Source: Sphingomonadales bacterium (GTDB lineage Bacteria; Pseudomonadota; Alphaproteobacteria; Sphingomonadales; Sphingomonadaceae). Taken from it: DNA of 64,000 nucleotides. The stretch is from NCBI GenBank assembly GCA_013297725.1, contig JAAFIB010000001.1:62001-126000 (forward strand), given 5' to 3'. The notes under the pieces were generated by a model that had not been told where the DNA came from, did not search any database, and saw only the letters and a list, made by a program, of their open reading frames with translations. Shown piece by piece: positions 1 to 64,000 of the stretch. The position numbers were made by a program, and so were the translations under genes. Within the stretch, counting starts at the first letter, position 1. Every line of letters starts with the position of its first letter.

Positions 1-276
1 CGCCGTCATCTTTGATGCAATTGTAGACTCACTGACCGGATTGATTATTCCGCGCACGATTGTTTCTTCGGGCAATTCTTTTGCTGCGGGAGCTTCAATC
101 GAGGCCGCAGCAACAGCAGCTTTGGCCTTTTCTTCGGGCCAGGTAACATCCTGTCCCTGACTACCAAACCAGATGCCAGCGCCGCCTGCGCATAATGCTA
201 TTGCACCAACGATCGTCCATTTCTGAACGTCGGATAGTGCCTTTTTGGGCGCTTCGTCATTGCCTTCAACGTCCAT
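1..276 (-). CDS. Type I secretion / efflux membrane-fusion protein (HlyD-like), N-terminal part
   Basis: Partial gene: 92 codons are present and the rest lies beyond the left edge. It starts at the ATG ending at base 276, with AAAGGG about 7 bases upstream, 10 bases after the stop of the TolC-like gene. Residues 1-17 are short and cytoplasmic, about 18-36 form one membrane anchor, and a stretch near residues 73-90 (VRGIINPVSESTIASKM) resembles the first beta-hairpin that begins the lipoyl/biotinyl-like domain of periplasmic adaptor proteins. The family links an inner-membrane ABC or RND pump to a TolC channel. With a giant exported protein and a TolC homologue directly upstream, the simplest inference is the adaptor of a type I secretion system. 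No ATPase is visible, so an RND adaptor cannot be excluded. Confidence 0.75.
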   Translation of the reverse strand, partial: MDVEGNDEAPKKALSDVQKWTIVGAIALCAGGAGIWFGSQGQDVTWPEEKAKAAVAAASIEAPAAKELPEETIVRGIINPVSESTIASKMTA

Positions 277-286
277 CTGTAGCCCT

Positions 287-1777
287 TTAATTTGGCTTCA
301 TCGCCATTTCGCGATCATTCCATAATTTGGCAAGCGATCCGCGAAGCGTAGTTACATCTTCTTTGCCGGTAATGTCCGGTCCGAAATCGTCAATCCCCAT
401 CGAGCCAAATAAATTGGCATAGGCATTTTGCGCCTCGGCATAGGCAATGTCATATTTCACTTCGGACACAAGCGTGTTCATTTCTTCGCGCAGCAAAGTC
501 TGCTGGCTCATCGCGCCAGCCTTATGCCCGGCACGAATTTGCGCCATGATCTTGTCTTGAACACGCATCTGGTGATTGGCCGTACCCAGCTCTTCGCTTA
601 GATGCCCAAATCGGGCGCGGGCGACATGCACCTGCGTAATCACCGCCATTGTCAGTGCCAGTTCGCGCTGTTGCAACAGATCATCCTGCGCCTTCACAGC
701 CTTTTTCTGCGCTGGATAGCGGAACAGGTTTAGCACATTCCAGCTCGCCCGTGCACCCCATTGGAACCAGTCATTATTATACAGGAAGTCGTTACTATCA
801 ACATTGACGCCAAGAATGCCGCGGAAACTTGGCAGAGCGCTCAGCAATGCCGCATCCAGTTCCTTTGCATTGATCCGCTGGCGATAGCTGACCTCGCGCA
901 ATTCAGACCGGTTTTGCAACGCGGTCATCATCATGTCTTCGCCGGTATATTTCACATCCGGCATGGCAATGCCGCGATTGGGCAAAACCAGCGAAAACTC
1001 TGTGCCGGGTTTCAGGTTCATCAACGCCGCCAGCTGCGCCTTGGCAATCACCAGCTCGCGTTGCAGACGGCGAACTTCGCCCTGAATTTCGATCAGTTCG
1101 CGTTGATAGGTAAGCGCCGTCAAAGGCGCTGATAAACGGCGTTCGGCCAAACGCTCTGAATTCTCCAAAGTAGTGCTTACTGAATCTTCGAGCTGTTGCA
1201 GTTTTGTCAATAACCGCTCTGCGCTGACGGCGCGCCAGTAAGAACTGCGGACATCCTCTATAATCCGGTTGGCAACTTTGCGCCGCCGTTCTTGCGAGAT
1301 CAGGACTTCGTCCGCCTTTTGTTTGGCCCGCACATAAGATAGCCCGAAATCCAGTACATCCCAGCTGAGCGTCAGGTCAGCGGTGTAGAGGTTCTTTTCC
1401 GACGATGTTGAGGGCTCCAACGATTGCCGGCGCGTGATTAACGACAGCGAGCTTGCACCCGAAAAGTTATTGCGTCCTGCATAGCCAGCGCTCGCCACTA
1501 TTTGCGGCAGCATGTCATAGCGAGAAAGGTCGAGCTCGCGCGTTTTCAGCGCCTCGTCCATCAGCTCGACTTTGTAATCCAGATTATATTTCAGCGCTCT
1601 GGCCATCGCTTCGTATAAATCGATAGGTGCGCTGACGGGTTCTTGGTCAGCATCGACACGCTGAAAATTCCGGTCTGCCGTTGTTTGCAGATCTGACGGG
1701 GTCAGCGGTTCGGGCGTCACATTACAGCCAGCCAATAAAGCCGCCATTGAAATGCTGAGGATCAGTTTCGTGTTCAT
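287..1777 (-). CDS. TolC-family outer-membrane efflux lipoprotein
   Basis: 496 residues. The N-terminus is a lipoprotein signal with lipobox LAGC (Cys18). The rest is rich in long Ala/Leu/Gln/Glu helices of the outer-membrane efflux protein type, consistent with two such domains (roughly residues 55-260 and 275-460). Family members trimerise into the outer-membrane and periplasmic tunnel used by type I secretion and multidrug export. The gene starts 12 bases after the stop of the giant surface protein, with GAAGAG as ribosome-binding site, and is followed by the membrane-fusion protein after 10 bases. The order substrate, outer-membrane channel, adaptor indicates a dedicated exporter for the giant protein. 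The length is normal for NodT/TolC-type lipoproteins. Confidence 0.85.
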   Translation of the reverse strand: MNTKLILSISMAALLAGCNVTPEPLTPSDLQTTADRNFQRVDADQEPVSAPIDLYEAMARALKYNLDYKVELMDEALKTRELDLSRYDMLPQIVASAGYAGRNNFSGASSLSLITRRQSLEPSTSSEKNLYTADLTLSWDVLDFGLSYVRAKQKADEVLISQERRRKVANRIIEDVRSSYWRAVSAERLLTKLQQLEDSVSTTLENSERLAERRLSAPLTALTYQRELIEIQGEVRRLQRELVIAKAQLAALMNLKPGTEFSLVLPNRGIAMPDVKYTGEDMMMTALQNRSELREVSYRQRINAKELDAALLSALPSFRGILGVNVDSNDFLYNNDWFQWGARASWNVLNLFRYPAQKKAVKAQDDLLQQRELALTMAVITQVHVARARFGHLSEELGTANHQMRVQDKIMAQIRAGHKAGAMSQQTLLREEMNTLVSEVKYDIAYAEAQNAYANLFGSMGIDDFGPDITGKEDVTTLRGSLAKLWNDREMAMKPN

Positions 1778-1789
1778 AGTCTCTTCCTC

Positions 1790-4700
1790 TTAGGCTTTGC
1801 TTGTAAAGGCCGCGGCCAAACGTGCGGCTTCGTTAGTTGCAGCAGCGGAGGCCGCTGCCAATTTCTGCGATAGTGGTTCAGCGGCAGAGATTTTCTTATC
1901 CGCCAGCTTCTCGTCCAATTGAATCTCGCCCGTTGCCCCCTGCACAACAACCGGGATTTCAATCACTTGCCCATCGGCGCGTATGGCGCGAACGATCAGG
2001 CGGATTTCCTGTGCGTCCACGGGTCGTTCCATGATTGCTAGCCCGCGCGAGTCCATACGGATCCAGTCAGGCAGCGGGCTGCCGTCGCGACTGCGCAGTT
2101 GATATTCAACGATACGCGGGTCGCTGTCTTTCCCGATGTCTTTGATCTCCATATAGATCACTCGGTCGCGCACGACGGAATCGATCATGATTTGGTCACT
2201 GCCAGTATCAAGCTGACGCACCGAAAATCCGGTCAATGTCTTCACCATGAAGTCGCCCCAGCGCGGATCAAGCAGCTTATCAGCGCCAAAGCGCAGGTCG
2301 CGGACGCGATCCAGATAATGGATGGTATCAGTGATCGGCGAACCATCGGCGCTATGTTCCGGCGTGCCGCCTAGCCAGCTGACCCCGTTTATTGCCGTCA
2401 ACAACGGACGATGACCAAACAGCATTGGTGTGGAATTCAGCGAGCGGAAATCATTGACCGTTTGATTGATGATCAGCGGTGTATTGATGAACTCTTCGCT
2501 TTGGTTACGGATGCGGTCCACCAGCCAGCCATCGGGTCTACCCTGGTCATTCTTACCACCGAGCAAGGCGTTTATATCTGCTGCGGCTTGCTGGACATTG
2601 ATGGTTACAATCGACCGGTCAAAACCGCCGCGTCCGTCGCTGACCACATAGACGATGGTGGCAACGCCTTGGAAGTCCGCAGGTGCAACATACGACAGCG
2701 TGCCATCGGGGTTGATCGTGACAGTGCCGATATCAACTGTTGCGCTGAATACCGATAGCGGGTCGCGATCTGGATCAGTTGCGTTACCGAGCACCGGAAT
2801 GATCGTGTTTACACCGCCAATAGTAGAGATCGCTTCATCCCCGTCGACCGGCAGTTCGTTGACGTTCTGCACATTGACTGTGACCGTTGCTGTCGAGGTG
2901 CCGCCATTGCCGTCGCTGATCGTGTAGGTGATCGTTGCGGGGCCGAAAAAGTCTCTGTTCGGTGTAAAGCTGATCGTGCCGTCCGGGTTGATGACCACCG
3001 TGCCATTGGGTGATGTTGCTTGCGTCACGCTAAGGGGATCACCGTCGCGATCCGTATCATTGGACAGCACCGGAATACGCGCCGTTGTGTCTTCATCCAT
3101 TGTGAAGACGTCATTCACAGCGACCGGTGGGTCGTTGACCGGCGTTACATTGACGTTGATCGTCGCTGTCGCAAATCCGCCCTGACCATCGCTGATCTGA
3201 TACGTGATCGTGGTTGGCCCGTTAAAGTTCGCGTTGGGGACAAAGGTGATTGAGCCATCAGGATTGATCGTCACTGCGCCATTGGGCGAGCTAGCCGAAA
3301 CAATGGTCAGCGGATTGCCATCGGCATCGCTGTCGTTGGTAAGCGGGGTCAAGCGCAGCGCTGTATCTTCGGCAACAGTGCCGCTGTCGTTCACCGCGAC
3401 TGGCGGATCGTTAACCGGCGTTACATTGACCGTTGCCGTTGCGGTCGCCGTGCCACCTCGACCATCGCTGATCGTGTACGTGATCGTCGCGGGGCCGTTG
3501 AAATTTGCGTTGGGAACAAAGGTGATCGTTCCGTCCGGATTGATCGTCACTGTACCGTTTGGTGACGTTGCCGCAGTAACGGTCAGCGGATTGCCATCCA
3601 CATCACTGTCATTGGCCAGCACCGCGATCGTAACCGGCTGATCCTCTGGCGTGGTCGCGTTGTCATTGACCGCGACCGGCACGTCATTCACCGCGTTGAC
3701 CGTTATCGACACAGTGGCTGTAGATGTGCCTCCGCGACCGTCGCTGATGGTATAGGTGATGGCATCTGTTCCGTTGAAATTCGGATTTGGTGTGTAGGTG
3801 ATTGTACCATCGGGGTTTATTGTAACTGTGCCGTTTCCGGCAGATGCCGAAACAACCGTCAGCGGATCGCCATCAACATCACGGTCGTTCGGCAGCACAG
3901 ATACGCGAACCGGGGTGTCTTCATTCGTCGTCGCGCTGTCATCGCTGGCCACTGGCGGATCGTTGACCGGCGTTACTGTGACAGTCGCTATCGCCGATGA
4001 TGTGCCGCCATTGCCGTCGCTGATTGTGTAGTTGATCGTTGCAACGCCATTGAAATTGGGTGCAGGCGTAAAGGTCAGCGATCCGTTGGGGTTTATGACC
4101 ACTGTGCCGTTGGGCGATGTGGCTGTTGTGATCGTCAACGGATCACCATCAGGATCGCGGTCATTGGCGATCACTGGGATCGTAACCGCGACATCCTCTG
4201 GCGTGGTCGCTGTATCATTCGCAGCGACGGGCGCCGGATTGGTAACGGTCCAGGTAAAGGTTCGGCTAACCGCGCCGCCATTGCCATCCGCAGCGGTGAC
4301 TGTGACGGTATAGACGCCGCCGTTCAGTTGACTTGCCGCCCTGTCAATAGTGCCAGATATAACGCCATCGGCACTGATCGAAAGACCCACAGGCAGGCCA
4401 GTCGCGCTAAAGCTTAGTGGATCGCCATCCGCATCGCTGAATGCTGATGCGACCGATTGCGTAACAACAGCAGCATCAACATTGGCGCGATTGGGCAGCG
4501 GTGTCGCCACTGGCGGGTCGTTGACTAAGCCTACACCCATCGTCACCGTCGCAACCGCTGTTCCGCCATTGCCGTCGCTGATTGTGTAGGTGATGGTGTC
4601 GACACCGTTGAAATCGGGATTAGGCGTATAGGTGATTGTGCCGTCCGGGTTGATCACAACCGTTCCATTGGCGGCAATGGCATTGGTTACGGTCAGCGGA

Positions 4701-7700
4701 TCGCCATCACGGTCGCTATCATTGGGCAGGACGGCAACTGTTACCGGCGTGTCTTCGGCGGTCGAAGCATTGTCATTTACCGCAACCGGCGGATCGTTGA
4801 CTGCGGCCACAGTTACGCTGATCGTCGCTGTGGATGTACCGCCATTGCCGTCGCTGATCGTATAAGTGATTGTGTCCGTGCCGTTAAAGTCGGCCCGCGG
4901 TGTATAGGTTAGCGTGCCATCGGGGTTGATCACCACGCTGCCATTGGGGGCGCTTGCGGTGGTGACGCTTAATGGATCGCCATCCGCATCAGTGTCATTC
5001 GCCAACGGCCTGACGGTGACGGGCGCGTCCTCGCGGGTTGACGCTGTGTCATTTGTGGCAACAGGGGGCGGATTGGTAACGGTCCACGTAAAGCTGCGCG
5101 TTGTTTGTCCGCCCTGACCATCGGCGACAATTACAGTGACGATGTAGACCCCGCCACCCGGCTGACTTGCCTCGCGGTCAATGGTGCCGCTGATGATACC
5201 TGTGACAGCATCTATGGCCAGCCCTGCCGGCAATCCGGTTGCGCTAAAGCTTAGTGTATCGCCGTCGACATCGCTGAAATTGCCAGCAACAGTGAGTGAT
5301 ACCGGCGCGTTATCGACATTGGTTTGATTGGCAATGGGCGTGCTGACCGGTGCATCATTGTCTGTGCCAACACCTATAGTCACAGTGGCCGTAGAGAAAC
5401 CGCCGCGTCCGTCAGTGATGGTATAGGTAATGATATCAACGCCATTGAAATCCAGGTTCGGCGTATAAGTGATTGTGCCATTAGGATTGATCACCACCGT
5501 GCCGTTTCCAGCGACAGCGCGTGTCACTGTTAACGGATCATTATCCGCGTCGCTATCATTCAGCAGCACCGGAATTGTGACCGGGAAGTCTTCGCGCGTT
5601 GATACGTTATCGTTCACCGCAACGGGCGGATCGTTCACTTCGGTGACTGTCAACGTAACCGTTGCAGTAGAGGTGCCGCCATTGCCGTCGCTGATTGTAT
5701 AGGTAACGGTTGTCGTGCCGCTGAAATTTGGATCAGGGGTGAAGGTTATCGTTCCATCTGGATTGACGACAACCTGCCCATTGGGGGAAACTGCACTGGT
5801 CACAGTCAGCGGATCGCCATCCACATCAGTGTCATTGCCCAAAGGGTTGATTGTGACAGGTGTGTCTTCGCGTGTTGTTGCGGTATCACCCACAGCAACC
5901 GGCGCGTCATTGACCGGGCGAACGATGACTGTTGCGATTGCGGTGTCAGTGCCACCATTGCCATCGCTGATCGTATAATTGATCGTTGCAACGCCGTTAA
6001 AGTTTGGATTGGGCGTGAAGGTGACTGTGCCATTGGCATTAATCACCACAGTGCCGTCTGGCGACGTTGCTGTGGTAACTGTCAGTGGATCGCCATCCAG
6101 ATCGCTATCATTGCTAAGCAGTGGAATGGTGACTGGCGTATCTTCATTGGTCGATGTTGCATCATCAACAGCGACGGGCGGATCATTACGCGGTGCTACG
6201 GTGACGGTAACTGTCGCGGTCGATGTTCCGCCATTGCCGTCGCTGATCGTGTAGGTGATCGTGTCGGTGCCGTTGAAGTTGGCGTTGGGTGTATAGGTGA
6301 TCGTGCCATCAGGTTGGATCACCACGCTGCCATTGCCAGCACTTGCCGTGGTGATGGTCAACGGATCGCCATCTGGGTCGCTGTCATTGGCGCGGACGTT
6401 GATGTTTACGGCCACGTCTTCGGCGGTCGATGCAGTATCGTTGACCGCAAGTGGCGGAGGATTGGTGACGGTCCAGACGAAGGTCTGGCTGGTTGTTAAT
6501 CCACCTGCGTCTGTTGCCGTCACGGTGACGCTGTAAAGACCGCCATTTGGTTGACTGGCATTCCGGTCAATCGTCCCGGAAATCAAGCCTGTAGCAGGAT
6601 CAATCGTTAGCCCTGCAGGAAGACCCGTTGCGCTAAAGGCCAATGTTGCATTGTCGACGTCGCTAAAGCTTGCAGCAACGGGCAAGGACACAGCGGCCCC
6701 ATCGACATTGTTCTGCGGGGATAGCGCGGTTGAGACCGGTGCGTCGTTCACTGCGCCAACTGTGACGGTAGCGGTGGCCGTAGCGGTGCCGCCATTTCCG
6801 TCGCTGATCGTATAAGTAATTGTATCGACGCCGTTAAAGTCGGGATTGGGCGTATAGGTGATTGCACCTGTCAGCGGGTTAATCGTCACCGTGCCATTGC
6901 CGGCACTTGCCGTTGTAACTGTCAGATTGTCACCATCGGGGTCGCTGTCATTGGTCAGAACCGGAATGACGATGGATGTATCCTCTGGCGTTGCAATGTT
7001 GATGTCATCCACAGCAACGGGCGGAGGGTTTGTGACTGTCCAGCTAAAGGTCGTTGAAACTGTGCCGCCATTGCCGTCACTTGCGGTCACAGTAACTGTG
7101 AAAATGCCATTGGGCGCATCTTGGCTGGCTGACGGGGCGATTGTGCCCTGGATCAAACCAGTCGCAGAATTGATAGACAGACCGGTAGGCAGACCCGTTG
7201 CAGTAAAGCTGAGTGTATCGCCATCTAGATCGGTGAAGTTACCGGCAACCGGAACCGAGACAACATCAGCATCGACATTTGCGCGTGCAGGCAATGGCAC
7301 AGCTGTTGGAGCATCATTTTGCGGTGTAACCGTTACGGTGACAATCGCAGTTGATGTGCCGCCATTACCATCGCTGATGTTATAGGTGATGGTGTCAGTG
7401 CCATTAAAATTCGCATTGGGCGTGTAGGTAATCGTGCCATCTGCGTTAATCACTACTGTCCCATTGGCCGCAGTCGCTGTCGTAATGGTCAGAGTGTCGC
7501 CATCAGCATCGGTGTCATTGGCGCGCACCGCAACGGTGACGGCTGCATCTTCATTGGTGCTGGCAACATCATCCACAGCGTTTGGCGCCGGGTTGGTGAT
7601 GACCCAATCAAAGGTCGATGTGGTAACGCCGCCATTGCCGTCGCTGGCTGTGATGGTGACAGTATAAAAGCCGCCATTGACGATACTTGCGCCGCGATCA

Positions 7701-10700
7701 ATCGTGCCGCTGATCACGCCAGTGGTGGTATTGAACAACAATCCAGCGGGCAGGCCAGTGGCCGCGTAGGTCAGCGTATCGCCATCGAGATCGGAGAAGG
7801 CGGTAGCTGTTGGGATATTGACGCCATCATTGTCCAGATTGCGTTGATCCGGCAGTGGCGAGACATCAGGTGCATCGTTCACAGGGGCCACATCGATAAC
7901 CGCAGTTGCGGTTGAGAAACCACCATTGCCGTCAGTGATTAGATAAGTGACAGTCGCTGTACCGTTGAAATTGGCATTGGGGGTAAAGGTCAACGTGCCA
8001 TTGCCGTTCACAACAACTGTGCCATTGGTCGCTGTTGCCGACACAATCGTTAGCGGATCCTGATCGGGATCGGTATCATTGCCCAGCACATTCAACGTGA
8101 CCGGAGCGTCTTCATTGGTTGACCCGATATCATCGGAGGCAAGCGGCGCGGTGTTGGTGATTGTCCAGGTAAAGGTGGTGGAGGTTACACCCCCATTGCC
8201 ATCGCTGGCAGTTACAGTGACGGTATAGACTCCGCCGCCTATTGTGCTGGCATTATTGGCAATTTGGCCAAAAATTACGCCTGTTGCTGGATTGATGCTG
8301 AGCCCCGTTGGCAAACCGGTGGCGGTGAAACTCAGCGTGTCACCTTCTGCATCGGTAAACGCTGGGCCAACAGGAACGGAGACGACATTGTTATCAATGT
8401 CGAACAGATTGGGCAGGCCGCCAGTAACCGGTGCATCATTCACTGCGCCAACGGTGACTGTTACCGTCGCCGTGTCAAAGCCGCCGTTACCATCGCTGAC
8501 AGTATAAGTGATTGTATCTGTGCCGTTGAAATTGGCGCGGGGCGTATAGGTAATCGAACCGTTTGCGTTGATCACCACCGTGCCATTCGGCGCGGACGCC
8601 TCTGTCACGGTCAATGCATCGCCGTCGGGATCGCTGTCATTGGTAAGGACTGCAACTGTGACAGGCGTATCTTCCAGTGTATTGGCAGTGTCATTTACCG
8701 CAACTGGCGCGGGGTTGGTAACGGTCCAGATAAAGGTTGAGCTTGCTGTGCCGCCGTTGCCGTCACTGACGGTAACAGTCACCGAATATTGGCCGCCGTT
8801 CAATTGGCTGGCCGATGGATCGATTGTGCCGGTGATTTCGCCAGTAGTAGCGTTGATGCTTAGGCCCGCCGGCAAGCCGGCGGCAGTGAAGCTGAGCGTA
8901 TCACCGTCAAGATCAGTAAAATTACCGGCCGTTGGAACAGAAACTACATTGCTGTCGCTATTGGTTTGATTGGGCAGCGGCGTCGTGTTTGTTGGCGCGT
9001 CATTTGCGGCGGCGATCGTCACAGTCACTGTTGCTGTCGCTGTGCCGCCATTGCCGTCGCTGATCGTATAAGTGATTGTGTCCGTGCCGTTGAAATTGGC
9101 ATTGGGGGTATAGACCAAACTGCCGTTGGCGTTGATCACCACTGTTCCATTGGGTGCAGTTGCGCCGGTGACAGTCAACGGATCACCATCGGGATCACTG
9201 TCGTTGCCAAGAACATTGATCGGCGCTGTTGGCGTGTCTTCGGTCGTTGACGCCACATCATTGCTGGCTTCAGGGGCAGGGTTGGTGACAGTCCAGCTAA
9301 AGGTTGTTGAAACCGATCCGCCGTTGCCATCAGATGCTGTGACGGTAACAGAATAAGCTCCGCCAGCGGGCTGGCTGGCATTGGGAGCAATCGTCCCGCT
9401 GATAACACCAGTGGCCGGGTTAATGCTAAGCCCGGCGGGCAAACCAGTTGCTGTAAAGGTCAACGGATTGCCGTCAACATCGCTGAAATTACCAGCGACT
9501 GGCAGATTGACCACATCGGATTCAGGATTGTTCTGCGGCGCGATGACGGTATCAACCACCGGTGCATCATTAACCGGGGTCACGTTGATCGTGACCGTTG
9601 CTGTTGCTGTGCCGCCATTGCCGTCGCTGATCGTATAGCTGATGGTCGTCGGGCCATTGAAGTTGGCAGCGGGCGTAAAGGTTAGCGTGCCGTTGGCATT
9701 GACCGTCACTGTGCCATCGGGCGATGTTGCGCTGGTAATGCTCAACGGATCAGCATCCGGGTCGCTGTCATTTGCCAGAACGGCAATAGTTACCGGTGCA
9801 TCCTCGGCGGTTGTTGCGCTGTCGTTGGTCGCGACCGGGCCGGGGTTAGTGATAGTATAGGTAAAGGTTGAACTGACTGTGCCGCCGCGGCCATCGCTGG
9901 CCGTTACCGTAACTCTATAGATGCCATCATTGGGCTGGCTAGCATTACGATCAATCGTGCCACTGATCACACCTGTTGCCGGGTTTATGGAAAGGCCCAA
10001 TGGCAATCCGCTAGCCGCAAAGCTTAATGTGTCGCCGTCAAGATCGCTGAAATTACCAGCGGTTGGAATATTGGCTGTAGTGCCATCAACGCCCGCCACA
10101 TTGGGCAGCGGCGCATCAACAACGGGGGCGTCATTCACCGCATTTACGGTAACAGTAACGGTTGCTGTCGATGTGCCACCCTGACCATCGCTGATCGTAT
10201 AGGTTATCGTGTCAGTGCCATTGAAATTCGGGTTGGGTGTATAGGTGATTGTGCCGTTTGCATTGATCACCACTGTCCCATTGGGCGCGGTTGCACTGGT
10301 AACAGTTAATGGGTCAGCATCAGGATCGCTATCGTTGGACAAGACAGGAATAGTGACAGGCAAATCTTCATTAGTGATCGCTGTGTCATTGGTTGCGGTT
10401 GGGCCTGGGTTTTCGACAGTCCATGTAAAGGTGCTCGATACCGTTCCGCCATTTCCATCCGAAGCGGTGACTGTGACCGAGTAAACACCGCCATTGGTTT
10501 GGCTAGCGCTGCGGTTGATCGTGCCGCTGATCAGGCCCGTTGTGGGATTGATGCTGAGGCCCGCGGGCAGGCCTGTGGCGCTAAAGCTTAACGTATTACC
10601 ATCCCGGTCGGCAAAATTTCCGGCGACGGGCAGGCTGATCACATCGGCATCATTATCTGTTTGCGGAACGATAGGCGTAACCGTTGGCGCGTCATTAACC

Positions 10701-13700
10701 GCTACAACTGTGACAGTAACGGTCGAAGTCGAGAAACCGCCGCGACCATCGCTGATTGTGTAGGTGATCGTATCTGTGCCGTTGAAATTGGCGTTCGGCG
10801 TATAGGTGACGGTTCCATTGGCGTTGATCGTCACTGTGCCATTGGGTGCGCTCGCGCTGCTAACCGTCAGTGGATCGCCATCGGCATCGGTATCATTAGC
10901 GAGGACCGGCACAATGACCGGCGTATCTTCGTTGGTGGTTGCGGTCGACGGATTGGCAACGGGTGTGTCGTTCACGCCATCAACAGTGATATTGATTGTC
11001 GCCGTCGCTGTGCCACCATTGCCATCGCTGATCGTGTAAGTGATCGTCGTTGGCCCATTGAAATTGGCCGCAGGGGTAAAGGTTATTGTGCCATCGGGGT
11101 TCACAACTACAGTGCCATTGGGCGATGTTGCGGTTGTGATGCTCAGCGTGTCGCCGTCCACGTCGCTATCATTGCCCAACGGGTTCAGCGTTACCGGCGT
11201 GTCTTCATTGGTGCTGCCTGCGTCATTCACGGCAACCGGATTGTCGTTCACTGGCGTTACTGTTACTGTAACAGCAGCTGTTGATGTGCCGCCATTGCCG
11301 TCGCTGATCACATATGTGATCGTATCTGTGCCGTTAAAATTGGCGTTGGGCACATAGCGTAATGTGCCATCGGGGTTGATCGTAACTGTGCCATTGGGCG
11401 CACTTGCCGTCGTTACGCGCAGCGGATCGCCATCGGGATCCGTATCATTGCCAAGCACATTGATCGCCGGGATCGGCGTGTCCTCAGCCGTCGTTGCGTT
11501 ATCGTTGGTCGCGGTTGGCGCGGGGTTAGTGACTGTGCCGGTAAAGGTGCGGCTGACCGTCCCGCCATTGCCGTCAGATGCTGTAACCGTGATGGTATAA
11601 ACGCCGCCATTCACCTGACTTGCATTACGGTCGATTATGCCGCTGACCACACCTGTGGCTGGGTTTATGGCAAGGCCAAGGGGCAAGCCGGTTGCAGCGT
11701 AAGTCAGCGTATCGCCATCCAGATCGCTGAAAAATGGTGCAACGCCTGCTGAATAGAACGCGCCGTCGACGCTTGCCTGATTGGGGATGGGTTGGGACGT
11801 GGGTGCATCGTTCACTGGACCGACGGTTATCGTCAGAGTGGCTGTGGCTACCCCGCCATTACCATCGCTGATCGTGTAGCTGACCGTTGCTACGCCATTG
11901 AAATTGGGCGCTGGGGTAAAGGTCAATGTGCCGTCGGGATTGACCACCACTGTGCCATTATTTGCGCTCGCGCTGGTAATAGTCAGCGGATCGCCATCAG
12001 GGTCGCTGTCGTTGGTCAAAACGGCAACGCGGACTGGCACGTCTTCTGGTGTGGTTGCTGTGTCATTCGTCGCGACAGGCGGAATGTTTTGCACACCAAA
12101 GACAAAACTGGTTGTGACCGCTGCACCTGACGGATCGGTTGCGGTTACGACGACAATATAGGGGCCATTATCAGACGCGTTCGCAGGCAGTGTGCCGCTG
12201 ATTAGCCCAGTCGCCGGATCGATGGAAAGGCCCGGCGGCAGACCGGTGGCTGTGAAGCGCAACGCATCGCCATCAACATCGTTGAACGCCGATGCGGTCG
12301 GCACGTTAACCGCCGCGCCATCATCACCATTTTGGTTTGGCAGTCCAACCGTTGTCGGCGCATCGTTCACGCGATTAACCGTTATTGTTACAGAAGCCGT
12401 AGAAAACCCGCCATCGCCATCTGCGATGCGATACAGGATTGTATCAGTGCCGTTGAAATTCGGATTGGGGGTGTAGAGCAACGAACCATCGGCGTTGATC
12501 GTGACGGTGCCATTACCCGCACTGGCAGATATTACCGTTAAAGTATCGCGATCAGGGTCAGCATCGTTTGCCAATACAGCGATGCGGACCGGCGTATCTT
12601 CGTTAGTTGTGGCAACATCGTTGACCGCGCCCGGTGCTGGGTTGGACACTGTCCAGCTGAAGCTTTGCGTCACAGTTCCGCCGCGGCCATCGCTTGCCGT
12701 AACAGTGATAGCATAGACGCCGCCATTTGTCTGGCTTGCCCGATTGTTGATCGTGCCGCTGATCACGCCGGTGGCGGCGTTTATGGTCAGCCCTGCAGGC
12801 AAGCCAACAGCTGTGTAACTAAGCGGGTCGCCGTCTGGATCGGAAAATGCGCCCGCAACTGGCAGGCTGATAACCTGGCTGTCCAGATTGGTCTGGTTGC
12901 CAATCGAACCTGATGTTGTGGGCACATCGTTAACATCAGCAACAGAAACCGTGATGGTTGCGGTCGATGTGCCGCCATTGCCGTCGGAAATCTCATAGGT
13001 GATGGTGTCAGTGCCGTTAAATCCGGGGTTTGGCGTATAGGTAACTGTGCCGTTGGCGTTGATCACAACAGTTCCGTTTAGGGCTGCGGCGGTGGTGACG
13101 GTCAGCGGATCGCCATCGGGGTCACTGTCATTGGCAAGCGGACTTATAGTGACCGGCGTATCTTCCGGTGTTGCGGCATTGTCGTTGGCCGCTGTTGGCG
13201 CAGGATTGGCAACGTTGAATGTAATCGTCTGGCTGACGGCTCCGCCATTGCCATCGGACACCGTAACGGTGGCTGTATAAACTCCGCCATTGGTCTGGCT
13301 TGCATTCGGCGTGATCGTCCCTGAAATTACGCCAGTTACAGGATTAATCGTCAGGCCGGGCGGCAATCCGGTAGCCGCAAAGCTGAGTGTATTGCCATCA
13401 ACATCACTGAAGTTTCCAGCGACTGGTACAGACACTGTCGCGCCATCGGCTGTGTTACGCGGCGGGATCGGCGTTGCCGTCGGTGCGTCATTAACCGGAT
13501 TGACTGTGACTGTGATTGTTGCAGTGGCAGTACCGCCCTGACCATCGCTGATCGTATATGTTATTGTTGCAGTTCCGCTAAAGTTCGCAGGCGGCACATA
13601 TCGCACTTGATTGCCCACAACCGTAGCTGTGCCAACCGAAGCAGCAACAGAAATAACGGTCAATGGATCCCCATCGGGGTCGCTATCATTTGGCAACACC

Positions 13701-16700
13701 GGGATCAGTACTGGCGTATCTTCATTAGTGGTCGCAGTGTCGTTGACAGCAATGGGTACAGGGTTGGTGATAGTCCAGTTGAACCGCTGAGTCGCGGTTA
13801 GGCCGCCTGCATCGGTTGCTGTTACTACGACGGAATAGACACCCGCCGTGCCCCCCTGACTTGCCGAACGATCAATCGTCCCCGTGATTACGCCAGTGGC
13901 AGCATTGATCGTTAAGCCTGCCGGCAGCCCGCTGGCCGAATAGGTCAGCGTTGCATTGTCGACATCGGTAAAGCCAGAAGCGGTCGGCACATTAACGCCA
14001 GTTGCGGCATCAAGATTGGCTCTCGGCGGCAGAGTTCCAACAGCGGTTGGCGCATCGTTGACTGCACCGACAGTGACGGTAACGGTGGCTGTGGCTGTCC
14101 CGCCCTGACCATCGCTGATGCTATAGGTGATCGTGTCCGTGCCGTTGAAATTGGCGTTGGGCGTATAACGCAATGTACCGTCGGCATTGATCGTCACTGT
14201 GCCATTAGGCGCGCTTGCCGACGTTACGGTCAACGGATCGCCATCGGGATCGCTATCATTACCCAGCACGTTGATTGACGGAATCGGGGTGTCTTCGGTT
14301 GTCGACGCGGTGTTGTTTGCCGCTGTTGGTGCTGGATTGGTAACGGTCCAGCTAAATGTCTGCGTAGTGCTAAGTCCGGCAGAATCGCGCGCAGTTACAA
14401 CAATCGAATAGACGCCTGCTGTGCCGCCTTGCGACGCCGAACGATCTATCGTTCCGGTGATTGCACCCGTTGTTGCGTTGATCGAAAGTCCCGCCGGCAG
14501 GCCTGTCGCCGAATAGGTCAACGCCGCATTATCAACATCAGAAAAACCACCCGCAGTTGCCACGTTGATACCTGCTGCTGCATCCACATTAGTCTGCGGC
14601 GGCAAGGTTCCCACACGCACCGGTGCGTCGTTTATTGCATTGACTGTTACCGCGATTGTCGCAGTTGCCGTTCCGCCCTGACCATCGCTGATCGTGTATC
14701 GTATCGTGTCACTGCCATTGAAGTTGGCATTTGGCGTATAGGTAATTGTGCCATTGGCATTCACCACCACTGAACCGTTGGTTGCGCTGGCGGTTGTGAT
14801 GCTTAACGGATCACCATCAGGGTCGCTGTCATTGGTCAGGACATTTACTGTTGTCGCTGGCGTATCTTCATTAGTGACAAGGGCGGTATCATTTACCGCA
14901 ACAGGCGCAGGGTTGGTAACGGTCCAGCTGAATGTCTGCGTTGCCGCTAAGCCCGCCGCATCGCGCGCTGTCACCGTGACGCTATACACACCCGCAGTCC
15001 CGCCTTGCGAAGCCGACCGGTCGATAGTTCCGGTGATCACCCCGGTTGTTGCATTGATGGTCAGGCCAGCGGGCAGACCCGCCGCGCTGTAACTAAGCGT
15101 TGCATTATCAACATCGGTGAAGCCAGCGGCGGTCGCGACAGTTATGTTGGTTTGTGCATCGACGTTCGCTTGCGGCGGCAGGCTGCCAACGGGAACCGGG
15201 GCGTCATTCACTGCACCCAGCGTCAGCGTTGCTGTGGTGCGCGCCTCTTCGCTGGTTGCATCTGCTGTTAGGCCAGGATCGCGGCCGGTATTGCCGCGGT
15301 CATTGAAAACAAACGTAACTGCGGACGTGCCATTAAAGTTTGCGGATGGTGTCAACGTCAATGCGCCGCCGTTAATAGCACTCTGTATCGCGCCGCGTTG
15401 CCCCTGCAATATGATGCTACCTGTGCCGTTATTCAAAACAGTGACAAATGGCGTGGTGGCAAAATTTAATACACCGACACCTGCAGGAACTGAAATAGCC
15501 AGCTGCACCGATTCGGAGCTTGAATCAACATCGCCCAAGGTAATGCCGTTGATGGTAACTACAGTATCTTCGGTGCCGCTATAGCTTGCTGGTGCAGTAA
15601 TTGTCGGCGTGTCGTTTATGTCGATGACGCTGATCGTTGATGTCGCAACGTTTGAGTTCAGCGTGCCATTCGTAAACGTCGAGGTGATGATGCGATCAAC
15701 CGTTGCCGGGCGCTCACTAGAATTGCTGAATGTAATCGCTTGCAGCGCCTGTTGATAAAGGCTTGCGGAACCGTTGCCGGTAATCTGGATGACAATCTGG
15801 CCGCCAGCGCTGGTTACTGTGGCTGAAAGGCCGCCCGGCAAAGTTCCAACATTCAGGACATCGCCCGTTTGCGCATTGGTCAGGGTGATGGTCGCACCCG
15901 ACACATTGCCTTGCGGATTGATAACAGTGACATCGGTATCGGCGATCCGCACGCCTGTGCCATTTTCGGTGAAGGTATTGCGATAGCCGGAACCGGTTGC
16001 CGTGCTGTCGTTACTATCAAGGTCAAGACGCGGTATCGATACAGTGACGCCGCCTGTTCCAAGGCCAATATCCGAATCGCCATCATGGCTGAACGTTGCC
16101 GCATTTGCGCCAGCCCGGTTCAGGTTATAATTTACCGTAAAGCCGCTGGTGCTTAGCCAGTTAAAACGGGCCGCCGAGACTGAGGTAGGCGGATTGGCCT
16201 GTTCATCCTGAGTCCCTGACGCAGTGATTGATCCAGCCGCATTAATGAACCGAACGTTAGTTGTCGTCGCGCTTTGATAAGACGACAACGTATCTGTGTT
16301 CACAACAACTGACTCTCTGGTCAGAGTGTTGCCACCGACACCGTCGATATCGGCAATGGTAAAGCTGACATCTGCAGACACAGCTGTATTTGTGCCTGTC
16401 AGAACAACTGTCCAGGCGATCTGCAGTGATGCAGTGCCAGAATTGCCCGAAGCCAAAATCTGAAAGCCGAAATCGTCGGAACCAACCGTGTTCGTATTCG
16501 GTTGTAGAAAGCGGACAGTGTCCGATCCGGTTATCGATACCACACGCGCGACTAAATCGACAGTTTGGCCGTTGACGGTTCCGACACCGGTCCAGCGCGC
16601 AACGGTGCCAGCGCCTAAACCAACGGTTGCACCACCTGAAAATGCTACAAGATTGCCGTTGGCGTCGCGCACCGTCAAACTGTTGGCAGGCGCACTTAAA

Positions 16701-17617
16701 GTTGCAGGAGCAAGCAAGCCTTGCCAGTCCCGCGCCACAAGTGTCGCATTGTCGATCTGACCCAGCCGGTTCTCAAGCGTCCAGTCGCCACCACGCAGAA
16801 TAGAGCCCGTATCGTCAACAGACGCCGCAATGTCGGCACCTGTGGTAATCGCCAGCGCATTCAGCAAATCTTGCCCAGCCTGACCCGCGCCAACATCGCA
16901 ACCATACAATAAGATATCGGCATCAGACGACAGATGCCTGCCAATGGCGGCAAACGACGAGGCCAGTTCGCCGGTGACGTTCGATAGCGTAATCTGAGTC
17001 GCACCGAGCCGGAACGCGCCCTCTGTGCCGTGGCTGACAATGTGGATTGCATCGATATCCGATTGACCGGCCAATGCCGTCAACATCTGTTCGATGCCAT
17101 CGCGGCTGCTGTCGATCAAAATGATCGTCCCGCGACCCTGCCATTCAGCCGCTAGCTGCTCATAGCCTGTTATCGAGGTATCGATGAAGATATAGCTATT
17201 TGTTGCTGCTTCCGGAGTGTCGGTTGCTACCCCGTCAACTAACGTCATTGTGTCAACCGGCGGTCGATCACTGACTTCGTTCGTTGTTCCCTCAAACCGC
17301 GTTAAAAAATCAACCGATGACCTGTCGCTAATTCCGTCTATATTATCTCGATCAGGTCGACCGTTCACACTGCCAAATTGGCGATCCGTCGGCCCGTGCA
17401 AATGACCGCCAAGGACATCGGCGCCGTTCCATCCGTTTTCAGTCGTGAGGCGATCAAGCCCTGCCAGCAAAATTGGGTCTAGAAATACAGGAGCAACGAT
17501 CTCTGCTGTGGTGGCAACAATCGCGCCATCGAACATCATTCGCGGTTCAAGAGCGACAAGATATGACGGCGCATTCTTGAAATACGCTTTTTTCTGAAGG
17601 CGATCGATTTTCTTCAT
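1790..17617 (-). CDS. Giant repetitive surface protein (DUF4347 domain plus alternating tandem-95 / putative-Ig cadherin-like repeats)
   Basis: 5,275 residues, probably a type I-secreted adhesin. Residues 19-31 carry a LEPRMMFDGA motif often found at the start of such proteins. About 141-302 match DUF4347, with IVSHG (His196) and LLYGCD (Cys240). About 300-800 are non-repetitive beta-rich sequence. From about residue 800 to about 5010 I count 27 modules with the NEDTP...NDSDPDGDPL...ISDGNGGT pattern plus one degenerate copy, and 17 interleaved modules with the ATGLPAGLSINPATGVISG pattern. The first half alternates the two types; the C-terminal quarter is mostly the first type. Asp-rich DSDPDGDPL stretches probably bind calcium. 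The last roughly 260 residues are unique and end in an Ala-rich helix; no RTX nonapeptides were seen. The ATG ending at 17617 has GGGAGTGGCGGG upstream. Function in adhesion or biofilm is inferred. Confidence 0.9.
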   Translation of the reverse strand: MKKIDRLQKKAYFKNAPSYLVALEPRMMFDGAIVATTAEIVAPVFLDPILLAGLDRLTTENGWNGADVLGGHLHGPTDRQFGSVNGRPDRDNIDGISDRSSVDFLTRFEGTTNEVSDRPPVDTMTLVDGVATDTPEAATNSYIFIDTSITGYEQLAAEWQGRGTIILIDSSRDGIEQMLTALAGQSDIDAIHIVSHGTEGAFRLGATQITLSNVTGELASSFAAIGRHLSSDADILLYGCDVGAGQAGQDLLNALAITTGADIAASVDDTGSILRGGDWTLENRLGQIDNATLVARDWQGLLAPATLSAPANSLTVRDANGNLVAFSGGATVGLGAGTVARWTGVGTVNGQTVDLVARVVSITGSDTVRFLQPNTNTVGSDDFGFQILASGNSGTASLQIAWTVVLTGTNTAVSADVSFTIADIDGVGGNTLTRESVVVNTDTLSSYQSATTTNVRFINAAGSITASGTQDEQANPPTSVSAARFNWLSTSGFTVNYNLNRAGANAATFSHDGDSDIGLGTGGVTVSIPRLDLDSNDSTATGSGYRNTFTENGTGVRIADTDVTVINPQGNVSGATITLTNAQTGDVLNVGTLPGGLSATVTSAGGQIVIQITGNGSASLYQQALQAITFSNSSERPATVDRIITSTFTNGTLNSNVATSTISVIDINDTPTITAPASYSGTEDTVVTINGITLGDVDSSSESVQLAISVPAGVGVLNFATTPFVTVLNNGTGSIILQGQRGAIQSAINGGALTLTPSANFNGTSAVTFVFNDRGNTGRDPGLTADATSEEARTTATLTLGAVNDAPVPVGSLPPQANVDAQTNITVATAAGFTDVDNATLSYSAAGLPAGLTINATTGVITGTIDRSASQGGTAGVYSVTVTARDAAGLAATQTFSWTVTNPAPVAVNDTALVTNEDTPATTVNVLTNDSDPDGDPLSITTASATNGSVVVNANGTITYTPNANFNGSDTIRYTISDGQGGTATATIAVTVNAINDAPVRVGTLPPQTNVDAAAGINVATAGGFSDVDNAALTYSATGLPAGLSINATTGAITGTIDRSASQGGTAGVYSIVVTARDSAGLSTTQTFSWTVTNPAPTAANNTASTTEDTPIPSINVLGNDSDPDGDPLTVTSASAPNGTVTINADGTLRYTPNANFNGTDTITYSISDGQGGTATATVTVTVGAVNDAPTAVGTLPPRANLDAATGVNVPTASGFTDVDNATLTYSASGLPAGLTINAATGVITGTIDRSASQGGTAGVYSVVVTATDAGGLTATQRFNWTITNPVPIAVNDTATTNEDTPVLIPVLPNDSDPDGDPLTVISVAASVGTATVVGNQVRYVPPANFSGTATITYTISDGQGGTATATITVTVNPVNDAPTATPIPPRNTADGATVSVPVAGNFSDVDGNTLSFAATGLPPGLTINPVTGVISGTITPNASQTNGGVYTATVTVSDGNGGAVSQTITFNVANPAPTAANDNAATPEDTPVTISPLANDSDPDGDPLTVTTAAALNGTVVINANGTVTYTPNPGFNGTDTITYEISDGNGGTSTATITVSVADVNDVPTTSGSIGNQTNLDSQVISLPVAGAFSDPDGDPLSYTAVGLPAGLTINAATGVISGTINNRASQTNGGVYAITVTASDGRGGTVTQSFSWTVSNPAPGAVNDVATTNEDTPVRIAVLANDADPDRDTLTVISASAGNGTVTINADGSLLYTPNPNFNGTDTILYRIADGDGGFSTASVTITVNRVNDAPTTVGLPNQNGDDGAAVNVPTASAFNDVDGDALRFTATGLPPGLSIDPATGLISGTLPANASDNGPYIVVVTATDPSGAAVTTSFVFGVQNIPPVATNDTATTPEDVPVRVAVLTNDSDPDGDPLTITSASANNGTVVVNPDGTLTFTPAPNFNGVATVSYTISDGNGGVATATLTITVGPVNDAPTSQPIPNQASVDGAFYSAGVAPFFSDLDGDTLTYAATGLPLGLAINPATGVVSGIIDRNASQVNGGVYTITVTASDGNGGTVSRTFTGTVTNPAPTATNDNATTAEDTPIPAINVLGNDTDPDGDPLRVTTASAPNGTVTINPDGTLRYVPNANFNGTDTITYVISDGNGGTSTAAVTVTVTPVNDNPVAVNDAGSTNEDTPVTLNPLGNDSDVDGDTLSITTATSPNGTVVVNPDGTITFTPAANFNGPTTITYTISDGNGGTATATINITVDGVNDTPVANPSTATTNEDTPVIVPVLANDTDADGDPLTVSSASAPNGTVTINANGTVTYTPNANFNGTDTITYTISDGRGGFSTSTVTVTVVAVNDAPTVTPIVPQTDNDADVISLPVAGNFADRDGNTLSFSATGLPAGLSINPTTGLISGTINRSASQTNGGVYSVTVTASDGNGGTVSSTFTWTVENPGPTATNDTAITNEDLPVTIPVLSNDSDPDADPLTVTSATAPNGTVVINANGTITYTPNPNFNGTDTITYTISDGQGGTSTATVTVTVNAVNDAPVVDAPLPNVAGVDGTTANIPTAGNFSDLDGDTLSFAASGLPLGLSINPATGVISGTIDRNASQPNDGIYRVTVTASDGRGGTVSSTFTYTITNPGPVATNDSATTAEDAPVTIAVLANDSDPDADPLSITSATSPDGTVTVNANGTLTFTPAANFNGPTTISYTISDGNGGTATATVTINVTPVNDAPVVDTVIAPQNNPESDVVNLPVAGNFSDVDGNPLTFTATGLPAGLSINPATGVISGTIAPNASQPAGGAYSVTVTASDGNGGSVSTTFSWTVTNPAPEASNDVASTTEDTPTAPINVLGNDSDPDGDPLTVTGATAPNGTVVINANGSLVYTPNANFNGTDTITYTISDGNGGTATATVTVTIAAANDAPTNTTPLPNQTNSDSNVVSVPTAGNFTDLDGDTLSFTAAGLPAGLSINATTGEITGTIDPSASQLNGGQYSVTVTVSDGNGGTASSTFIWTVTNPAPVAVNDTANTLEDTPVTVAVLTNDSDPDGDALTVTEASAPNGTVVINANGSITYTPRANFNGTDTITYTVSDGNGGFDTATVTVTVGAVNDAPVTGGLPNLFDIDNNVVSVPVGPAFTDAEGDTLSFTATGLPTGLSINPATGVIFGQIANNASTIGGGVYTVTVTASDGNGGVTSTTFTWTITNTAPLASDDIGSTNEDAPVTLNVLGNDTDPDQDPLTIVSATATNGTVVVNGNGTLTFTPNANFNGTATVTYLITDGNGGFSTATAVIDVAPVNDAPDVSPLPDQRNLDNDGVNIPTATAFSDLDGDTLTYAATGLPAGLLFNTTTGVISGTIDRGASIVNGGFYTVTITASDGNGGVTTSTFDWVITNPAPNAVDDVASTNEDAAVTVAVRANDTDADGDTLTITTATAANGTVVINADGTITYTPNANFNGTDTITYNISDGNGGTSTAIVTVTVTPQNDAPTAVPLPARANVDADVVSVPVAGNFTDLDGDTLSFTATGLPTGLSINSATGLIQGTIAPSASQDAPNGIFTVTVTASDGNGGTVSTTFSWTVTNPPPVAVDDINIATPEDTSIVIPVLTNDSDPDGDNLTVTTASAGNGTVTINPLTGAITYTPNPDFNGVDTITYTISDGNGGTATATATVTVGAVNDAPVSTALSPQNNVDGAAVSLPVAASFSDVDNATLAFSATGLPAGLTIDPATGLISGTIDRNASQPNGGLYSVTVTATDAGGLTTSQTFVWTVTNPPPLAVNDTASTAEDVAVNINVRANDSDPDGDPLTITTASAGNGSVVIQPDGTITYTPNANFNGTDTITYTISDGNGGTSTATVTVTVAPRNDPPVAVDDATSTNEDTPVTIPLLSNDSDLDGDPLTVTTATSPDGTVVINANGTVTFTPNPNFNGVATINYTISDGNGGTDTAIATVIVRPVNDAPVAVGDTATTREDTPVTINPLGNDTDVDGDPLTVTSAVSPNGQVVVNPDGTITFTPDPNFSGTTTVTYTISDGNGGTSTATVTLTVTEVNDPPVAVNDNVSTREDFPVTIPVLLNDSDADNDPLTVTRAVAGNGTVVINPNGTITYTPNLDFNGVDIITYTITDGRGGFSTATVTIGVGTDNDAPVSTPIANQTNVDNAPVSLTVAGNFSDVDGDTLSFSATGLPAGLAIDAVTGIISGTIDREASQPGGGVYIVTVIVADGQGGQTTRSFTWTVTNPPPVATNDTASTREDAPVTVRPLANDTDADGDPLSVTTASAPNGSVVINPDGTLTYTPRADFNGTDTITYTISDGNGGTSTATISVTVAAVNDPPVAVNDNASTAEDTPVTVAVLPNDSDRDGDPLTVTNAIAANGTVVINPDGTITYTPNPDFNGVDTITYTISDGNGGTAVATVTMGVGLVNDPPVATPLPNRANVDAAVVTQSVASAFSDADGDPLSFSATGLPVGLSISADGVISGTIDRAASQLNGGVYTVTVTAADGNGGAVSRTFTWTVTNPAPVAANDTATTPEDVAVTIPVIANDRDPDGDPLTITTATSPNGTVVINPNGSLTFTPAPNFNGVATINYTISDGNGGTSSAIATVTVTPVNDPPVASDDSATTNEDTPVRVSVLPNDRDVDGDPLTVVSASAGNGTVTINPDGTITYTPNPNFNGTDAITYTISDGRGGTSTATVSITVNAVNDVPVAVNDNATTPEDQPVTIAVLANDSDVDGNPLTVTAATSPNGTVTINPDGTITFVPNANFNGPATITYTISDGRGGTATATATVNVTPVNDPPVAVNDSGTVAEDTALRLTPLTNDSDADGNPLTIVSASSPNGAVTINPDGSITFVPNANFNGPTTITYQISDGQGGFATATINVNVTPVNDPPVAVNDVFTMDEDTTARIPVLSNDTDRDGDPLSVTQATSPNGTVVINPDGTISFTPNRDFFGPATITYTISDGNGGTSTATVTVNVQNVNELPVDGDEAISTIGGVNTIIPVLGNATDPDRDPLSVFSATVDIGTVTINPDGTLSYVAPADFQGVATIVYVVSDGRGGFDRSIVTINVQQAAADINALLGGKNDQGRPDGWLVDRIRNQSEEFINTPLIINQTVNDFRSLNSTPMLFGHRPLLTAINGVSWLGGTPEHSADGSPITDTIHYLDRVRDLRFGADKLLDPRWGDFMVKTLTGFSVRQLDTGSDQIMIDSVVRDRVIYMEIKDIGKDSDPRIVEYQLRSRDGSPLPDWIRMDSRGLAIMERPVDAQEIRLIVRAIRADGQVIEIPVVVQGATGEIQLDEKLADKKISAAEPLSQKLAAASAAATNEAARLAAAFTSKA
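2590..15210 (-). repeat. Coding tandem-repeat array of about 45 modules inside the giant surface protein gene
   Basis: About 12.6 kb made of roughly 280-base modules that recur in two alternating types. On the plus strand a landmark such as CCGCCATTGCCGTCGCTGAT returns many times with small changes. Copies differ mostly at silent positions but keep the protein pattern, so the array is old or subject to partial gene conversion rather than freshly expanded. Boundaries are approximate, set from the first ATGLPAGL-type module (near 15210) and the end of the last degenerate module (near 2590). Such arrays commonly vary in copy number between strains and are prone to assembly collapse. Confidence 0.85.
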
Positions 17618-18203
17618 CCCGCCACTCCCAAATGTGCTGTCAAATATGCCTCAAATCGGGACACACTTTATGTCTAGATAAATCACCAAGGTTAATAGTT
17701 GACATCAGCAACATGGTTATTGGGCTCAATATGTGCAGTTGTGAATCCCAAAAATTAAGTTTTTACAATTTTGCGGTGGATGGAATCACGCTGTGGATGA
17801 ATTGCAAAATTGGCTAAATCTGCAAAACGTCACCTTGGATGATCGCAAGCGCTTCTAATGCCGTAAAACCAGCTTTTATATCATCCGAGCACAAAGCTGG
17901 CTCGCAAAGAACTGCAAAATTTGCTTGCCCCTATGCGGTGGCATCCTGATTATAAAAATAGAATGCCTTTATTCCGGATTCGCCGAAAAGGGATTTGGCT
18001 GAGTTATCACTATCAAGTTTTTTATATAGATTCGCAGTATATAAATAGACGACCCAGTGTTACTCACTATCGCGAGTCAATGAGCAATTATTTAAAGATG
18101 AAGGGAATATCCGGTAAAGAAATTTTATACGTAAAGTAATTTGATCTATATTCTATCGTTACGTAGTATATACTTTAATATTTATTTCTGCCTCGGCTTC
18201 TCA
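17618..18203. other. 586-base AT-rich intergenic region upstream of the giant surface protein gene
   Basis: This lies between the stop of xylA and the start of the giant protein gene, both on the minus strand, so it should contain the end of the xylose transcript and the promoter of the secretion operon. It is visibly more AT-rich than its surroundings. I see no convincing terminator hairpin, no copy of the two operator motifs found elsewhere in the window, and no open reading frame with coding character. Short frames here (for example 17921-18139, plus) have no recognisable similarity. Confidence 0.5.
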
Positions 18204-19520
18204 TCAAATATAGCGGCTTACTATGTTCTCGACATATTCCTGACGGCCAGAACGAGGCTGCGGGTCGATACCAGATGCGACGGCTGCGTCGGAGATATCA
18301 ACAAGGTTCGATTGGCCAGTCAGCATCGCCTTTGCATCAGCAGAGTTCCACCCAGCATACCGATCCTTGACCAACGCATCGAGCTCACCGCCCTCGATCA
18401 TCGCGGCGGCATTCAAAAGGCTGCGCGCGAGAATGTCGACGCCGCCGATATGGCCGTGGAACAGGTCGGCTGCATCGATGCTCTGGCGGCGTACCTTTGC
18501 GTCGAAGTTATTACCGCCATTCTGGAACCCGCCGTTTTGCAAGATATAGTACATTGCGGTAGTGATTTCGCGGATGTCATTGGGGAACTGGTCAGTGTCC
18601 CAGCCATTTTGCGGATCGCCGCGGTTCATGTCGATCGAACCGAATATGCCCAGGTTAATCGCGCTGGCAATTTCATGTTCAAAGCTATGGCCGGATAATG
18701 TCGCATGGTTCGCCTCGATGTTCATCTTCACTTCCTTCTCCAGCCCGTTGGCAAGAAGGAAGCCGTAGATGGTCTCGACGTCGAAATCATATTGGTGCTT
18801 GGTCGGCTCATGCGGCTTTGGCTCGATCAGGATGTCGCCCTTGAAACCAATTTTATGCTTATGCTCGACTACCATTTGCAGGAAGCGACCAAATTGTGCT
18901 TTTTCCTGTTTCAGATCAGTGTTGAGCAAGCAGTCATAACCTTCGCGGCCGCCCCATAGGACATAGTTCTGGCCACCCAGACGGTTAGTGGCTTCGATGC
19001 AATGCCGCACCTGCGTTGCTGCAAAGCGGAATACATCTGGATCGGGATTGGTGGAGGCTCCGCCCATATAGCGGGGGTGGCTAAACATATTAGCTGTGCC
19101 CCATAGGAGTTTCACGCCGGTTGCCGCCATCTTCGCCTCGATCTTGTCGACGATGACCGCGAAATTCTCGACATGCTCTTTTATGGTTTCGGCGTGCGCC
19201 ATCACATCAACATCGTGGAAGCAGAAGTAGGGCAGGCCAAGGCGCGTGAAAAATTCAAAAGCCTCATCCAGCTTATGGTCTGCGCGCGCCTGATCAATCG
19301 GGCCGCCATGCCATGGGCGGTTAAAGGTGCCAGAACCAAAAACGTCAAAACCATCCCAGCAGAATGTATGCCAATAGCAAACCGCCATGCGCAGATGCTC
19401 CTCCATCGTCTTCCCCATGACGACACGGCTTTTGTCGTAATAGCGATAGGCTAGTGGGTTGGTAGATTCTGTGCCTTCGAATTTGATCGGTTCGATGTCG
19501 GCAAAATAGCTGGCGGACAT
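18204..19520 (-). CDS. xylA: Xylose isomerase
   Basis: 438 residues, the usual length of class II xylose isomerases. It converts D-xylose to D-xylulose in the cytoplasm. Diagnostic stretches are CFHDVDV (catalytic His), [33 protein letters not shown] and [17 protein letters not shown], which carry the metal-binding Glu, Asp and His residues; none appears altered. The ATG ends at 19520, 9 bases after the xylB stop, with GGAGAAG as ribosome-binding site. It is co-transcribed with xylB, giving the isomerase route to xylulose 5-phosphate rather than the oxidative (Weimberg) route. Control is probably by the LacI-type operator in front of xylB. Confidence 0.97.
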
Positions 19521-19529
19521 GGTCTTCTC

Positions 19530-20975
19530 CTAAAAAACTGATTTAAGTTGAGTGTATAGCATGCGGAATTTCGTCATCCGTTCGCTGTAAAGATCGGTGA
19601 GTGCATCGTCAGGTTCGGCGACATGCAGGATCGGGGGTGCTGTACAGACAGCCTCTATCGAAGCGCCAGTGTCGGCAATTTGTGCAAGCTTTGCGGCACC
19701 ATAAGCAGGGCCAACCTCGCCGCCATCGCGGTACACCAACGGGCAACCAAGAGCCGACGCCAATATCGTGCCCCAATAATGTGATTTGGCACCGCCGCCG
19801 ATCACAGTGATGCTATCAACATGCGCTCCGCTATCTGTGAGTGCATCCATGCCATCGCGGAAGGCGAAGGCGACGCCTTCTAGCACTGCTTGTCCAATGG
19901 TGGCGGCGTTACTTTCGTGGGTGAGGCCAAACAGAACGCCCTTTGCATTCGGGTCGTTATGCGGGGTGCGCTCGCCCGACATATAAGGCAAGAAGATTTC
20001 GCCAACCGCCGGTGCATGGCGCGCCTCTATGGATGCGAACATCTCTGCTGCATCCTTCATACCGCACAGCTTGACTGCCCAATCAACGCAGCTAGCAGCG
20101 CTCAATATCACTGACATCTGGTGCCAACGCCCCGGCAGGGCATGACAGAAACTGTGCACACCGCCCGCTGGATTGGGGCTGTAGCCGCCATTAGCCAGAA
20201 ACAGCACGCCTGATGTGCCAAGCGACAGGAAAGCATCACCGGGGCGCACTACGCCGACGCCGACCGCACCCGCCGCATTGTCACCGCCGCCTGCAACCAC
20301 CGGCACACGGTCCATTCCCCATGCCTCGGCAAGTTCGGCGCGCAGCTGCCCGGTAAACTCGCTGCCCTCGAACAGCTTTGGCATATGCGAACGATCAAGG
20401 CCGGTTGCGGCCAGCACAACATCGGACCAATCGCGCTTGCCTACATCCATCCACAACGTACCTGCGCTGTCGGACATATCAGAGGCCAGCTCGCCAGTCA
20501 TTCGCAGGCGAACATAGTCCTTGGGAAGCAGAACGGTTTTGACCTGAGCAAAAATCTCCGGCTCATTCTCTCGCACCCATTGTAGCTTTGGCGCGGTAAA
20601 TCCGGGCATAGCGCGATTGCCGGTGATTTGGCCCAATTCGGGCAACGCTCGTTCAAGTGCCGCACATTGCGCAGCGCTGCGTCCGTCGTTCCAAAGGATC
20701 GCGGGGCGCAATGCTTTTTGGTCTGCTCCAAGCAATGTTGCGCCATGCATCTGGCCCGATAGGCCAATGGCCCTCACTGCATGGCGCTTCTGAAGATTAA
20801 GATCGCTGACCGCGCTGTTGGTTGCCGCCCACCAGTCCGCTGGATCCTGTTCAGACCATAAGTCTTGCGGGCGCGAGACCTTTAAAGGAGCCTGGGCGAT
20901 TTCAACGACCGCGCCTAGTTCGTCCATCAGGATCGCTTTTACCCCGGACGTGCCAATGTCTATCCCAAGATACAT
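19530..20975 (-). CDS. xylB: Xylulokinase
   Basis: 481 residues, normal for FGGY-family xylulokinases. It phosphorylates D-xylulose to xylulose 5-phosphate, which enters the pentose phosphate pathway. The N-terminal actin-like ATPase motif GIDIGTSGVKAIL (residues 4-16), the substrate-loop motif SGQMHGA, the GGGDNAAGAVGVG segment and the C-terminal ITVIGGGAKS adenosine segment are all present. It is the first gene of xylB-xylA. The operator GGTAGCGCTAACATT lies about 50-65 bases upstream of its start, and the divergent sugar porter has its own copy, so a LacI-family repressor probably controls both. Confidence 0.96.
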   Translation of the reverse strand: MYLGIDIGTSGVKAILMDELGAVVEIAQAPLKVSRPQDLWSEQDPADWWAATNSAVSDLNLQKRHAVRAIGLSGQMHGATLLGADQKALRPAILWNDGRSAAQCAALERALPELGQITGNRAMPGFTAPKLQWVRENEPEIFAQVKTVLLPKDYVRLRMTGELASDMSDSAGTLWMDVGKRDWSDVVLAATGLDRSHMPKLFEGSEFTGQLRAELAEAWGMDRVPVVAGGGDNAAGAVGVGVVRPGDAFLSLGTSGVLFLANGGYSPNPAGGVHSFCHALPGRWHQMSVILSAASCVDWAVKLCGMKDAAEMFASIEARHAPAVGEIFLPYMSGERTPHNDPNAKGVLFGLTHESNAATIGQAVLEGVAFAFRDGMDALTDSGAHVDSITVIGGGAKSHYWGTILASALGCPLVYRDGGEVGPAYGAAKLAQIADTGASIEAVCTAPPILHVAEPDDALTDLYSERMTKFRMLYTQLKSVF

Positions 20976-21024
20976 AGAATCGAACTGCTCCCTTCCCCGG
21001 CACGGTTGTTATCAGCAAGAAAAA

Positions 21025-21039
21025 GGTAGCGCTAACATT
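21025..21039. promoter_or_regulatory. LacI-type operator, xylB side
   Basis: GGTAGCGCTAACATT, the exact reverse complement of the 15-mer AATGTTAGCGCTACC in front of the TonB receptor gene. The core TAGCGCTA (21027-21034) is a perfect palindrome with a central CG, as is usual for LacI-family operators. It sits about 50 bases upstream of the xylB start. Confidence 0.75.
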
Positions 21040-21206
21040 TTTTTGCGAACTAGCCGGATATTTTAAGATTTCGCTTTGTTAGCAAACCGTTCTTTGATGA
21101 CGTCCCAACGTCCACATCGGAACCTTTTTGGCAACGGGTCATCGCAATTTATCGTTTTGGATATCGCCGCCATTGACAGCGAACTGAAAGCGCGGCAGTG
21201 ATTTGC

Positions 21207-21221
21207 GATAGCGCTACCATA
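21207..21221. promoter_or_regulatory. LacI-type operator, sugar-porter side
   Basis: GATAGCGCTACCATA. The core TAGCGCTA is intact (21209-21216) and the site differs at two of 15 positions from the copy before the epimerase gene. It lies about 70-80 bases upstream of the porter start. Confidence 0.7.
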
Positions 21222-21288
21222 ATGACGGACATGCAAATCGGCATCGGCCTGAAAATTGGCATAGCTTGGGGATAAGAGGGGAGTTTTC

Positions 21289-22695
21289 ATGGCAAGTCAG
21301 GCTGGAAGTGATCGCACTAATCTAAGCTTTATCTTCCTTGTCGTCGCGGTTGCGACGCTGGGTGGTTTTATGTTCGGATATGATTCCGGAGCAATTAACG
21401 GCACGCAAAAGGGTTTGGAGCAGGCATTTGGCTTAGATGCTGTGGCTTTGGGCTTTGTTTCAACATCGCTTTTACCGGGTGCCGCATTGGGCGCGTTTAT
21501 GGCGGGGCGTCTCGCAGATATTCTTGGCCGTAAGCGTGTGATGGTAATCGCAGCGCTATTATTTATCGTCACTGCATTGATTTCAGGCGCTGCATCCGGT
21601 GCCATCATATTTGCAGCCGCTCGCTTTTTTGCAGGGGTCGCAGTTGGTGCTGCATCGGTTCTATCGCCTGCATATATTTCTGAAGTAACGCCAGCGCATT
21701 TGCGCGGACGCCTATCCAGCGTGCAACAGATTATGATTGTTGCCGGCTTGTTTGGTGCATCGGCATCAAACCTGTGGTTACAAAACGCCGCAGGTTCATC
21801 GCTTGCTGATTTGTGGGGCTATCCTGCATGGCGCTGGATGTTCTGGGCGCAGGCTGTGCCGGGAGTTTTTTTCTTGGTTTCGCTGGCTCTTGTCCCTGAA
21901 AGCCCACGCTATCTTGTGGCCAAAGGTCGCATAGATGAGGCCAAGACAGTATTGTCAAAACTGTTCGGCGCACAAAGCGCTGATCGGGTAACGGATGAGA
22001 TTAAGTCGACTTTGGCAACAGACCATCAACCCAGCATGAAAGATCTTAAAGATCCCGTCACTGGCAAATGGCGCAAGATCGTATGGGTCGGTATCGGCCT
22101 CGCCACATTCCAACAGCTTGTTGGAATTAACGTTGTGTTTTATTATGGCATCATGGTTTGGGAAGCGGTTGGCTATACCGAGGCACAGGCATTCCAAACG
22201 CAAACGATTAATGACGCTGTTTCAATCGCGGCTGTCATTGTAGCGCTTTTCTTTATCGACAAAATCGGTCGGAAACCGCTGCTGATCGTTGGCTCGGTTG
22301 GTATGGCGATTTGCTTGGCAGCCATGGCCATTTGTTTTAACCAAGCTGAATTGGTGAACGGGAAAACGGTATTGCCGGGCGGTTATTCCACCTTGGCATT
22401 CTATGCCTTCATTTCATATGCAGCTCTGTTCAATTTGAGCTGGGGTCCAGTCATGTGGGTGCTGTTGGGCGAAATGTTCCCTAATCAGATGCGCGGCTCA
22501 GCCTTGGCCGTTGCAGGATTTGCGCAGTGGACAGCTAACTATATTATTTCCTCTGGTTTTCCTCCAGCACGTGAAGCCATCGGGTTAACTCCGATCTTTA
22601 GTTTCTTTACCCTGTGTGCATTCATCTCGATATTCTTCGTTATGAAAATGGTGAAAGAAACAAAGGGCAAAACGCTTGAGGAAATGGAGGGCTAA
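21289..22695 (+). CDS. Sugar porter MFS transporter (XylE-like D-xylose/proton symporter)
   Basis: 468 residues with 12 predicted membrane helices. Sugar-porter family signatures are present: GRKRVMV after helix 2, PESPRYLVAKG before the central loop, FQQLVGINVVFYYG in helix 7, DKIGRKPLL, and a C-terminal KETKGKTLEEME. The protein sits in the inner membrane and probably imports D-xylose, inferred from its divergent pairing with xylBA and shared operator type; glucose or arabinose cannot be excluded from sequence. The ATG at 21289 follows GAGGGGAG. A strong rho-independent terminator lies 30 bases after the stop. Confidence 0.9.
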   Translation: MASQAGSDRTNLSFIFLVVAVATLGGFMFGYDSGAINGTQKGLEQAFGLDAVALGFVSTSLLPGAALGAFMAGRLADILGRKRVMVIAALLFIVTALISGAASGAIIFAAARFFAGVAVGAASVLSPAYISEVTPAHLRGRLSSVQQIMIVAGLFGASASNLWLQNAAGSSLADLWGYPAWRWMFWAQAVPGVFFLVSLALVPESPRYLVAKGRIDEAKTVLSKLFGAQSADRVTDEIKSTLATDHQPSMKDLKDPVTGKWRKIVWVGIGLATFQQLVGINVVFYYGIMVWEAVGYTEAQAFQTQTINDAVSIAAVIVALFFIDKIGRKPLLIVGSVGMAICLAAMAICFNQAELVNGKTVLPGGYSTLAFYAFISYAALFNLSWGPVMWVLLGEMFPNQMRGSALAVAGFAQWTANYIISSGFPPAREAIGLTPIFSFFTLCAFISIFFVMKMVKETKGKTLEEMEG

Positions 22696-22726
22696 GCCTT
22701 TCAATGCTGCTAGATGCTAACTTTAG

Positions 22727-22760
22727 GAAAAGGCCTGCCTTGTGTGGGCCTTTTCTTTTT
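22727..22760 (+). terminator. Rho-independent terminator after the sugar porter gene
   Basis: GAAAAGGCC (22727-22735) pairs perfectly with GGCCTTTTC (22747-22755) around an 11-base loop and is followed by a run of T. It separates the porter transcript from the regulator gene. It also argues against any regulator start upstream of 22822, since such a start would fall within the hairpin region. Confidence 0.88.
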
Positions 22761-22821
22761 GGGTCATCCTGTGCAATGCTATTATTCGACAGTAACGGGT
22801 TATGCTGTTGATAGGGGTATT

Positions 22822-23871
22822 ATGAAGCAACGATCATCCAGAACACAATTGGGCGTACCCACAATCGCTGATGTTGCGAAAGAATCGGGTTATTCGCCTA
22901 TGACCGTTTCCCGAGTGATCAATGGCGAAAAAAATGTACGCGAGGCTACCCGGCAGGCGGTTCAAGATGCAGTTACCAAGCTTAATTATTCGCCAAACCT
23001 AGCTGCTCGTTCGCTCGCAGGTGCAGAGCAGATGAAGATCGCGATGCTATATGGCAACCCTAGTGCGGCCTATTTGAGCCGGTTGCTTGTCGGCACCTTG
23101 GAGCAGGCGCGGAAAAGCCATGTGCAATTGATCATCGAGCAGTGCAACACAGAGCAGGATATTGTAGAAGTCTTTCAGGATGTGATCGACAGCGGCGTTG
23201 ACGGCATCGTCCTGTCCCCTCCGCTTTGCGATTTTCAGCATGTAAGGGATCTTATCGAGAACAGCGATGTCCTCTCGGTTGTTGTTGCAAACTGGAGCCC
23301 ACCGGGTAAAACTTCCGTGGTCCGCATAGACGATGTTGAAGCCGCTGCGACGATGACACGCCATATCATCGCACTCGGGCACAAAAGGATCGGTTTTGTT
23401 ATCGGCAATCCCGAACAAAAGGCAAGCTCGCAGCGGCTGGAAGGTTTCAAACTGGCAATGCAGGAAGAGGGGCTTGAAATAGACCCCGATTGCGTTGTGC
23501 CCGGACTATTCACCTACAGATCAGGTTTGGAAGCTGCCGAGCGCTTACTGGACTTGGCTGAACGGCCAACAGCAATTTTTGCGAGCAACGACGACATGGC
23601 TGCGGCTGCCATCACTGTCGCGCACCGCAGGCATCTGGACGTACCAAAGGATCTGACCGTTTGCGGATTTGACGATACCGATTTTGCTTTGTCAATCTGG
23701 CCGGAGCTTACCACTATCCATCAGCCAATTGCCGATATGTCCCGTGCTGCTGTTGAGATTCTTGTTGATCACATTCGGGACCGGCGCAGTGGCCGCAGCC
23801 GTAGGCGCGAAGATCGTTTGCTGGACTTTACCTTCATTCGCCGGGATTCGGACGGCCCGCCCCCGCTTTGA
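22822..23871 (+). CDS. LacI-family transcriptional regulator
   Basis: 349 residues from the ATG at 22822, preceded by AGGGG. The frame is open back to 22714, but that extension overlaps a terminator and lacks family similarity. The N-terminal helix-turn-helix (about residues 13-35) reads TIADVAKESGYSPMTVSRVI, typical of LacI/GalR. The rest is a periplasmic-binding-protein-like sensor domain ending near DFTFIRRDS. It probably represses the xylose genes, the aldose epimerase and the TonB receptor through the repeated AATGTTAGCGCTAYC site. That link is inferred from motif type and proximity. No copy of the motif was seen directly before its own start. The effector sugar is unknown; xylose or a xyloside is most likely. 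Confidence 0.92.
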   Translation: MKQRSSRTQLGVPTIADVAKESGYSPMTVSRVINGEKNVREATRQAVQDAVTKLNYSPNLAARSLAGAEQMKIAMLYGNPSAAYLSRLLVGTLEQARKSHVQLIIEQCNTEQDIVEVFQDVIDSGVDGIVLSPPLCDFQHVRDLIENSDVLSVVVANWSPPGKTSVVRIDDVEAAATMTRHIIALGHKRIGFVIGNPEQKASSQRLEGFKLAMQEEGLEIDPDCVVPGLFTYRSGLEAAERLLDLAERPTAIFASNDDMAAAAITVAHRRHLDVPKDLTVCGFDDTDFALSIWPELTTIHQPIADMSRAAVEILVDHIRDRRSGRSRRREDRLLDFTFIRRDSDGPPPL

Positions 23872-23888
23872 TTGCGCGTGCCGTAATA

Positions 23889-24779
23889 TTATGATGAGGG
23901 AATGGCTTTCATTTCAATTATAGCATCAAAGCACGCGCCGGGTTCGACAACAGGCATCGCTGGCCTATGACCAGTTAAATTCAGGGCGTTGTTGATATGC
24001 GGCACTGGCTCAAAACAGAAGCTGTCTCCATCCGCTGGAATGTAAACAACGGCCGCCGACATGTTGGCTGACATTTGCAACATCAATGGGCGCTGAGCCC
24101 AGCGGATAATGGCCTGTCCGTCCCAGTCAGCATAGCAATTATCAAGGATGCGATCTTCAACAAGAGCCTCATTGCTGAAATCAAACTTTCCATTTGGAGT
24201 TTCCGCATAGTCCGGAAGTCCATCTTTTCCGCTGTGCCAGATTTGTCCGGCGCGAAAAACTAATGTCGCGCCATTGCTGTCGAGATAAGGATGATGACCA
24301 AAGGCTAGTGGAACCGGATATTCGGCAAGATTACGCGCGCTTAGATGGATATGCAGCGTGTCTGCTGATAAACTAAGACGCTGTTCTGCCTCAAACGGCC
24401 AGGGCCAAGCAGAATCGGGACAATGCGAGTGCCGTAGCAAGATCGAGTCTGGACCGGACTGTTCTGCATGCCATTTCACAGCCCAACCAGTGCCATGGAT
24501 TGCATGTGGTTCAGGGAAGAAATTCGGCTTGACGCGGTATGGTTTCCCTTCCCATTCAAACTGACCAAATCCAATTCGGTTGGAATAGGGCACTAGCGGA
24601 AAGCTAGACATGTCGAGTGGTCCCAAATTGTCAATCGCTGCAGCATCGGTGCGCCGCAACATTTCTTGGCCGTTTACTGCCCAGCGGCCGATGCTGCCGC
24701 CAGCTTTCGGCCAGACGTCGCATCGTGCATTGCCGGCAACCAGAGTGAAAGGAGCGTTCGGCCCCGCATGGTCGATCAT
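23889..24779 (-). CDS. Aldose 1-epimerase (galactose mutarotase-like)
   Basis: 296 residues from the ATG ending at 24779, chosen because GGGGAGGA sits 8 bases upstream; an in-frame TTG at 24815 has no such site. It interconverts alpha and beta anomers of aldoses in the cytoplasm. Recognisable pieces are VPYSNRI (substrate-binding Asn/Arg), IHGTGW, AFGHHPYLD with the catalytic His, and CFEPVPHINNAL with the catalytic Glu. It belongs to the GalM fold, in the shorter bacterial branch. It is convergent with the LacI gene (17-base gap), and its promoter side carries a LacI-type operator at 24857-24871, which places it in the xylose regulon. Confidence 0.88.
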   Translation of the reverse strand: MIDHAGPNAPFTLVAGNARCDVWPKAGGSIGRWAVNGQEMLRRTDAAAIDNLGPLDMSSFPLVPYSNRIGFGQFEWEGKPYRVKPNFFPEPHAIHGTGWAVKWHAEQSGPDSILLRHSHCPDSAWPWPFEAEQRLSLSADTLHIHLSARNLAEYPVPLAFGHHPYLDSNGATLVFRAGQIWHSGKDGLPDYAETPNGKFDFSNEALVEDRILDNCYADWDGQAIIRWAQRPLMLQMSANMSAAVVYIPADGDSFCFEPVPHINNALNLTGHRPAMPVVEPGACFDAIIEMKAIPSS

Positions 24780-24856
24780 GATGCCGTCCTCCCCAAGTCG
24801 TAGCAATAATGGCAAGCCAGATGTTTTGAAACCTCTGGTTCATACACTGCCACAAG

Positions 24857-24871
24857 AATGTTAGCGCTATC
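24857..24871. promoter_or_regulatory. LacI-type operator, aldose epimerase
   Basis: AATGTTAGCGCTATC, 14 of 15 identical to the copy before the TonB receptor gene. The core TAGCGCTA is at 24862-24869, about 80 bases upstream of the epimerase start on the minus strand. Confidence 0.72.
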
Positions 24872-24973
24872 ACAGCGCGCCGCTGGGCTGCAATATATAA
24901 ATACGCAATTCATGGGGTTAAAGCGCAGAAAAGCTGAACTAGCACATAAGTCATGTTTCCGAATGAGCCACCT

Positions 24974-24985
24974 TTAACATGTTAG
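24974..24985. promoter_or_regulatory. GntR-type operator candidate before gntR
   Basis: TTAACATGTTAG, with the perfect 10-base palindrome TAACATGTTA at 24975-24984, about 50 bases upstream of the gntR start. It is the most symmetric of the six related sites in the window and suggests autoregulation. Confidence 0.65.
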
Positions 24986-25035
24986 CATAGACTTCGCCGT
25001 TTGACATTGAACCGGATTTTTTACAGAAGAACAAA

Positions 25036-25707
25036 ATGTCTGCATCACAAACAATAATTGCCCGTGATCCCTTAAAGACTGATCGGGTCTATGATGCTTT
25101 GCGGCAAGCAATCCGTACGTTGGAAATGGCCCCGGGTTCACCCATACGGAAAGAAGAAATCGCGGCGCAATTTGGCGTTTCGCGGGCACCGGTAAACGAT
25201 GCAATAGCTAGGCTTGCAGAAGAGGGCTTAGTTGATGTTTTTCCGCAGCATGGCAGTTTTGTCGCAAAGCTGAGAGCAGAGGATGTGCGCGAGGGGTTGT
25301 TCGTGCGCATGGCATTGGAAGTCGAAGTAATCAGGCGTGCCACAGCATTGAAGGATGCCGATCTGATCGGCAATTTGCTGCAGAACATATCTGAACAAGA
25401 GGCAGCTCTCATCGCAGGCGATCTGCACGAATTGTATCGGTTGGATGAAGCGCTGCATGATGCGCTATTCACCGCCGTCTCCTTTCCGCGAGTGGGCAAG
25501 ATTTTAGAAGCAGCGCGCGCCCCTCTTGATCGCATGCGTCAAATTGTGCTGCCGAATGAGGGGCGACCACAAGCGACGGTGCGGGAACATCGCGCGATTG
25601 TCGATGCGATCGCATCTGGCGATGCTGAATTTGCTGCGGCTGCGATGCGGATGCACTTGAATGCTCTGCTTGCGGTTGTCGAGGCGCAGCTTGAGACGCT
25701 GGATTAG
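25036..25707 (+). CDS. GntR-family (FCD/FadR subfamily) transcriptional regulator
   Basis: 223 residues. The N-terminal winged helix includes RVYDALRQAIRTLEMAPGS and IAAQFGVSRAPVNDAIARL (about residues 16-63). The C-terminal all-helical FCD domain (about 85-215) shows the metal/ligand pattern with conserved Arg, Asp and His residues (LDEALHDALF, REHRAIVDAI, MRMHLNALL). FCD regulators usually sense organic acids, including sugar acids. The gene is followed after 9 bases by an aldo/keto reductase, so the two form an operon. A palindromic motif in its own promoter recurs before four other operons and near the halogenase/receptor gap, so it is the likely master regulator of the fucoside part of the locus. 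The ligand is unproven. Confidence 0.9.
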   Translation: MSASQTIIARDPLKTDRVYDALRQAIRTLEMAPGSPIRKEEIAAQFGVSRAPVNDAIARLAEEGLVDVFPQHGSFVAKLRAEDVREGLFVRMALEVEVIRRATALKDADLIGNLLQNISEQEAALIAGDLHELYRLDEALHDALFTAVSFPRVGKILEAARAPLDRMRQIVLPNEGRPQATVREHRAIVDAIASGDAEFAAAAMRMHLNALLAVVEAQLETLD

Positions 25708-25716
25708 GGAACATCC

Positions 25717-26721
25717 ATGATTTTTGAACAGCGGACGCTTACAGTTGGTGAGCGCAAACTTGATCTGTCCGTCCTAGGCTTTGGCGGTGCGCCGCTTGGC
25801 AATATGCACCGCGTGCTGACAGAGGATGAGGCGCAATCAACGGTTTCTGCCGCTTGGGATTCGGGGCTGCGCTATTTCGATACAGCGCCTTTTTATGGAT
25901 ATGGCTTGTCGGAAGCACGCATCGGATCGGTGATTCAAGATAAGCCGCGCGCAGATTTTGTTGTGTCGACCAAGGTTGGTCGTCTGCTTGAACCATGCAA
26001 ACCCGGTGAAGAAAATTCCGGCATATATCTCAAAACACCGCAGCTAAAGGTCCGCTTTGACTATAGCTATGACGGTGTGATGCGGTCCTATGAATCAAGC
26101 CTGAAACGGCTTGGGCTGAATAAGATCGATATTCTCTATGTCCATGACATTGGCGGCCTGACCCATGGCGAAATGGCGGATCAGCATTTTCACGACCTAC
26201 TCGCTGGTGGATGGCGCGCTCTTGATGAACTCCGCAGTTCCGGTGCAGTTACCGCCGTTGGGTTGGGCGTGAATGAAAATGCGGTGTGCGAGCAGATATT
26301 GCGTGAAGCAGATCCCAATATTTTTCTGCTTGCCGGACGCTACACTCTACTCGATCAATCATCCGCTGAAACGATGCTTCCTGAATGCGTGCGGCGCGGC
26401 GTTGGCATCGTTTTGGGTGGCCCGTATAATAGCGGGATATTGGCAACAGGCCCGATTGAAAATGCGCAATATGATTATGCCGCAGCTTCACCCGAGATTT
26501 TAGAAAAAGCAAAGGCATTACAGGATGTTTGCAATGAACATGGCGTGACCTTGGCCGAGGCGGCACTCCATTTCCCGCTTCGACATTCTGCGGTTTTGTC
26601 CGTCATTCCCGGTAGCCAAACAGAACAACAGGTGGCGCTGAACATTGCTACCTTTAGCAATACGCCACCTGAATCTCTTTGGACGGCATTGACCGATGCC
26701 GGACTGATTGCTGCTGCTTAA
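25717..26721 (+). CDS. Aldo/keto reductase, probable L-fucose (D-threo-aldose) 1-dehydrogenase
   Basis: 334 residues, an AKR TIM barrel. The tetrad is visible: Asp in RYFDTAPFYGYG with Tyr a few residues on, Lys in VSTKVGR, and His in ILYVHDIG. The sequence type (LSVLGFGGAPLGNM start, VGLGVNENAVCEQ, AVLSVIPGSQTEQQV) matches the AKR branch that includes D-threo-aldose/L-fucose dehydrogenase and pyridoxal 4-dehydrogenase. The expected reaction is NAD(P)-linked oxidation of L-fucose to L-fuconolactone in the cytoplasm. It is co-transcribed with gntR and lies in a locus with a FucP permease and a fucosidase, which supports this role. Its TAA stop overlaps the TAA stop of the convergent aldehyde dehydrogenase. 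D-arabinose or L-galactose are alternative substrates. Confidence 0.82.
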   Translation: MIFEQRTLTVGERKLDLSVLGFGGAPLGNMHRVLTEDEAQSTVSAAWDSGLRYFDTAPFYGYGLSEARIGSVIQDKPRADFVVSTKVGRLLEPCKPGEENSGIYLKTPQLKVRFDYSYDGVMRSYESSLKRLGLNKIDILYVHDIGGLTHGEMADQHFHDLLAGGWRALDELRSSGAVTAVGLGVNENAVCEQILREADPNIFLLAGRYTLLDQSSAETMLPECVRRGVGIVLGGPYNSGILATGPIENAQYDYAAASPEILEKAKALQDVCNEHGVTLAEAALHFPLRHSAVLSVIPGSQTEQQVALNIATFSNTPPESLWTALTDAGLIAAA

Positions 26722-28148
26722 CCCCCGAACATATAGGCAGTTTTGACCGTAGTATAAAACTCAACGGCATAGCGACCTTGCTCGCGTGAGCCGTAGCTCG
26801 ATTCCTTCACGCCGCCAAAGGGCACATGATAATCAACGCCAGCGGTCGGCAGGTTGACCATGACCATACCGGCTTTGGCTTCACGGCGAAACCGTGTGGC
26901 ATCGCGCAGCGATGATGTGCAAATGCCCGCAGACAATCCAAATGGCGTATCGTTAGATACGGCTAGACCTTCTTCGAAATCCTTCACCTTGATGACGGCA
27001 GCAACAGGACCGAAAATTTCTTCCCGCGCGATTCTCATATCGTTTGTAACACCAGTGAATAGGGCAGGGGAAAGATAGAAGCCAGGCGTCGCGCATTCGA
27101 GGCGCGCTCCTCCAAAGGCAAGTGTTGCGCCTTCTTTTTGGCCAATATCGATATAGTCCATATCCTGACGCAGTTGCCGTTCGTCGACTACTGGACCGAT
27201 GTGGACGCCTTCGCCAACCGCGTCGCCAACCTTTAACGTCGCAAGCCGTGCCTGCATTTCTTCAACAAAGCGATCATGGATGCCCTCAGTCACAATCAAA
27301 CGTGACGACGCGGTGCAGCGCTGTCCTGTTGAAAAAAAGGCGCTGTTAATGGTGCTGTCGACTGCAATTTTCAGGTCTGCATCATCCAAGATTAGGCACG
27401 GATTTTTGCCGCCCATTTCCAACTGATATTTGATGCCGCGTTTTGAACAAGCCGCAGCGATCCCTGCACCGGTCGCTGTGCCGCCCGTGAAGCTAACAGC
27501 TTTGATATGACTGTTTTCAATGATTGCAGGGCCAATGCGCGATCCGCGCCCCATGACAAGGTTCAGGACGCCCGAGGGCAATCCTGCGCGATGCAATATG
27601 TCAACAATCGCCCATGCACATCCGGGGACCAAGTCTGCCGGTTTGAAAACAACGGTGTTGCCATAAGCCAGAGCGGGCGCGATTTTCCATGCTGGGATCG
27701 CAATCGGGAAATTCCACGGAGTGATAACACCAATCGGGCCCAATGGCTCTCGGGTCACAGCAACTTCGATGCCGGGGCGAACAGAGTCAATCATATCACC
27801 TGTCATCCGGACAGCTTCGCCAGCGAAGAACTTAAAGATGTGGCCCGCGCGGGTAACTTCACCAATTGCTTCTGCCAAAATCTTGCCCTCTTCGCGCGCA
27901 AGCAAGCGGCCAAGCTCTTCACGGCGGGCGAGAATTTCATTCCCAGCGGCGTCAAGAATGTCGAAGCGCTGCTGGATGGACGCGCGCCATTTGGGGAACG
28001 CAGCAGCGGCTGCATCGCAGGCATCCGCAACCATCTTTTCATCTGCCACCGCATATTCGCCGATAATGTCGTTGGTGTTGGATGGGTTGATATTGGGTGT
28101 CGCTTGTTGCGAAGTGACCCATTCGCCCGCGACGAAATTTCCGTTCAT
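26718..28148 (-). CDS. NAD(P)-dependent aldehyde dehydrogenase (alpha-ketoglutaric semialdehyde dehydrogenase-like)
   Basis: 476 residues from the ATG ending at 28148 (AAAGGATTG upstream); an upstream in-frame extension to 28262 would overlap the preceding gene and was rejected. The NAD-binding segment is [13 protein letters not shown], the general-base Glu is in LEMGGKNP, and the nucleophilic Cys is in [13 protein letters not shown]. The C-terminal [18 protein letters not shown] resembles bacterial 2,5-dioxopentanoate dehydrogenases. It is co-transcribed 22 bases after the UxaA-type dehydratase. In a fucose route the same fold could oxidise L-lactaldehyde to L-lactate; in a pentonate or aldarate route it would oxidise 2-ketoglutarate semialdehyde. 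Which of the two applies cannot be settled from sequence. Confidence 0.88.
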
Positions 28149-28170
28149 GATCAATCCTTTTGATGAAGGC

Positions 28171-29685
28171 TTAGGTAATCGCGCCGGGTACCCAGGGCGT
28201 AAATTCGGCTTCACCAAAGCCGAGCAGCTCGCTAGCGCTTTGTTTGCCGCTCGCCATAGCAATCAATGCTTCAAAGATTTCCCGACCTTTTTCTTCAACG
28301 CTTGACGTGCCGAGTACAATCTCTCCGCAATTCACGTCGATATCTTCGGGCATGCGCTCATACAGTGCAGAGTTGGTCGCAATTTTCAATGAAGGCACAG
28401 GTTTGCAACCAAAGGTGGAGCCGCGCCCCGTCGTAAAAGCAATGAGATTTGCACCCGATGCAACTTGACCAGTGGCCGACATGGGGTCGAAGCCCGGCGA
28501 GTCCATAAAGACAAGGCCGCTGCTAGTGATCGGCTCCCCATAGCGATACACGCCGTTCAGCGCAGTAGTGCCACCCTTTGCGACCGCGCCTAGGGATTTT
28601 TCCAATATTGTGGTGATGCCGCCAGCAATGTTTCCTGATGACGGGTTGTCATTTAGCGTACCGCCATTGGCAATCACATGATTGCGCCACCAGCTGATAA
28701 GCGCCTCTAAATCGTGGACAACAGCTTCATCTTTCGCGCGGCTGATCAACAGATGTTCGGCGCCGTAAATTTCTGGCGTTTCACTCAAGATAACTGTCGC
28801 GCCAGCGGCAACCAAAAGGTCGGATGCATATCCCAATGCGGGGTTAGCAGATATGCCGGAAAAGGCATCCGACCCTCCACATTGGAGACCTAGCTTAAGA
28901 GCTGACAAAGGCACCGCCTCGCGCTGAACTCCGCTCGCTTGGTCAAGCAGCGGTTCAAGTGCTTCAATGCCGCGTGTTATTGCATTACGTGTTCCGCCCG
29001 TCGATTGAATGTCGAAAGACGTGATGTTCGGGAAGTCCCCAATTTCTGTGATCAAAGCGCCCAGTTCATTGCTTTCACAGCCAAGGCCGATAATCAGGAC
29101 ACCAGCGAAATTGGGATGCCGTGCATAGCCGGCAAGTGTGCGTCGCAGCGTTTCTATGCCTTCACTGTCCGTCCCCATTGCACAACCAGAGCCATGTGTC
29201 AGTGCTATGACGCCGTCCACTCCGGGCCAGCGATCCAGAGCTGCGCCGCGGTAATGATCTGCGATCGCGCGGGCGACAGTTGCGGAGCAATTTACGGTGG
29301 TCAGTATGCCCACATAGTTACGTGTCGCGACGCGGCCATCGGCGCGGCGGATACCATCGAAGCTCTCAACAGAAACGCCGCTTGCTAATGCACCGTTTCC
29401 AGTTTTGACAACGACATTGTCGGAGGCTTGCTCCGACAGCGGCATCGCGGAGTTGTGCACATGCACATGTTGACCTGCCAATATAGCCTCGGTTGAGACT
29501 GCAATCTGTGTTGCATATTTGCGAATCGGCACTCCCGTTTTGATCGCGTGCGATGCAACTTTGTGCCCGGCCAGAATCAGATCCTGGATTATTACACCAT
29601 TAACGACGTCGCCAGGGTGTAGTTCTTGCAACGCTACAAAGACGTCATCCGAGGGATGCATCTTAAGAAAAGAGCGCTGAACCAT
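28171..29685 (-). CDS. UxaA-family sugar-acid dehydratase (altronate dehydratase-like)
   Basis: 504 residues, full length for the family. An N-terminal SAF domain (about 1-90, with LHPGDVVNGVIIQD, GHKVASHAI and GQHVHVHN) is followed by the catalytic domain with VNCSATVARAI, HGSGCAMG, IGLGCESNE, LGLQCGGSDAFSGI and STFGCKPVPSLKI; Cys and His residues probably bind iron. Characterised relatives dehydrate D-altronate or D-galactarate to 2-keto-3-deoxy acids. It starts at the ATG ending at 29685 with AGGGG upstream and is first in an operon with the aldehyde dehydrogenase. A GntR-type motif lies about 50 bases upstream. The substrate here is unknown; altronate (from galacturonate), a fuconate isomer or another aldonate are possible. 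Confidence 0.85.
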   Translation of the reverse strand: MVQRSFLKMHPSDDVFVALQELHPGDVVNGVIIQDLILAGHKVASHAIKTGVPIRKYATQIAVSTEAILAGQHVHVHNSAMPLSEQASDNVVVKTGNGALASGVSVESFDGIRRADGRVATRNYVGILTTVNCSATVARAIADHYRGAALDRWPGVDGVIALTHGSGCAMGTDSEGIETLRRTLAGYARHPNFAGVLIIGLGCESNELGALITEIGDFPNITSFDIQSTGGTRNAITRGIEALEPLLDQASGVQREAVPLSALKLGLQCGGSDAFSGISANPALGYASDLLVAAGATVILSETPEIYGAEHLLISRAKDEAVVHDLEALISWWRNHVIANGGTLNDNPSSGNIAGGITTILEKSLGAVAKGGTTALNGVYRYGEPITSSGLVFMDSPGFDPMSATGQVASGANLIAFTTGRGSTFGCKPVPSLKIATNSALYERMPEDIDVNCGEIVLGTSSVEEKGREIFEALIAMASGKQSASELLGFGEAEFTPWVPGAIT

Positions 29686-30056
29686 TTTTGCCCCTAGGCC
29701 TCCATCTTACGCCCTAAAATGACGTCTATCAGTTTACTGATATGTTAGCATGAAGAAAAAATCTACAAAAATGCCACCATTAGCAAAAAAATACGCTAGC
29801 AAGCATGATAGCTCCCTTGTGAACGACTGGGCGCTGGACTATGGGTGCATGGTTGTAGGGGGGTAGAGGTGTCCAACATGGTGCCGTCAAAGACGCAAGG
29901 TTGGGCTCTTTTTATAAAAGCCGAATTCATCGGCATGTAAAACTTGGAAGAGGGAGGGGGCGGCTTTGCCGTTCGGATGGATATGAAAATACATGCAACA
30001 ACTGATTGCGTTTCGAACACGTTGCCTAACGGCGGTAAAGCGCAGGAGGATTTGTC
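29686..30056. promoter_or_regulatory. Divergent control region between uxaA-type gene and fucP-type gene
   Basis: 371 bases. It holds the GntR-type site at 29737-29748 and otherwise non-coding sequence with GC-rich and A-rich patches. No second copy of the motif was found close to the fucP-like start, so that operon may share the one site or be controlled otherwise. A 74-codon minus-strand frame inside it has no coding signals. Confidence 0.5.
29737..29748. promoter_or_regulatory. GntR-type operator candidate before the UxaA-type gene
   Basis: CTGATATGTTAG, matching the consensus YTRAYATGTTAG at all 12 positions, about 52 bases upstream of the dehydratase start. Confidence 0.6.
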
Positions 30057-31340
30057 ATGAATGCACCATCCTCCACAAAGACAGGGCTTAGTTTCGCACT
30101 GGTTCTGACCGTATTACTTTATGCCCTATGGGGCATGGCGCACAATTTGAATGATGTGTTGATCCCTAAGTTCAAAGATGTGTTCCAGCTTACCGATTTT
30201 CAGTCAGCGTTGGTGCAAACCGCATTTTATGTGTCCTACCTGGCTATGCCGATTCCCGTTGCGCTGTATCTGCAGCGTTTTGGTTATAAGGTTGGCGTGA
30301 TTACCGGCCTGTGCTTTTTTGGCGTTGGTGCTTTGCTATTTTGGCCTGCGGCAAGCATGCTGACTTACGAGGCGTTTTTGTTTGCGCTGTTTATAATCGG
30401 CTTTGGCATGGTGTTTATCGAAACATCGGGTACGGGCATTATCGTGTCATTCGGCGGTGAAGAGGATGCCGAATGGCGTATCAATCTGGCGCAGGCTTTT
30501 AATCCCATGGGGTCGATCGTTGGCCTGTTTATTGGTAGCCAGTTCATCTTGTCCGAAGTGACAGAATCCGAGAAAAGTTTGATGAGCCCGGCGGCGCTGA
30601 CGCAACTGAAAATCGATGAAGCGCATGCGGTGCAAGTTCCCTATTTGATTATCGCCCTTGTTGTTTTTGCCGTCGCCGCAATGGTAGCGATGGCGAAATT
30701 TCCGACAGCTGCAACAGAGACCAGCAAGGAAAATCCACTCGGTGGTCTTAAGCATCTGCTGAAATCAAAAATCTTCATTTTTGGGGTCATTGCCCAGTTT
30801 TTCTATGTGGGAACGCAGGTTGGCGTTTGGAGCTTTATTGTGAAATACGCCAAGCAATATGGTGTAGTGACCAATGACGCAGATGGCGGTATTTATCTGA
30901 CGGCGGCTCTGGTCACTTTCCTTATTGGCCGTTTCTGCACCCTGCCTTTGTTGCGGAAATATTCGTCGGCACAGATTGCCGTTGTGTTTTCCATCTGCGC
31001 CATGATTTTGACTGCAATCGGCATTGCAATGCCGGGCGCTGTTGGCCTGTTCTGCATTGTGGGGATCAGTTTCTTCATGTCGATCATGTTCCCTGGCATC
31101 TATGCCATCGGCTTGCACGGCAATATCCAATATTCCAAGCCAGCCTCTGCATTGATGATCATGTCCATCGTGGGTGCAGGGATATTGCCGGCGATCATGG
31201 GTTATATTTCGGATCGTACAGAGAGTATTGCAGTTGCCTATATCGTACCCTTGATTGGTTTTGTCGTTGTGCTTTCCTATTGCTGGTCTGCTGTGAAATC
31301 CGGGCGTGTGGGTGGTGTAGGGGCTTCTGCCGGACATTGA
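30057..31340 (+). CDS. fucP: L-fucose:proton symporter (FucP-type MFS permease)
   Basis: 427 residues with 12 predicted helices. The first helix region LLYALWGMAHNLNDVLIPKF and the following FQSALVQTAFYVSYL closely resemble E. coli FucP, as do INLAQAFNPMGSIVGLFIGS and the late FFMSIMFPGIYAIGL segment. FucP proteins import L-fucose, and related ones import L-arabinose or D-galactose, with protons. AGGAGG precedes the ATG. It heads an operon with an enolase-superfamily dehydratase, a mutarotase, a GH2-like hydrolase and a nucleoside-hydrolase-fold protein. Together with the exported alpha-fucosidase 16 kb away, this makes L-fucose the most likely substrate. Confidence 0.87.
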   Translation: MNAPSSTKTGLSFALVLTVLLYALWGMAHNLNDVLIPKFKDVFQLTDFQSALVQTAFYVSYLAMPIPVALYLQRFGYKVGVITGLCFFGVGALLFWPAASMLTYEAFLFALFIIGFGMVFIETSGTGIIVSFGGEEDAEWRINLAQAFNPMGSIVGLFIGSQFILSEVTESEKSLMSPAALTQLKIDEAHAVQVPYLIIALVVFAVAAMVAMAKFPTAATETSKENPLGGLKHLLKSKIFIFGVIAQFFYVGTQVGVWSFIVKYAKQYGVVTNDADGGIYLTAALVTFLIGRFCTLPLLRKYSSAQIAVVFSICAMILTAIGIAMPGAVGLFCIVGISFFMSIMFPGIYAIGLHGNIQYSKPASALMIMSIVGAGILPAIMGYISDRTESIAVAYIVPLIGFVVVLSYCWSAVKSGRVGGVGASAGH

Positions 31341-31380
31341 TTTCTGATCGCAATGTTTGATTAACTCAGGAGGAAGTCTC

Positions 31381-32490
31381 TTGGCGACTATTACCCGCGT
31401 CGAGATCAAGATGATTGATCTGGTGCCAAAGATAAAACGGCTCGATGCGATCCAAAGCTTTGTGTCTCAGGAAACGCCGTTCGTCACTGTCTATGATAGT
31501 GACGGCGGGGTCGGCACCGGCTTTACCTATACCATCGGCACTGGCGGGCCATCAATCATGGCGCTGCTGGAACATACATTGGCACCTGCGCTGATCGGCA
31601 AAGACCCCGACCGGATAGAGCAGATATGGCGCGATCTGTTGTACATCACGCACGCAACCGCAGTAGGTGCAATCACGTCGCTAGCGCTTGCTGCGATTGA
31701 TATTGCGCTATGGGATCTGCGTTGCAAACAGCAGCGCCTGCCATTGTGGAAGGCAGCAGGCGGCACGCGGGATCGCATCCGGCTTTACACAACAGAAGGC
31801 GGCTGGATGAACTTTACGCCGCAGGAACTTGTCGACAATGCGCTGGAGGCACGCGCGCGCGGCTTTAAAGGATCAAAGATTAAGATCGGATCTGAATATA
31901 TTGATCAGGATCGAAAGCGTCTGTCTGCGGTCCGTGATGCCGTTGGCGATGGCTATGAGATCATGACAGATGGCAATCAAAGCTTTGCACTGTCGGAAGC
32001 AGTGCGGTGTGCAAAGATGCTAGAGGAGCTGCGTATCGCCTGGTTCGAAGAGCCTATGCCTGCGGATGATATCTCTGCGCATGTCAGCCTGACAAACAGC
32101 ACCAGCGTCCCCGTCGCAGTGGGCGAGAGCATGTATTCGCCCAGCCAGTTTAAGGATTATCTGCATTTTGGCGCAGCCTCAATCGTGCAGGTTGATGTGG
32201 CGCGTATCGGAGGGATTACGCCGTGGCTGAAGGTCGCCCATCTGGCCGAAACCTATAATGTTGCGGTCTGCCCGCACTTTCTGATGGAAATCCATTTGCC
32301 GCTGGTGTGCGCGGTGCCCAATGCCAGCTGGTTGGAATATATTCCGCAGCTTGATTCCGTGACGGGTGAGAAGATGCGGATGGAGGATGGGCTTGCCGTT
32401 GCCTCTAATGAACCCGGCCTTGGCATTGATTGGGATTGGGATGCGATTGGCGCAAAGGAAATCGGCGCACGCACAATTACGGAGAATTGA
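31381..32490 (+). CDS. Enolase-superfamily sugar-acid dehydratase (mandelate racemase subgroup; candidate L-fuconate dehydratase)
   Basis: 369 residues from a TTG start at 31381, selected because AGGAGGAAG lies 5-7 bases upstream; an earlier TTG at 31357 lies before that site. The catalytic Lys-x-Lys is in SKIKIGSEYI, metal ligands are in MTDGNQSF (Asp), FEEPM (Glu) and AVGESM (Glu), and the general-acid/base His is in VCPHFLMEIH, so the active site is complete. Family members remove water from aldonates to give 2-keto-3-deoxy acids. In a fucP operon, L-fuconate is the obvious candidate, but classical L-fuconate dehydratases are longer (about 430-440 residues). This one is closer in size to the galactarate/talarate or arabinonate/rhamnonate groups, so the substrate is open. 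Confidence 0.85.
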   Translation: MATITRVEIKMIDLVPKIKRLDAIQSFVSQETPFVTVYDSDGGVGTGFTYTIGTGGPSIMALLEHTLAPALIGKDPDRIEQIWRDLLYITHATAVGAITSLALAAIDIALWDLRCKQQRLPLWKAAGGTRDRIRLYTTEGGWMNFTPQELVDNALEARARGFKGSKIKIGSEYIDQDRKRLSAVRDAVGDGYEIMTDGNQSFALSEAVRCAKMLEELRIAWFEEPMPADDISAHVSLTNSTSVPVAVGESMYSPSQFKDYLHFGAASIVQVDVARIGGITPWLKVAHLAETYNVAVCPHFLMEIHLPLVCAVPNASWLEYIPQLDSVTGEKMRMEDGLAVASNEPGLGIDWDWDAIGAKEIGARTITEN

Positions 32491-32491
32491 T

Positions 32492-32821
32492 ATGAAACGC
32501 ATGGGGATGATGATCAATATAAAGCCCGAAATGATCGAGGAGTATAAACGGCTGCACGCGGCCGCTTGGCCCGGCGTGCTGAAGCAAATCCGCAACAGCA
32601 ATATTCGCAACTATACCATCTACCTGCGCGAGCCTGAAAACCTGCTTTTTGGTTGTTGGGAATATCACGGCACAGATTACGAAGCTGATATGGCGGCGAT
32701 GGCGGCGGACCCTGAAACACGCGAATGGTGGACGCATACTGATCCCTGTCAGACGCCATTAGTCAGCCGGACAGGTGATGAACAATGGTCAATGATGGAA
32801 GAAGTTTTCCACACCGATTGA
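32492..32821 (+). CDS. L-rhamnose / L-fucose mutarotase (RhaM-FucM family)
   Basis: 109 residues from the ATG at 32492, one base after the dehydratase stop, with GGAG upstream. It is a small ferredoxin-like dimeric mutarotase. Conserved pieces are EEYKRLHAAAWPGVL (catalytic His), NIRNYTIYL, and the C-terminal EWWTHTDPCQTPL Trp cluster. It equilibrates the anomers of a 6-deoxyhexose so that the dehydrogenase receives the right form. Its position after fucP and the dehydratase favours L-fucose over L-rhamnose. Confidence 0.88.
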   Translation: MKRMGMMINIKPEMIEEYKRLHAAAWPGVLKQIRNSNIRNYTIYLREPENLLFGCWEYHGTDYEADMAAMAADPETREWWTHTDPCQTPLVSRTGDEQWSMMEEVFHTD

Positions 32822-32831
32822 GGCATATGTC

Positions 32832-35800
32832 ATGAAGTTGGACCGGCGTAGTTTTCTTGGCACAACGGGTGCTGCGATGGCGGCTTCGGCGAGTGTTGTG
32901 TCAGTTGCTGCCAAGGGTGGCGGCGAAACGCAGATTCGCATCCCGGATGGCGGCTGGCGAATGTGGCCGGATGTAAAGGCTGAATGGGAAAACGATGCTC
33001 TGTTTTTGCCGGATGAGGTGGACCTAAAGAAGCTGCCGTCCAATGCCCCAACCGGCGGCTGGTCTGCATTATCCGAGTCGCAAGGGACCGATGTCACATT
33101 GCCAGCGTCGGTTGAGCAATATCATTGGGGCAAGCTGCAATCGCGGCCCTACACCTATCAGGAATATGAACACGCCGCTTATGATGATGAGGTGTCAAAC
33201 GGCGCTTATCGCGGTGTATCGTGGTTCTGGCGCGAGGTTCAACTGCCCAAGCTGCAACCCGGCAAACTGGCGCAGTTGCGTATTCGTGGGTTTAGGCAGC
33301 GGATCGAAGTGTTCGTTAATCAGAAGCTTGTCGGTTATGATATCATTGCGGAGACAGCTTATGAATGCGACATCACAGCACCACTGGTTTCAGGCACAAA
33401 CCAGATTGCCATCCGCATAACCAATCCGGGCGGGGTCTATGACTGGCGCGATTTTGAAAAGGTGAAATGGGGTGCCAAGGAATTTCACGCTGGTCGGGGC
33501 TTTGGCGGCCTTGACCGCGATCTGATCATCCATATTCACGATGATGTTTTTATTAAAGATGCCTGGGTGCTGAACACGCCTGAGCTACGAAAGATTGATG
33601 CCTATGTTGAGATTGCTAACAGAGACAATACCGCTCGTGATGTAACGCTTAGTTTGGCGGCAACGGCGAAAGGCAAGCAGAGCGGATCGGCAATGCAAAG
33701 CGTGACCGTGGCGGCGGGTGAGACTAAGACCGTCCGCATCCCTCTTGATTGTGCAAAGGGTCCGATCTGGTCGCATAAGACGCCGAACCTCCATACGCTT
33801 TCGATTGCTCTTGCGGGCAGTAACATCACCGATAGCAGGGACGTTGAATTCGGCCTGCGCTGGTTTGCAGCCGAAGGTATCGGAACCAAGGCGATGTTCC
33901 GTTTGAACGGGGAGCGCATCCGCCTCTATTCCTCCATCGAATTTGGCTATTGGGGCTTTAACGGGCTTTGGCCCACACCAGAGCTTGCGAAGAAATCGGT
34001 GCGCGGCGCTAAGACGCTGGGGTTAAACGGCCTTTGCTATCACCGCAATTTGGGCAAGACCGAGTCCTTTGTGGAGGATGACCGGCAGGGCTTGCTGCGC
34101 CATATGGAATGCGGTGGTGGCCTGTTCTGCTATCAAAATGACAAGGCTGGCACAAACGAAGCCACCAACGCGCCGCCAACACAGCCACCCATTGATACGC
34201 GCGGTATCCTGTCTGGCGAACGTGCATGGAGCGAGCGCTATATGGAGTATCGCCTGCTCCAGATGATGCGCGATCATCGCAGCCACCCTTCGCTTATCGT
34301 CTATCATTTGCAGAATGAAAGCGTACCCAATCTGCACAATCCCAAAATCTTTCATACATTGCGCAAGATGAAGGAGGCCGATCCCAGTCGTCCGATCATA
34401 CTGCATTCCGGGATTGAGGCACGCAATCAGGCATTCTTCCTGCCCTATGACGATGAAATCCGCGTAGAGGATGGCACTGGCTATTCCGGCTGGGCCGATC
34501 AGCACACCGTTGGCGGCACCGGCGTCTGGAATGACAAGCTATACGTCAACCCGCGCAGCTTTGCGCATTATGAGGATAACGTCCGCGAGATTGCCGTGCT
34601 GGGCGAAATGCTGGGCTGGGGCGCACCTGCCAATCATGCGCTGAAGCTCGCTTCGATCAAGGCGGGTGGCGGGGCAAGTTACGATACCGAGCTGCATGAA
34701 AAAGTGCTTGCGGCCTATGAGGCTTTCCTGGCGAAATGGGGCTTCCGAACGGTGTATCCCAATGCAGCAGCCATGCTGAAAGAGGCAGGCGATAAGCTGT
34801 TTGAAACGTGGGCACGGGTTTTGCAGATCGCGCGGACATGTGACGCGACCGATCATTTCATCCTAAACGGCTGGGAGGATCAGCCCATCGACAGCCATAG
34901 CGGTTTTCTAGATAACCAGCGTAATTTTAAGGGTGATCCGGCTATTGTGCGTGAAGCTTTGCTGCCGATCCGGCCCGTCGCGCAACCACGCGGTGTTGTG
35001 CATAAATTGGGCGGTCGGGCGCTGGTCGATCTGTTCTGGATCAATGAGACGGGGAAGAAAATACCGGGCGGATTAAGCTATAGCGTTGTTGCGCAATCGG
35101 GTGCTTCGCAGGCAATCAAAAGCTACCCATTGCCCGATCTCCAAAGCGATCAGTTCACAGCCCTTTTGGATGAAGCCGTGCAGACCCAAAGCTTCACAGA
35201 AGCTGGCTATCACGACCTAACATTACGCAGCGATGCGCAGCCCGATATTGTCAGCACGACAAAGATCTTTGTGGTTGACCCAGCGCCCACAACATCCCGT
35301 GTTCCAAAGGTTGGGATTATTGGCGACATTCGGGTGTTCAATAGTTTTGTGCCCAACAGTAAGATCGACGCCGAACAATATAATGGCGAAAAAAGCTATG
35401 ACGCGATCATCGGTATCGGTTTTGAAACCGACCGTATCGTGCCGTTATCGCCAGCATTCACTGCCGTCCGTACGGGTACGCCATTGCTGGTATTGGCACA
35501 GAATAATTCAGACGCGCACCGATGGGGCAAATTGCTTTCGGGGATTGGTGCGTTTTCGCATTACGGATCGGCGGCCGAAAATCGCGGATGCTGGATGGGC
35601 AGTTGGGTCTTTACCAAAAGTCATCCTGCCTATGACGGACTGCCGTCTAACCAGATTATGAAATGGGAATATCAAGTCGCGCATGACGACATCTCGTCCC
35701 TGATCATCGACGGTGCTGGAGTTGAGGTTATTGCAGGGGCTGGACGTGATCATGATAGCCGCATGGGTGCGGCAACCTTTACGGCACCTTTGGGGCAGGG

Positions 35801-35894
35801 CAAGCTGCTATTCCAATGCGTGCGCAAGATGCAGCCCTTGATTTACGAACGCTTTATCAACAATGCCCTGCGGCATTTGATCACAGGTCTTTGA
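32832..35894 (+). CDS. Exported glycoside hydrolase family 2-like protein
   Basis: 1,020 residues. A Tat signal (RRSFLG, residues 5-10, followed by an Ala-rich stretch to about 27) sends it to the periplasm. Residues about 85-245 look like the GH2 sugar-binding jelly roll, about 245-345 an Ig-like sandwich, and about 345-690 the TIM barrel. The Asn-Glu acid/base is in YHLQNES (Glu496). The nucleophile is not certain; the Glu of LGEMLGW is a candidate. About 700-1020 is an extra C-terminal region that may include a glutamine-amidotransferase-like fold. Likely beta-galactosidase, beta-glucuronidase or a similar exo-enzyme. It is in the fucP operon, 10 bases after the mutarotase. Confidence 0.78.
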   Translation: MKLDRRSFLGTTGAAMAASASVVSVAAKGGGETQIRIPDGGWRMWPDVKAEWENDALFLPDEVDLKKLPSNAPTGGWSALSESQGTDVTLPASVEQYHWGKLQSRPYTYQEYEHAAYDDEVSNGAYRGVSWFWREVQLPKLQPGKLAQLRIRGFRQRIEVFVNQKLVGYDIIAETAYECDITAPLVSGTNQIAIRITNPGGVYDWRDFEKVKWGAKEFHAGRGFGGLDRDLIIHIHDDVFIKDAWVLNTPELRKIDAYVEIANRDNTARDVTLSLAATAKGKQSGSAMQSVTVAAGETKTVRIPLDCAKGPIWSHKTPNLHTLSIALAGSNITDSRDVEFGLRWFAAEGIGTKAMFRLNGERIRLYSSIEFGYWGFNGLWPTPELAKKSVRGAKTLGLNGLCYHRNLGKTESFVEDDRQGLLRHMECGGGLFCYQNDKAGTNEATNAPPTQPPIDTRGILSGERAWSERYMEYRLLQMMRDHRSHPSLIVYHLQNESVPNLHNPKIFHTLRKMKEADPSRPIILHSGIEARNQAFFLPYDDEIRVEDGTGYSGWADQHTVGGTGVWNDKLYVNPRSFAHYEDNVREIAVLGEMLGWGAPANHALKLASIKAGGGASYDTELHEKVLAAYEAFLAKWGFRTVYPNAAAMLKEAGDKLFETWARVLQIARTCDATDHFILNGWEDQPIDSHSGFLDNQRNFKGDPAIVREALLPIRPVAQPRGVVHKLGGRALVDLFWINETGKKIPGGLSYSVVAQSGASQAIKSYPLPDLQSDQFTALLDEAVQTQSFTEAGYHDLTLRSDAQPDIVSTTKIFVVDPAPTTSRVPKVGIIGDIRVFNSFVPNSKIDAEQYNGEKSYDAIIGIGFETDRIVPLSPAFTAVRTGTPLLVLAQNNSDAHRWGKLLSGIGAFSHYGSAAENRGCWMGSWVFTKSHPAYDGLPSNQIMKWEYQVAHDDISSLIIDGAGVEVIAGAGRDHDSRMGAATFTAPLGQGKLLFQCVRKMQPLIYERFINNALRHLITGL

Positions 35895-35896
35895 CT

Positions 35897-36850
35897 ATGC
35901 GTAGGATAAAAGCTCTTACCTGCTTTGCGGCGATAATTTTCGCTACGGCAGCGGTGCATGCTCAAGCTTCAAATAAGATGGATGTCATCGTTGATGCTGA
36001 TACCGCCAATGAAATGGATGATCTGTTTGCTATCGCGCAGCTTGTTGCAGACCCGAAAGTCAATGTGACAGCGGTTACTTCTGCACATTTCAATAATGTC
36101 GAACTCTACGCCCGACAGAAATGGCATAAATATGATATGAAAGGCTTTGATCCGGTCCGCGCATCGCAGATGGAAAATGAAAAGCTATTGAAAATTCTGC
36201 GCAGTCCAATCCCTACATATTTGGGAGCCGGGGACATATTGGGTTATAGCTGGGGCTATTTCGAAGGCGCACCAATACCTGATGCACCTGCCATTCAGGA
36301 GATTATTCGTCAGGCACGGGCTGCACCGGCAGGAACAAAGGTCAACATATTAGTCCTTGGACCACTCACCAACATTGCATCGGCTGTGGCGCGTGCGCCG
36401 GACATCGCCCCAAAGATCAGCGTTTATTCGCTATCCCTGAAATATGATCCGGCGACTGGGATATGGAACAAGAATGATTTCAACACGCGCAATGATTTGA
36501 ACGCAACGGATTTCTTGCTTGATCGTGATGATGTTGAGATGACGATCCTACCCGTCACCATTGCCAAAGACCTGCCATTTTTTAAGGACAAGGTCATGCC
36601 GCAGCTTGATCGTGTGCAGCATCCGGTATCACAGCATCTTCGGGATCGCTGGGATTTCGTTAGCGCGCAGGGTATGTGGACAATGTGGGATCTGGCGTTG
36701 ACAATGGCTGTGACTCATCCGGAGATGGCAACGGTTTCGCTGCGCAGCGCGCCGCCGGAGAATAAGCGGAAGACGGTGAAGGTTATAACTGCGATTAATG
36801 CCGTTGCTATGGAATCAAAATTCTGGGATTTGCTCGAACAGCTTCGCTAG
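35897..36850 (+). CDS. Exported nucleoside hydrolase-fold protein
   Basis: 317 residues from the ATG at 35897, two bases after the GH2-like stop. A Sec signal occupies residues 1-24 (cleavage near VHAQA). The calcium-binding motif of inosine-uridine nucleoside hydrolases is present in an extended form, VDADTANEMDD, and ILVLGPLTNIASA is the second family signature. Classical enzymes hydrolyse ribonucleosides in the cytoplasm. A secreted member translationally linked to a polysaccharide hydrolase suggests it cleaves another N- or O-riboside/furanoside, or salvages nucleosides in the periplasm. The substrate is unknown. Confidence 0.78.
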   Translation: MRRIKALTCFAAIIFATAAVHAQASNKMDVIVDADTANEMDDLFAIAQLVADPKVNVTAVTSAHFNNVELYARQKWHKYDMKGFDPVRASQMENEKLLKILRSPIPTYLGAGDILGYSWGYFEGAPIPDAPAIQEIIRQARAAPAGTKVNILVLGPLTNIASAVARAPDIAPKISVYSLSLKYDPATGIWNKNDFNTRNDLNATDFLLDRDDVEMTILPVTIAKDLPFFKDKVMPQLDRVQHPVSQHLRDRWDFVSAQGMWTMWDLALTMAVTHPEMATVSLRSAPPENKRKTVKVITAINAVAMESKFWDLLEQLR

Positions 36851-36860
36851 GAATGCCGCT

Positions 36861-37652
36861 TTACTCGCCGATGGCGTCTAGAAATGCCTCGGTCAAACCT
36901 TGCGGCGTTGGCACTATATTCTGCGCCGCAGGAAACACCCCACCATCGACATCTGCTTTATACTCGCGGAAAGCAGCGATGCTGTCGTTGTGCAAACGCT
37001 CATATTCTGAAGCATGATCCCGATAAGCCTTGGCATGGCGTGGAACGTGGCCCGTGTTTGTGCCCAAAATGTCAGTTGCAAAAAGATATTGTCCGTCACA
37101 GCCACTGCCTGCTCCCATGCTGATGGTCAATAAATCCAGCCTTGTCGTAATCGCGGTCGCAATCTCGGTTGGTACCAGCTCAACTTCAATGGCAATCGCG
37201 CCTGCGTCTTGAAAGCGTCTCGCCTGCTCATAGACCAACAGCGCCTCGTCCAACGTCTTGCCAAACGGCTTCATCCCGCCATACCAACCCGCCTTATATG
37301 GTACCAAGCCGACATGCCCTATGCATGGAATGCCTTCCCGCGTCATCGCTGCGATGTACTCCGCACTCATGCTGCAATACACCGCATCTGCGCCACCTTT
37401 AAGAAAGGCAAAGCCAAGCTCCAAGGCCTGCGGAATGGTTGTGACCGTTCCGTAGCCGATTGCATTCACAAAAAAGGAGTTTGGGGCCGCTGCTGCAATT
37501 AGATCGACTTTCGACGAAGGCATGCTGGCGGTTATGATGTCTATACCGGCCGCATTACATGCCTGTGCCTCCGAAATTGTCGTTACATAGACATCGGTTA
37601 GCTGGCGTACGCCTTTCAACCTTAGCAGGTCTTTAACAGTCAGTTTTGGCAT
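36861..37652 (-). CDS. PanB-like TIM-barrel protein lacking the usual metal ligands
   Basis: 263 residues, the length of ketopantoate hydroxymethyltransferase. Family landmarks remain: GHVGLVP (about 112-118), VELVP with the catalytic Glu, GAGSGCDGQYLF, and the NTGHVPRHAKAY end. The three magnesium ligands of E. coli PanB (Asp45, Asp84, Glu114) fall here in ITASMPS, FFVNAIGYG and DAVYCSMS and appear replaced. The enzyme is therefore unlikely to make ketopantoate. It lies alone on the minus strand in a sugar-acid locus, convergent with the nucleoside-hydrolase gene, with a GntR-type operator about 58 bases upstream. A 2-keto-3-deoxy acid aldolase or lyase role is a reasonable guess, not shown. 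Confidence 0.75.
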   Translation of the reverse strand: MPKLTVKDLLRLKGVRQLTDVYVTTISEAQACNAAGIDIITASMPSSKVDLIAAAAPNSFFVNAIGYGTVTTIPQALELGFAFLKGGADAVYCSMSAEYIAAMTREGIPCIGHVGLVPYKAGWYGGMKPFGKTLDEALLVYEQARRFQDAGAIAIEVELVPTEIATAITTRLDLLTISMGAGSGCDGQYLFATDILGTNTGHVPRHAKAYRDHASEYERLHNDSIAAFREYKADVDGGVFPAAQNIVPTPQGLTEAFLDAIGE

Positions 37653-37709
37653 GGAAGGCCCCTCAGTTGTCCGCCGCAGGCAACAGTGCGCCTGAAAATT
37701 CTGATATTG

Positions 37710-37721
37710 CTAATATGTTAG
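37710..37721. promoter_or_regulatory. GntR-type operator candidate before the PanB-like gene
   Basis: CTAATATGTTAG, a full consensus match and nearly palindromic, about 58 bases upstream of the PanB-like start. Confidence 0.6.
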
Positions 37722-37837
37722 TAATGACAACTCTGGTTCTGAACAATCATTTTTCTTTGCGATGTTAACTAGGAAAAGACCGTAAAATTGGGTTTCCGCT
37801 TGTGGGCGGCTAAATTTCATTTATGGTAGCGATATCA

Positions 37838-37849
37838 TTGACAGGTTAG
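37838..37849. promoter_or_regulatory. GntR-type operator candidate before the oxidoreductase operon
   Basis: TTGACAGGTTAG, one mismatch to YTRAYATGTTAG (G for T at position 7), about 70-80 bases upstream of the oxidoreductase start. Confidence 0.5.
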
Positions 37850-37917
37850 TACCTGAAGAGGCGAGTCCGCGTTGCGACTGGGCGAGTAGAGTGGGATTGG
37901 CAAGAGGAGTAGGGGGA

Positions 37918-39072
37918 ATGGGTGCGGTGCACCATAAGGCGAAGTCTCTGTCGCTAGGAATGATAGGTGGAGGTGAAGGCGCATTTATTGGTGGCGTTCA
38001 CCGTGCCGCTATTGCGCTTGATGGTCGTTTTGAGCTTGTCGCAGGCGCTTTCAGTTCGAGCGTAGAGCGGTCTCTTTCGTCTGCGCTGGCGATCGGCCTT
38101 GGCGAAGGGCGAGGCTTTGCAAATTTGGCCGCAATGGTTGATGGCATGAGCGAACATCCCCTCAGAGCGGTGTCTATTGTCACGCCAAATTTTCGTCATT
38201 GTGAACAAGTAGTGGCAGCAGCCAATGCTGGCTTGGCTATTTTCTGTGAGAAGCCGCTAGCCTGTACATTACAAGAGGCGCGTGTAATGGCGGCGGCGGT
38301 TAGACGGGCACAAGTGCCTTTTGCTGTGGCGCATGTTTACAGTGGCTTTCCAATGGTGGCGCAGGCAAAGTATCTGGTCGCTAGTGGCATGCTGGGCAAG
38401 ATTCGCAGGGCCGACGTTGTCTATCTGCAGGGGTGGTTGGCTCAACCGATAGAGCTTGATGGCCAAAAACAGGCGGGTTGGCGAACTGACCCGAAATTGG
38501 CCGGTGCCGGAGCCAGCGGCGATATCGCAACGCACGCTCATCATTTGCTTGAACATGTTACCGGCGACACGCTATCCCACCTGTCTGCACGCCAATCGTC
38601 TTTAGTTGAAGGGCGCTTGATTGACGATGATGTTTCGATGCTCGGTGAAATGGCATCCGGTGCGCGGGTCACATTGACAGCCAGCCAGATCGCTATCGGC
38701 CGGGCAAATGGTCTGACGATATCAATTTACGGCGATCGTGGAAGCATAAGCTGGCAACAAGAGGATCCCGACGTCTTATGGCTTTGTCCAGATGAACAGC
38801 CGGAGCAGCGCTGGATCGCTGGTAGTGACAAAGGGTATTTGACGGAGGAGGCGCGCAGTATGTGCCGAACTCCATCCGGGCATCCGCGAGGGTTTATTGA
38901 AGCGTTTGCCAATCTTTATGGTGATTTCGCTGATCAGGTTGAATCGCGTTCCCCATCGGGGCGTTATCCCGGGCTGCAAGAGGCGGTGCGCGGCATGGCT
39001 TTCCTTGATGCTTTGGCAAAAAGCAGCAATGCGAATGGTGCTTGGACGCAGATTGAGGATGTGAAATTATGA
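37918..39072 (+). CDS. Gfo/Idh/MocA-family oxidoreductase
   Basis: 384 residues from the ATG at 37918, which directly follows GGAGTAGGGGGA; an in-frame GTG at 37891 lies before this site. The Rossmann start is LGMIGGGEGAFIGGVHRAAI. VTPNFRHCEQVVAAANAG leads to the hallmark FCEKPLA (catalytic Lys). GDIATHAHHLLEHVTG carries the substrate-binding Asp/His. These enzymes oxidise or reduce sugar hydroxyls with NAD(P), often at C3, and there is no signal peptide, so it is cytoplasmic. It overlaps the next gene by four bases (ATGA). As first gene of an operon with a GMC dehydrogenase and xylose-isomerase-like barrels, it probably handles a 3-keto sugar or re-reduces one. Confidence 0.88.
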   Translation: MGAVHHKAKSLSLGMIGGGEGAFIGGVHRAAIALDGRFELVAGAFSSSVERSLSSALAIGLGEGRGFANLAAMVDGMSEHPLRAVSIVTPNFRHCEQVVAAANAGLAIFCEKPLACTLQEARVMAAAVRRAQVPFAVAHVYSGFPMVAQAKYLVASGMLGKIRRADVVYLQGWLAQPIELDGQKQAGWRTDPKLAGAGASGDIATHAHHLLEHVTGDTLSHLSARQSSLVEGRLIDDDVSMLGEMASGARVTLTASQIAIGRANGLTISIYGDRGSISWQQEDPDVLWLCPDEQPEQRWIAGSDKGYLTEEARSMCRTPSGHPRGFIEAFANLYGDFADQVESRSPSGRYPGLQEAVRGMAFLDALAKSSNANGAWTQIEDVKL

Positions 39073-40139
39073 CTAAGGCTAAGATGAACCAGATCAAAGG
39101 CCCTGCCATTTTTCTGGCGCAGTTTATGTCCGATAATGCGCCATTCAACACCCTTGCCAGTGCAGCAAAGGCGATGGCCGATATGGGCTATAAGGGCATT
39201 CAGGTGCACAGCAACGATCCCCGCTGCATGGACCTGAAACTGGCGGCAGAGAGCAAAGATTATTGTGACGAGCTACGCGGGATCTGCGCAGAAAATGGCG
39301 TCGAGATAACCGAGCTTTCGACCCATATTCAGGGGCAGTTGGTTGCGGTTCACCCCGCCTATGATGATATGTTCGATGGTTTTTGCCCACCCGAGGTGCG
39401 CGGCAATCCAAAGGCGCGAACCGAATGGGCGCAACAGCAAATGCTGTGGGCGGCAAAGGCCAGTGGCAATTTGGGGCACGCTGCACATGTTACGTTCTCA
39501 GGCGCGCTTGCATGGCCCTATATGTACCCATGGCCGCAACGTCCCTCTGGATTGATCGACGCGGCTTTTGATGAATTGGCGAAGCGGTGGCGGCCGATCC
39601 TCGATGCCTTTGACGAAGCGGGTGTGGACCTTTGCTATGAAATTCATCCAAGCGAAGATTTGCACGATGGCCTAACATTTGAACGCTTTTTGCGGCACGT
39701 CGATAATCATCCGCGGGCGAACATTTTGTACGATCCTAGCCACTTCATCTTGCAGCAGCTCGATTATCTTGAGTTCATCGACATCTATGCCGACCGGATT
39801 AAAATGTTCCATGTGAAGGATGCAGAGTTCAACCCGAACGGTCGAGCTGGCGTCTATGGCGGCTATGCCGATTGGACCGATCGTCCGGGCCGGTTCCGGT
39901 CGCCGGGCGATGGCCAGATCGATTTTGGCGCAATTTTTTCAAAGCTGACCCAATACGGATTTGATGGGTGGGCCGTTGTCGAATGGGAATGCGCGCTGAA
40001 AGATTCGATGCAAGGTGCGCGTGAATCGGCGGTCTTTGTTGAAAATCATATCATCACACCAACTGCATTTGCCTTTGATGATTTTGCAAATGCCGGGACC
40101 GATGCAGAAACAAATAAGCGCATCCTCGGGCTGGCATAA
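39069..40139 (+). CDS. Cytoplasmic sugar phosphate isomerase/epimerase-like TIM barrel
   Basis: 356 residues, xylose-isomerase-like (AP endonuclease 2 type) barrel. Probable metal ligands are in CYEIHPSEDL (Glu), ILYDPSHFILQQ (Asp/His), MFHVKDAEF (His) and AVVEWECAL (Glu). No signal peptide. It overlaps the oxidoreductase by four bases, suggesting one pathway. Family members isomerise keto sugars or, in oxidative glycoside cleavage, catalyse elimination or hydration of 3-keto sugars. It is followed after 26 bases by an MFS transporter. Confidence 0.85.
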   Translation: MTKAKMNQIKGPAIFLAQFMSDNAPFNTLASAAKAMADMGYKGIQVHSNDPRCMDLKLAAESKDYCDELRGICAENGVEITELSTHIQGQLVAVHPAYDDMFDGFCPPEVRGNPKARTEWAQQQMLWAAKASGNLGHAAHVTFSGALAWPYMYPWPQRPSGLIDAAFDELAKRWRPILDAFDEAGVDLCYEIHPSEDLHDGLTFERFLRHVDNHPRANILYDPSHFILQQLDYLEFIDIYADRIKMFHVKDAEFNPNGRAGVYGGYADWTDRPGRFRSPGDGQIDFGAIFSKLTQYGFDGWAVVEWECALKDSMQGARESAVFVENHIITPTAFAFDDFANAGTDAETNKRILGLA

Positions 40140-40165
40140 AATAAAGAAAATGGAGGAGGGGTAAC

Positions 40166-41416
40166 ATGGATCGGATTCAATCAGGGGGCATAAACCCAAG
40201 AAAGCTATTCATCATCGGGGTGATCGCCTTGTTCACATCGGCGTTGAGCGCATCGTTAAGGCCGGCCTTGGGAGCCGATATCTCGAATGATGCCTTTGGT
40301 GGGTCGGGTGAACTGATTACCACCGCCCTTGGTGTCGCCTTTCTCTCCTTTGCCATTACAACCTTTATTATCAGCCCCTTGCTTGACCGGATTGGCATGA
40401 AGCAAACGATGATTGCAGCGGGAGTTTGCTTTATTGCAGCAGCGCTAACGATTGCCGCAGGGCATTGGGCGCCGCCTGAATGGGCATATCGCACAGTCTG
40501 GCTTGGTATGGTTTTGAACGGCATTGGCTGGGGATGTACCGAAGGTACAATCAATCCAATGACAGCAGCTATTTATCCAGAAGATAAGACGCACAGATTG
40601 AATGTCCTTCATGCGTGGTGGCCCGCCGGGCTGATCGCGGGTGGACTGATAGGATATGGCCTAGGAATTGTTAAAGCACCATGGTATCTTGGAATCTTGA
40701 TAATCGCTATCCCGGCAATCGTCTTCCTTTTCCTTATCAAGGGGGAAAATTTTCCAAAGACGGAAAGCCATGATCTGGGGGTTTCTGGCAGAGAAATGCT
40801 GACAGAAATTGTTCGTAACCCAAGCTTTTTCATCTGGTTTGCCCTTATGTTCCTGACCGCATCAACCGAACTGGCACCCGGCCAATGGGTTGATATTGCC
40901 TTGACTGATGTGGTGGGTATGCGTGGCATATTGTTGCTTGTCTTTGTTAGCGGCATCATGTTCGTTATGCGCCATTTTGCGGGACCAATTGCGCATCGCA
41001 TTTCATCTGTCGGCTTGCTTTTCGTCTCAAGCATCTTTGCGTTTGTTGGCTTGCTCCTGCTTTCCAACGCTCATAACCCAGCCATGGCATTGTTTGCAGC
41101 GGCAATCTGGGGCATTGGTGTGTGCTTTATGTGGCCGACCATGTTGGCGATCGCGGCTGAGCGTTACCCCCGCGGTGGCGCATGGACGATTGGCCTTATC
41201 GCTTCTGCCGGAGCGCTGGCAATCCATATCGTGTTGCCTAAACTAGGGAAAATCTACGATGTTGCCCTAAAATCGGGTGCAACCAAGGCGGAGGCAGCGA
41301 CAACGTCATTTGAAACCATCGCTTATTTCCCAGCGATCTTGGTAGTAGCTTTTGGCCTGATTTTGCTGGTTGAAAAGCTGACAGCTTTCCGCGTTGCCGC
41401 ATCAGAACAAAGATAA
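40166..41416 (+). CDS. MFS transporter
   Basis: 416 residues with 12 predicted helices and no signal peptide. GGAGGAGGGG precedes the ATG. The motif DRIGMKQTM after helix 2 is the MFS loop signature, and LGMVLNGIGWGCTEGTINP with HAWWPAGLIAGG are typical of FucP/GlcP-like bacterial sugar permeases. It is the third gene of the 37918-46253 operon, so it probably carries the product of the periplasmic oxidative steps, perhaps a keto sugar, across the inner membrane (inferred). Substrate unknown. Confidence 0.85.
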   Translation: MDRIQSGGINPRKLFIIGVIALFTSALSASLRPALGADISNDAFGGSGELITTALGVAFLSFAITTFIISPLLDRIGMKQTMIAAGVCFIAAALTIAAGHWAPPEWAYRTVWLGMVLNGIGWGCTEGTINPMTAAIYPEDKTHRLNVLHAWWPAGLIAGGLIGYGLGIVKAPWYLGILIIAIPAIVFLFLIKGENFPKTESHDLGVSGREMLTEIVRNPSFFIWFALMFLTASTELAPGQWVDIALTDVVGMRGILLLVFVSGIMFVMRHFAGPIAHRISSVGLLFVSSIFAFVGLLLLSNAHNPAMALFAAAIWGIGVCFMWPTMLAIAAERYPRGGAWTIGLIASAGALAIHIVLPKLGKIYDVALKSGATKAEAATTSFETIAYFPAILVVAFGLILLVEKLTAFRVAASEQR

Positions 41417-41431
41417 ATTGGGAGTCTAACA

Positions 41432-41962
41432 ATGAACACATCACGGCGTGACATACTGCAGGCAATGATGGCGCTGCCCATGGTTAGTCTTGTCGCTTCA
41501 TGCGGCATGGGCGGTGCTGGTAAAGCTGTAATGGGTAAGGATGAACTGGCGTTTCTATCGTCACTATCCGACACCATGATACCAACCACAGACACGCCGG
41601 GTGCGTTGGCTGGGAAGGTTCCGCAAACACTGGGCGAATTGTTGAACAGCTGGGCTTCGGCTGAAACCCGAGGCCGGTGGAGCACAACGCTCGCCGCGCT
41701 GAAAAAAGAGCTTGATGGCGATAAGGCCGGTTCGTTTCAGGCAGCTGATGCTGCCGAGCGGGCAAAACGGCTCGGTAAGCTTGATGCTGCTGTCTTTGGA
41801 TCGAACGAACATCCTTTGAAAGCCTATCGTGAGGTGAAATCTACCATCGCGACCGCCTATTATATGTCGGAACCCGGCGCGAATGAAGAGTTGCGCTATG
41901 AAGCGGTTCCGGGGCGTTTCGAGGGCTCTGCGCCGCTCGGCAAAACATGGGCAACAAGCTGA
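41432..41962 (+). CDS. Gluconate 2-dehydrogenase subunit 3-family protein (small subunit of a GMC dehydrogenase)
   Basis: 176 residues. The N-terminus has a Tat motif (SRRDILQ, residues 4-10) and a lipobox VASC near residue 24, indicating a Tat-exported, membrane-anchored protein. DTMIPTTDTPGALAGKVP matches the subunit 3 family, which partners a GMC flavoprotein and carries its export signal. The next gene is such a flavoprotein with no signal of its own, so the pair probably crosses the membrane together. No cytochrome c subunit is visible in the window, so the electron acceptor is unknown. Confidence 0.87.
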   Translation: MNTSRRDILQAMMALPMVSLVASCGMGGAGKAVMGKDELAFLSSLSDTMIPTTDTPGALAGKVPQTLGELLNSWASAETRGRWSTTLAALKKELDGDKAGSFQAADAAERAKRLGKLDAAVFGSNEHPLKAYREVKSTIATAYYMSEPGANEELRYEAVPGRFEGSAPLGKTWATS

Positions 41963-41997
41963 CATCTGATTTAAGAGTTTCGCAGGGAGTAGCGGGA

Positions 41998-43695
41998 ATG
42001 AGTGATTTTGACGCAATAGTGGTGGGCTCTGGAATGAGTGGTGGCTGGGTCGCCAAGGAGTTAACCGAGCGCGGGCTGAAGGTTCTGGTGATCGAGCGCG
42101 GCAAAGATATCGACCCGCTTAAAGACTATTCGGATATGAAGCAGCCATGGGAGAAGAAAAATCTTGATCGTGTGGCAGAGGACGAACTGAAACGCGACTA
42201 TGCGGTCCAGGGCGATGTCTATGCGATGTTTGAATCGAACAAGCATTTCTGGGTGAAGGATATTGATCACCCCTATGAAAGCCCCGAAGACCGGCCCTAT
42301 AAATGGCGGCGTGGCTACCATCTTGGCGGCCGCTCGTTGATGTGGGCGCGGATGTCTTATCGTTTGGCGCCGTTGGATTTCGAATCCAATCTGAAAGATG
42401 GGCACGGCGTCGATTGGCCAATCCGATACGAGGATATCGCGCCTTGGTATGACAAGGTTGAGACCTTTGCCGGAGTATCAGGCAGCAAAGAGGGGTTGGC
42501 GCAACTGCCGGACGGTCAGTTTCTGCCACCCTTTGAGATGACCGCAGCGGAGAAGGTTTTGAAGGAGCGGTTGGAGGCAAATTATCCAACGCGTAAAATG
42601 ATTATTGCGCGGTCAGCCAATTTGAAAACGGCAACAGAGGAGCATTTGGCATTGGGCCGCGGTCCTTGCCAATCACGCAACCTGTGTTTCCACGGATGCA
42701 GCTATGGCGCTTATTTCTCGTCCAATTCAGCAACCCTGCCGGCTGCCAAACGCACAGGCAATTTGACCATTGTGACCGATGCGATTGCCCATTCTGTGAA
42801 TTATGATGCGAAGACGAAACGTGTGACCTCAGTCAACGTTATCGACGCCAATACCAAGGAAAAGAGGACGTATACGGGCAAAGTCGTGTTCCTGAACGCC
42901 TCGGCCATCGCCTCGGCCATGATCCTGCTGAACTCCAAATCAGAGGCGTTTCCCAACGGCCTTGCTAATAGCAGCGATCAGGTTGGACGCAATTTGATGG
43001 ATCATGTGGGTGGAACACAAGTCACCGGTATTGTGCGGGGAATTGAAGATAAATATACCTTCGGACGCCGTCCGACTGTCAGTTACATTCCGCGCTATGG
43101 CAATGTTACCGAAAAAGATAAACCGTATGATCGCGGCTTTGCTTTTCAGGTTTATAGCGGACGGAGCGGCTGGTACGGTGAGCGTCCGGGCATTGGGCAG
43201 GAATTCAAACTAGCGAACCGTATGCCCGGTGACTGGACCATTACACTGGATCCGATGGGCGAAGTGCTGCCCTATTCTGACAACCGCGTGACGCAGCACA
43301 AGTCAAAAACAGACAAATGGGGCATGCCTATCGCTTACATCGATGCAACGATGCGGCAAAACGAAACAGCCTTAATGGAAGCAGCCGTCGCAGACGCAAT
43401 CGAGATATTGACTAAGGCCAAGATCGAGGTTCTGAACAACCCCGATCCCAAAAAGCCGAATGTGTCACCACCCGGGCAGAAAATTCACGAGATGGGCACT
43501 GCACGTATGGGTCGTGATCCAAAGACGTCCGTCTTGAATGGTTGGAACCAGGCGCATGATGTCCCCAACCTGTTCGTGACAGACGGCGCGTTTATGACAT
43601 CCAGCGCGGCACAAAATCCTTCACTGACATATATGGCATTTTCGGCACGTGCGGCCAATCATGCAGCCGATCTGTTGAAGGAAGGTAAAATCTGA
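41998..43695 (+). CDS. GMC-family FAD sugar dehydrogenase (large subunit)
   Basis: 565 residues from the ATG at 41998, chosen because GGGAGTAGCGGGA precedes it; an in-frame ATG at 41947 overlaps the subunit 3 gene. The FAD-binding motif is VVGSGMSGGWVAKEL, then YHLGGRSLMWARMSYR (FAD attachment loop), CFHGCSYG with two Cys, and the C-terminal catalytic HEMGTARMG and SSAAQNPSLTYMAFSARAAN with the His/Asn pair. Relatives with subunit 3 include glucoside 3-dehydrogenase and gluconate 2-dehydrogenase. Expected role: periplasmic oxidation of a sugar or glycoside, probably at C3. Its last base is shared with the start of the next gene. Confidence 0.88.
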   Translation: MSDFDAIVVGSGMSGGWVAKELTERGLKVLVIERGKDIDPLKDYSDMKQPWEKKNLDRVAEDELKRDYAVQGDVYAMFESNKHFWVKDIDHPYESPEDRPYKWRRGYHLGGRSLMWARMSYRLAPLDFESNLKDGHGVDWPIRYEDIAPWYDKVETFAGVSGSKEGLAQLPDGQFLPPFEMTAAEKVLKERLEANYPTRKMIIARSANLKTATEEHLALGRGPCQSRNLCFHGCSYGAYFSSNSATLPAAKRTGNLTIVTDAIAHSVNYDAKTKRVTSVNVIDANTKEKRTYTGKVVFLNASAIASAMILLNSKSEAFPNGLANSSDQVGRNLMDHVGGTQVTGIVRGIEDKYTFGRRPTVSYIPRYGNVTEKDKPYDRGFAFQVYSGRSGWYGERPGIGQEFKLANRMPGDWTITLDPMGEVLPYSDNRVTQHKSKTDKWGMPIAYIDATMRQNETALMEAAVADAIEILTKAKIEVLNNPDPKKPNVSPPGQKIHEMGTARMGRDPKTSVLNGWNQAHDVPNLFVTDGAFMTSSAAQNPSLTYMAFSARAANHAADLLKEGKI

Positions 43696-44573
43696 TGAAG
43701 CATTTTGAAACAATGGGGCGCCGCACTTTTCTGACATCAGCCGCGTTTTTCGGCGCCAGCGCAATGGTCAGCGGTTGCGGAGCGCGCATGGGGAATCCTT
43801 TGCCGGCTGCAGGGAACCGCAAGCTAGAAAAGATCGGCATCCAGATTTATACTGTTCGCGATCTGCTGAAGACCGATCATGTCGGCACTATCAAGATGCT
43901 GGCAAAGATCGGCTACAACGAGCTTGAATATGCGTACCTTCCCGACATGCCCTATACAGCAAAGGAATTTCGCAAGACCGCGGAGGGCGAGGGACTAACC
44001 ATTCCCTCATGTGGCTTTCAACCAGAGCATTTCTTCAACGAGATCCAGACGGTTCTGGATGTAACCGGAGATTTGGGCGCGACCTATGCTTTTAATGGCT
44101 GGATCCATCCGCCGGATCGTACTTTGCCGGGATTAATGAAGCAGGCGGAGGCTTTTAACGGTTTCGGTGAAACGCTTCAGAAAGCGGGCTTGAAATACAT
44201 GTATCACAACCATGATTTTGAATTCACCAAGATCGACGGTGACAAAACGATACAGGATGTGCTGATGCAGAATACGGATCCAGCGTTGGTCGATTTTGAA
44301 ATGGATATGTATTGGGTCACGCATGGTGGCGGGAACATTATCGATTATCTTACGCGCTATCCAGGCCGCTTTAAATGCTGTCATATCAAAGACCGCACTG
44401 CCGACGGCAAAATGGTCAATGTCGGCGAAGGCGCGATCGACTGGAGGGCAGCCATTGGCAAAGCGAAAGACGTCGGCATCAAACATTATTTCGTTGAGCA
44501 TGACGAGCCTGTAGCACCGGTCGCGGTAGGGGTTGCCAAAAGCTACAATTATGTCCGCAATCTGAGATTTTGA
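43695..44573 (+). CDS. Tat-exported lipoprotein with xylose isomerase-like TIM barrel, paralogue 1
   Basis: 292 residues. The Tat motif GRRTFLT (residues 8-14) is followed by lipobox VSGC. The barrel has candidate metal ligands in YHNHDFEF, LVDFEMDMYWV, KCCHIKDRTA and YFVEHDEP. The start overlaps the GMC stop (TGATG), indicating translational coupling with the dehydrogenase. It shares most motifs with the next gene. Known cousins include 3-keto-glycoside lyases and hydratases. An exported barrel next to a periplasmic sugar oxidase suggests that it splits or hydrates the oxidised glycoside (inference). Confidence 0.87.
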   Translation: MKHFETMGRRTFLTSAAFFGASAMVSGCGARMGNPLPAAGNRKLEKIGIQIYTVRDLLKTDHVGTIKMLAKIGYNELEYAYLPDMPYTAKEFRKTAEGEGLTIPSCGFQPEHFFNEIQTVLDVTGDLGATYAFNGWIHPPDRTLPGLMKQAEAFNGFGETLQKAGLKYMYHNHDFEFTKIDGDKTIQDVLMQNTDPALVDFEMDMYWVTHGGGNIIDYLTRYPGRFKCCHIKDRTADGKMVNVGEGAIDWRAAIGKAKDVGIKHYFVEHDEPVAPVAVGVAKSYNYVRNLRF

Positions 44574-44575
44574 TC

Positions 44576-45436
44576 ATGAACCGCCGTCAGTTCACTGTTG
44601 CCGCATCGTCACTGGGCTTTACTGCTATGCTGCATGGCTGCGCTGGGGAACTCCTCAGCGCTCCCGCATCTGCGTCGGCGCGAAAGCTCGACAAAATCGG
44701 CATCCAGCTGTGGACTGTTCGAGATCTTTTCAAACAGGATCCAATCGCGACATTCAAAATGCTTGCAAAAACCGGCTTTGATCAGGTCGAGTTCGCCAAT
44801 CTGGAGCCATTGCCGATAACGCCGCGCGAGTTGCGCAAAGTAGCGGATGATCTTGGCATCAGCTTTCCAGCAACCCATTTCAATCCGAACTTTTTTTTCG
44901 AAATGCCGCAAAAAGTCGTCGATATCGCAGGCGAACTCGGTTGCAAATACGTCATCAACAGCTGGATTGATGAAAAGGATCGCACAGCGGCGGGTTATCG
45001 GCGCCAGGCTGACATGTTTAACAAGGTTGCAGCAGATATGCGCCGGGCCGGTTTGCGTTATGGCTTTCATAATCACGAATTTGAATTCCAGAAAATGGAC
45101 GGTAATTTAACGGGTTATGATCTTTTGATGCAGAATACTGATCCTACCCTCATCGATATGGAAATCGATATGTACTGGGTCGTCGATGGCGGGGCGGATA
45201 TCATTGATCTGCTCACGCGTTATCCAGGAAGGTTCAAATCGTGCCATATTAAAGATCGCACTGCTGATGGCAAAATGGTTGATGTCGGCAAAGGCGTGAT
45301 CGACTGGAAAGCTGCATTGGCTAAGGCGATGGACGTCGGCGTCGAGCTTTATTTCTTTGAGCATGATCAACCTGCAGCCCCGGTCGCATCCGCGGTTGCC
45401 TCCAGCCATGACTATCTGCGCGCTCTGCGTTTTTGA
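44576..45436 (+). CDS. Tat-exported lipoprotein with xylose isomerase-like TIM barrel, paralogue 2
   Basis: 286 residues from the ATG at 44576, two bases after the previous stop. The Tat motif is NRRQFTVA and the lipobox LHGC. Its ligands match paralogue 1: FHNHEFEF, LIDMEIDMYWV, KSCHIKDRTA and YFFEHDQP. The shared segment TRYPGRFK-CHIKDRTADGKMV shows a recent duplication. The sequences differ around the mouth of the barrel (LEPLPITPREL against LPDMPYTAKEF), so the two probably perform successive or alternative reactions. Confidence 0.87.
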   Translation: MNRRQFTVAASSLGFTAMLHGCAGELLSAPASASARKLDKIGIQLWTVRDLFKQDPIATFKMLAKTGFDQVEFANLEPLPITPRELRKVADDLGISFPATHFNPNFFFEMPQKVVDIAGELGCKYVINSWIDEKDRTAAGYRRQADMFNKVAADMRRAGLRYGFHNHEFEFQKMDGNLTGYDLLMQNTDPTLIDMEIDMYWVVDGGADIIDLLTRYPGRFKSCHIKDRTADGKMVDVGKGVIDWKAALAKAMDVGVELYFFEHDQPAAPVASAVASSHDYLRALRF

Positions 45437-45452
45437 GATTGTGAGACTGAAT

Positions 45453-46253
45453 ATGATCGATGTAGATATGCCATATGCGTTGCCTGGCGGCGCCATTGAT
45501 GACTTTCGTGCCAATGGTTTTGTTAAGCTGTCAAACGTTCTTTCACCCGAAACGCTGGAGCATTTTGGCGCAGAAATTTCGCGCCTGACGCTCGAACTGA
45601 ATACCCAGCATCTGCCGCTCGAAGAGCGATCAACATACGACAAAGCATTTCTGCAGGTGATGAACCTGTGGCGTTCTAGCGACATTGCCAAACAGTTTGT
45701 CTTTGGAAAGACGATAGCCGGGATTGCAGCTCAGCTAATGGAGGTGGATGGCGTGCGGCTTTACCACGACCAATCGCTTTATAAGGAACCAAGCGGTGGT
45801 ATTACCCCCGCACATGCCGACCAATATTATTGGCCGTTGGCGTCTGATCGCACGATAACAGCATGGATACCTCTGCAGGCTGTGCCCGATGATATGGGAC
45901 CGCTGGCCTTTTATAGCGGTAGCCAAAGGTTTCAGCAGGGCCGTGATGTCCCGATTTCTGATGAAAGCGAGGCGTTGATCACTGCGGCGATGGAGAAAGA
46001 GGGATTTCCATTATTCACCGAAGCATTCGCGTTGGGTGACGTGAGTTTTCATTCAGGTTGGACCTTTCATCGCGCGGGGCCAAACCGGTCTAGCCGACCT
46101 AGATCAGTAATGACGATGATCTATATGGATGCTGCAATGCGGCTTGCTGCGCCCACCAATCATATGCAGCAAGCAGATTGGGACCAATGGTGCCCAGGGG
46201 CGGTCATTGGCGAGATCATCGATACCGAGATTAATCCGCGCCTTTATTCCTAA
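45453..46253 (+). CDS. Phytanoyl-CoA dioxygenase (PhyH) family Fe(II)/2-oxoglutarate oxygenase
   Basis: 266 residues from the ATG at 45453; a longer in-frame start would overlap the preceding gene. The iron triad is HxD in PAHADQYYWPL and the distal His in SFHSGWTFHRAGPN, and the 2-oxoglutarate Arg is probably in SRPRSVMTM. No signal peptide, hence cytoplasmic. It is the last gene of the operon. PhyH oxygenases hydroxylate or demethylate small molecules; in a glycan locus oxidation of a methylated or deoxy sugar is plausible but unproven. A second, distant PhyH gene is at 51741-52556. Confidence 0.85.
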   Translation: MIDVDMPYALPGGAIDDFRANGFVKLSNVLSPETLEHFGAEISRLTLELNTQHLPLEERSTYDKAFLQVMNLWRSSDIAKQFVFGKTIAGIAAQLMEVDGVRLYHDQSLYKEPSGGITPAHADQYYWPLASDRTITAWIPLQAVPDDMGPLAFYSGSQRFQQGRDVPISDESEALITAAMEKEGFPLFTEAFALGDVSFHSGWTFHRAGPNRSSRPRSVMTMIYMDAAMRLAAPTNHMQQADWDQWCPGAVIGEIIDTEINPRLYS

Positions 46254-46317
46254 AGCGCAGATTGGCTCTTGTTAATCCAAGATGCCCCTTGGTCGAACAC
46301 CGCATGCTATTCAAAGA

Positions 46318-46339
46318 AGTGCTAAAACTTGATAGCACT
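46318..46339. terminator. Weak bidirectional terminator hairpin candidate
   Basis: AGTGCTA (46318-46324) pairs with TAGCACT (46333-46339) across an 8-base loop, in the 94-base gap between two converging operons. T-runs on either side are short (TCCTTT on plus, TTCTTT on minus). The position is right for a shared terminator, but the stem is only 7 base pairs. Confidence 0.4.
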
Positions 46340-46347
46340 GTCCTTTG

Positions 46348-48297
46348 CTAACGGGTTATGTTGACCTCGAATGATCCCAGCGGCAGATCCTTGCTATCAA
46401 AGACGTTGCAAATCGAGCTGTTGCCCCAACAATAGCGAACGCGCGTTGCAATCCGATTTGTTGGCTGAATGACGATTGTTTGCCCTGATATTATAGCGTC
46501 GGCGAAATAGCAGTCATCGGGTGTTGCTCCGCAAAGTTCAAAACCAATCGCCCGATTGCTACTATAAGATTTCAGATCGCCTACTGCACCTTTGATGCCA
46601 ACAACAATGTTATCGCCGCGCCATGCGGCGCTTTCAAGTTCCGGACCCGAAGGCGACACCGGGTCGTTATAGGCAATGGCTCGAACAGCTGTTGCAAGGC
46701 GCTGTCCTACCCATTGTTTATTGGTTGGGTGAACGTCAAGCCTATCTCCCAAATCCCTTATGACCACCAGCCCCGCATTCTTGTCTGCTGTCACAGCGCG
46801 TCTTTGGGCTTCGCGGATGTTGGCCCAGCCATTTTCCGATGGGGTAACTGTCGACGGTCCAAAATCGGCAAGCTGCACTACAAAGAAAGGAAGGTCCGGC
46901 TGTTCAAAGCCCTGACGCCAATCCTGCATCAGGCTGACCAGCTTTTGCTGATAATTCATACTGGAATCGGCGTCTGATTCACCCTGATACCAAGCAATCC
47001 CTTTCAACGTGTATGGCATCATCGGGGCAATCATCGCATTGCCAACTGTTGTGGTTCCAAAATGTGTATTCCACGGCGCTGAAATAGGAATCTTGCTGTT
47101 CTTTTCGATGGAGTAGCTCCAATTGTTCAGTGCTACAAAGCTGCCATCTGCGAAACGGATGCCAATATCCTTGGCCGGGCTTACAAGCCCGCCAGCCCGC
47201 GCCCAGATATCAGTTATATGGACTGTTACCTGGTTGACGCCTGATTTCAACACACCCGTTGAAAGCGGGTAGGCGCGGTCAATCCAAAAACCGAATGCTG
47301 TGCCAACACCGACGCCATTAACCCAACTTTGGTCCAAATCATCCACCTTGCCAAGATTAAGGGTGGCGGCTTGCTTGGCCTGCGCTTGGTTTAGTGTGAA
47401 CTCGGCCTGCAACCACATTTGTCCGTCATAATTCTTGAGTGCATCGACTCCCCATTTTTCCCAATTTGTGACGATGGGTACCGGTTTGGCATCGGGCAAT
47501 TTACTCAACCATGGCGAGGTTGCGCTTTGCATTTTCCACCATGTGGCCCAGCGTTCTCCCCACTGCCGGTTGGCAGCTGCAGGATTTGCATCATAGAGCT
47601 TTAGCAACGCCATGCTCTCTGCGCCGCTTGGTTCCTTTGCTAAAGCAGAAGGGCTGCGCCATGTATCAATTACGGTTCCGCCCCAGCTGGAATGGATCAA
47701 ACCAATGGGCACGTTGTGATGACGCCGTAATTCACGGGCCATCTGGAAACAAACGGCAGAGAAAGGTGCAACGCTCTCCCTATTCGCAAGCTTCCAGACG
47801 GGACGGTCTTTAAACTCGCTTTGCGGGACGGCTGCCGCGCTTGTATTTACCTGAAACAGCCGGATATCCGCGTGATCAGCATCGTTGAGTTCGTTTTCGC
47901 TATTTTGGCTGTGCTGAACAGCCATTTGCATATTGGATTGGCCCGAACAGAGGAAAACATCGCCCGCAACCACATCCTTTAGGGTCTGGCCGCCACCATT
48001 TTTGCCTTGCACGATCAACTCGCCGCGATGTCCAGCGGAGCGAGCGGGCAAACTGGCTCTCCATTCTCCTTTGGCATTCGCTGCCGTCTTAGCAACGCTA
48101 CCCTGCCATTGAACTGTGATCTCTTCTTCTGGATCAGCTGTGCCCCATATCGCTACGGTCTGATCACGCTGTAAAACCGCATAATCCTGAAACATGGCGT
48201 CAAAATTCGGCTCGGCAGAAACTGGGCTGCCCAGCATTGCTATTCCGAAAAACAGACTTTGGTATGCTTGCCTCGTTTTATTCTGAAATATCACCAT
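46348..48297 (-). CDS. Exported sialate O-acetylesterase-like carbohydrate esterase
   Basis: 649 residues from the ATG ending at 48297 (a TTG 12 bases upstream is also in frame). There is a signal peptide to about residue 28 (GSPVSA-EP). The SGNH-type catalytic Ser is in CSGQSNM (Ser121), the oxyanion motif in WYQGESD, and the Asp/His pair in LDVHPTNK. A jelly-roll insert (about residues 230-390) interrupts the hydrolase domain as is usual in this family. It removes acetyl groups from sugars in the periplasm, pointing to an acetylated glycan. It is the last gene of the fucosidase operon. Confidence 0.88.
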   Translation of the reverse strand: MVIFQNKTRQAYQSLFFGIAMLGSPVSAEPNFDAMFQDYAVLQRDQTVAIWGTADPEEEITVQWQGSVAKTAANAKGEWRASLPARSAGHRGELIVQGKNGGGQTLKDVVAGDVFLCSGQSNMQMAVQHSQNSENELNDADHADIRLFQVNTSAAAVPQSEFKDRPVWKLANRESVAPFSAVCFQMARELRRHHNVPIGLIHSSWGGTVIDTWRSPSALAKEPSGAESMALLKLYDANPAAANRQWGERWATWWKMQSATSPWLSKLPDAKPVPIVTNWEKWGVDALKNYDGQMWLQAEFTLNQAQAKQAATLNLGKVDDLDQSWVNGVGVGTAFGFWIDRAYPLSTGVLKSGVNQVTVHITDIWARAGGLVSPAKDIGIRFADGSFVALNNWSYSIEKNSKIPISAPWNTHFGTTTVGNAMIAPMMPYTLKGIAWYQGESDADSSMNYQQKLVSLMQDWRQGFEQPDLPFFVVQLADFGPSTVTPSENGWANIREAQRRAVTADKNAGLVVIRDLGDRLDVHPTNKQWVGQRLATAVRAIAYNDPVSPSGPELESAAWRGDNIVVGIKGAVGDLKSYSSNRAIGFELCGATPDDCYFADAIISGQTIVIQPTNRIATRVRYCWGNSSICNVFDSKDLPLGSFEVNITR

Positions 48298-48333
48298 AGA
48301 GACCACCAAAGAAAAAGAATCCCCTCAGTTCAG

Positions 48334-49149
48334 TTAATGTTCCACTGACGAAAAGAATGACAATGTTGCAGGAAGGCGCGCGGCCCAATAGGACCATTCG
48401 TGTCCGCCGCGATGCTCCGCATATTCATGAGCAATTTTTGCCGAGACGAGTTTGTCGCGCAACGCACGGTTATACCTGATCAAAGGATCATCCACACCAC
48501 AATCAATGCAAAGCGGAGGCAGGGCTGTGTCAGCAGATTGCAGCGCGGTGAAGACATCCATATCCGCTGGCGCCTTGCTCCAACCACTGCGGTCATCAGC
48601 AGTGAATTCAGCAAGTTGATCAATATGAGTGATGGAAGAATGCGCCGCCACTGCCTTGAACCGATCTGGATATTTGCCCGCAAGGTGCATCGCACCAAAT
48701 CCGCCCATGCTAAGTCCGCTTATGCAAACGGGTGATCCATCACCGACAGCAGGGCACGCAAGCGCTGCAATGGCTGGCACTTCATCCAAAATCCAGCGTT
48801 CCGGGTCGTGTTTTTGATGGGGAACATAGCCTGATCCCAAACCCCATAGGCCGTCACTCGGCATAGCAAGCACGCAAGGGGCGATGCTGCCGTCAGCGAT
48901 CATTTGCGCGGCAACTCGGTGTGCCCCTGCTTTCATGGCCCATGCCCAATGCGACCCATAGACGCCGTGTAGCAAGATATAGACAGGCAAGTTTTTAAGA
49001 CCGCTGGCGTGTTCAGGCACAAACAGAGTCACGTCACCGCGGCGCCCAAGTGCTGCGCTGCTGACGGTGACATGGCGTAAACCTTCGCTTTCAAACGCCG
49101 GATCGCTGATTTCGACGATTGAAAAGCTTATGTCTTTACGCACGGTCAT
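48334..49149 (-). CDS. Esterase D / S-formylglutathione hydrolase-like serine esterase
   Basis: 271 residues, alpha/beta hydrolase. The nucleophile elbow is GLSMGGFG, the oxyanion region VYILLHGVYGSHWAW, the acid Asp in DCGVDDPL and the His in RGGHEWSYW. No signal peptide. It overlaps the alcohol dehydrogenase by four bases (ATGA), so the two probably act together, as S-formylglutathione hydrolase does with class III alcohol dehydrogenase. Acetylxylan- or feruloyl-type esterase activity is the main alternative. Confidence 0.82.
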   Translation of the reverse strand: MTVRKDISFSIVEISDPAFESEGLRHVTVSSAALGRRGDVTLFVPEHASGLKNLPVYILLHGVYGSHWAWAMKAGAHRVAAQMIADGSIAPCVLAMPSDGLWGLGSGYVPHQKHDPERWILDEVPAIAALACPAVGDGSPVCISGLSMGGFGAMHLAGKYPDRFKAVAAHSSITHIDQLAEFTADDRSGWSKAPADMDVFTALQSADTALPPLCIDCGVDDPLIRYNRALRDKLVSAKIAHEYAEHRGGHEWSYWAARLPATLSFFSSVEH

Positions 49150-50270
49150 CCCGAAAATCCTTCATGCACTATGACATGCTTGCCGCCATGTGCATCGGCC
49201 TCTGCAAGTGCTGCAAGTGCATCGTCAAAATGCCATGTTTTAGAAATCTGTGCTGCCAAATCCAAATTGCCCTTATCGTGCATATTGAAAATACGAGGGA
49301 AATCACGAGCCGGTACGCAACCACCGTAAAGGGCTGCGATATATTTTTTGTTCCATAGAAATGGGGGTAGTTCTACATTGGGTAGCGATGGTGCAGCGTT
49401 AAAGCCGCTAACCTGAATCGCGGTTCCGCCCATGCGGATTAGCTTTAGCGGGGCAAAGGCAAGCGCCAATATTCCAGTACACTCAAACGCATGGTCAGCT
49501 CCAGGGCCGGTGATCGCCCGCACTGACTTCGCCAAAATGTCCATGTCATCATCGCTGGGCAAGCTGTGCGTTGCACCGAATTGTTGTGCGCGCTGCCGTA
49601 CCATTTCGCAGCGGTCAATCGCAATGATCTTATCAGCGCCTGCTGCTCGCGCCGCCTGAATAATGTTCAGACCCACACTGCCGCAACCGATGACGACAAC
49701 GGACTGGCCAGCTTGCACATCAGCGATGTTCCACACCGATCCCGTACCAGTCATGACCGCGCAGCCAATAATGCAGGCCAAGGCGAAATCGAGCGTGTCA
49801 GGAATTTTCGTAACCGCTGCTTCATCGACAAGCATCACTTCAGCCATTGTGCCCAGATTGAACATGCGACCGATCTCTGTGCCGTTTTCTCGGGCCGCCA
49901 TTGGCACAGGCCTCGCCAGTGCATGGGGGCCATGGCGTTGTGCTTCGATTGAACAGAGCGCAGGCAAGTCATGATCACACATTGCGCAGTGGCCGCATGG
50001 AATAGCCCAATTCAGCATCACGCGGTCGCCTGTAGTAAAACCGGTCACGCCTTTACCAACCGCATGCACGACGCCTGCGCCTTCGTGGCCCATGATGAAA
50101 CGGCCAGGCCAATGGATAGAATGAATGTCGGTGTGGCATATGCCGGATGCGCGCAGTGCTAGTTGCACCTGATAGGGGCCAGGGGCTGCAACCTCTACGC
50201 GCCCGATGATTGGGGCGTCACCGCTGCCAGAGATTATGGCCCGGACGGTAACAGCTGCATCATCTGTCAT
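49146..50270 (-). CDS. Zinc-dependent alcohol dehydrogenase, class III-like
   Basis: 374 residues, medium-chain dehydrogenase. The catalytic zinc site is SGICHTDIHS plus GHEGAGVV, the structural zinc Cys cluster is CGHCAMCDHDLPALC, and the cofactor site is VVVIGCGSVGLNII with an acidic Asp at the end of the next strand, indicating NAD. The sequence resembles glutathione-dependent formaldehyde dehydrogenases and related aryl/alkyl alcohol dehydrogenases. It overlaps GH30 upstream and the esterase downstream by four bases each. Likely cytoplasmic oxidation of a small alcohol or formaldehyde adduct. Confidence 0.86.
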   Translation of the reverse strand: MTDDAAVTVRAIISGSGDAPIIGRVEVAAPGPYQVQLALRASGICHTDIHSIHWPGRFIMGHEGAGVVHAVGKGVTGFTTGDRVMLNWAIPCGHCAMCDHDLPALCSIEAQRHGPHALARPVPMAARENGTEIGRMFNLGTMAEVMLVDEAAVTKIPDTLDFALACIIGCAVMTGTGSVWNIADVQAGQSVVVIGCGSVGLNIIQAARAAGADKIIAIDRCEMVRQRAQQFGATHSLPSDDDMDILAKSVRAITGPGADHAFECTGILALAFAPLKLIRMGGTAIQVSGFNAAPSLPNVELPPFLWNKKYIAALYGGCVPARDFPRIFNMHDKGNLDLAAQISKTWHFDDALAALAEADAHGGKHVIVHEGFSG

Positions 50271-51733
50271 GCGATCATCGCGGCAGGTATCAAGATCGTG
50301 TTGAACGAATCCGCAGGCAGCGAGGGCGTGATCTGCTTTCCACCAATGGCAATGCCGACCCGATGCGGTGTCGCCAGATCATTCTGGATCACGATGATCA
50401 GATCGCCATCGGGGTTACGGAATGCCAATTGATTTTCAAAGCCCAAAAAGCTGGTAGCAGGAATGAAGCGCGCACCGGGTTTGATCCATGCTGACAAGTG
50501 CTTCATCAGCCAATAATCGTTAGTCAGGCGATAAGTGCCGCGCTTGGTATCGACGGATACCAGAGCATTTTGCGGCCAACCCCAGCCTGTCAGGCCATCA
50601 ACCGGCATCGCCATGTTCCAATAATGCCACGCATTTGTGCCCGCGTTGAAATAGCGTTTGATCAAATCCCAGCTGTAACGGGTATAGTGCCAGTCATTGG
50701 TTCCGCGACCACACTCCTGCTCGGTTCCCCAGATCGGCATGTCAGGATAGCGTTTATCAATGTCTTCCAGCGCGCCTTTACCGCCCCATTGGATGCCAAC
50801 GCCCTTGATATATGTTCCAGCCTTTGGATCGTTCATAACGGCGCTAAGCATATCGACGCTAGGCCGTTCTAACGTGCCAAAAAAGATATCAGTCCCGACC
50901 TTTTCCATTTCGCGGCCCAGAAAGGGGATGAAGCGCGCCAGCCCTTGCGGGGTCCAGCAGCAACTGGGGAAAGGTTGTGCGGAGTTGAATTCATTTTGCG
51001 GCATCACTGTGCCGATTTTGATACCCTCTTTGGCATAATCTTCGACATAGCGCCGGAAATAGCGGGCATAGGCGTCGAAGTATTTGTCTTCCTGAATAAA
51101 ATAGTCTTGCCCTTCTTTGCCAAGCTGTTCAGGCGTCATGCCATTTGAGGGCTGGTCGGACCATGAATAGGCCATGGCATAGTGGCCGTTGGTTTTCATC
51201 CATGTCGGCGGCGACCATGGTGACGCCCAAACCTTTAGATCGGGCCGGATTGATTGCGCCGATTTTATATACGGGATTAAAGTTGCATGATCATTGGCTG
51301 TGCTGAATTTATAGAGCCCGAAATCGCCCGGTGTTTCGGCATAGCTATACCATTTGCGCGCAATGTCATTGGCGGCAATTGGCGTACGGCAAATGTTGAA
51401 AGCAGCGCCATCATCGGCGAACAAATCTGACAATGCCTGCGTTCGCAAACGCCCAGGCAGGGCGGACAGTGCGTCCCAGCCCCGTTCGCTAAATGCTCCA
51501 CCAAACCCTGTTATCGATTGTTTTGGTCTATCCAGTGCTACTTCGACATGACGGTTGAACATCGACACATCGGCGTTGGTTAATGCAAGCCCGCTTTGAT
51601 CCTGCCAACGTGTGTTGGGCGTAGTTGAAACCCACTTGATGCGTGCGCCTGTCGCCGTTGCAAAAACAGGCGATGCGGCACCTGTTAAAGCCGCTGCCCC
51701 CAAAAACTTCATCGTGGTTCTGCGAGTAAGCAC
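50267..51733 (-). CDS. Exported glycoside hydrolase family 30 enzyme
   Basis: 488 residues from a GTG ending at 51733; this keeps the Tat motif TRRTTMKFLG, which an ATG start at 51712 would lose. The barrel starts with SITGFGGAFSERG. The acid/base is in VMPQNEF (about Glu248) and the nucleophile in WGTEQEC (about Glu338). GH30 includes glucosylceramidase, beta-1,6-glucanase, beta-1,6-galactanase, beta-xylosidase and beta-fucosidase activities. The neighbourhood favours a plant- or alga-type heteroglycan side chain. It follows the dioxygenase by 7 bases. Confidence 0.86.
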   Translation of the reverse strand: MLTRRTTMKFLGAAALTGAASPVFATATGARIKWVSTTPNTRWQDQSGLALTNADVSMFNRHVEVALDRPKQSITGFGGAFSERGWDALSALPGRLRTQALSDLFADDGAAFNICRTPIAANDIARKWYSYAETPGDFGLYKFSTANDHATLIPYIKSAQSIRPDLKVWASPWSPPTWMKTNGHYAMAYSWSDQPSNGMTPEQLGKEGQDYFIQEDKYFDAYARYFRRYVEDYAKEGIKIGTVMPQNEFNSAQPFPSCCWTPQGLARFIPFLGREMEKVGTDIFFGTLERPSVDMLSAVMNDPKAGTYIKGVGIQWGGKGALEDIDKRYPDMPIWGTEQECGRGTNDWHYTRYSWDLIKRYFNAGTNAWHYWNMAMPVDGLTGWGWPQNALVSVDTKRGTYRLTNDYWLMKHLSAWIKPGARFIPATSFLGFENQLAFRNPDGDLIIVIQNDLATPHRVGIAIGGKQITPSLPADSFNTILIPAAMIA

Positions 51734-51740
51734 TGATGAA

Positions 51741-52556
51741 TTATGCCACTTCGGGTCGGATGAATGGAACGGTCAATTCTTCGATCCCCTTATAGGCGTA
51801 AGGATCATTTCCGCTGATCATCACAATATCGCGGACGTCTTGACGAGGCACTGGCGGGGAGCCGAATGACCAAGGCAGATAAGACTGTGCGCTCATATAG
51901 TGGTTGACCAACGCTCGCCGTGCGCCCTGTGTTGTGTTGTTGAGCGATCGGTGCAGGATGTACCCGTTGAAGAACACCACGCTTCCCGCCTTTACAGGGA
52001 TAGCAACGCCGGAATCCCGTTCATAGGGCATGTCAGAAATTTCCTGATTTCCGTCGAACCGCGGATCATTGTGATGATGCATCGGATAGAGAACGCCGGG
52101 CTTATGGCTTCCCGGTTGCATCCACAGACATCCATTTTCAATGGTTGCGTCCTCCAGTGCGATCCACACCCCAATTAGCGACCGGTCACGGGTTGCGATG
52201 TAATATTCGTCCTGATGCCATGCTTGGCCGGGCTTACCTGCGTTTTTGACGAAAAGCATAGATTGCATCGCCTTTACGTCCGGTCCGATCAGCTGATTGA
52301 GAACAGCAACAATTGGCGCATAGCTTAACATGTCATGCATCAGCGGTGACACCTTGTGCGGGAAGTGTACAGCGAGCACGCTAGCCAGGGCTGTTTGCGC
52401 ATCTGTGCCGCTCATCACGCCCGGAATGTTGCCACGGTCGCCCATAACAATCGCCGTTGTTTCCTCCAGCAGCTGAGCGACTGTCGCCAAATCTACGAGA
52501 TCAGGAATTGCCACATAGCCTTGTTCTTCATATTCACGAGTTAAGTCGCTGCTCAT
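51741..52556 (-). CDS. Phytanoyl-CoA dioxygenase (PhyH) family Fe(II)/2-oxoglutarate oxygenase
   Basis: 271 residues, full length. Iron ligands are HxD in AWHQDEYYI and the distal His in GYILHRSLNN; the 2-oxoglutarate Arg is in GARRALVNHY. ENGCLWMQPGSHKPG is a typical family strand pair. No signal peptide. It sits between the clan-A glycosidase and GH30 inside a hydrolase operon and only weakly resembles the PhyH at 45453. Its embedding beside class III-like alcohol dehydrogenase and an esterase suggests oxidative removal of an O-methyl group (hypothesis). Confidence 0.86.
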   Translation of the reverse strand: MSSDLTREYEEQGYVAIPDLVDLATVAQLLEETTAIVMGDRGNIPGVMSGTDAQTALASVLAVHFPHKVSPLMHDMLSYAPIVAVLNQLIGPDVKAMQSMLFVKNAGKPGQAWHQDEYYIATRDRSLIGVWIALEDATIENGCLWMQPGSHKPGVLYPMHHHNDPRFDGNQEISDMPYERDSGVAIPVKAGSVVFFNGYILHRSLNNTTQGARRALVNHYMSAQSYLPWSFGSPPVPRQDVRDIVMISGNDPYAYKGIEELTVPFIRPEVA

Positions 52557-52578
52557 CGTGCCTTCTCTCCAATTTTGT

Positions 52579-53823
52579 TTACAGCCGCGACCAAAGCTTA
52601 CCCTGAGCGAGCTTTGGATTGAGCGGTGCGTTTTTAATCGCTGTGGTCATCCGGCGGTGCCATGCAATATCGCTCCACATACCAACAAATTGCGGGCCGC
52701 AGAAATTGCTGGTGGAAATGGCGACCCATTGCCCGGTTGCCGCCGCACGTGTGGCGCCAAGCTCGCAAAGATCTTTAATCCAGTTCCAGTTCAGCAATGG
52801 ATAATCTTTATAATCCACCAAGCCCCAGCACTCTGTGGTCGCCAGTGGTTTATTCAGCTTGCGTGATATATCGGCCATGATGTCGATTTCACGGGTCAAT
52901 ATGCCCTGCCAATATTCCGGTTTGGACCGGTAAAGCTGCTCTGCACCGTTCTGCAGTTTCTCGTAGCCCACGGGATCAAAAAGCTCATATTCATATTTCA
53001 GGATGTTATAGAATTCGCCATTGTTCAGCGCAGCCATCCAGATATGATGCTCAATGGCGTCGAGGAAAGTGATATCCACCTCGCCAAATTGTTTGCTGCG
53101 CGTTCCCATAGTTGAGAACAATATGGGAAGCTCTGGATAGCCCAGACGTAAACCTTCGATAGCGGTCTTTATATAAGCTAGTCCTCGCGGATCATCCCAC
53201 TGGCCCCAATCAAGAGGTGGTTGGAAGTAGGGGCACCATCTGGGACCGGGCCATTCATTGACAACATCAACCCACAACACAGTATCCAGCAATCCGGCTT
53301 TCTTGATACCATCCAATGTTACTTGCCATACCCGTGCGAGATCCGCCGGAGTTTTGATGTTCATCCGCACATCATCGGTCGCTTCACGGAACCAGGATGA
53401 TAGGGCAACCTTGATCCCGCGAACCTTACATTTCCGCATAAATTCGTGCAGAGCGGGGGCGACACCTTTGATGGTGTTGCGAGCTGGGCTTCCCCATTCC
53501 TGCGTGTTCCAGCACGGAATAAGCGTCCATTCGCGATTGCCATCAGCAGCAATAAAATGCGGGAACGCATCAATACGCACTGCATCATAGCCACGCTCGG
53601 CAAGCTCATCGAGCGCACGATCCCAATCTTCATAGCCTGCACCCGGCCAGCGGCGTTCGAGCCACGAAAAATCCCACATGGTGATGGCACGGGCTTTTTT
53701 TGCCTTGGACTTAGCGGCCTTTGGCTGGGCTGCCATGCTTGGCGTACCAGCAAGAGTTAGAGCGCCTGCCGCAGCCGCGGCTGAAATGACTTCACGACGC
53801 TGAAAATTATTTGCGTGGGTCAT
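52579..53823 (-). CDS. Exported clan-A glycoside hydrolase (cellulase-like)
   Basis: 414 residues. Signal sequence with Tat-like QRREVISAAAAAG (residues 8-20). It is a TIM barrel in the GH5/GH39-like superfamily. The acid/base is probably in WVDVVNEWPG (Asn-Glu) and the nucleophile in LATTECWG. It starts AITMWDFSWLERRW and has TLIPCWNTQEWGS, as in cellulase-like proteins from glycan loci with no assigned activity. It overlaps the upstream gene by four bases (ATGA). The substrate cannot be named. Confidence 0.78.
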   Translation of the reverse strand: MTHANNFQRREVISAAAAAGALTLAGTPSMAAQPKAAKSKAKKARAITMWDFSWLERRWPGAGYEDWDRALDELAERGYDAVRIDAFPHFIAADGNREWTLIPCWNTQEWGSPARNTIKGVAPALHEFMRKCKVRGIKVALSSWFREATDDVRMNIKTPADLARVWQVTLDGIKKAGLLDTVLWVDVVNEWPGPRWCPYFQPPLDWGQWDDPRGLAYIKTAIEGLRLGYPELPILFSTMGTRSKQFGEVDITFLDAIEHHIWMAALNNGEFYNILKYEYELFDPVGYEKLQNGAEQLYRSKPEYWQGILTREIDIMADISRKLNKPLATTECWGLVDYKDYPLLNWNWIKDLCELGATRAAATGQWVAISTSNFCGPQFVGMWSDIAWHRRMTTAIKNAPLNPKLAQGKLWSRL

Positions 53824-55958
53824 ACGTTGAATACCATTGCTGTGTGCATGGCAAACGCAGGCACTTCTACTACGACACTGTTACCGGATTGGCTGAAGCT
53901 AACGGTCTTTCCGCTGGGGATGGCAGTCACGCTGCGCACTTTTTCTGGCACTGTCAGCGTCAGCTTCGCTTTGTCGATCGTCGGGAAATCCTCAATTACC
54001 TGAACATCGCCGCGGGCAAGTGCCGGTGAATACAGCAAGTGCGCAACATAGCGTTTTTTGTCGGCTTGTTTGAGTAGGCTAATACGGCCTGCACTTGGCA
54101 GGCCTTCAACTTTGATCGCTTTTTCACCGCCTAACAAGTCGATTGCGTTGCGAACAAAATCACGGTGCAGCTTCATACCGTTGGACAAATACATCTTATC
54201 CAATGGATGCGGCAAGAATACAATATTGCCCTTTTGCACGGCTGCTGGATAAGGTGCTGTTTCTAAACGGTAAGGTGTGTTTAAATGCCCGCTATAGGTC
54301 GCGTTAGTACGGCTGAAATACGGTTCGCGCATCGTCGCCAGAACCTTGCCGGTGGTCACTTTGGTGCGGATTGCGGGATTATAGTTCAGGAAGGGTGTGA
54401 CCACCATATCCTTGGCCAATGGGCCTGATACAACGGTATAGTCGCAGTCATATCCAGCCGGCCCGATATAGTCCGCGCCCAGATCCAGCATGAAGTTTTT
54501 GCCATCCTTGTCGAGCGCGCCGCCACCTAACACGACCAGCTTTCCGCCCTTAGTCACCCAATCTGTTAACAGCTTTGCGGTTTCGGGCGTCAAGCTTGGC
54601 GCGCTTGGCATGATTACCGTTGAAAGGCTGTCGAGGTTCTTCGGCGTCGCGATTACATAGTCATTATGCGTTTCCAGCAAGATACCAGAGACGCCGCGAT
54701 CCGCGCTCGCATTGGATACGGAATTAAGATTGTTCTCATCATAGCTGAGCCACAGGCCAAGCTTGGAATAGGGAACGCCACCGGGACCATATTCTTCGAT
54801 TTTCTCGACATAGGAATAGGCTTCACCAATGTTGCGATAGGTTGATGGATCCATAACGCCTGATGGGTGCAATTGGTCGCCAAAGTTGCAGGCAACGCCA
54901 AATGAGATCATAGCGGCGGCCTCGTACCGAAGCGCAGCAGGGGATTTGAAGCCGCCAAATTCGCCCCATGCTTTATGAAACTTTCCGCTCATCGCTACGC
55001 CGCGCGATCCGTCACCAAGGTGAAATTTCGATTCAACCGGCAGCTTGTCATAGCCCCCCCAGGAAGAGGGCAGATCCTCAATTTCTTGCTGCGTATTCGC
55101 ATCGAATAGGCGTTCGCGGAAAATCGGGAAGCCGCCAACGCGCGGGGTAGGGTTGAAATAAACGGTCGCTTCGGGATGGTATTTATGGGTGACGGCCCGA
55201 ACCGCCATCATATGCGCTTTCATCGACATAGCGCAGCTTTTGATAACTGCGTTTTCATCGCTGATATCCACGCCCTCCTTCTTCATCCGCTCTTTGCAAG
55301 GATCACAATAGCATCCGCTGTTGGCGGCATGATAAATGTCCATCCAAAAGCCATCGAGCTTGTAGAGTTTGCACAGCTCCTCAACTTGAGACAGAACAAA
55401 GTTGTGATACGGGCCGCTCTCGGCCACACACAGAAATTTCCAGTTATAGGTTGGCTTCACAGCATCTGGATCATCGGACCATGGGCCTTGACTGAAAATT
55501 TCGCCCTTTTTGTCGCGCACGCACCATTCCGGATGGTTCTTGGCGTCCCCTGCTGACCAGCCTGCGGTAAAGTAAATCGGGGCACGAACCCCAATTTCAC
55601 GGCATGCCTCCAGCTGCGCACCCAATAGGTCGAATTTCAAATGCGGATGCATTTTGCCGATCTTGGTCGGGTAATAGCTCCAGCTCATATGGCATTTGCC
55701 GAACACGTTGATGTGGTTGACCTTGCCTGCTTTCAGCGCCGCCTTGAACTGCTCCTTGTCAAACTGAGCTCCAATGCCTTCGATCAGTTCAGAGGTATGA
55801 AAATCAAGATGGATCTGGCGATTGCGCGGCGGCAGGACTTGCGCAGCTGCACCGGCTGCGACCTTGGTCTGCGCATTTGCAGCCACTGGCAATGCGGCGA
55901 TCGAAGCAGCTGCGGCCGTTCCTTTCAAAAAGGTTTTGCGACTGATATCTGTGTCCAT
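53820..55958 (-). CDS. Exported GHL6-type glycosidase with beta-galactosidase trimerisation-like domain
   Basis: 712 residues. Tat motif SRKTFLKGTAA (residues 6-16, Arg-Lys variant). The N-terminal TIM barrel (about 45-400) has LDFHTSELIEGIG, YYPTKIGKMHPHL, MDIYHAANSGCYCDPC and FNPTPRVG, of the hypothetical glycosyl hydrolase 6 type. About 405-620 resembles the beta-galactosidase trimerisation fold (LGLWLSYDENN, VIMPSAPSLTPE, GGKLVVLGGGAL), and a C-terminal beta domain follows. Family GH151 alpha-fucosidases share this layout, and the gene follows a GH29 fucosidase by 32 bases, so fucosidase activity is a fair guess. The function is not proven. Confidence 0.75.
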   Translation of the reverse strand: MDTDISRKTFLKGTAAAASIAALPVAANAQTKVAAGAAAQVLPPRNRQIHLDFHTSELIEGIGAQFDKEQFKAALKAGKVNHINVFGKCHMSWSYYPTKIGKMHPHLKFDLLGAQLEACREIGVRAPIYFTAGWSAGDAKNHPEWCVRDKKGEIFSQGPWSDDPDAVKPTYNWKFLCVAESGPYHNFVLSQVEELCKLYKLDGFWMDIYHAANSGCYCDPCKERMKKEGVDISDENAVIKSCAMSMKAHMMAVRAVTHKYHPEATVYFNPTPRVGGFPIFRERLFDANTQQEIEDLPSSWGGYDKLPVESKFHLGDGSRGVAMSGKFHKAWGEFGGFKSPAALRYEAAAMISFGVACNFGDQLHPSGVMDPSTYRNIGEAYSYVEKIEEYGPGGVPYSKLGLWLSYDENNLNSVSNASADRGVSGILLETHNDYVIATPKNLDSLSTVIMPSAPSLTPETAKLLTDWVTKGGKLVVLGGGALDKDGKNFMLDLGADYIGPAGYDCDYTVVSGPLAKDMVVTPFLNYNPAIRTKVTTGKVLATMREPYFSRTNATYSGHLNTPYRLETAPYPAAVQKGNIVFLPHPLDKMYLSNGMKLHRDFVRNAIDLLGGEKAIKVEGLPSAGRISLLKQADKKRYVAHLLYSPALARGDVQVIEDFPTIDKAKLTLTVPEKVRSVTAIPSGKTVSFSQSGNSVVVEVPAFAMHTAMVFNV

Positions 55959-55990
55959 TGAAATTCCTCCCGAATTTGCGTGTGCGAAAG

Positions 55991-57409
55991 CTATTTGCGT
56001 AGCCGGATCACACGGATTTTTTCGTCGCCTGCATTCGCAAGGCTGATGATATGGTTTTTGCCATTGCGTTTAACAGACAGCTTTTTGCCATCGGCATTTA
56101 GGGCGCTGACCAAGCTCATTTGGCCAGTATCAAGCGCAATTTCCGTTTGCGTGGGATCGACGATGAACAAGGTGATCTCCTTGCCCTTCACAGTTGAAGT
56201 GTAGACGCCTTCCTTTGCAAAAGGCCCGGCTCGCGTGCCATAAATGCTACCACCATGGCGTTTCAACCAGCGCCCAACAGTGCGGATCATCTCCGCCTGT
56301 CCGGGTTCAAAACTGCCGTCAGCGCGTGGCCCCAAATTGATCAGGTAGTTACCGCCATCGCCGACCGTTTTGACCAGATCAAGGATGATTTCCTCAGTTT
56401 TTAATAAGCGCGGTGTTGCGTTCCATGCCCATTGCGCCTGGTCGATTGTGACCCACGCCTGCCATGGGTTGTTGCTTTTCCCAAAGACCCGGCTTTCTTC
56501 ACCAACGATCCAGTCAACCATGCGCTCCCGCTCGTCAAAATCGCCCGCATATTTCCCAAAATCCCACTGCTTTGTTTTGGGATCTAGATGGTAACGCCCC
56601 ACATCGACGCGGCTGCTGACCAGAGATTTCGGATTCAAATCACGTACATATTTGTAAAGATCGCTGCCGCGTTCATGGTTCCAGGTCTTGTCCCATTCGC
56701 CGTCGAACTGGATGATCTCGGCACCGTAATCCACAACAAGCTCGCGCAATTGCCCTTTCATGAATTTAACATAGCGGTCAAAATCCGGAGTGCCGGCCTC
56801 GGGTTTGAACAGGGGGCCGGGGCCGCCGTGCTCATTGGGGGTATAGTCCGGGTGGTACCAGTCGATGATCGAATAATAGCTGCCAAAAACAATGCCCGCT
56901 TTTTTGGTCGCGGCGGATAGCTCTTTTACGATATCGCGCTTGGATGGCGTGCTATCCATGTCATATTCGGTATATTTTGATGGCCAAAGCGAAAAGCCAT
57001 CATGGTGTTTGGAGGTCAGGATTATGTATTTCATCCCGCCTTCGTTCATCAACTTTACCCACTCATTTGCGTCAAATTTGACCGGGTCAAAGATTTTGTA
57101 GAAATCGTCATACGTCGCGGTTGGGATTTCTTTGTTGCGTGACCAGCTGATTTCCTTGCCGCCATGCGCGCTGGGCCCCCAATGGACGCTCAAGCCCACC
57201 TTCATGTCCTGAAATTTCTTGATCGACTGCGGGTGTGTGTACAATTCGGGGTTAAGGTCTCCGCCGCCGGGACGTTCCGCCTTTTGGGCTTTTTCAGTTG
57301 CTTGAGCCATTATCGATGAAGGTAGCGACGCGGCAAAGAAGCAGCCCAAAGCAGCCGTAAACAAAAGTGATTTTGGCGACACTGCGGCCATCCTGCCTGA
57401 TCCTCTCAT
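55991..57409 (-). CDS. Exported alpha-L-fucosidase, GH29
   Basis: 472 residues from the ATG ending at 57409; an internal ATG ending at 57391, preceded by AGAGGATC, is an equally good start and gives a cleaner signal peptide. The signal ends near SIMAQA. GH29 hallmarks are VGLSVHWGP, LTSKHHDGFSLW, FGSYYSIIDWYHP and EIIQFDGEW with the nucleophile Asp (about 236). It cleaves terminal alpha-L-fucose in the periplasm, supplying the FucP permease. It is the first gene of an eight-gene minus-strand operon, with a GntR-type motif 27 bases upstream. Confidence 0.93.
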   Translation of the reverse strand: MRGSGRMAAVSPKSLLFTAALGCFFAASLPSSIMAQATEKAQKAERPGGGDLNPELYTHPQSIKKFQDMKVGLSVHWGPSAHGGKEISWSRNKEIPTATYDDFYKIFDPVKFDANEWVKLMNEGGMKYIILTSKHHDGFSLWPSKYTEYDMDSTPSKRDIVKELSAATKKAGIVFGSYYSIIDWYHPDYTPNEHGGPGPLFKPEAGTPDFDRYVKFMKGQLRELVVDYGAEIIQFDGEWDKTWNHERGSDLYKYVRDLNPKSLVSSRVDVGRYHLDPKTKQWDFGKYAGDFDERERMVDWIVGEESRVFGKSNNPWQAWVTIDQAQWAWNATPRLLKTEEIILDLVKTVGDGGNYLINLGPRADGSFEPGQAEMIRTVGRWLKRHGGSIYGTRAGPFAKEGVYTSTVKGKEITLFIVDPTQTEIALDTGQMSLVSALNADGKKLSVKRNGKNHIISLANAGDEKIRVIRLRK

Positions 57410-57435
57410 GTGACTCGTTCACTCCGGCCACTTTA

Positions 57436-57447
57436 TTGACATGTTAG
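57436..57447. promoter_or_regulatory. GntR-type operator candidate before the fucosidase operon
   Basis: TTGACATGTTAG, a full consensus match, 27 bases upstream of the fucosidase start. The 215-base gap up to 57624 also contains CTAACATTTTTAA (57598), a weaker relative. Confidence 0.6.
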
Positions 57448-57624
57448 AGAGCGATCATCGTGCTGGCAAGCAGGAGTTGCTGCTAAACGGCCTCAGCAGA
57501 GAATTTTCATATTATGCTTAAATATCAATATATTAATTGAGAGCTAAGAAATCCAAGAGTCATGACGGATTTTACGTCAACCGATGAAGCGGCCAAGCTA
57601 ACATTTTTAAGCTAAGTCTGTTGG

Positions 57625-59130
57625 TCACTTTGCAGCGCAATATTCCTTAATGAAATCAAGGTGCGCAGGCATGTAATTGGCTGAATTCAGTACAGCCTGC
57701 TGAATTTCATCAAGTCGGGACTGGGTTTCATCAAGGCTCAGCAGTTGCGCCACGGGATCAAAGCTCCGTGGTTTCATCAACTGGCCAATCATTACGGAAA
57801 ACCAGCTGGTTTCGGTAAAAAGCTCTTCATTTTCACGAAACACACGCCCAGTGTTGAGGAACACCCGCATTTTCTCATCAAGCTTTTCCGGAACGTCCAT
57901 TGTCCGGCAATAATCCCAGAACGGCGTGTCATCCCGCTCAGTTGCTTTGTAGTGCAGGATCAGAAAGTCCCGCGTTTCTTCGGTGATGGTCTTCAATACG
58001 CGGTTGTAACGGTCACGATCAACGTCACTAAAACTGCGGTCCGGGAAGTTACTAAGCAGGTGTGCGATGCCTGATTGGATCATCCATATACTTGTCGATT
58101 CCAGTGGCTCCATAAAGCCGGACGAAAGCCCGATTGCCACGACATTCTTATCCCAATATTTCTGCCGTCGCCCGGTAACAAATTTAATGTAGCGCGGATC
58201 GGCCAAGGCTTTTCCATCTAGGTTGGCGAGCAGTTTGGCGGTTGCCTCATCATCGCTGATATAGTCGCTGCAATAGACATAGCCATTGCCAGTCCGATGC
58301 TGCAAAGGAATACGCCACTGCCATCCAGCCTCACGCGCTGTGGATCGCGTATAGGGAGTTATGCCTACAACGCTCTCACACGGCACAGCAACTGCGCGGT
58401 TGCAAGGCAACCACTTGGACCAGTCTTCATATCCGGCCTGCAGCGTCTGTTCGATCAACAGTCCGTGAAAGCCTGAGCAATCGATAAACAGTTCGCCTTC
58501 GATCCGGCTGCCATCCTCTAGCTCCACCGCCTCAACATGCCCGTCGGCGCCGCGCTGGTGCACTTGCGTGACTTTGCCTTCATGCCGAATTACGCCCAGT
58601 TTTTCGGCAAATTCGCGCAGGAATAGTGCATACAACCCTGCGTCAAAGTGAAAGGCATAAGCGATTTCGGACAATGGAGAATTACCAGCATCGAATGGGC
58701 GCATGAATTTGCCGAACTCAGCCGCTTTTGATTGAATGCAATATTCGTCGACCCAAGGCACCAAGCCCTGCTGGTAAAGACGCAACCAATAAGCATGAAA
58801 GGACACACCCTTCATATCGACGCCGTATTTGCCAAAGGGGTGGAAGTACGTGTGACCGATTTTGCCCCAATCAACAAATTGGATACCGAGTTTGAAGCTG
58901 CCTTTGGTGCGGCGGACAAAATCATTTTCATCAATGCCAAGCAGCCGGTTGAATACGTTGATCTGGGGTATTGTCGCCTCGCCGACACCAACGGTGCCGA
59001 TCGCGTCAGATTCAACCAGCGTTATTTCGGCATAATCACGGCCCAATACTTTGCTGAGCGCGGCCGCTGTCATCCAGCCTGCGGTACCACCGCCAACGAT
59101 CACAATTTTGCGAATGCGCTGATCCGTCAC
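57625..59130 (-). CDS. PrnA-like flavin-dependent halogenase (array member 4)
   Basis: 501 residues from a GTG start that overlaps the preceding stop (GTGA). FAD motif GGGTAGW (13-19), GVGEAT (48-53), catalytic Lys in SFKLG (Lys80, aligning with PrnA Lys79), the halogenase signature WQWRIP (270-275) and the Glu in MEPLES (Glu344) are all intact. The family uses reduced flavin, oxygen and halide to make hypohalous acid held near the Lys. It is last in a four-gene row divergent from a TonB receptor. No flavin reductase is in the window. The substrate is unknown; members in such receptor loci are not known to belong to an antibiotic pathway. Confidence 0.88.
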
Positions 59131-60638
59131 AGCATTGGTCCTTTACAGTGGCGTTCTATAAATTGTGCGTGGCCGGGCATCGCGCTTGCTGCCTGATGAA
59201 ACATTTGCGTCATCCGTCCCAGCATTGTGCCAACGTCCTGTACATTGACCGCGTCCGCAAGCGGATCATATTTTTCAGGGATCAGCCCTTGACCGATCAG
59301 CACCGCGCTCCAGTTACTATCGGTAAAAAGTTCATCCTGATAGCGGAACAAACGCCCCGTACCGTTGAACAGATCAATCTTGCGTTGCAGGCTTTCGGGG
59401 ATCTGCATCGCAGCGCACCGTTCCCAAAATTGCGATCCAACACGGGCGTTTGCTTTATAATGGAGGATCAGAAAATCCCGGATTTGCTCCCACTGGATCG
59501 CGGTCAGCCGGTTATATTCATCGCGCTCGTGTGAAGCAAAGCTGCGATCCGGGAAAAGCGCCAATAGTTTCGAAATGCCTTCCTGCACCAGATGGATGCT
59601 CGTCGATTCAAGCGGCTCCATAAAGCCACTGGCCAATCCTAGCGACACGACATTCTTATTCCACGCCTGTTTGCGGCGGCCTGTTAAGAACCGAAGCTGC
59701 CTCGGCTCGCCCAGCGCTTGTCCATCCAGATTTGCCAGCAATGTTGCTGTCGCCTGATCATCGCTGATATAGTCGCTGCAATAGACATAGCCATTGCCAG
59801 TTCTGTGCTGCAACGGGATACGCCATTGCCAGCCGGCATCGCGTGCCGTCGACCGTGTATAGGGCAACAAAGGTTCGGTGCGTGCCGAGGGAACAGCGAT
59901 TGCGCTATTGCATGGCAACCAATGCGACCAGTCTTCATATCCCGTCTGCAGCGTTTGTTCGATCAACAAGCCGGCAAAGCCCGAACAATCAATAAATAGA
60001 TCGCCTTCGATGCGTGCGCCATCCTCCATCACCACAGCATCGATAAAGCCATCGTCAGTGCGCTGTTCGACACGAATAATCTTGCCTTCACGCCGCGTCA
60101 CCCGCCGCGCCTCGGCATAACTGCGCAGGTAGCGGGCATAAAGCCCTGCGTCGAAATGATAGGCATAATCGAGCATCGAGGTCACGTTGCGAGGGTCAGG
60201 ACTTGGCAGGTCGAACCGGCTACCCCTGCTCATCACGTCACACATGTTGAAGTCACCAATCGGGTTGGTCATTCCGCGGGCACGCAGCATCAACCATATT
60301 TGATGAAATTTGATGCCATTGATGTCGCTGCCATAGGCGCCAAAGGGGTGCAGATATCTCTCACCTTCTCGCTGCCACCCGTCAAATTCGATCCCGAGTT
60401 TGAACGACCCTTGAGTTTTGGCAAGAAAATCGGCTTCGTCGATGCCGAGCATTGCATTGAATGTCTTGATCGGCGGGATTGTTGCTTCACCAACGCCGAC
60501 AATCCCGATTTCATCGGATTCGATCAGGATGATTTTCGTTGTGCCATTATCTTGCAACCGCGCCAGCGCCGCGGCCGCCATCCAGCCCGCCGTCCCGCCG
60601 CCTACAATGACTATATTCCGTACCGGCTCGCCGTTCAT
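59127..60638 (-). CDS. PrnA-like flavin-dependent halogenase (array member 3)
   Basis: 503 residues. GGGTAGW near residue 13, [14 protein letters not shown] (catalytic Lys), [10 protein letters not shown] and FMEPLESTS are all intact, so it should be active. It is closest to member 4: both contain the stretch [20 protein letters not shown]. The ATG overlaps the TGA of the upstream degenerate gene (ATGA), and its own TGA overlaps the next GTG, so translation is coupled along the row. Confidence 0.88.
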
Positions 60639-62074
60639 CCTGTAACGCTTTTCAGATATTCATGATGGAAAGGGATATTAGCTAACTCGCGGATCATAAT
60701 CTCTCGAATTCGGACAAAATGGTCGCGGATGTCTAGGAGCGGGATGCCATTGGCCGCCGGATCGTAACGCCGCGGTAAAATACCCTGCGCGTCAAACAGC
60801 GCCACCCAATCCGCCTCCTCAAAGAGATCGCCATCGTAAAGCGCAACTCGTCCGGTGGATTGATATAATCCAATTCTGTGCGCAAGCCTTTCTGGAACCT
60901 CCATGTCACGGCAAGCATCCCAAAATACTTCGCCGATGCGGCCGTTGATTTTGTAAGGCAGGATAGCAAAGTCGCGCGCACATTCCAGCTCTTCACTGGT
61001 CAGGCGATTAAACTCGCGGCGCTCAATGACGGCGCGCCGATCATTGGGCAGCAATGTGATCAATCGGCGGATTGCATTTTGTAATAGCTGCAAAGGCAAA
61101 GGAGATAATGGCTCTAGGACCGCAGCGGCTCCGCCGAGCGCAACGCAATTGCTTTGCCAGAACACTGCCCGTCGACCGGCAGTAAACTCTATTGCGTTAT
61201 AAAGCTCACTACCTTTGCTGACCACGCCATCGTGCAGATATCCGGTAGTTGTCAGGAAACGATTCCAGCCTGTGTGATGCGCTGCAATGTGGGCAAAGGG
61301 TTGAGGGTGTTCGGCCGAAGGCGTCATTTGGTTGCTGATCCGATCACAAGGCAACCAATGCGTCCAGTTTTCAAACAGATTTTCGGGAAGCGCCGAAATC
61401 AGCCGAGCCGCCACTCCGGTGCAGTCGATAAACAAGTCCGCTTTGATCTGTTCGTTGGTAACGGTCGTCACGCTTTCAATCAGCCCATCGTCGCCTATTG
61501 CGGCATTTTGCATTTCCGCTGAGACTTCAGAAACGCCGCGCGAAAGAGCATCCTGTTTGAAAAAAGCTGTGTATCCTGCAGTCTCAAGTACCAGTCCATA
61601 GTCGAGCGAGGAAAGTACAGTCTCACAGTCTTTGGGGGGACGGGCAAATCGACTTGTTTGTGCGCACAACGCCGCAAGTGAATAATCAGGCAGGTTGACC
61701 TGTACATCTTCTGTACGCAGTCTGGCCGCGAGTTGATGGAAGCTTACATGGCCAAGAGCTGCGCCCGTGTCGCCAAACGGATGGAAACAAGGTGCGCCAG
61801 ACTTTGTCCAGCCACTAATCGCGCTTCCAAGCGAGAAGCAGCCGTTGGACTTGGCCAGTATTTGATCCTCACTATATCCGAACTCGGCATGAAACTGCCT
61901 CGCTGTGGGCATAGTTGTCAGGGCAGGCAGAAAGGGACCAAGGCTGTCATCTGTATCACCAGTGCCAATAATTTCGACGCGGCACTGATGGTCGTTTAGC
62001 ACTCGAGAGAGGACGCTGGCGGTCATCCAACCAGCCAAACCGCCTCCGACTATGGCGATACGATCAATTGGCAT
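60635..62074 (-). CDS. Degenerate PrnA-like halogenase homologue (array member 2), probably catalytically inactive
   Basis: 479 residues from the ATG ending at 62074, which overlaps the previous gene by 11 bases; an in-frame GTG at 62134 lies deeper in that gene. The flavin start GGGLAGW (10-16) and the fold are kept ([16 protein letters not shown]). The catalytic features are gone: GVGEAT is SLGPFL (44-49), the catalytic Lys is Ser81 (CFSLG), WxWxIP reads WNRFLT (270-275), and the Glu of EPLES is Ser324 (EPLSP). The frame is open and coupled at both ends, so it is a kept pseudo-enzyme rather than a decaying pseudogene. A regulatory or partner role is possible. Confidence 0.82.
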
Positions 62075-63572
62075 TGGCACCAATGTGATTGATATAATCA
62101 ATGTGAGTTGGAAGACTATTAGCGGCTGCGTCACACATTGTTTTGATCTGCACTAAATGTCGCGCCAAATCTTCGTCGTTTAAATGGGCGGAACGCGGAT
62201 CGTGATTTTGCGGAATAACATTCTGCCCAGCATAAACTGCGATCCAGCTGGCATCCAGAAACATGCCGTCGCGATACTTCGCCACAACGCCGCGCTCACG
62301 ATAGCTTTCCATTTTTTCAGTCAGTGAATCAGGGATTGGCATCGTGCGGACATAATTCCAGAATGGCGTGTCGTCGCGCTCTGTCGCGTTATAGTGCAGG
62401 ATCAGAAAGTCGCGAACCCTTTCATATTCAAGATCCATCAGCCGGTTGAACTCATGCGAGAACATAGGATCCCAGCTTTGATCCGGCAGAAAGTCTAGAA
62501 GGCGGCCAATAGCAAGTTGGATCAGGTGGATGCTTGTGGATTCAAGCGGTTCAAGAAATCCCGCAGACAGGCCAATGGACACAACATTTTTTGACCATTG
62601 CTTTCTACGCTTGCCAGTTTTGAAGCGCAGAAATTTGGGATCCACTAATGGTTCTGATTCAAGCTGCTCGACCACCGCTTTGGCGGCATCTTCATCACTG
62701 ACGTAGTCGCTGCAATAGACATGGCCGTTGCCAACACGATGCTGCAATGGAATCCGCCAAACCCAGCCGGCATCAAGCGCCGTTGCGCGTGTATAAGGCG
62801 TTAGAGGCCCATTAGTTGCACACGGCACTGCAACTGCACGATCACATGGCAGCCAATGCGACCAATCGTCATACCCTGTCTGCAGCGTATCTTCTATCAA
62901 CAGCCCGCGAAAGCCAGAGCAATCAATGAAGAGGTCCGCACTAAGCTGTTTTCCGTTATCCAGCGAAATCCCTGTGACAAAACCAGTTTCGGCATTTTGG
63001 GTAACATCGACGACCTTACCTTCATGTCTTACGACACCTCTGCTCTCAGCCAGATCGCGTAAAAATGCCGCGTAAAGGCCAGCATCAAATTGAAACGCGT
63101 AGGAATAGGTCGACAACAGGGATCGCGGGTTTGGATTTGGATGCGCGAAACGGTTTGCACGTGCTGCGGCAACCGGCAGCGAGTAAGCCTCGATCGGTTC
63201 TGCCAGTCCGGCAGCATGCATCCGCGTCCATAAATGATGAAAATCAACGCCATCTGATGGCGCGCCAAAAATGCCAAAAGGGTGGATATAGGAATCGCCT
63301 TTGCGCCCCCAGTTTCTAAACTCTATTCCCAGTTTGAAAGTGGCTTTGGTACGGGCCATGAATTCTGCTTCGTTTATGCCAAGTTTGGCATTGAATAAGC
63401 GGATATGGGGTACGGTTGCCTCGCCAACCCCAACAGTGCCAATCACATCTGATTCGACAAGATGAATTGCGACGTCGGCATCGCCCAAAATTTTTGAGAT
63501 TGCTGCAGCTGTCATCCAGCCCGCAGTGCCGCCTCCGACAATGCATATAGATTCAATGGGTTTAGTTCCCAT
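62064..63572 (-). CDS. PrnA-like flavin-dependent halogenase (array member 1)
   Basis: 502 residues from the ATG ending at 63572. GGGTAGW near residue 13, GVGEAT, TFKLGIEF (catalytic Lys), VWRIPLQHR (WVWRIP signature) and FLEPLESTS are intact. It is first in the four-gene row and lies 179 bases from the divergent TonB receptor start. The promoter side carries a GntR-type near match (63671-63682) and a LacI-type operator. Its target may be an indole or phenol ring on a transported ligand or a partner protein; this is not known. Confidence 0.88.
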   Translation of the reverse strand: MGTKPIESICIVGGGTAGWMTAAAISKILGDADVAIHLVESDVIGTVGVGEATVPHIRLFNAKLGINEAEFMARTKATFKLGIEFRNWGRKGDSYIHPFGIFGAPSDGVDFHHLWTRMHAAGLAEPIEAYSLPVAAARANRFAHPNPNPRSLLSTYSYAFQFDAGLYAAFLRDLAESRGVVRHEGKVVDVTQNAETGFVTGISLDNGKQLSADLFIDCSGFRGLLIEDTLQTGYDDWSHWLPCDRAVAVPCATNGPLTPYTRATALDAGWVWRIPLQHRVGNGHVYCSDYVSDEDAAKAVVEQLESEPLVDPKFLRFKTGKRRKQWSKNVVSIGLSAGFLEPLESTSIHLIQLAIGRLLDFLPDQSWDPMFSHEFNRLMDLEYERVRDFLILHYNATERDDTPFWNYVRTMPIPDSLTEKMESYRERGVVAKYRDGMFLDASWIAVYAGQNVIPQNHDPRSAHLNDEDLARHLVQIKTMCDAAANSLPTHIDYINHIGANAN

Positions 63573-63670
63573 TTTCCGTTGAGTTCCCTGACAAAAATAC
63601 GCTGATGCTAAAATGTCTTTACTGCGGATTTTATTGCTTGCGCAATGAAAATGATTGTCTTATCGATCAG

Positions 63671-63682
63671 CTGAAATGTTAG
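63671..63682. promoter_or_regulatory. GntR-type operator near match, halogenase/receptor gap
   Basis: CTGAAATGTTAG, one mismatch to YTRAYATGTTAG (A for Y at position 5). It is about 100 bases upstream of the first halogenase gene and 70 bases upstream of the receptor gene. Confidence 0.4.
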
Positions 63683-63701
63683 CACTATTGCCTTGTTCGG
63701 T

Positions 63702-63716
63702 AATGTTAGCGCTACC
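63702..63716. promoter_or_regulatory. LacI-type operator before the TonB receptor
   Basis: AATGTTAGCGCTACC, an exact 15-base match (reverse complement) to the xylB operator, with core TAGCGCTA at 63707-63714, 35-50 bases upstream of the receptor start. It links receptor expression to the xylose regulator. Confidence 0.72.
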
Positions 63717-63751
63717 GTATAAATATTACAACATGCTTAGGGAGGGCATTC

Positions 63752-64000
63752 ATGAAAAAGGCAACCGGAGACAATAGGTCTGCGTCGAATCTACGTAATC
63801 TCCGCCATGGCGCGTCCGTGCTGGCGCTGTGTTCGCTTATAGTGGCGGCGCCTGCGTTGGCTCAGGATGAAAATGCCGCTACCGAAGATTCGACCCAATC
63901 ATCGGAAGAGCAGATTATCGTTACAGGCTTTAAAGGCAGCCTGCAGAGCGCTCAGGCAATTAAGCGTAAATCAGATGTGATCGTCGATTCGGTATCGGCT
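63752..64000 (+). CDS. TonB-dependent receptor, N-terminal part
   Basis: 83 codons are present and the rest is beyond the right edge. The ATG at 63752 follows GGGAGGGC. A signal peptide ends near residue 38 (VAAPALAQ-DE). EEQIIVTGF is a TonB box, and KGSLQSAQAIKRKSDVIVDS is the start of the plug domain in the style of sphingomonad and Caulobacter carbohydrate receptors. It would import oligosaccharides through the outer membrane with TonB/ExbBD energy. It diverges from the halogenase array and carries a LacI-type operator, consistent with a glycan uptake locus. Confidence 0.88.
   Translation, partial: MKKATGDNRSASNLRNLRHGASVLALCSLIVAAPALAQDENAATEDSTQSSEEQIIVTGFKGSLQSAQAIKRKSDVIVDSVSA

Follow-up and report, generated by a model that had tools for sequence, protein, structure and literature searches.

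A probable oxidation-elimination locus for glycosides with tandem lipoprotein lyase homologues and a PhyH-family dioxygenase in a Sphingomonadales bacterium

Eight genes, all on the + strand at 37918-46253 of the 64,000-nucleotide stretch analysed here (the window), very probably serve glycoside utilization by oxidation and elimination. The assignment is based on the genes present, the families of their products, the signal motifs these carry, the retention of metal and base residues and a gene order found again in other loci; from this evidence we infer catalysis, substrate, transport and the order of steps. Open reading frames and Pfam families (GFO_IDH_MocA, a PF01261 barrel, MFS, Gluconate_2-dh3, GMC N and C, two more PF01261 barrels and PhyH) bore out the content GFO-HYD-MFS-SUB3-GMC-LY1-LY2-PhyH given in the first-pass annotation. 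Its intergenic gaps of -4 to 35 bases were reproduced with the starts chosen (ATG 37918 for GFO, 41998 for GMC, 44570 for LY2 and 45453 for PhyH).

In the proposed pathway, the GMC flavoprotein with the Tat-exported SUB3 would oxidise C3 of a glycoside, probably beta-gluco-configured, in the periplasm. The membrane-anchored, metal-dependent LY2, together with an LY1 of altered specificity, may then perform a beta-elimination that expels the aglycone or reducing-end sugar and yields 2-hydroxy-3-keto-glucal. This product would be imported by the MFS protein, hydrated in the cytoplasm by HYD to 3-keto-glucose and reduced by GFO to glucose. The oxidation-elimination reading is well supported, but it has precedents in the accessible parts of two earlier papers (PMC10628242, PMC9007349).

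HYD (39069..40139, +), a cytoplasmic TIM barrel that had been left without an assignment, is assigned here as a 2-hydroxy-3-keto-glucal hydratase homologue. Its match to 8ro4 from Agrobacterium, titled 2-hydroxy-3-keto-glucal hydratase AtHYD, reached 570 bits (E 1.6e-170, 68.8% identity over 349 aa), and HYD is the single match in the genome. With this barrel as a hydratase, the locus corresponds to the published four-step route, and the 69% identity to 8ro4 supports the earlier proposal that the pathway is completed in the cytoplasm. According to the accessible part of the Agrobacterium paper, the hydratase role depends on preliminary evidence (PMC10628242), which counts against the reading. 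The adjoining GFO (37918..39072, +) is a predicted cytoplasmic Gfo/Idh/MocA oxidoreductase and is proposed as the 3-keto-glucose reductase. Its best PDB match is 3v5n (291 bits), it stays under every NCBIfam cut-off, and GFO-type matches occur in 82 of the 90 comparison loci. The MFS transporter (40166..41416, +), recognised by Pfam, would import a keto-glycal or keto-sugar.

Four other loci (L025, L105, L106 and L107) show the order GFO-HYD-MFS-SUB3-GMC-LY, with the MFS gene in the same position, and the operon is hence no chance assembly; an MFS gene is also present in L104. A locus of Agrobacterium pusense (L072) was rejected as an AtOGE operon, having no GMC or LY match beside its HYD-GFO pair. 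That pair adjoins genes resembling an ABC transporter.

SUB3 (41432..41962, +; PF13618, 70.5 bits) is the only match of its family in the genome. Its N-terminus, MNTSRRDIL...LVASC, was read by eye as a twin-arginine motif followed by a lipobox, as in a Tat-lipoprotein gluconate 2-dehydrogenase subunit 3. In GMC (41947..43695, likely start 41998, +; PF00732/PF05199) no twin-arginine or lipobox signal was seen in the sequence, and the protein is proposed as a glycoside 3-dehydrogenase exported with SUB3. For a Rhizobium flavoenzyme dehydrogenase, co-expression of a Tat protein is described in the accessible part of the source (PMC10628242). The two proteins here match a flavoprotein dehydrogenase with a Tat subunit 3 at the level of domains. 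Of 25 aligned sequences, at least 95% retain the HE.G and NP.LT residues of GMC. The operon contains no cytochrome c gene, whereas one is present in L020, L108, L109, L111 and L113, which counts against the oxidation-elimination reading. Both the oxidation of glycosides at C3 by GMC/SUB3 and import by the MFS protein, as claimed in the first-pass annotation, are proposals drawn from gene linkage.

The N-termini of the tandem proteins LY1 (43695..44573, +) and LY2 (44576..45436, alternative TTG 44570, +) carry a twin-arginine motif and then a lipobox, as found by regular expression. They are 54% identical to each other, and this private tandem lyase pair is one of two unusual features of the locus. 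The best sequence matches of both were the lyases AL1 (8tcd) and BT1 (8tct), titled 3-keto-beta-glucopyranoside-1,2-lyases, and AtOGE. A predicted structure of LY1 (pLDDT 89.8) likewise retrieved AL1 and BT1 as top Foldseek hits (E 2e-21 to 4e-21) and superposed on AL1 with a Z score of 30.0 (rmsd 2.0, 241 aligned). Sequence and predicted fold therefore favour the elimination by lipoprotein barrels suggested at first reading. Several points count against the oxidation-elimination reading: the uncharacterised 3obe scores level with the lyases against the LY1 model (Z 29.9), LY1 and LY2 share 30-35% identity with AtOGE over 159-201 aligned residues, and LY1 lacks a histidine that is otherwise invariant in the aligned set. 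In AtOGE, H132, D163, H189 and E233 are metal ligands and H134 is the catalytic histidine, as given in the accessible part of the paper (PMC10628242); the equivalents of all five are kept in LY1 and LY2. In LY1, Gly107 replaces the histidine equivalent to AtOGE H66, which is present in all 38 other aligned sequences, an invariance that applies within this set (LY2, 35 homologous ORFs, AtOGE and AL1). LY1 is therefore termed lyase-like only, a divergent 3-keto-glycoside lyase homologue, whereas LY2 has the usual residues, with His103 at this position (numbering of the 292-residue LY1 and 288-residue LY2 ORFs). As a natural active-site variant beside LY2, LY1 offers a direct paired test of the function of the conserved histidine. 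No closer lyase relatives were found at E 1e-55 among 384 other genomes of the class sample; the best relative in the family sample shares 39%, and LY2 and the lyase of L107 share up to 42% by local alignment.

Other readings of these genes were weighed. GMC/SUB3 might be a dehydrogenase of the fructose or glucose type whose substrates are free sugars, the barrels simply isomerising. This is suggested by the best solved relatives of GMC, a fructose dehydrogenase (146 bits) and a glucose dehydrogenase (132 bits), a relationship that counts against the oxidation-elimination reading. The substrates of these enzymes are free sugars, oxidised at C5 or C1. Far closer, however, are GMC proteins from eight further loci that carry LY and HYD genes (44-60% identical, up to 761 bits), and the presence of a hydratase also makes this explanation very improbable. 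The barrels could instead be YcjR-like epimerases or isomerases of 3-keto-glycosides, or isomerases of keto-sugars, with cleavage left to ordinary hydrolases. YcjR shares the fold family and appeared in the fold search, and LY1, lacking the conserved histidine, may catalyse another reaction. Yet YcjR, titled 3-keto-D-glucoside 4-epimerase, scored Z 21.1 against the LY1 model, about 9 below the lyases; the lyase metal ligands and base are kept in both barrels, and a hydratase beside them is best explained by glycal formation, so that epimerisation is decidedly unlikely. The absence of a detectable DUF1080 3-keto hydrolase from the genome counts for oxidation-elimination.

The earlier idea that fucosylated glycans are handled by a dual hydrolytic/oxidative locus found little support and is considered unlikely. 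A FucP symporter is encoded upstream of the operon (TIGR00885, 365 bits against a cut-off of 280) and a GH29 fucosidase downstream, fucP is annotated near the locus in L113, and in Emticicia (L114) a 165-base CDS annotated as alpha-L-fucosidase directly follows the PhyH-ADH-esterase genes, which shifts the estimate slightly upward. The GH29 gene, however, is a separate unit some 10 kb off and read from the opposite strand, a fucosidase-like match occurred in only one (L019, 70 bits) of 105 often short loci (L003-L097 and L104-L113), and the hydratase points to glucose.

As described in the accessible part of its report, the oxidation-elimination operon of Agrobacterium tumefaciens encodes four enzymes, GlycDH-AtOGE-AtHYD-Gfo (PMC10628242). 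The present operon has in common with it a flavoenzyme dehydrogenase, an eliminase barrel, a hydratase (69% identical) and a Gfo oxidoreductase. In contrast, the lyase gene is doubled here and its products are Tat-lipoproteins closer to AL1/BT1 than to AtOGE, and MFS and PhyH genes lie inside the operon. A later 'GUL' paper (Angew. Chem. 2024) reportedly deals with the same Agrobacterium operon, and AL1 and BT1 are said to come from a Nature 2024 paper. LY1 and LY2 resemble AL1 and BT1, their best relatives by sequence and structure, in fold, metal and catalytic residues, but identity is about 30-32% and LY1 lacks the conserved histidine. In Caulobacter crescentus, genes next to lacABC that encode a transporter, a reductase and two epimerases are important for growth-related use of lactose, again from a source accessible in part (PMC9007349); that locus relies on DUF1080 proteins, unlike the genome studied here. 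The present locus would add a periplasmic Tat-lipoprotein form to a glycoside-cleavage route known only since recent years.

The last gene, PhyH (45453..46253, +; PF05721), starts 16 bases after LY2 and encodes a PhyH-family Fe(II)/2-oxoglutarate dioxygenase in which H.D and the distal H are shared by 18 aligned sequences. It is the second unusual feature of the locus. The first-pass annotation had left it without explanation. No PhyH match was found in the 90 comparison loci, and the gene is probably a later addition rather than a regular part of oxidation-elimination loci. In 10 of 15 loci, relatives 54-68% identical have genes for an alcohol dehydrogenase and an esterase next to them, the ten representing three of the seven genera and eight of them coming from one genus. 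No such partner was detected at E 1e-8 in L139, L140 (where PhyH lies at a contig end), L142, L144 and L150, nor beside the more distant PhyH proteins of L103 (42% identical) and L115 (41%). Nearby annotations in L115 include an alpha/beta hydrolase and an alcohol dehydrogenase of the iron type, neither of which matched.

Homologues of both partners lie 2-4 kb from the operon on the opposite strand. The esterase EST (48334..49149, -; PF00756) is 44-54% identical to the esterases beside PhyH in relatives, and the adjoining zinc alcohol dehydrogenase ADH (49146..50270, -) is 45-48% identical to the corresponding dehydrogenases. The best PDB matches of ADH are FoADH/ZoADH (8h2b, 273 bits, and 8h2a, 268 bits; next 161), so that an ADH of this kind stands beside an esterase. 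Formaldehyde detoxification by FrmA/FrmB was rejected for the pair from NCBIfam equivalog cut-offs (ADH 167 of 544 bits, EST 52 of 282); a protein above the FrmA cut-off (598 bits) is encoded elsewhere in the genome. The best solved matches of EST are ferulic acid esterases (82 bits), not formylglutathione hydrolases. In the accessible part of their report, FoADH/ZoADH showed no formaldehyde-detoxification activity, which counts against that identity for ADH, and they originate from 6-O-methyl-D-galactose loci composed of CYP, redox partner, esterase and ADH (PMC10033563). The present genes resemble those loci in a zinc ADH nearest to FoADH/ZoADH, an esterase gene and an oxygenase. Here, however, a PhyH dioxygenase replaces the P450, no cytochrome P450 being matched by Pfam among 36 window proteins scanned, and ADH/EST lie on the strand opposite to PhyH.

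The context of the relatives and the likeness to FoADH/ZoADH suggest, as a hypothesis, a PhyH-type module for sugar O-demethylation, with oxidative demethylation of a methylated sugar or aglycone as the possible role of PhyH, ADH and EST. PhyH would hydroxylate the methyl ether, and ADH and EST would convert the one-carbon unit to formate; a possible route is oxidation of the O-hydroxymethyl intermediate by ADH, giving a formyl ester for EST to cleave. Only tentatively do we propose that this P450-independent module feeds demethylated glycosides to the eliminative pathway with a re-tuned LY1. If true, it would provide a role for the FoADH/ZoADH of methyl-galactose loci, whose reaction lacks explanation, and PhyH-ADH-EST linkage would be a cheap test of sugar demethylation by Fe/2OG enzymes in glycan catabolism. 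Literature searches with few subscription papers in reach turned up no sugar demethylase of the PhyH family from a glycan locus. PhyH might also act inside the glycoside pathway, for example by hydroxylating the released aglycone, as its place at the end of the operon and the 5 of 15 loci without a visible ADH/EST partner would allow; its absence from the comparison loci and the linkage in the remaining ten make this doubtful.

The G+C content of the operon is 52.3% and that of the window 53.1%, values uninformative about a foreign origin. The sequence CAGGTTAGTACCTG (37842..37855, +), 62 nt upstream of the GFO start, is a weak candidate for an operator of the GFO-led operon. It is the only perfect match in the window; three matches appear when one mismatch is allowed, equalled in 17 of 100 shuffles. 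Perfect matches occur in 23 loci; in 22 the site lies within the coding region of HYD, and the remaining locus is the window.

The region 37918-46253 encodes eight genes on the + strand. An ORF and domain scan identified a Gfo/Idh/MocA oxidoreductase (GFO), a cytoplasmic hydratase-like barrel (HYD), an MFS transporter, a subunit 3 protein (SUB3), a GMC flavoprotein (GMC), two tandem lyase homologs (LY1 and LY2) and a PhyH-type Fe(II)/2-oxoglutarate dioxygenase (PhyH), recovering all eight domains named by the first-pass annotation. LY1 and LY2 carry an N-terminal twin-arginine motif and lipobox (pattern search), as does SUB3 (read by eye). The GMC sequence lacks such a signal, which would fit a partner carried out with SUB3. 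Within the genome (3.0 Mb, 148 contigs), HYD and SUB3 each had a single match, the LY1/LY2 pair were the sole matches to LY1, and the 3-keto hydrolase family DUF1080 had no match on any of the 148 contigs. Divergent from GFO lies a PanB-like protein gene (36861-37652, - strand, under NCBIfam cut-offs). Elsewhere, 18204-23871 encodes a xylose isomerase, a xylulokinase, a sugar transporter and a LacI regulator, and 1790-17617 (- strand) a 5275-aa ORF adjoining an outer membrane efflux protein gene.

HYD shares 68.8% identity (349 residues) with the Agrobacterium hydratase AtHYD (8ro4). In sequence searches, LY1 and LY2 matched 8tcd, 8tcs, 8tct and the Agrobacterium eliminase AtOGE (8bvk). LY1 was modelled from a 17-row alignment (mean pLDDT 89.8), and the top Foldseek matches of the model were AL1 and BT1, titled 3-keto-beta-glucopyranoside-1,2-lyases. 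In VIA-align, AL1 scored Z 30.0, tied with the uncharacterised Parabacteroides protein 3obe (29.9); AtOGE scored 24.6 and the 4-epimerase YcjR 21.1. The reported metal ligands of AtOGE are His132, Asp163, His189 and, weakly, Glu233, and His134 is catalytic (PMC10628242); in the alignment both LY1 and LY2 keep counterparts of all five. Judged by homology, HYD, the lyase pair, GMC/SUB3 and GFO would constitute the oxidation, elimination, hydration and reduction route proposed for Agrobacterium, in which the role of the hydratase was still termed preliminary (PMC10628242). The closest solved relatives of GMC are fructose dehydrogenase and glucose dehydrogenase; its putative C3 specificity is proposed from the company of its gene. 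Genes next to lacABC in Caulobacter, encoding a reductase, two epimerases and a transporter, are important for lactose use (PMC9007349). The oxidation-elimination chemistry put forward in the first-pass annotation is probably correct, and is largely known already; the real interest lies in a variant lyase and in the gene company of the dioxygenase.

A HYD search of genome contigs yielded at least 597 relatives, the best 80 of which were kept as loci, several of them contig fragments; GMC and LY-type lyase matches occurred together in 10 of these 80. Ten loci with both were added, nine (L104-L112) selected for LY matches and one (L113) recovered by searching plasmids with LY1, giving 20 of 90 in a chosen set (L103, chosen for PhyH, lies outside this count). 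The complete order GFO-HYD-MFS-SUB3-GMC-LY was found in L025, L105, L106 and L107; it is rearranged in L104 and L004, and L016 had no MFS match. DUF1080 was present in 11 of the 20 (L007, L017, L020, L021, L049, L051, L108, L109, L111, L112 and L113). L113, from Sphingomonas parapaucimobilis, is fuller, additionally encoding a cytochrome c, another barrel, DUF1080 and LacI. At E 1e-30, LY matches occurred in 16 of 149 family-sample genomes, including the window's own, and in the tree the lyase of a Novosphingobium record (L020) nested amid those of the window's family. Seven further LY proteins (L084, L025, L085, L004, L088, L090 and L017) carry RR motif and lipobox, that of L029 matched the lipobox pattern without the RR motif, and the rest mostly have the RR motif without lipobox; Tat-type export of these lyases is therefore a wider feature. 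HYD and GFO matches occurred together in L030, L032, L033, L036, L039-L041, L043, L045-L048, L050, L052, L053 and L061, labelled Pelagibacteraceae apart from L041 (Alphaproteobacteria), which suggests that streamlined marine bacteria retain the second half of the pathway.

LY1 and LY2 share 54% identity and are sisters in the tree (support 100/99), the next row by tree path being L025 at 37-38% identity; the LY1 branch (0.52) is longer than that of LY2 (0.31). At the position of AtOGE His66, LY1 has Gly107. A histidine occupies this position in LY2, AtOGE, AL1 and all 35 homologous ORFs, of which 33 are distinct because two from L097 recur in L098. In AtOGE, His66 binds metal only in the shifted site of one subunit (PMC10628242). 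We infer that LY2 is the canonical lyase and LY1 one of altered specificity. Since the genome is without DUF1080, LY1 could, speculatively, take substrates that this family handles elsewhere. In L110, a GMC-SUB3 pair faces a tandem of two almost identical LY-like genes (9093-10968).

PhyH had no match in the 90 comparison loci. A relative at E 1e-25 was found in one further genome of the 149 in the family (G038, 42%); at 1e-45, 3 of 349 phylum-sample genomes had one, counting the window's own, and at 1e-60 the class of G732 had one among 369 genomes (G732 itself) and the order of G782 had 13 among 299 (G782 included). An Emticicia plasmid encodes a 54% relative. Homologs of a zinc alcohol dehydrogenase (ADH) and a PF00756 esterase (EST) follow PhyH in 10 of 15 loci with 54-68% relatives (L114, L126 and eight from one genus; 3 of 7 genera), directly 3' except in L126, where one GH13 gene is inserted. 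They are absent from the other five, one of which (L140) lies at a contig end, and had no match in L003-L097 and L104-L113 (E 1e-8). In L144 (9651-10595) and L150 (7582-8412), Pfam-less proteins with similar starts replace ADH-EST right after PhyH. GH13 and GH92 genes lie close to PhyH in L125, L126 and L150, and GH92 in L144; the substrate therefore need not be a beta-glucoside.

The window encodes both partners on the - strand, ADH at 49146-50270 (45-48% identity to those of the ten linked loci) and EST at 48334-49149 (44-54%). At E 1e-75, with at most six candidates scored per genome, the window's own genome was the only one of 286 in the order with an ADH match. Its best solved matches were 8h2b (273 bits) and 8h2a (268 bits; the third, 161), named ZoADH and FoADH in PMC10033563. 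These enzymes come from loci for 6-O-methyl-galactose demethylation that also encode an esterase and a P450 with redox partners. An ADH knockout grew poorly on this sugar, yet neither formaldehyde detoxification nor activity on the methyl sugar was detected for the enzyme (PMC10033563). FJS and PHYHD1, both related to PhyH, remove the methyl group from 2'-O-methyl nucleosides, and formaldehyde was detected for FJS (PMC12709175). Because of this precedent and the resemblance of ADH to ZoADH/FoADH, we propose, as a hypothesis, that PhyH may replace the P450 as demethylating oxygenase. Against this stand the missing partners in 4 of 7 genera, the separation of PhyH from ADH/EST in the window and the affinity of EST, among solved structures, to ferulic acid esterases. 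The dual hydrolytic/oxidative locus with fucosidases envisaged by the first-pass annotation found little support and is unlikely; a 165-base CDS annotated as alpha-L-fucosidase (L114, 12508-12672), 3' of the PhyH-ADH-esterase genes on the Emticicia plasmid, raises its odds slightly. A second PhyH dioxygenase (51741-52556, - strand; 26% to the first over 105 aa) lies between GH30 and cellulase-like genes. Four consecutive tryptophan-halogenase family genes occupy 57625-63572 (- strand), and one such gene also lies near the PhyH module of L126.
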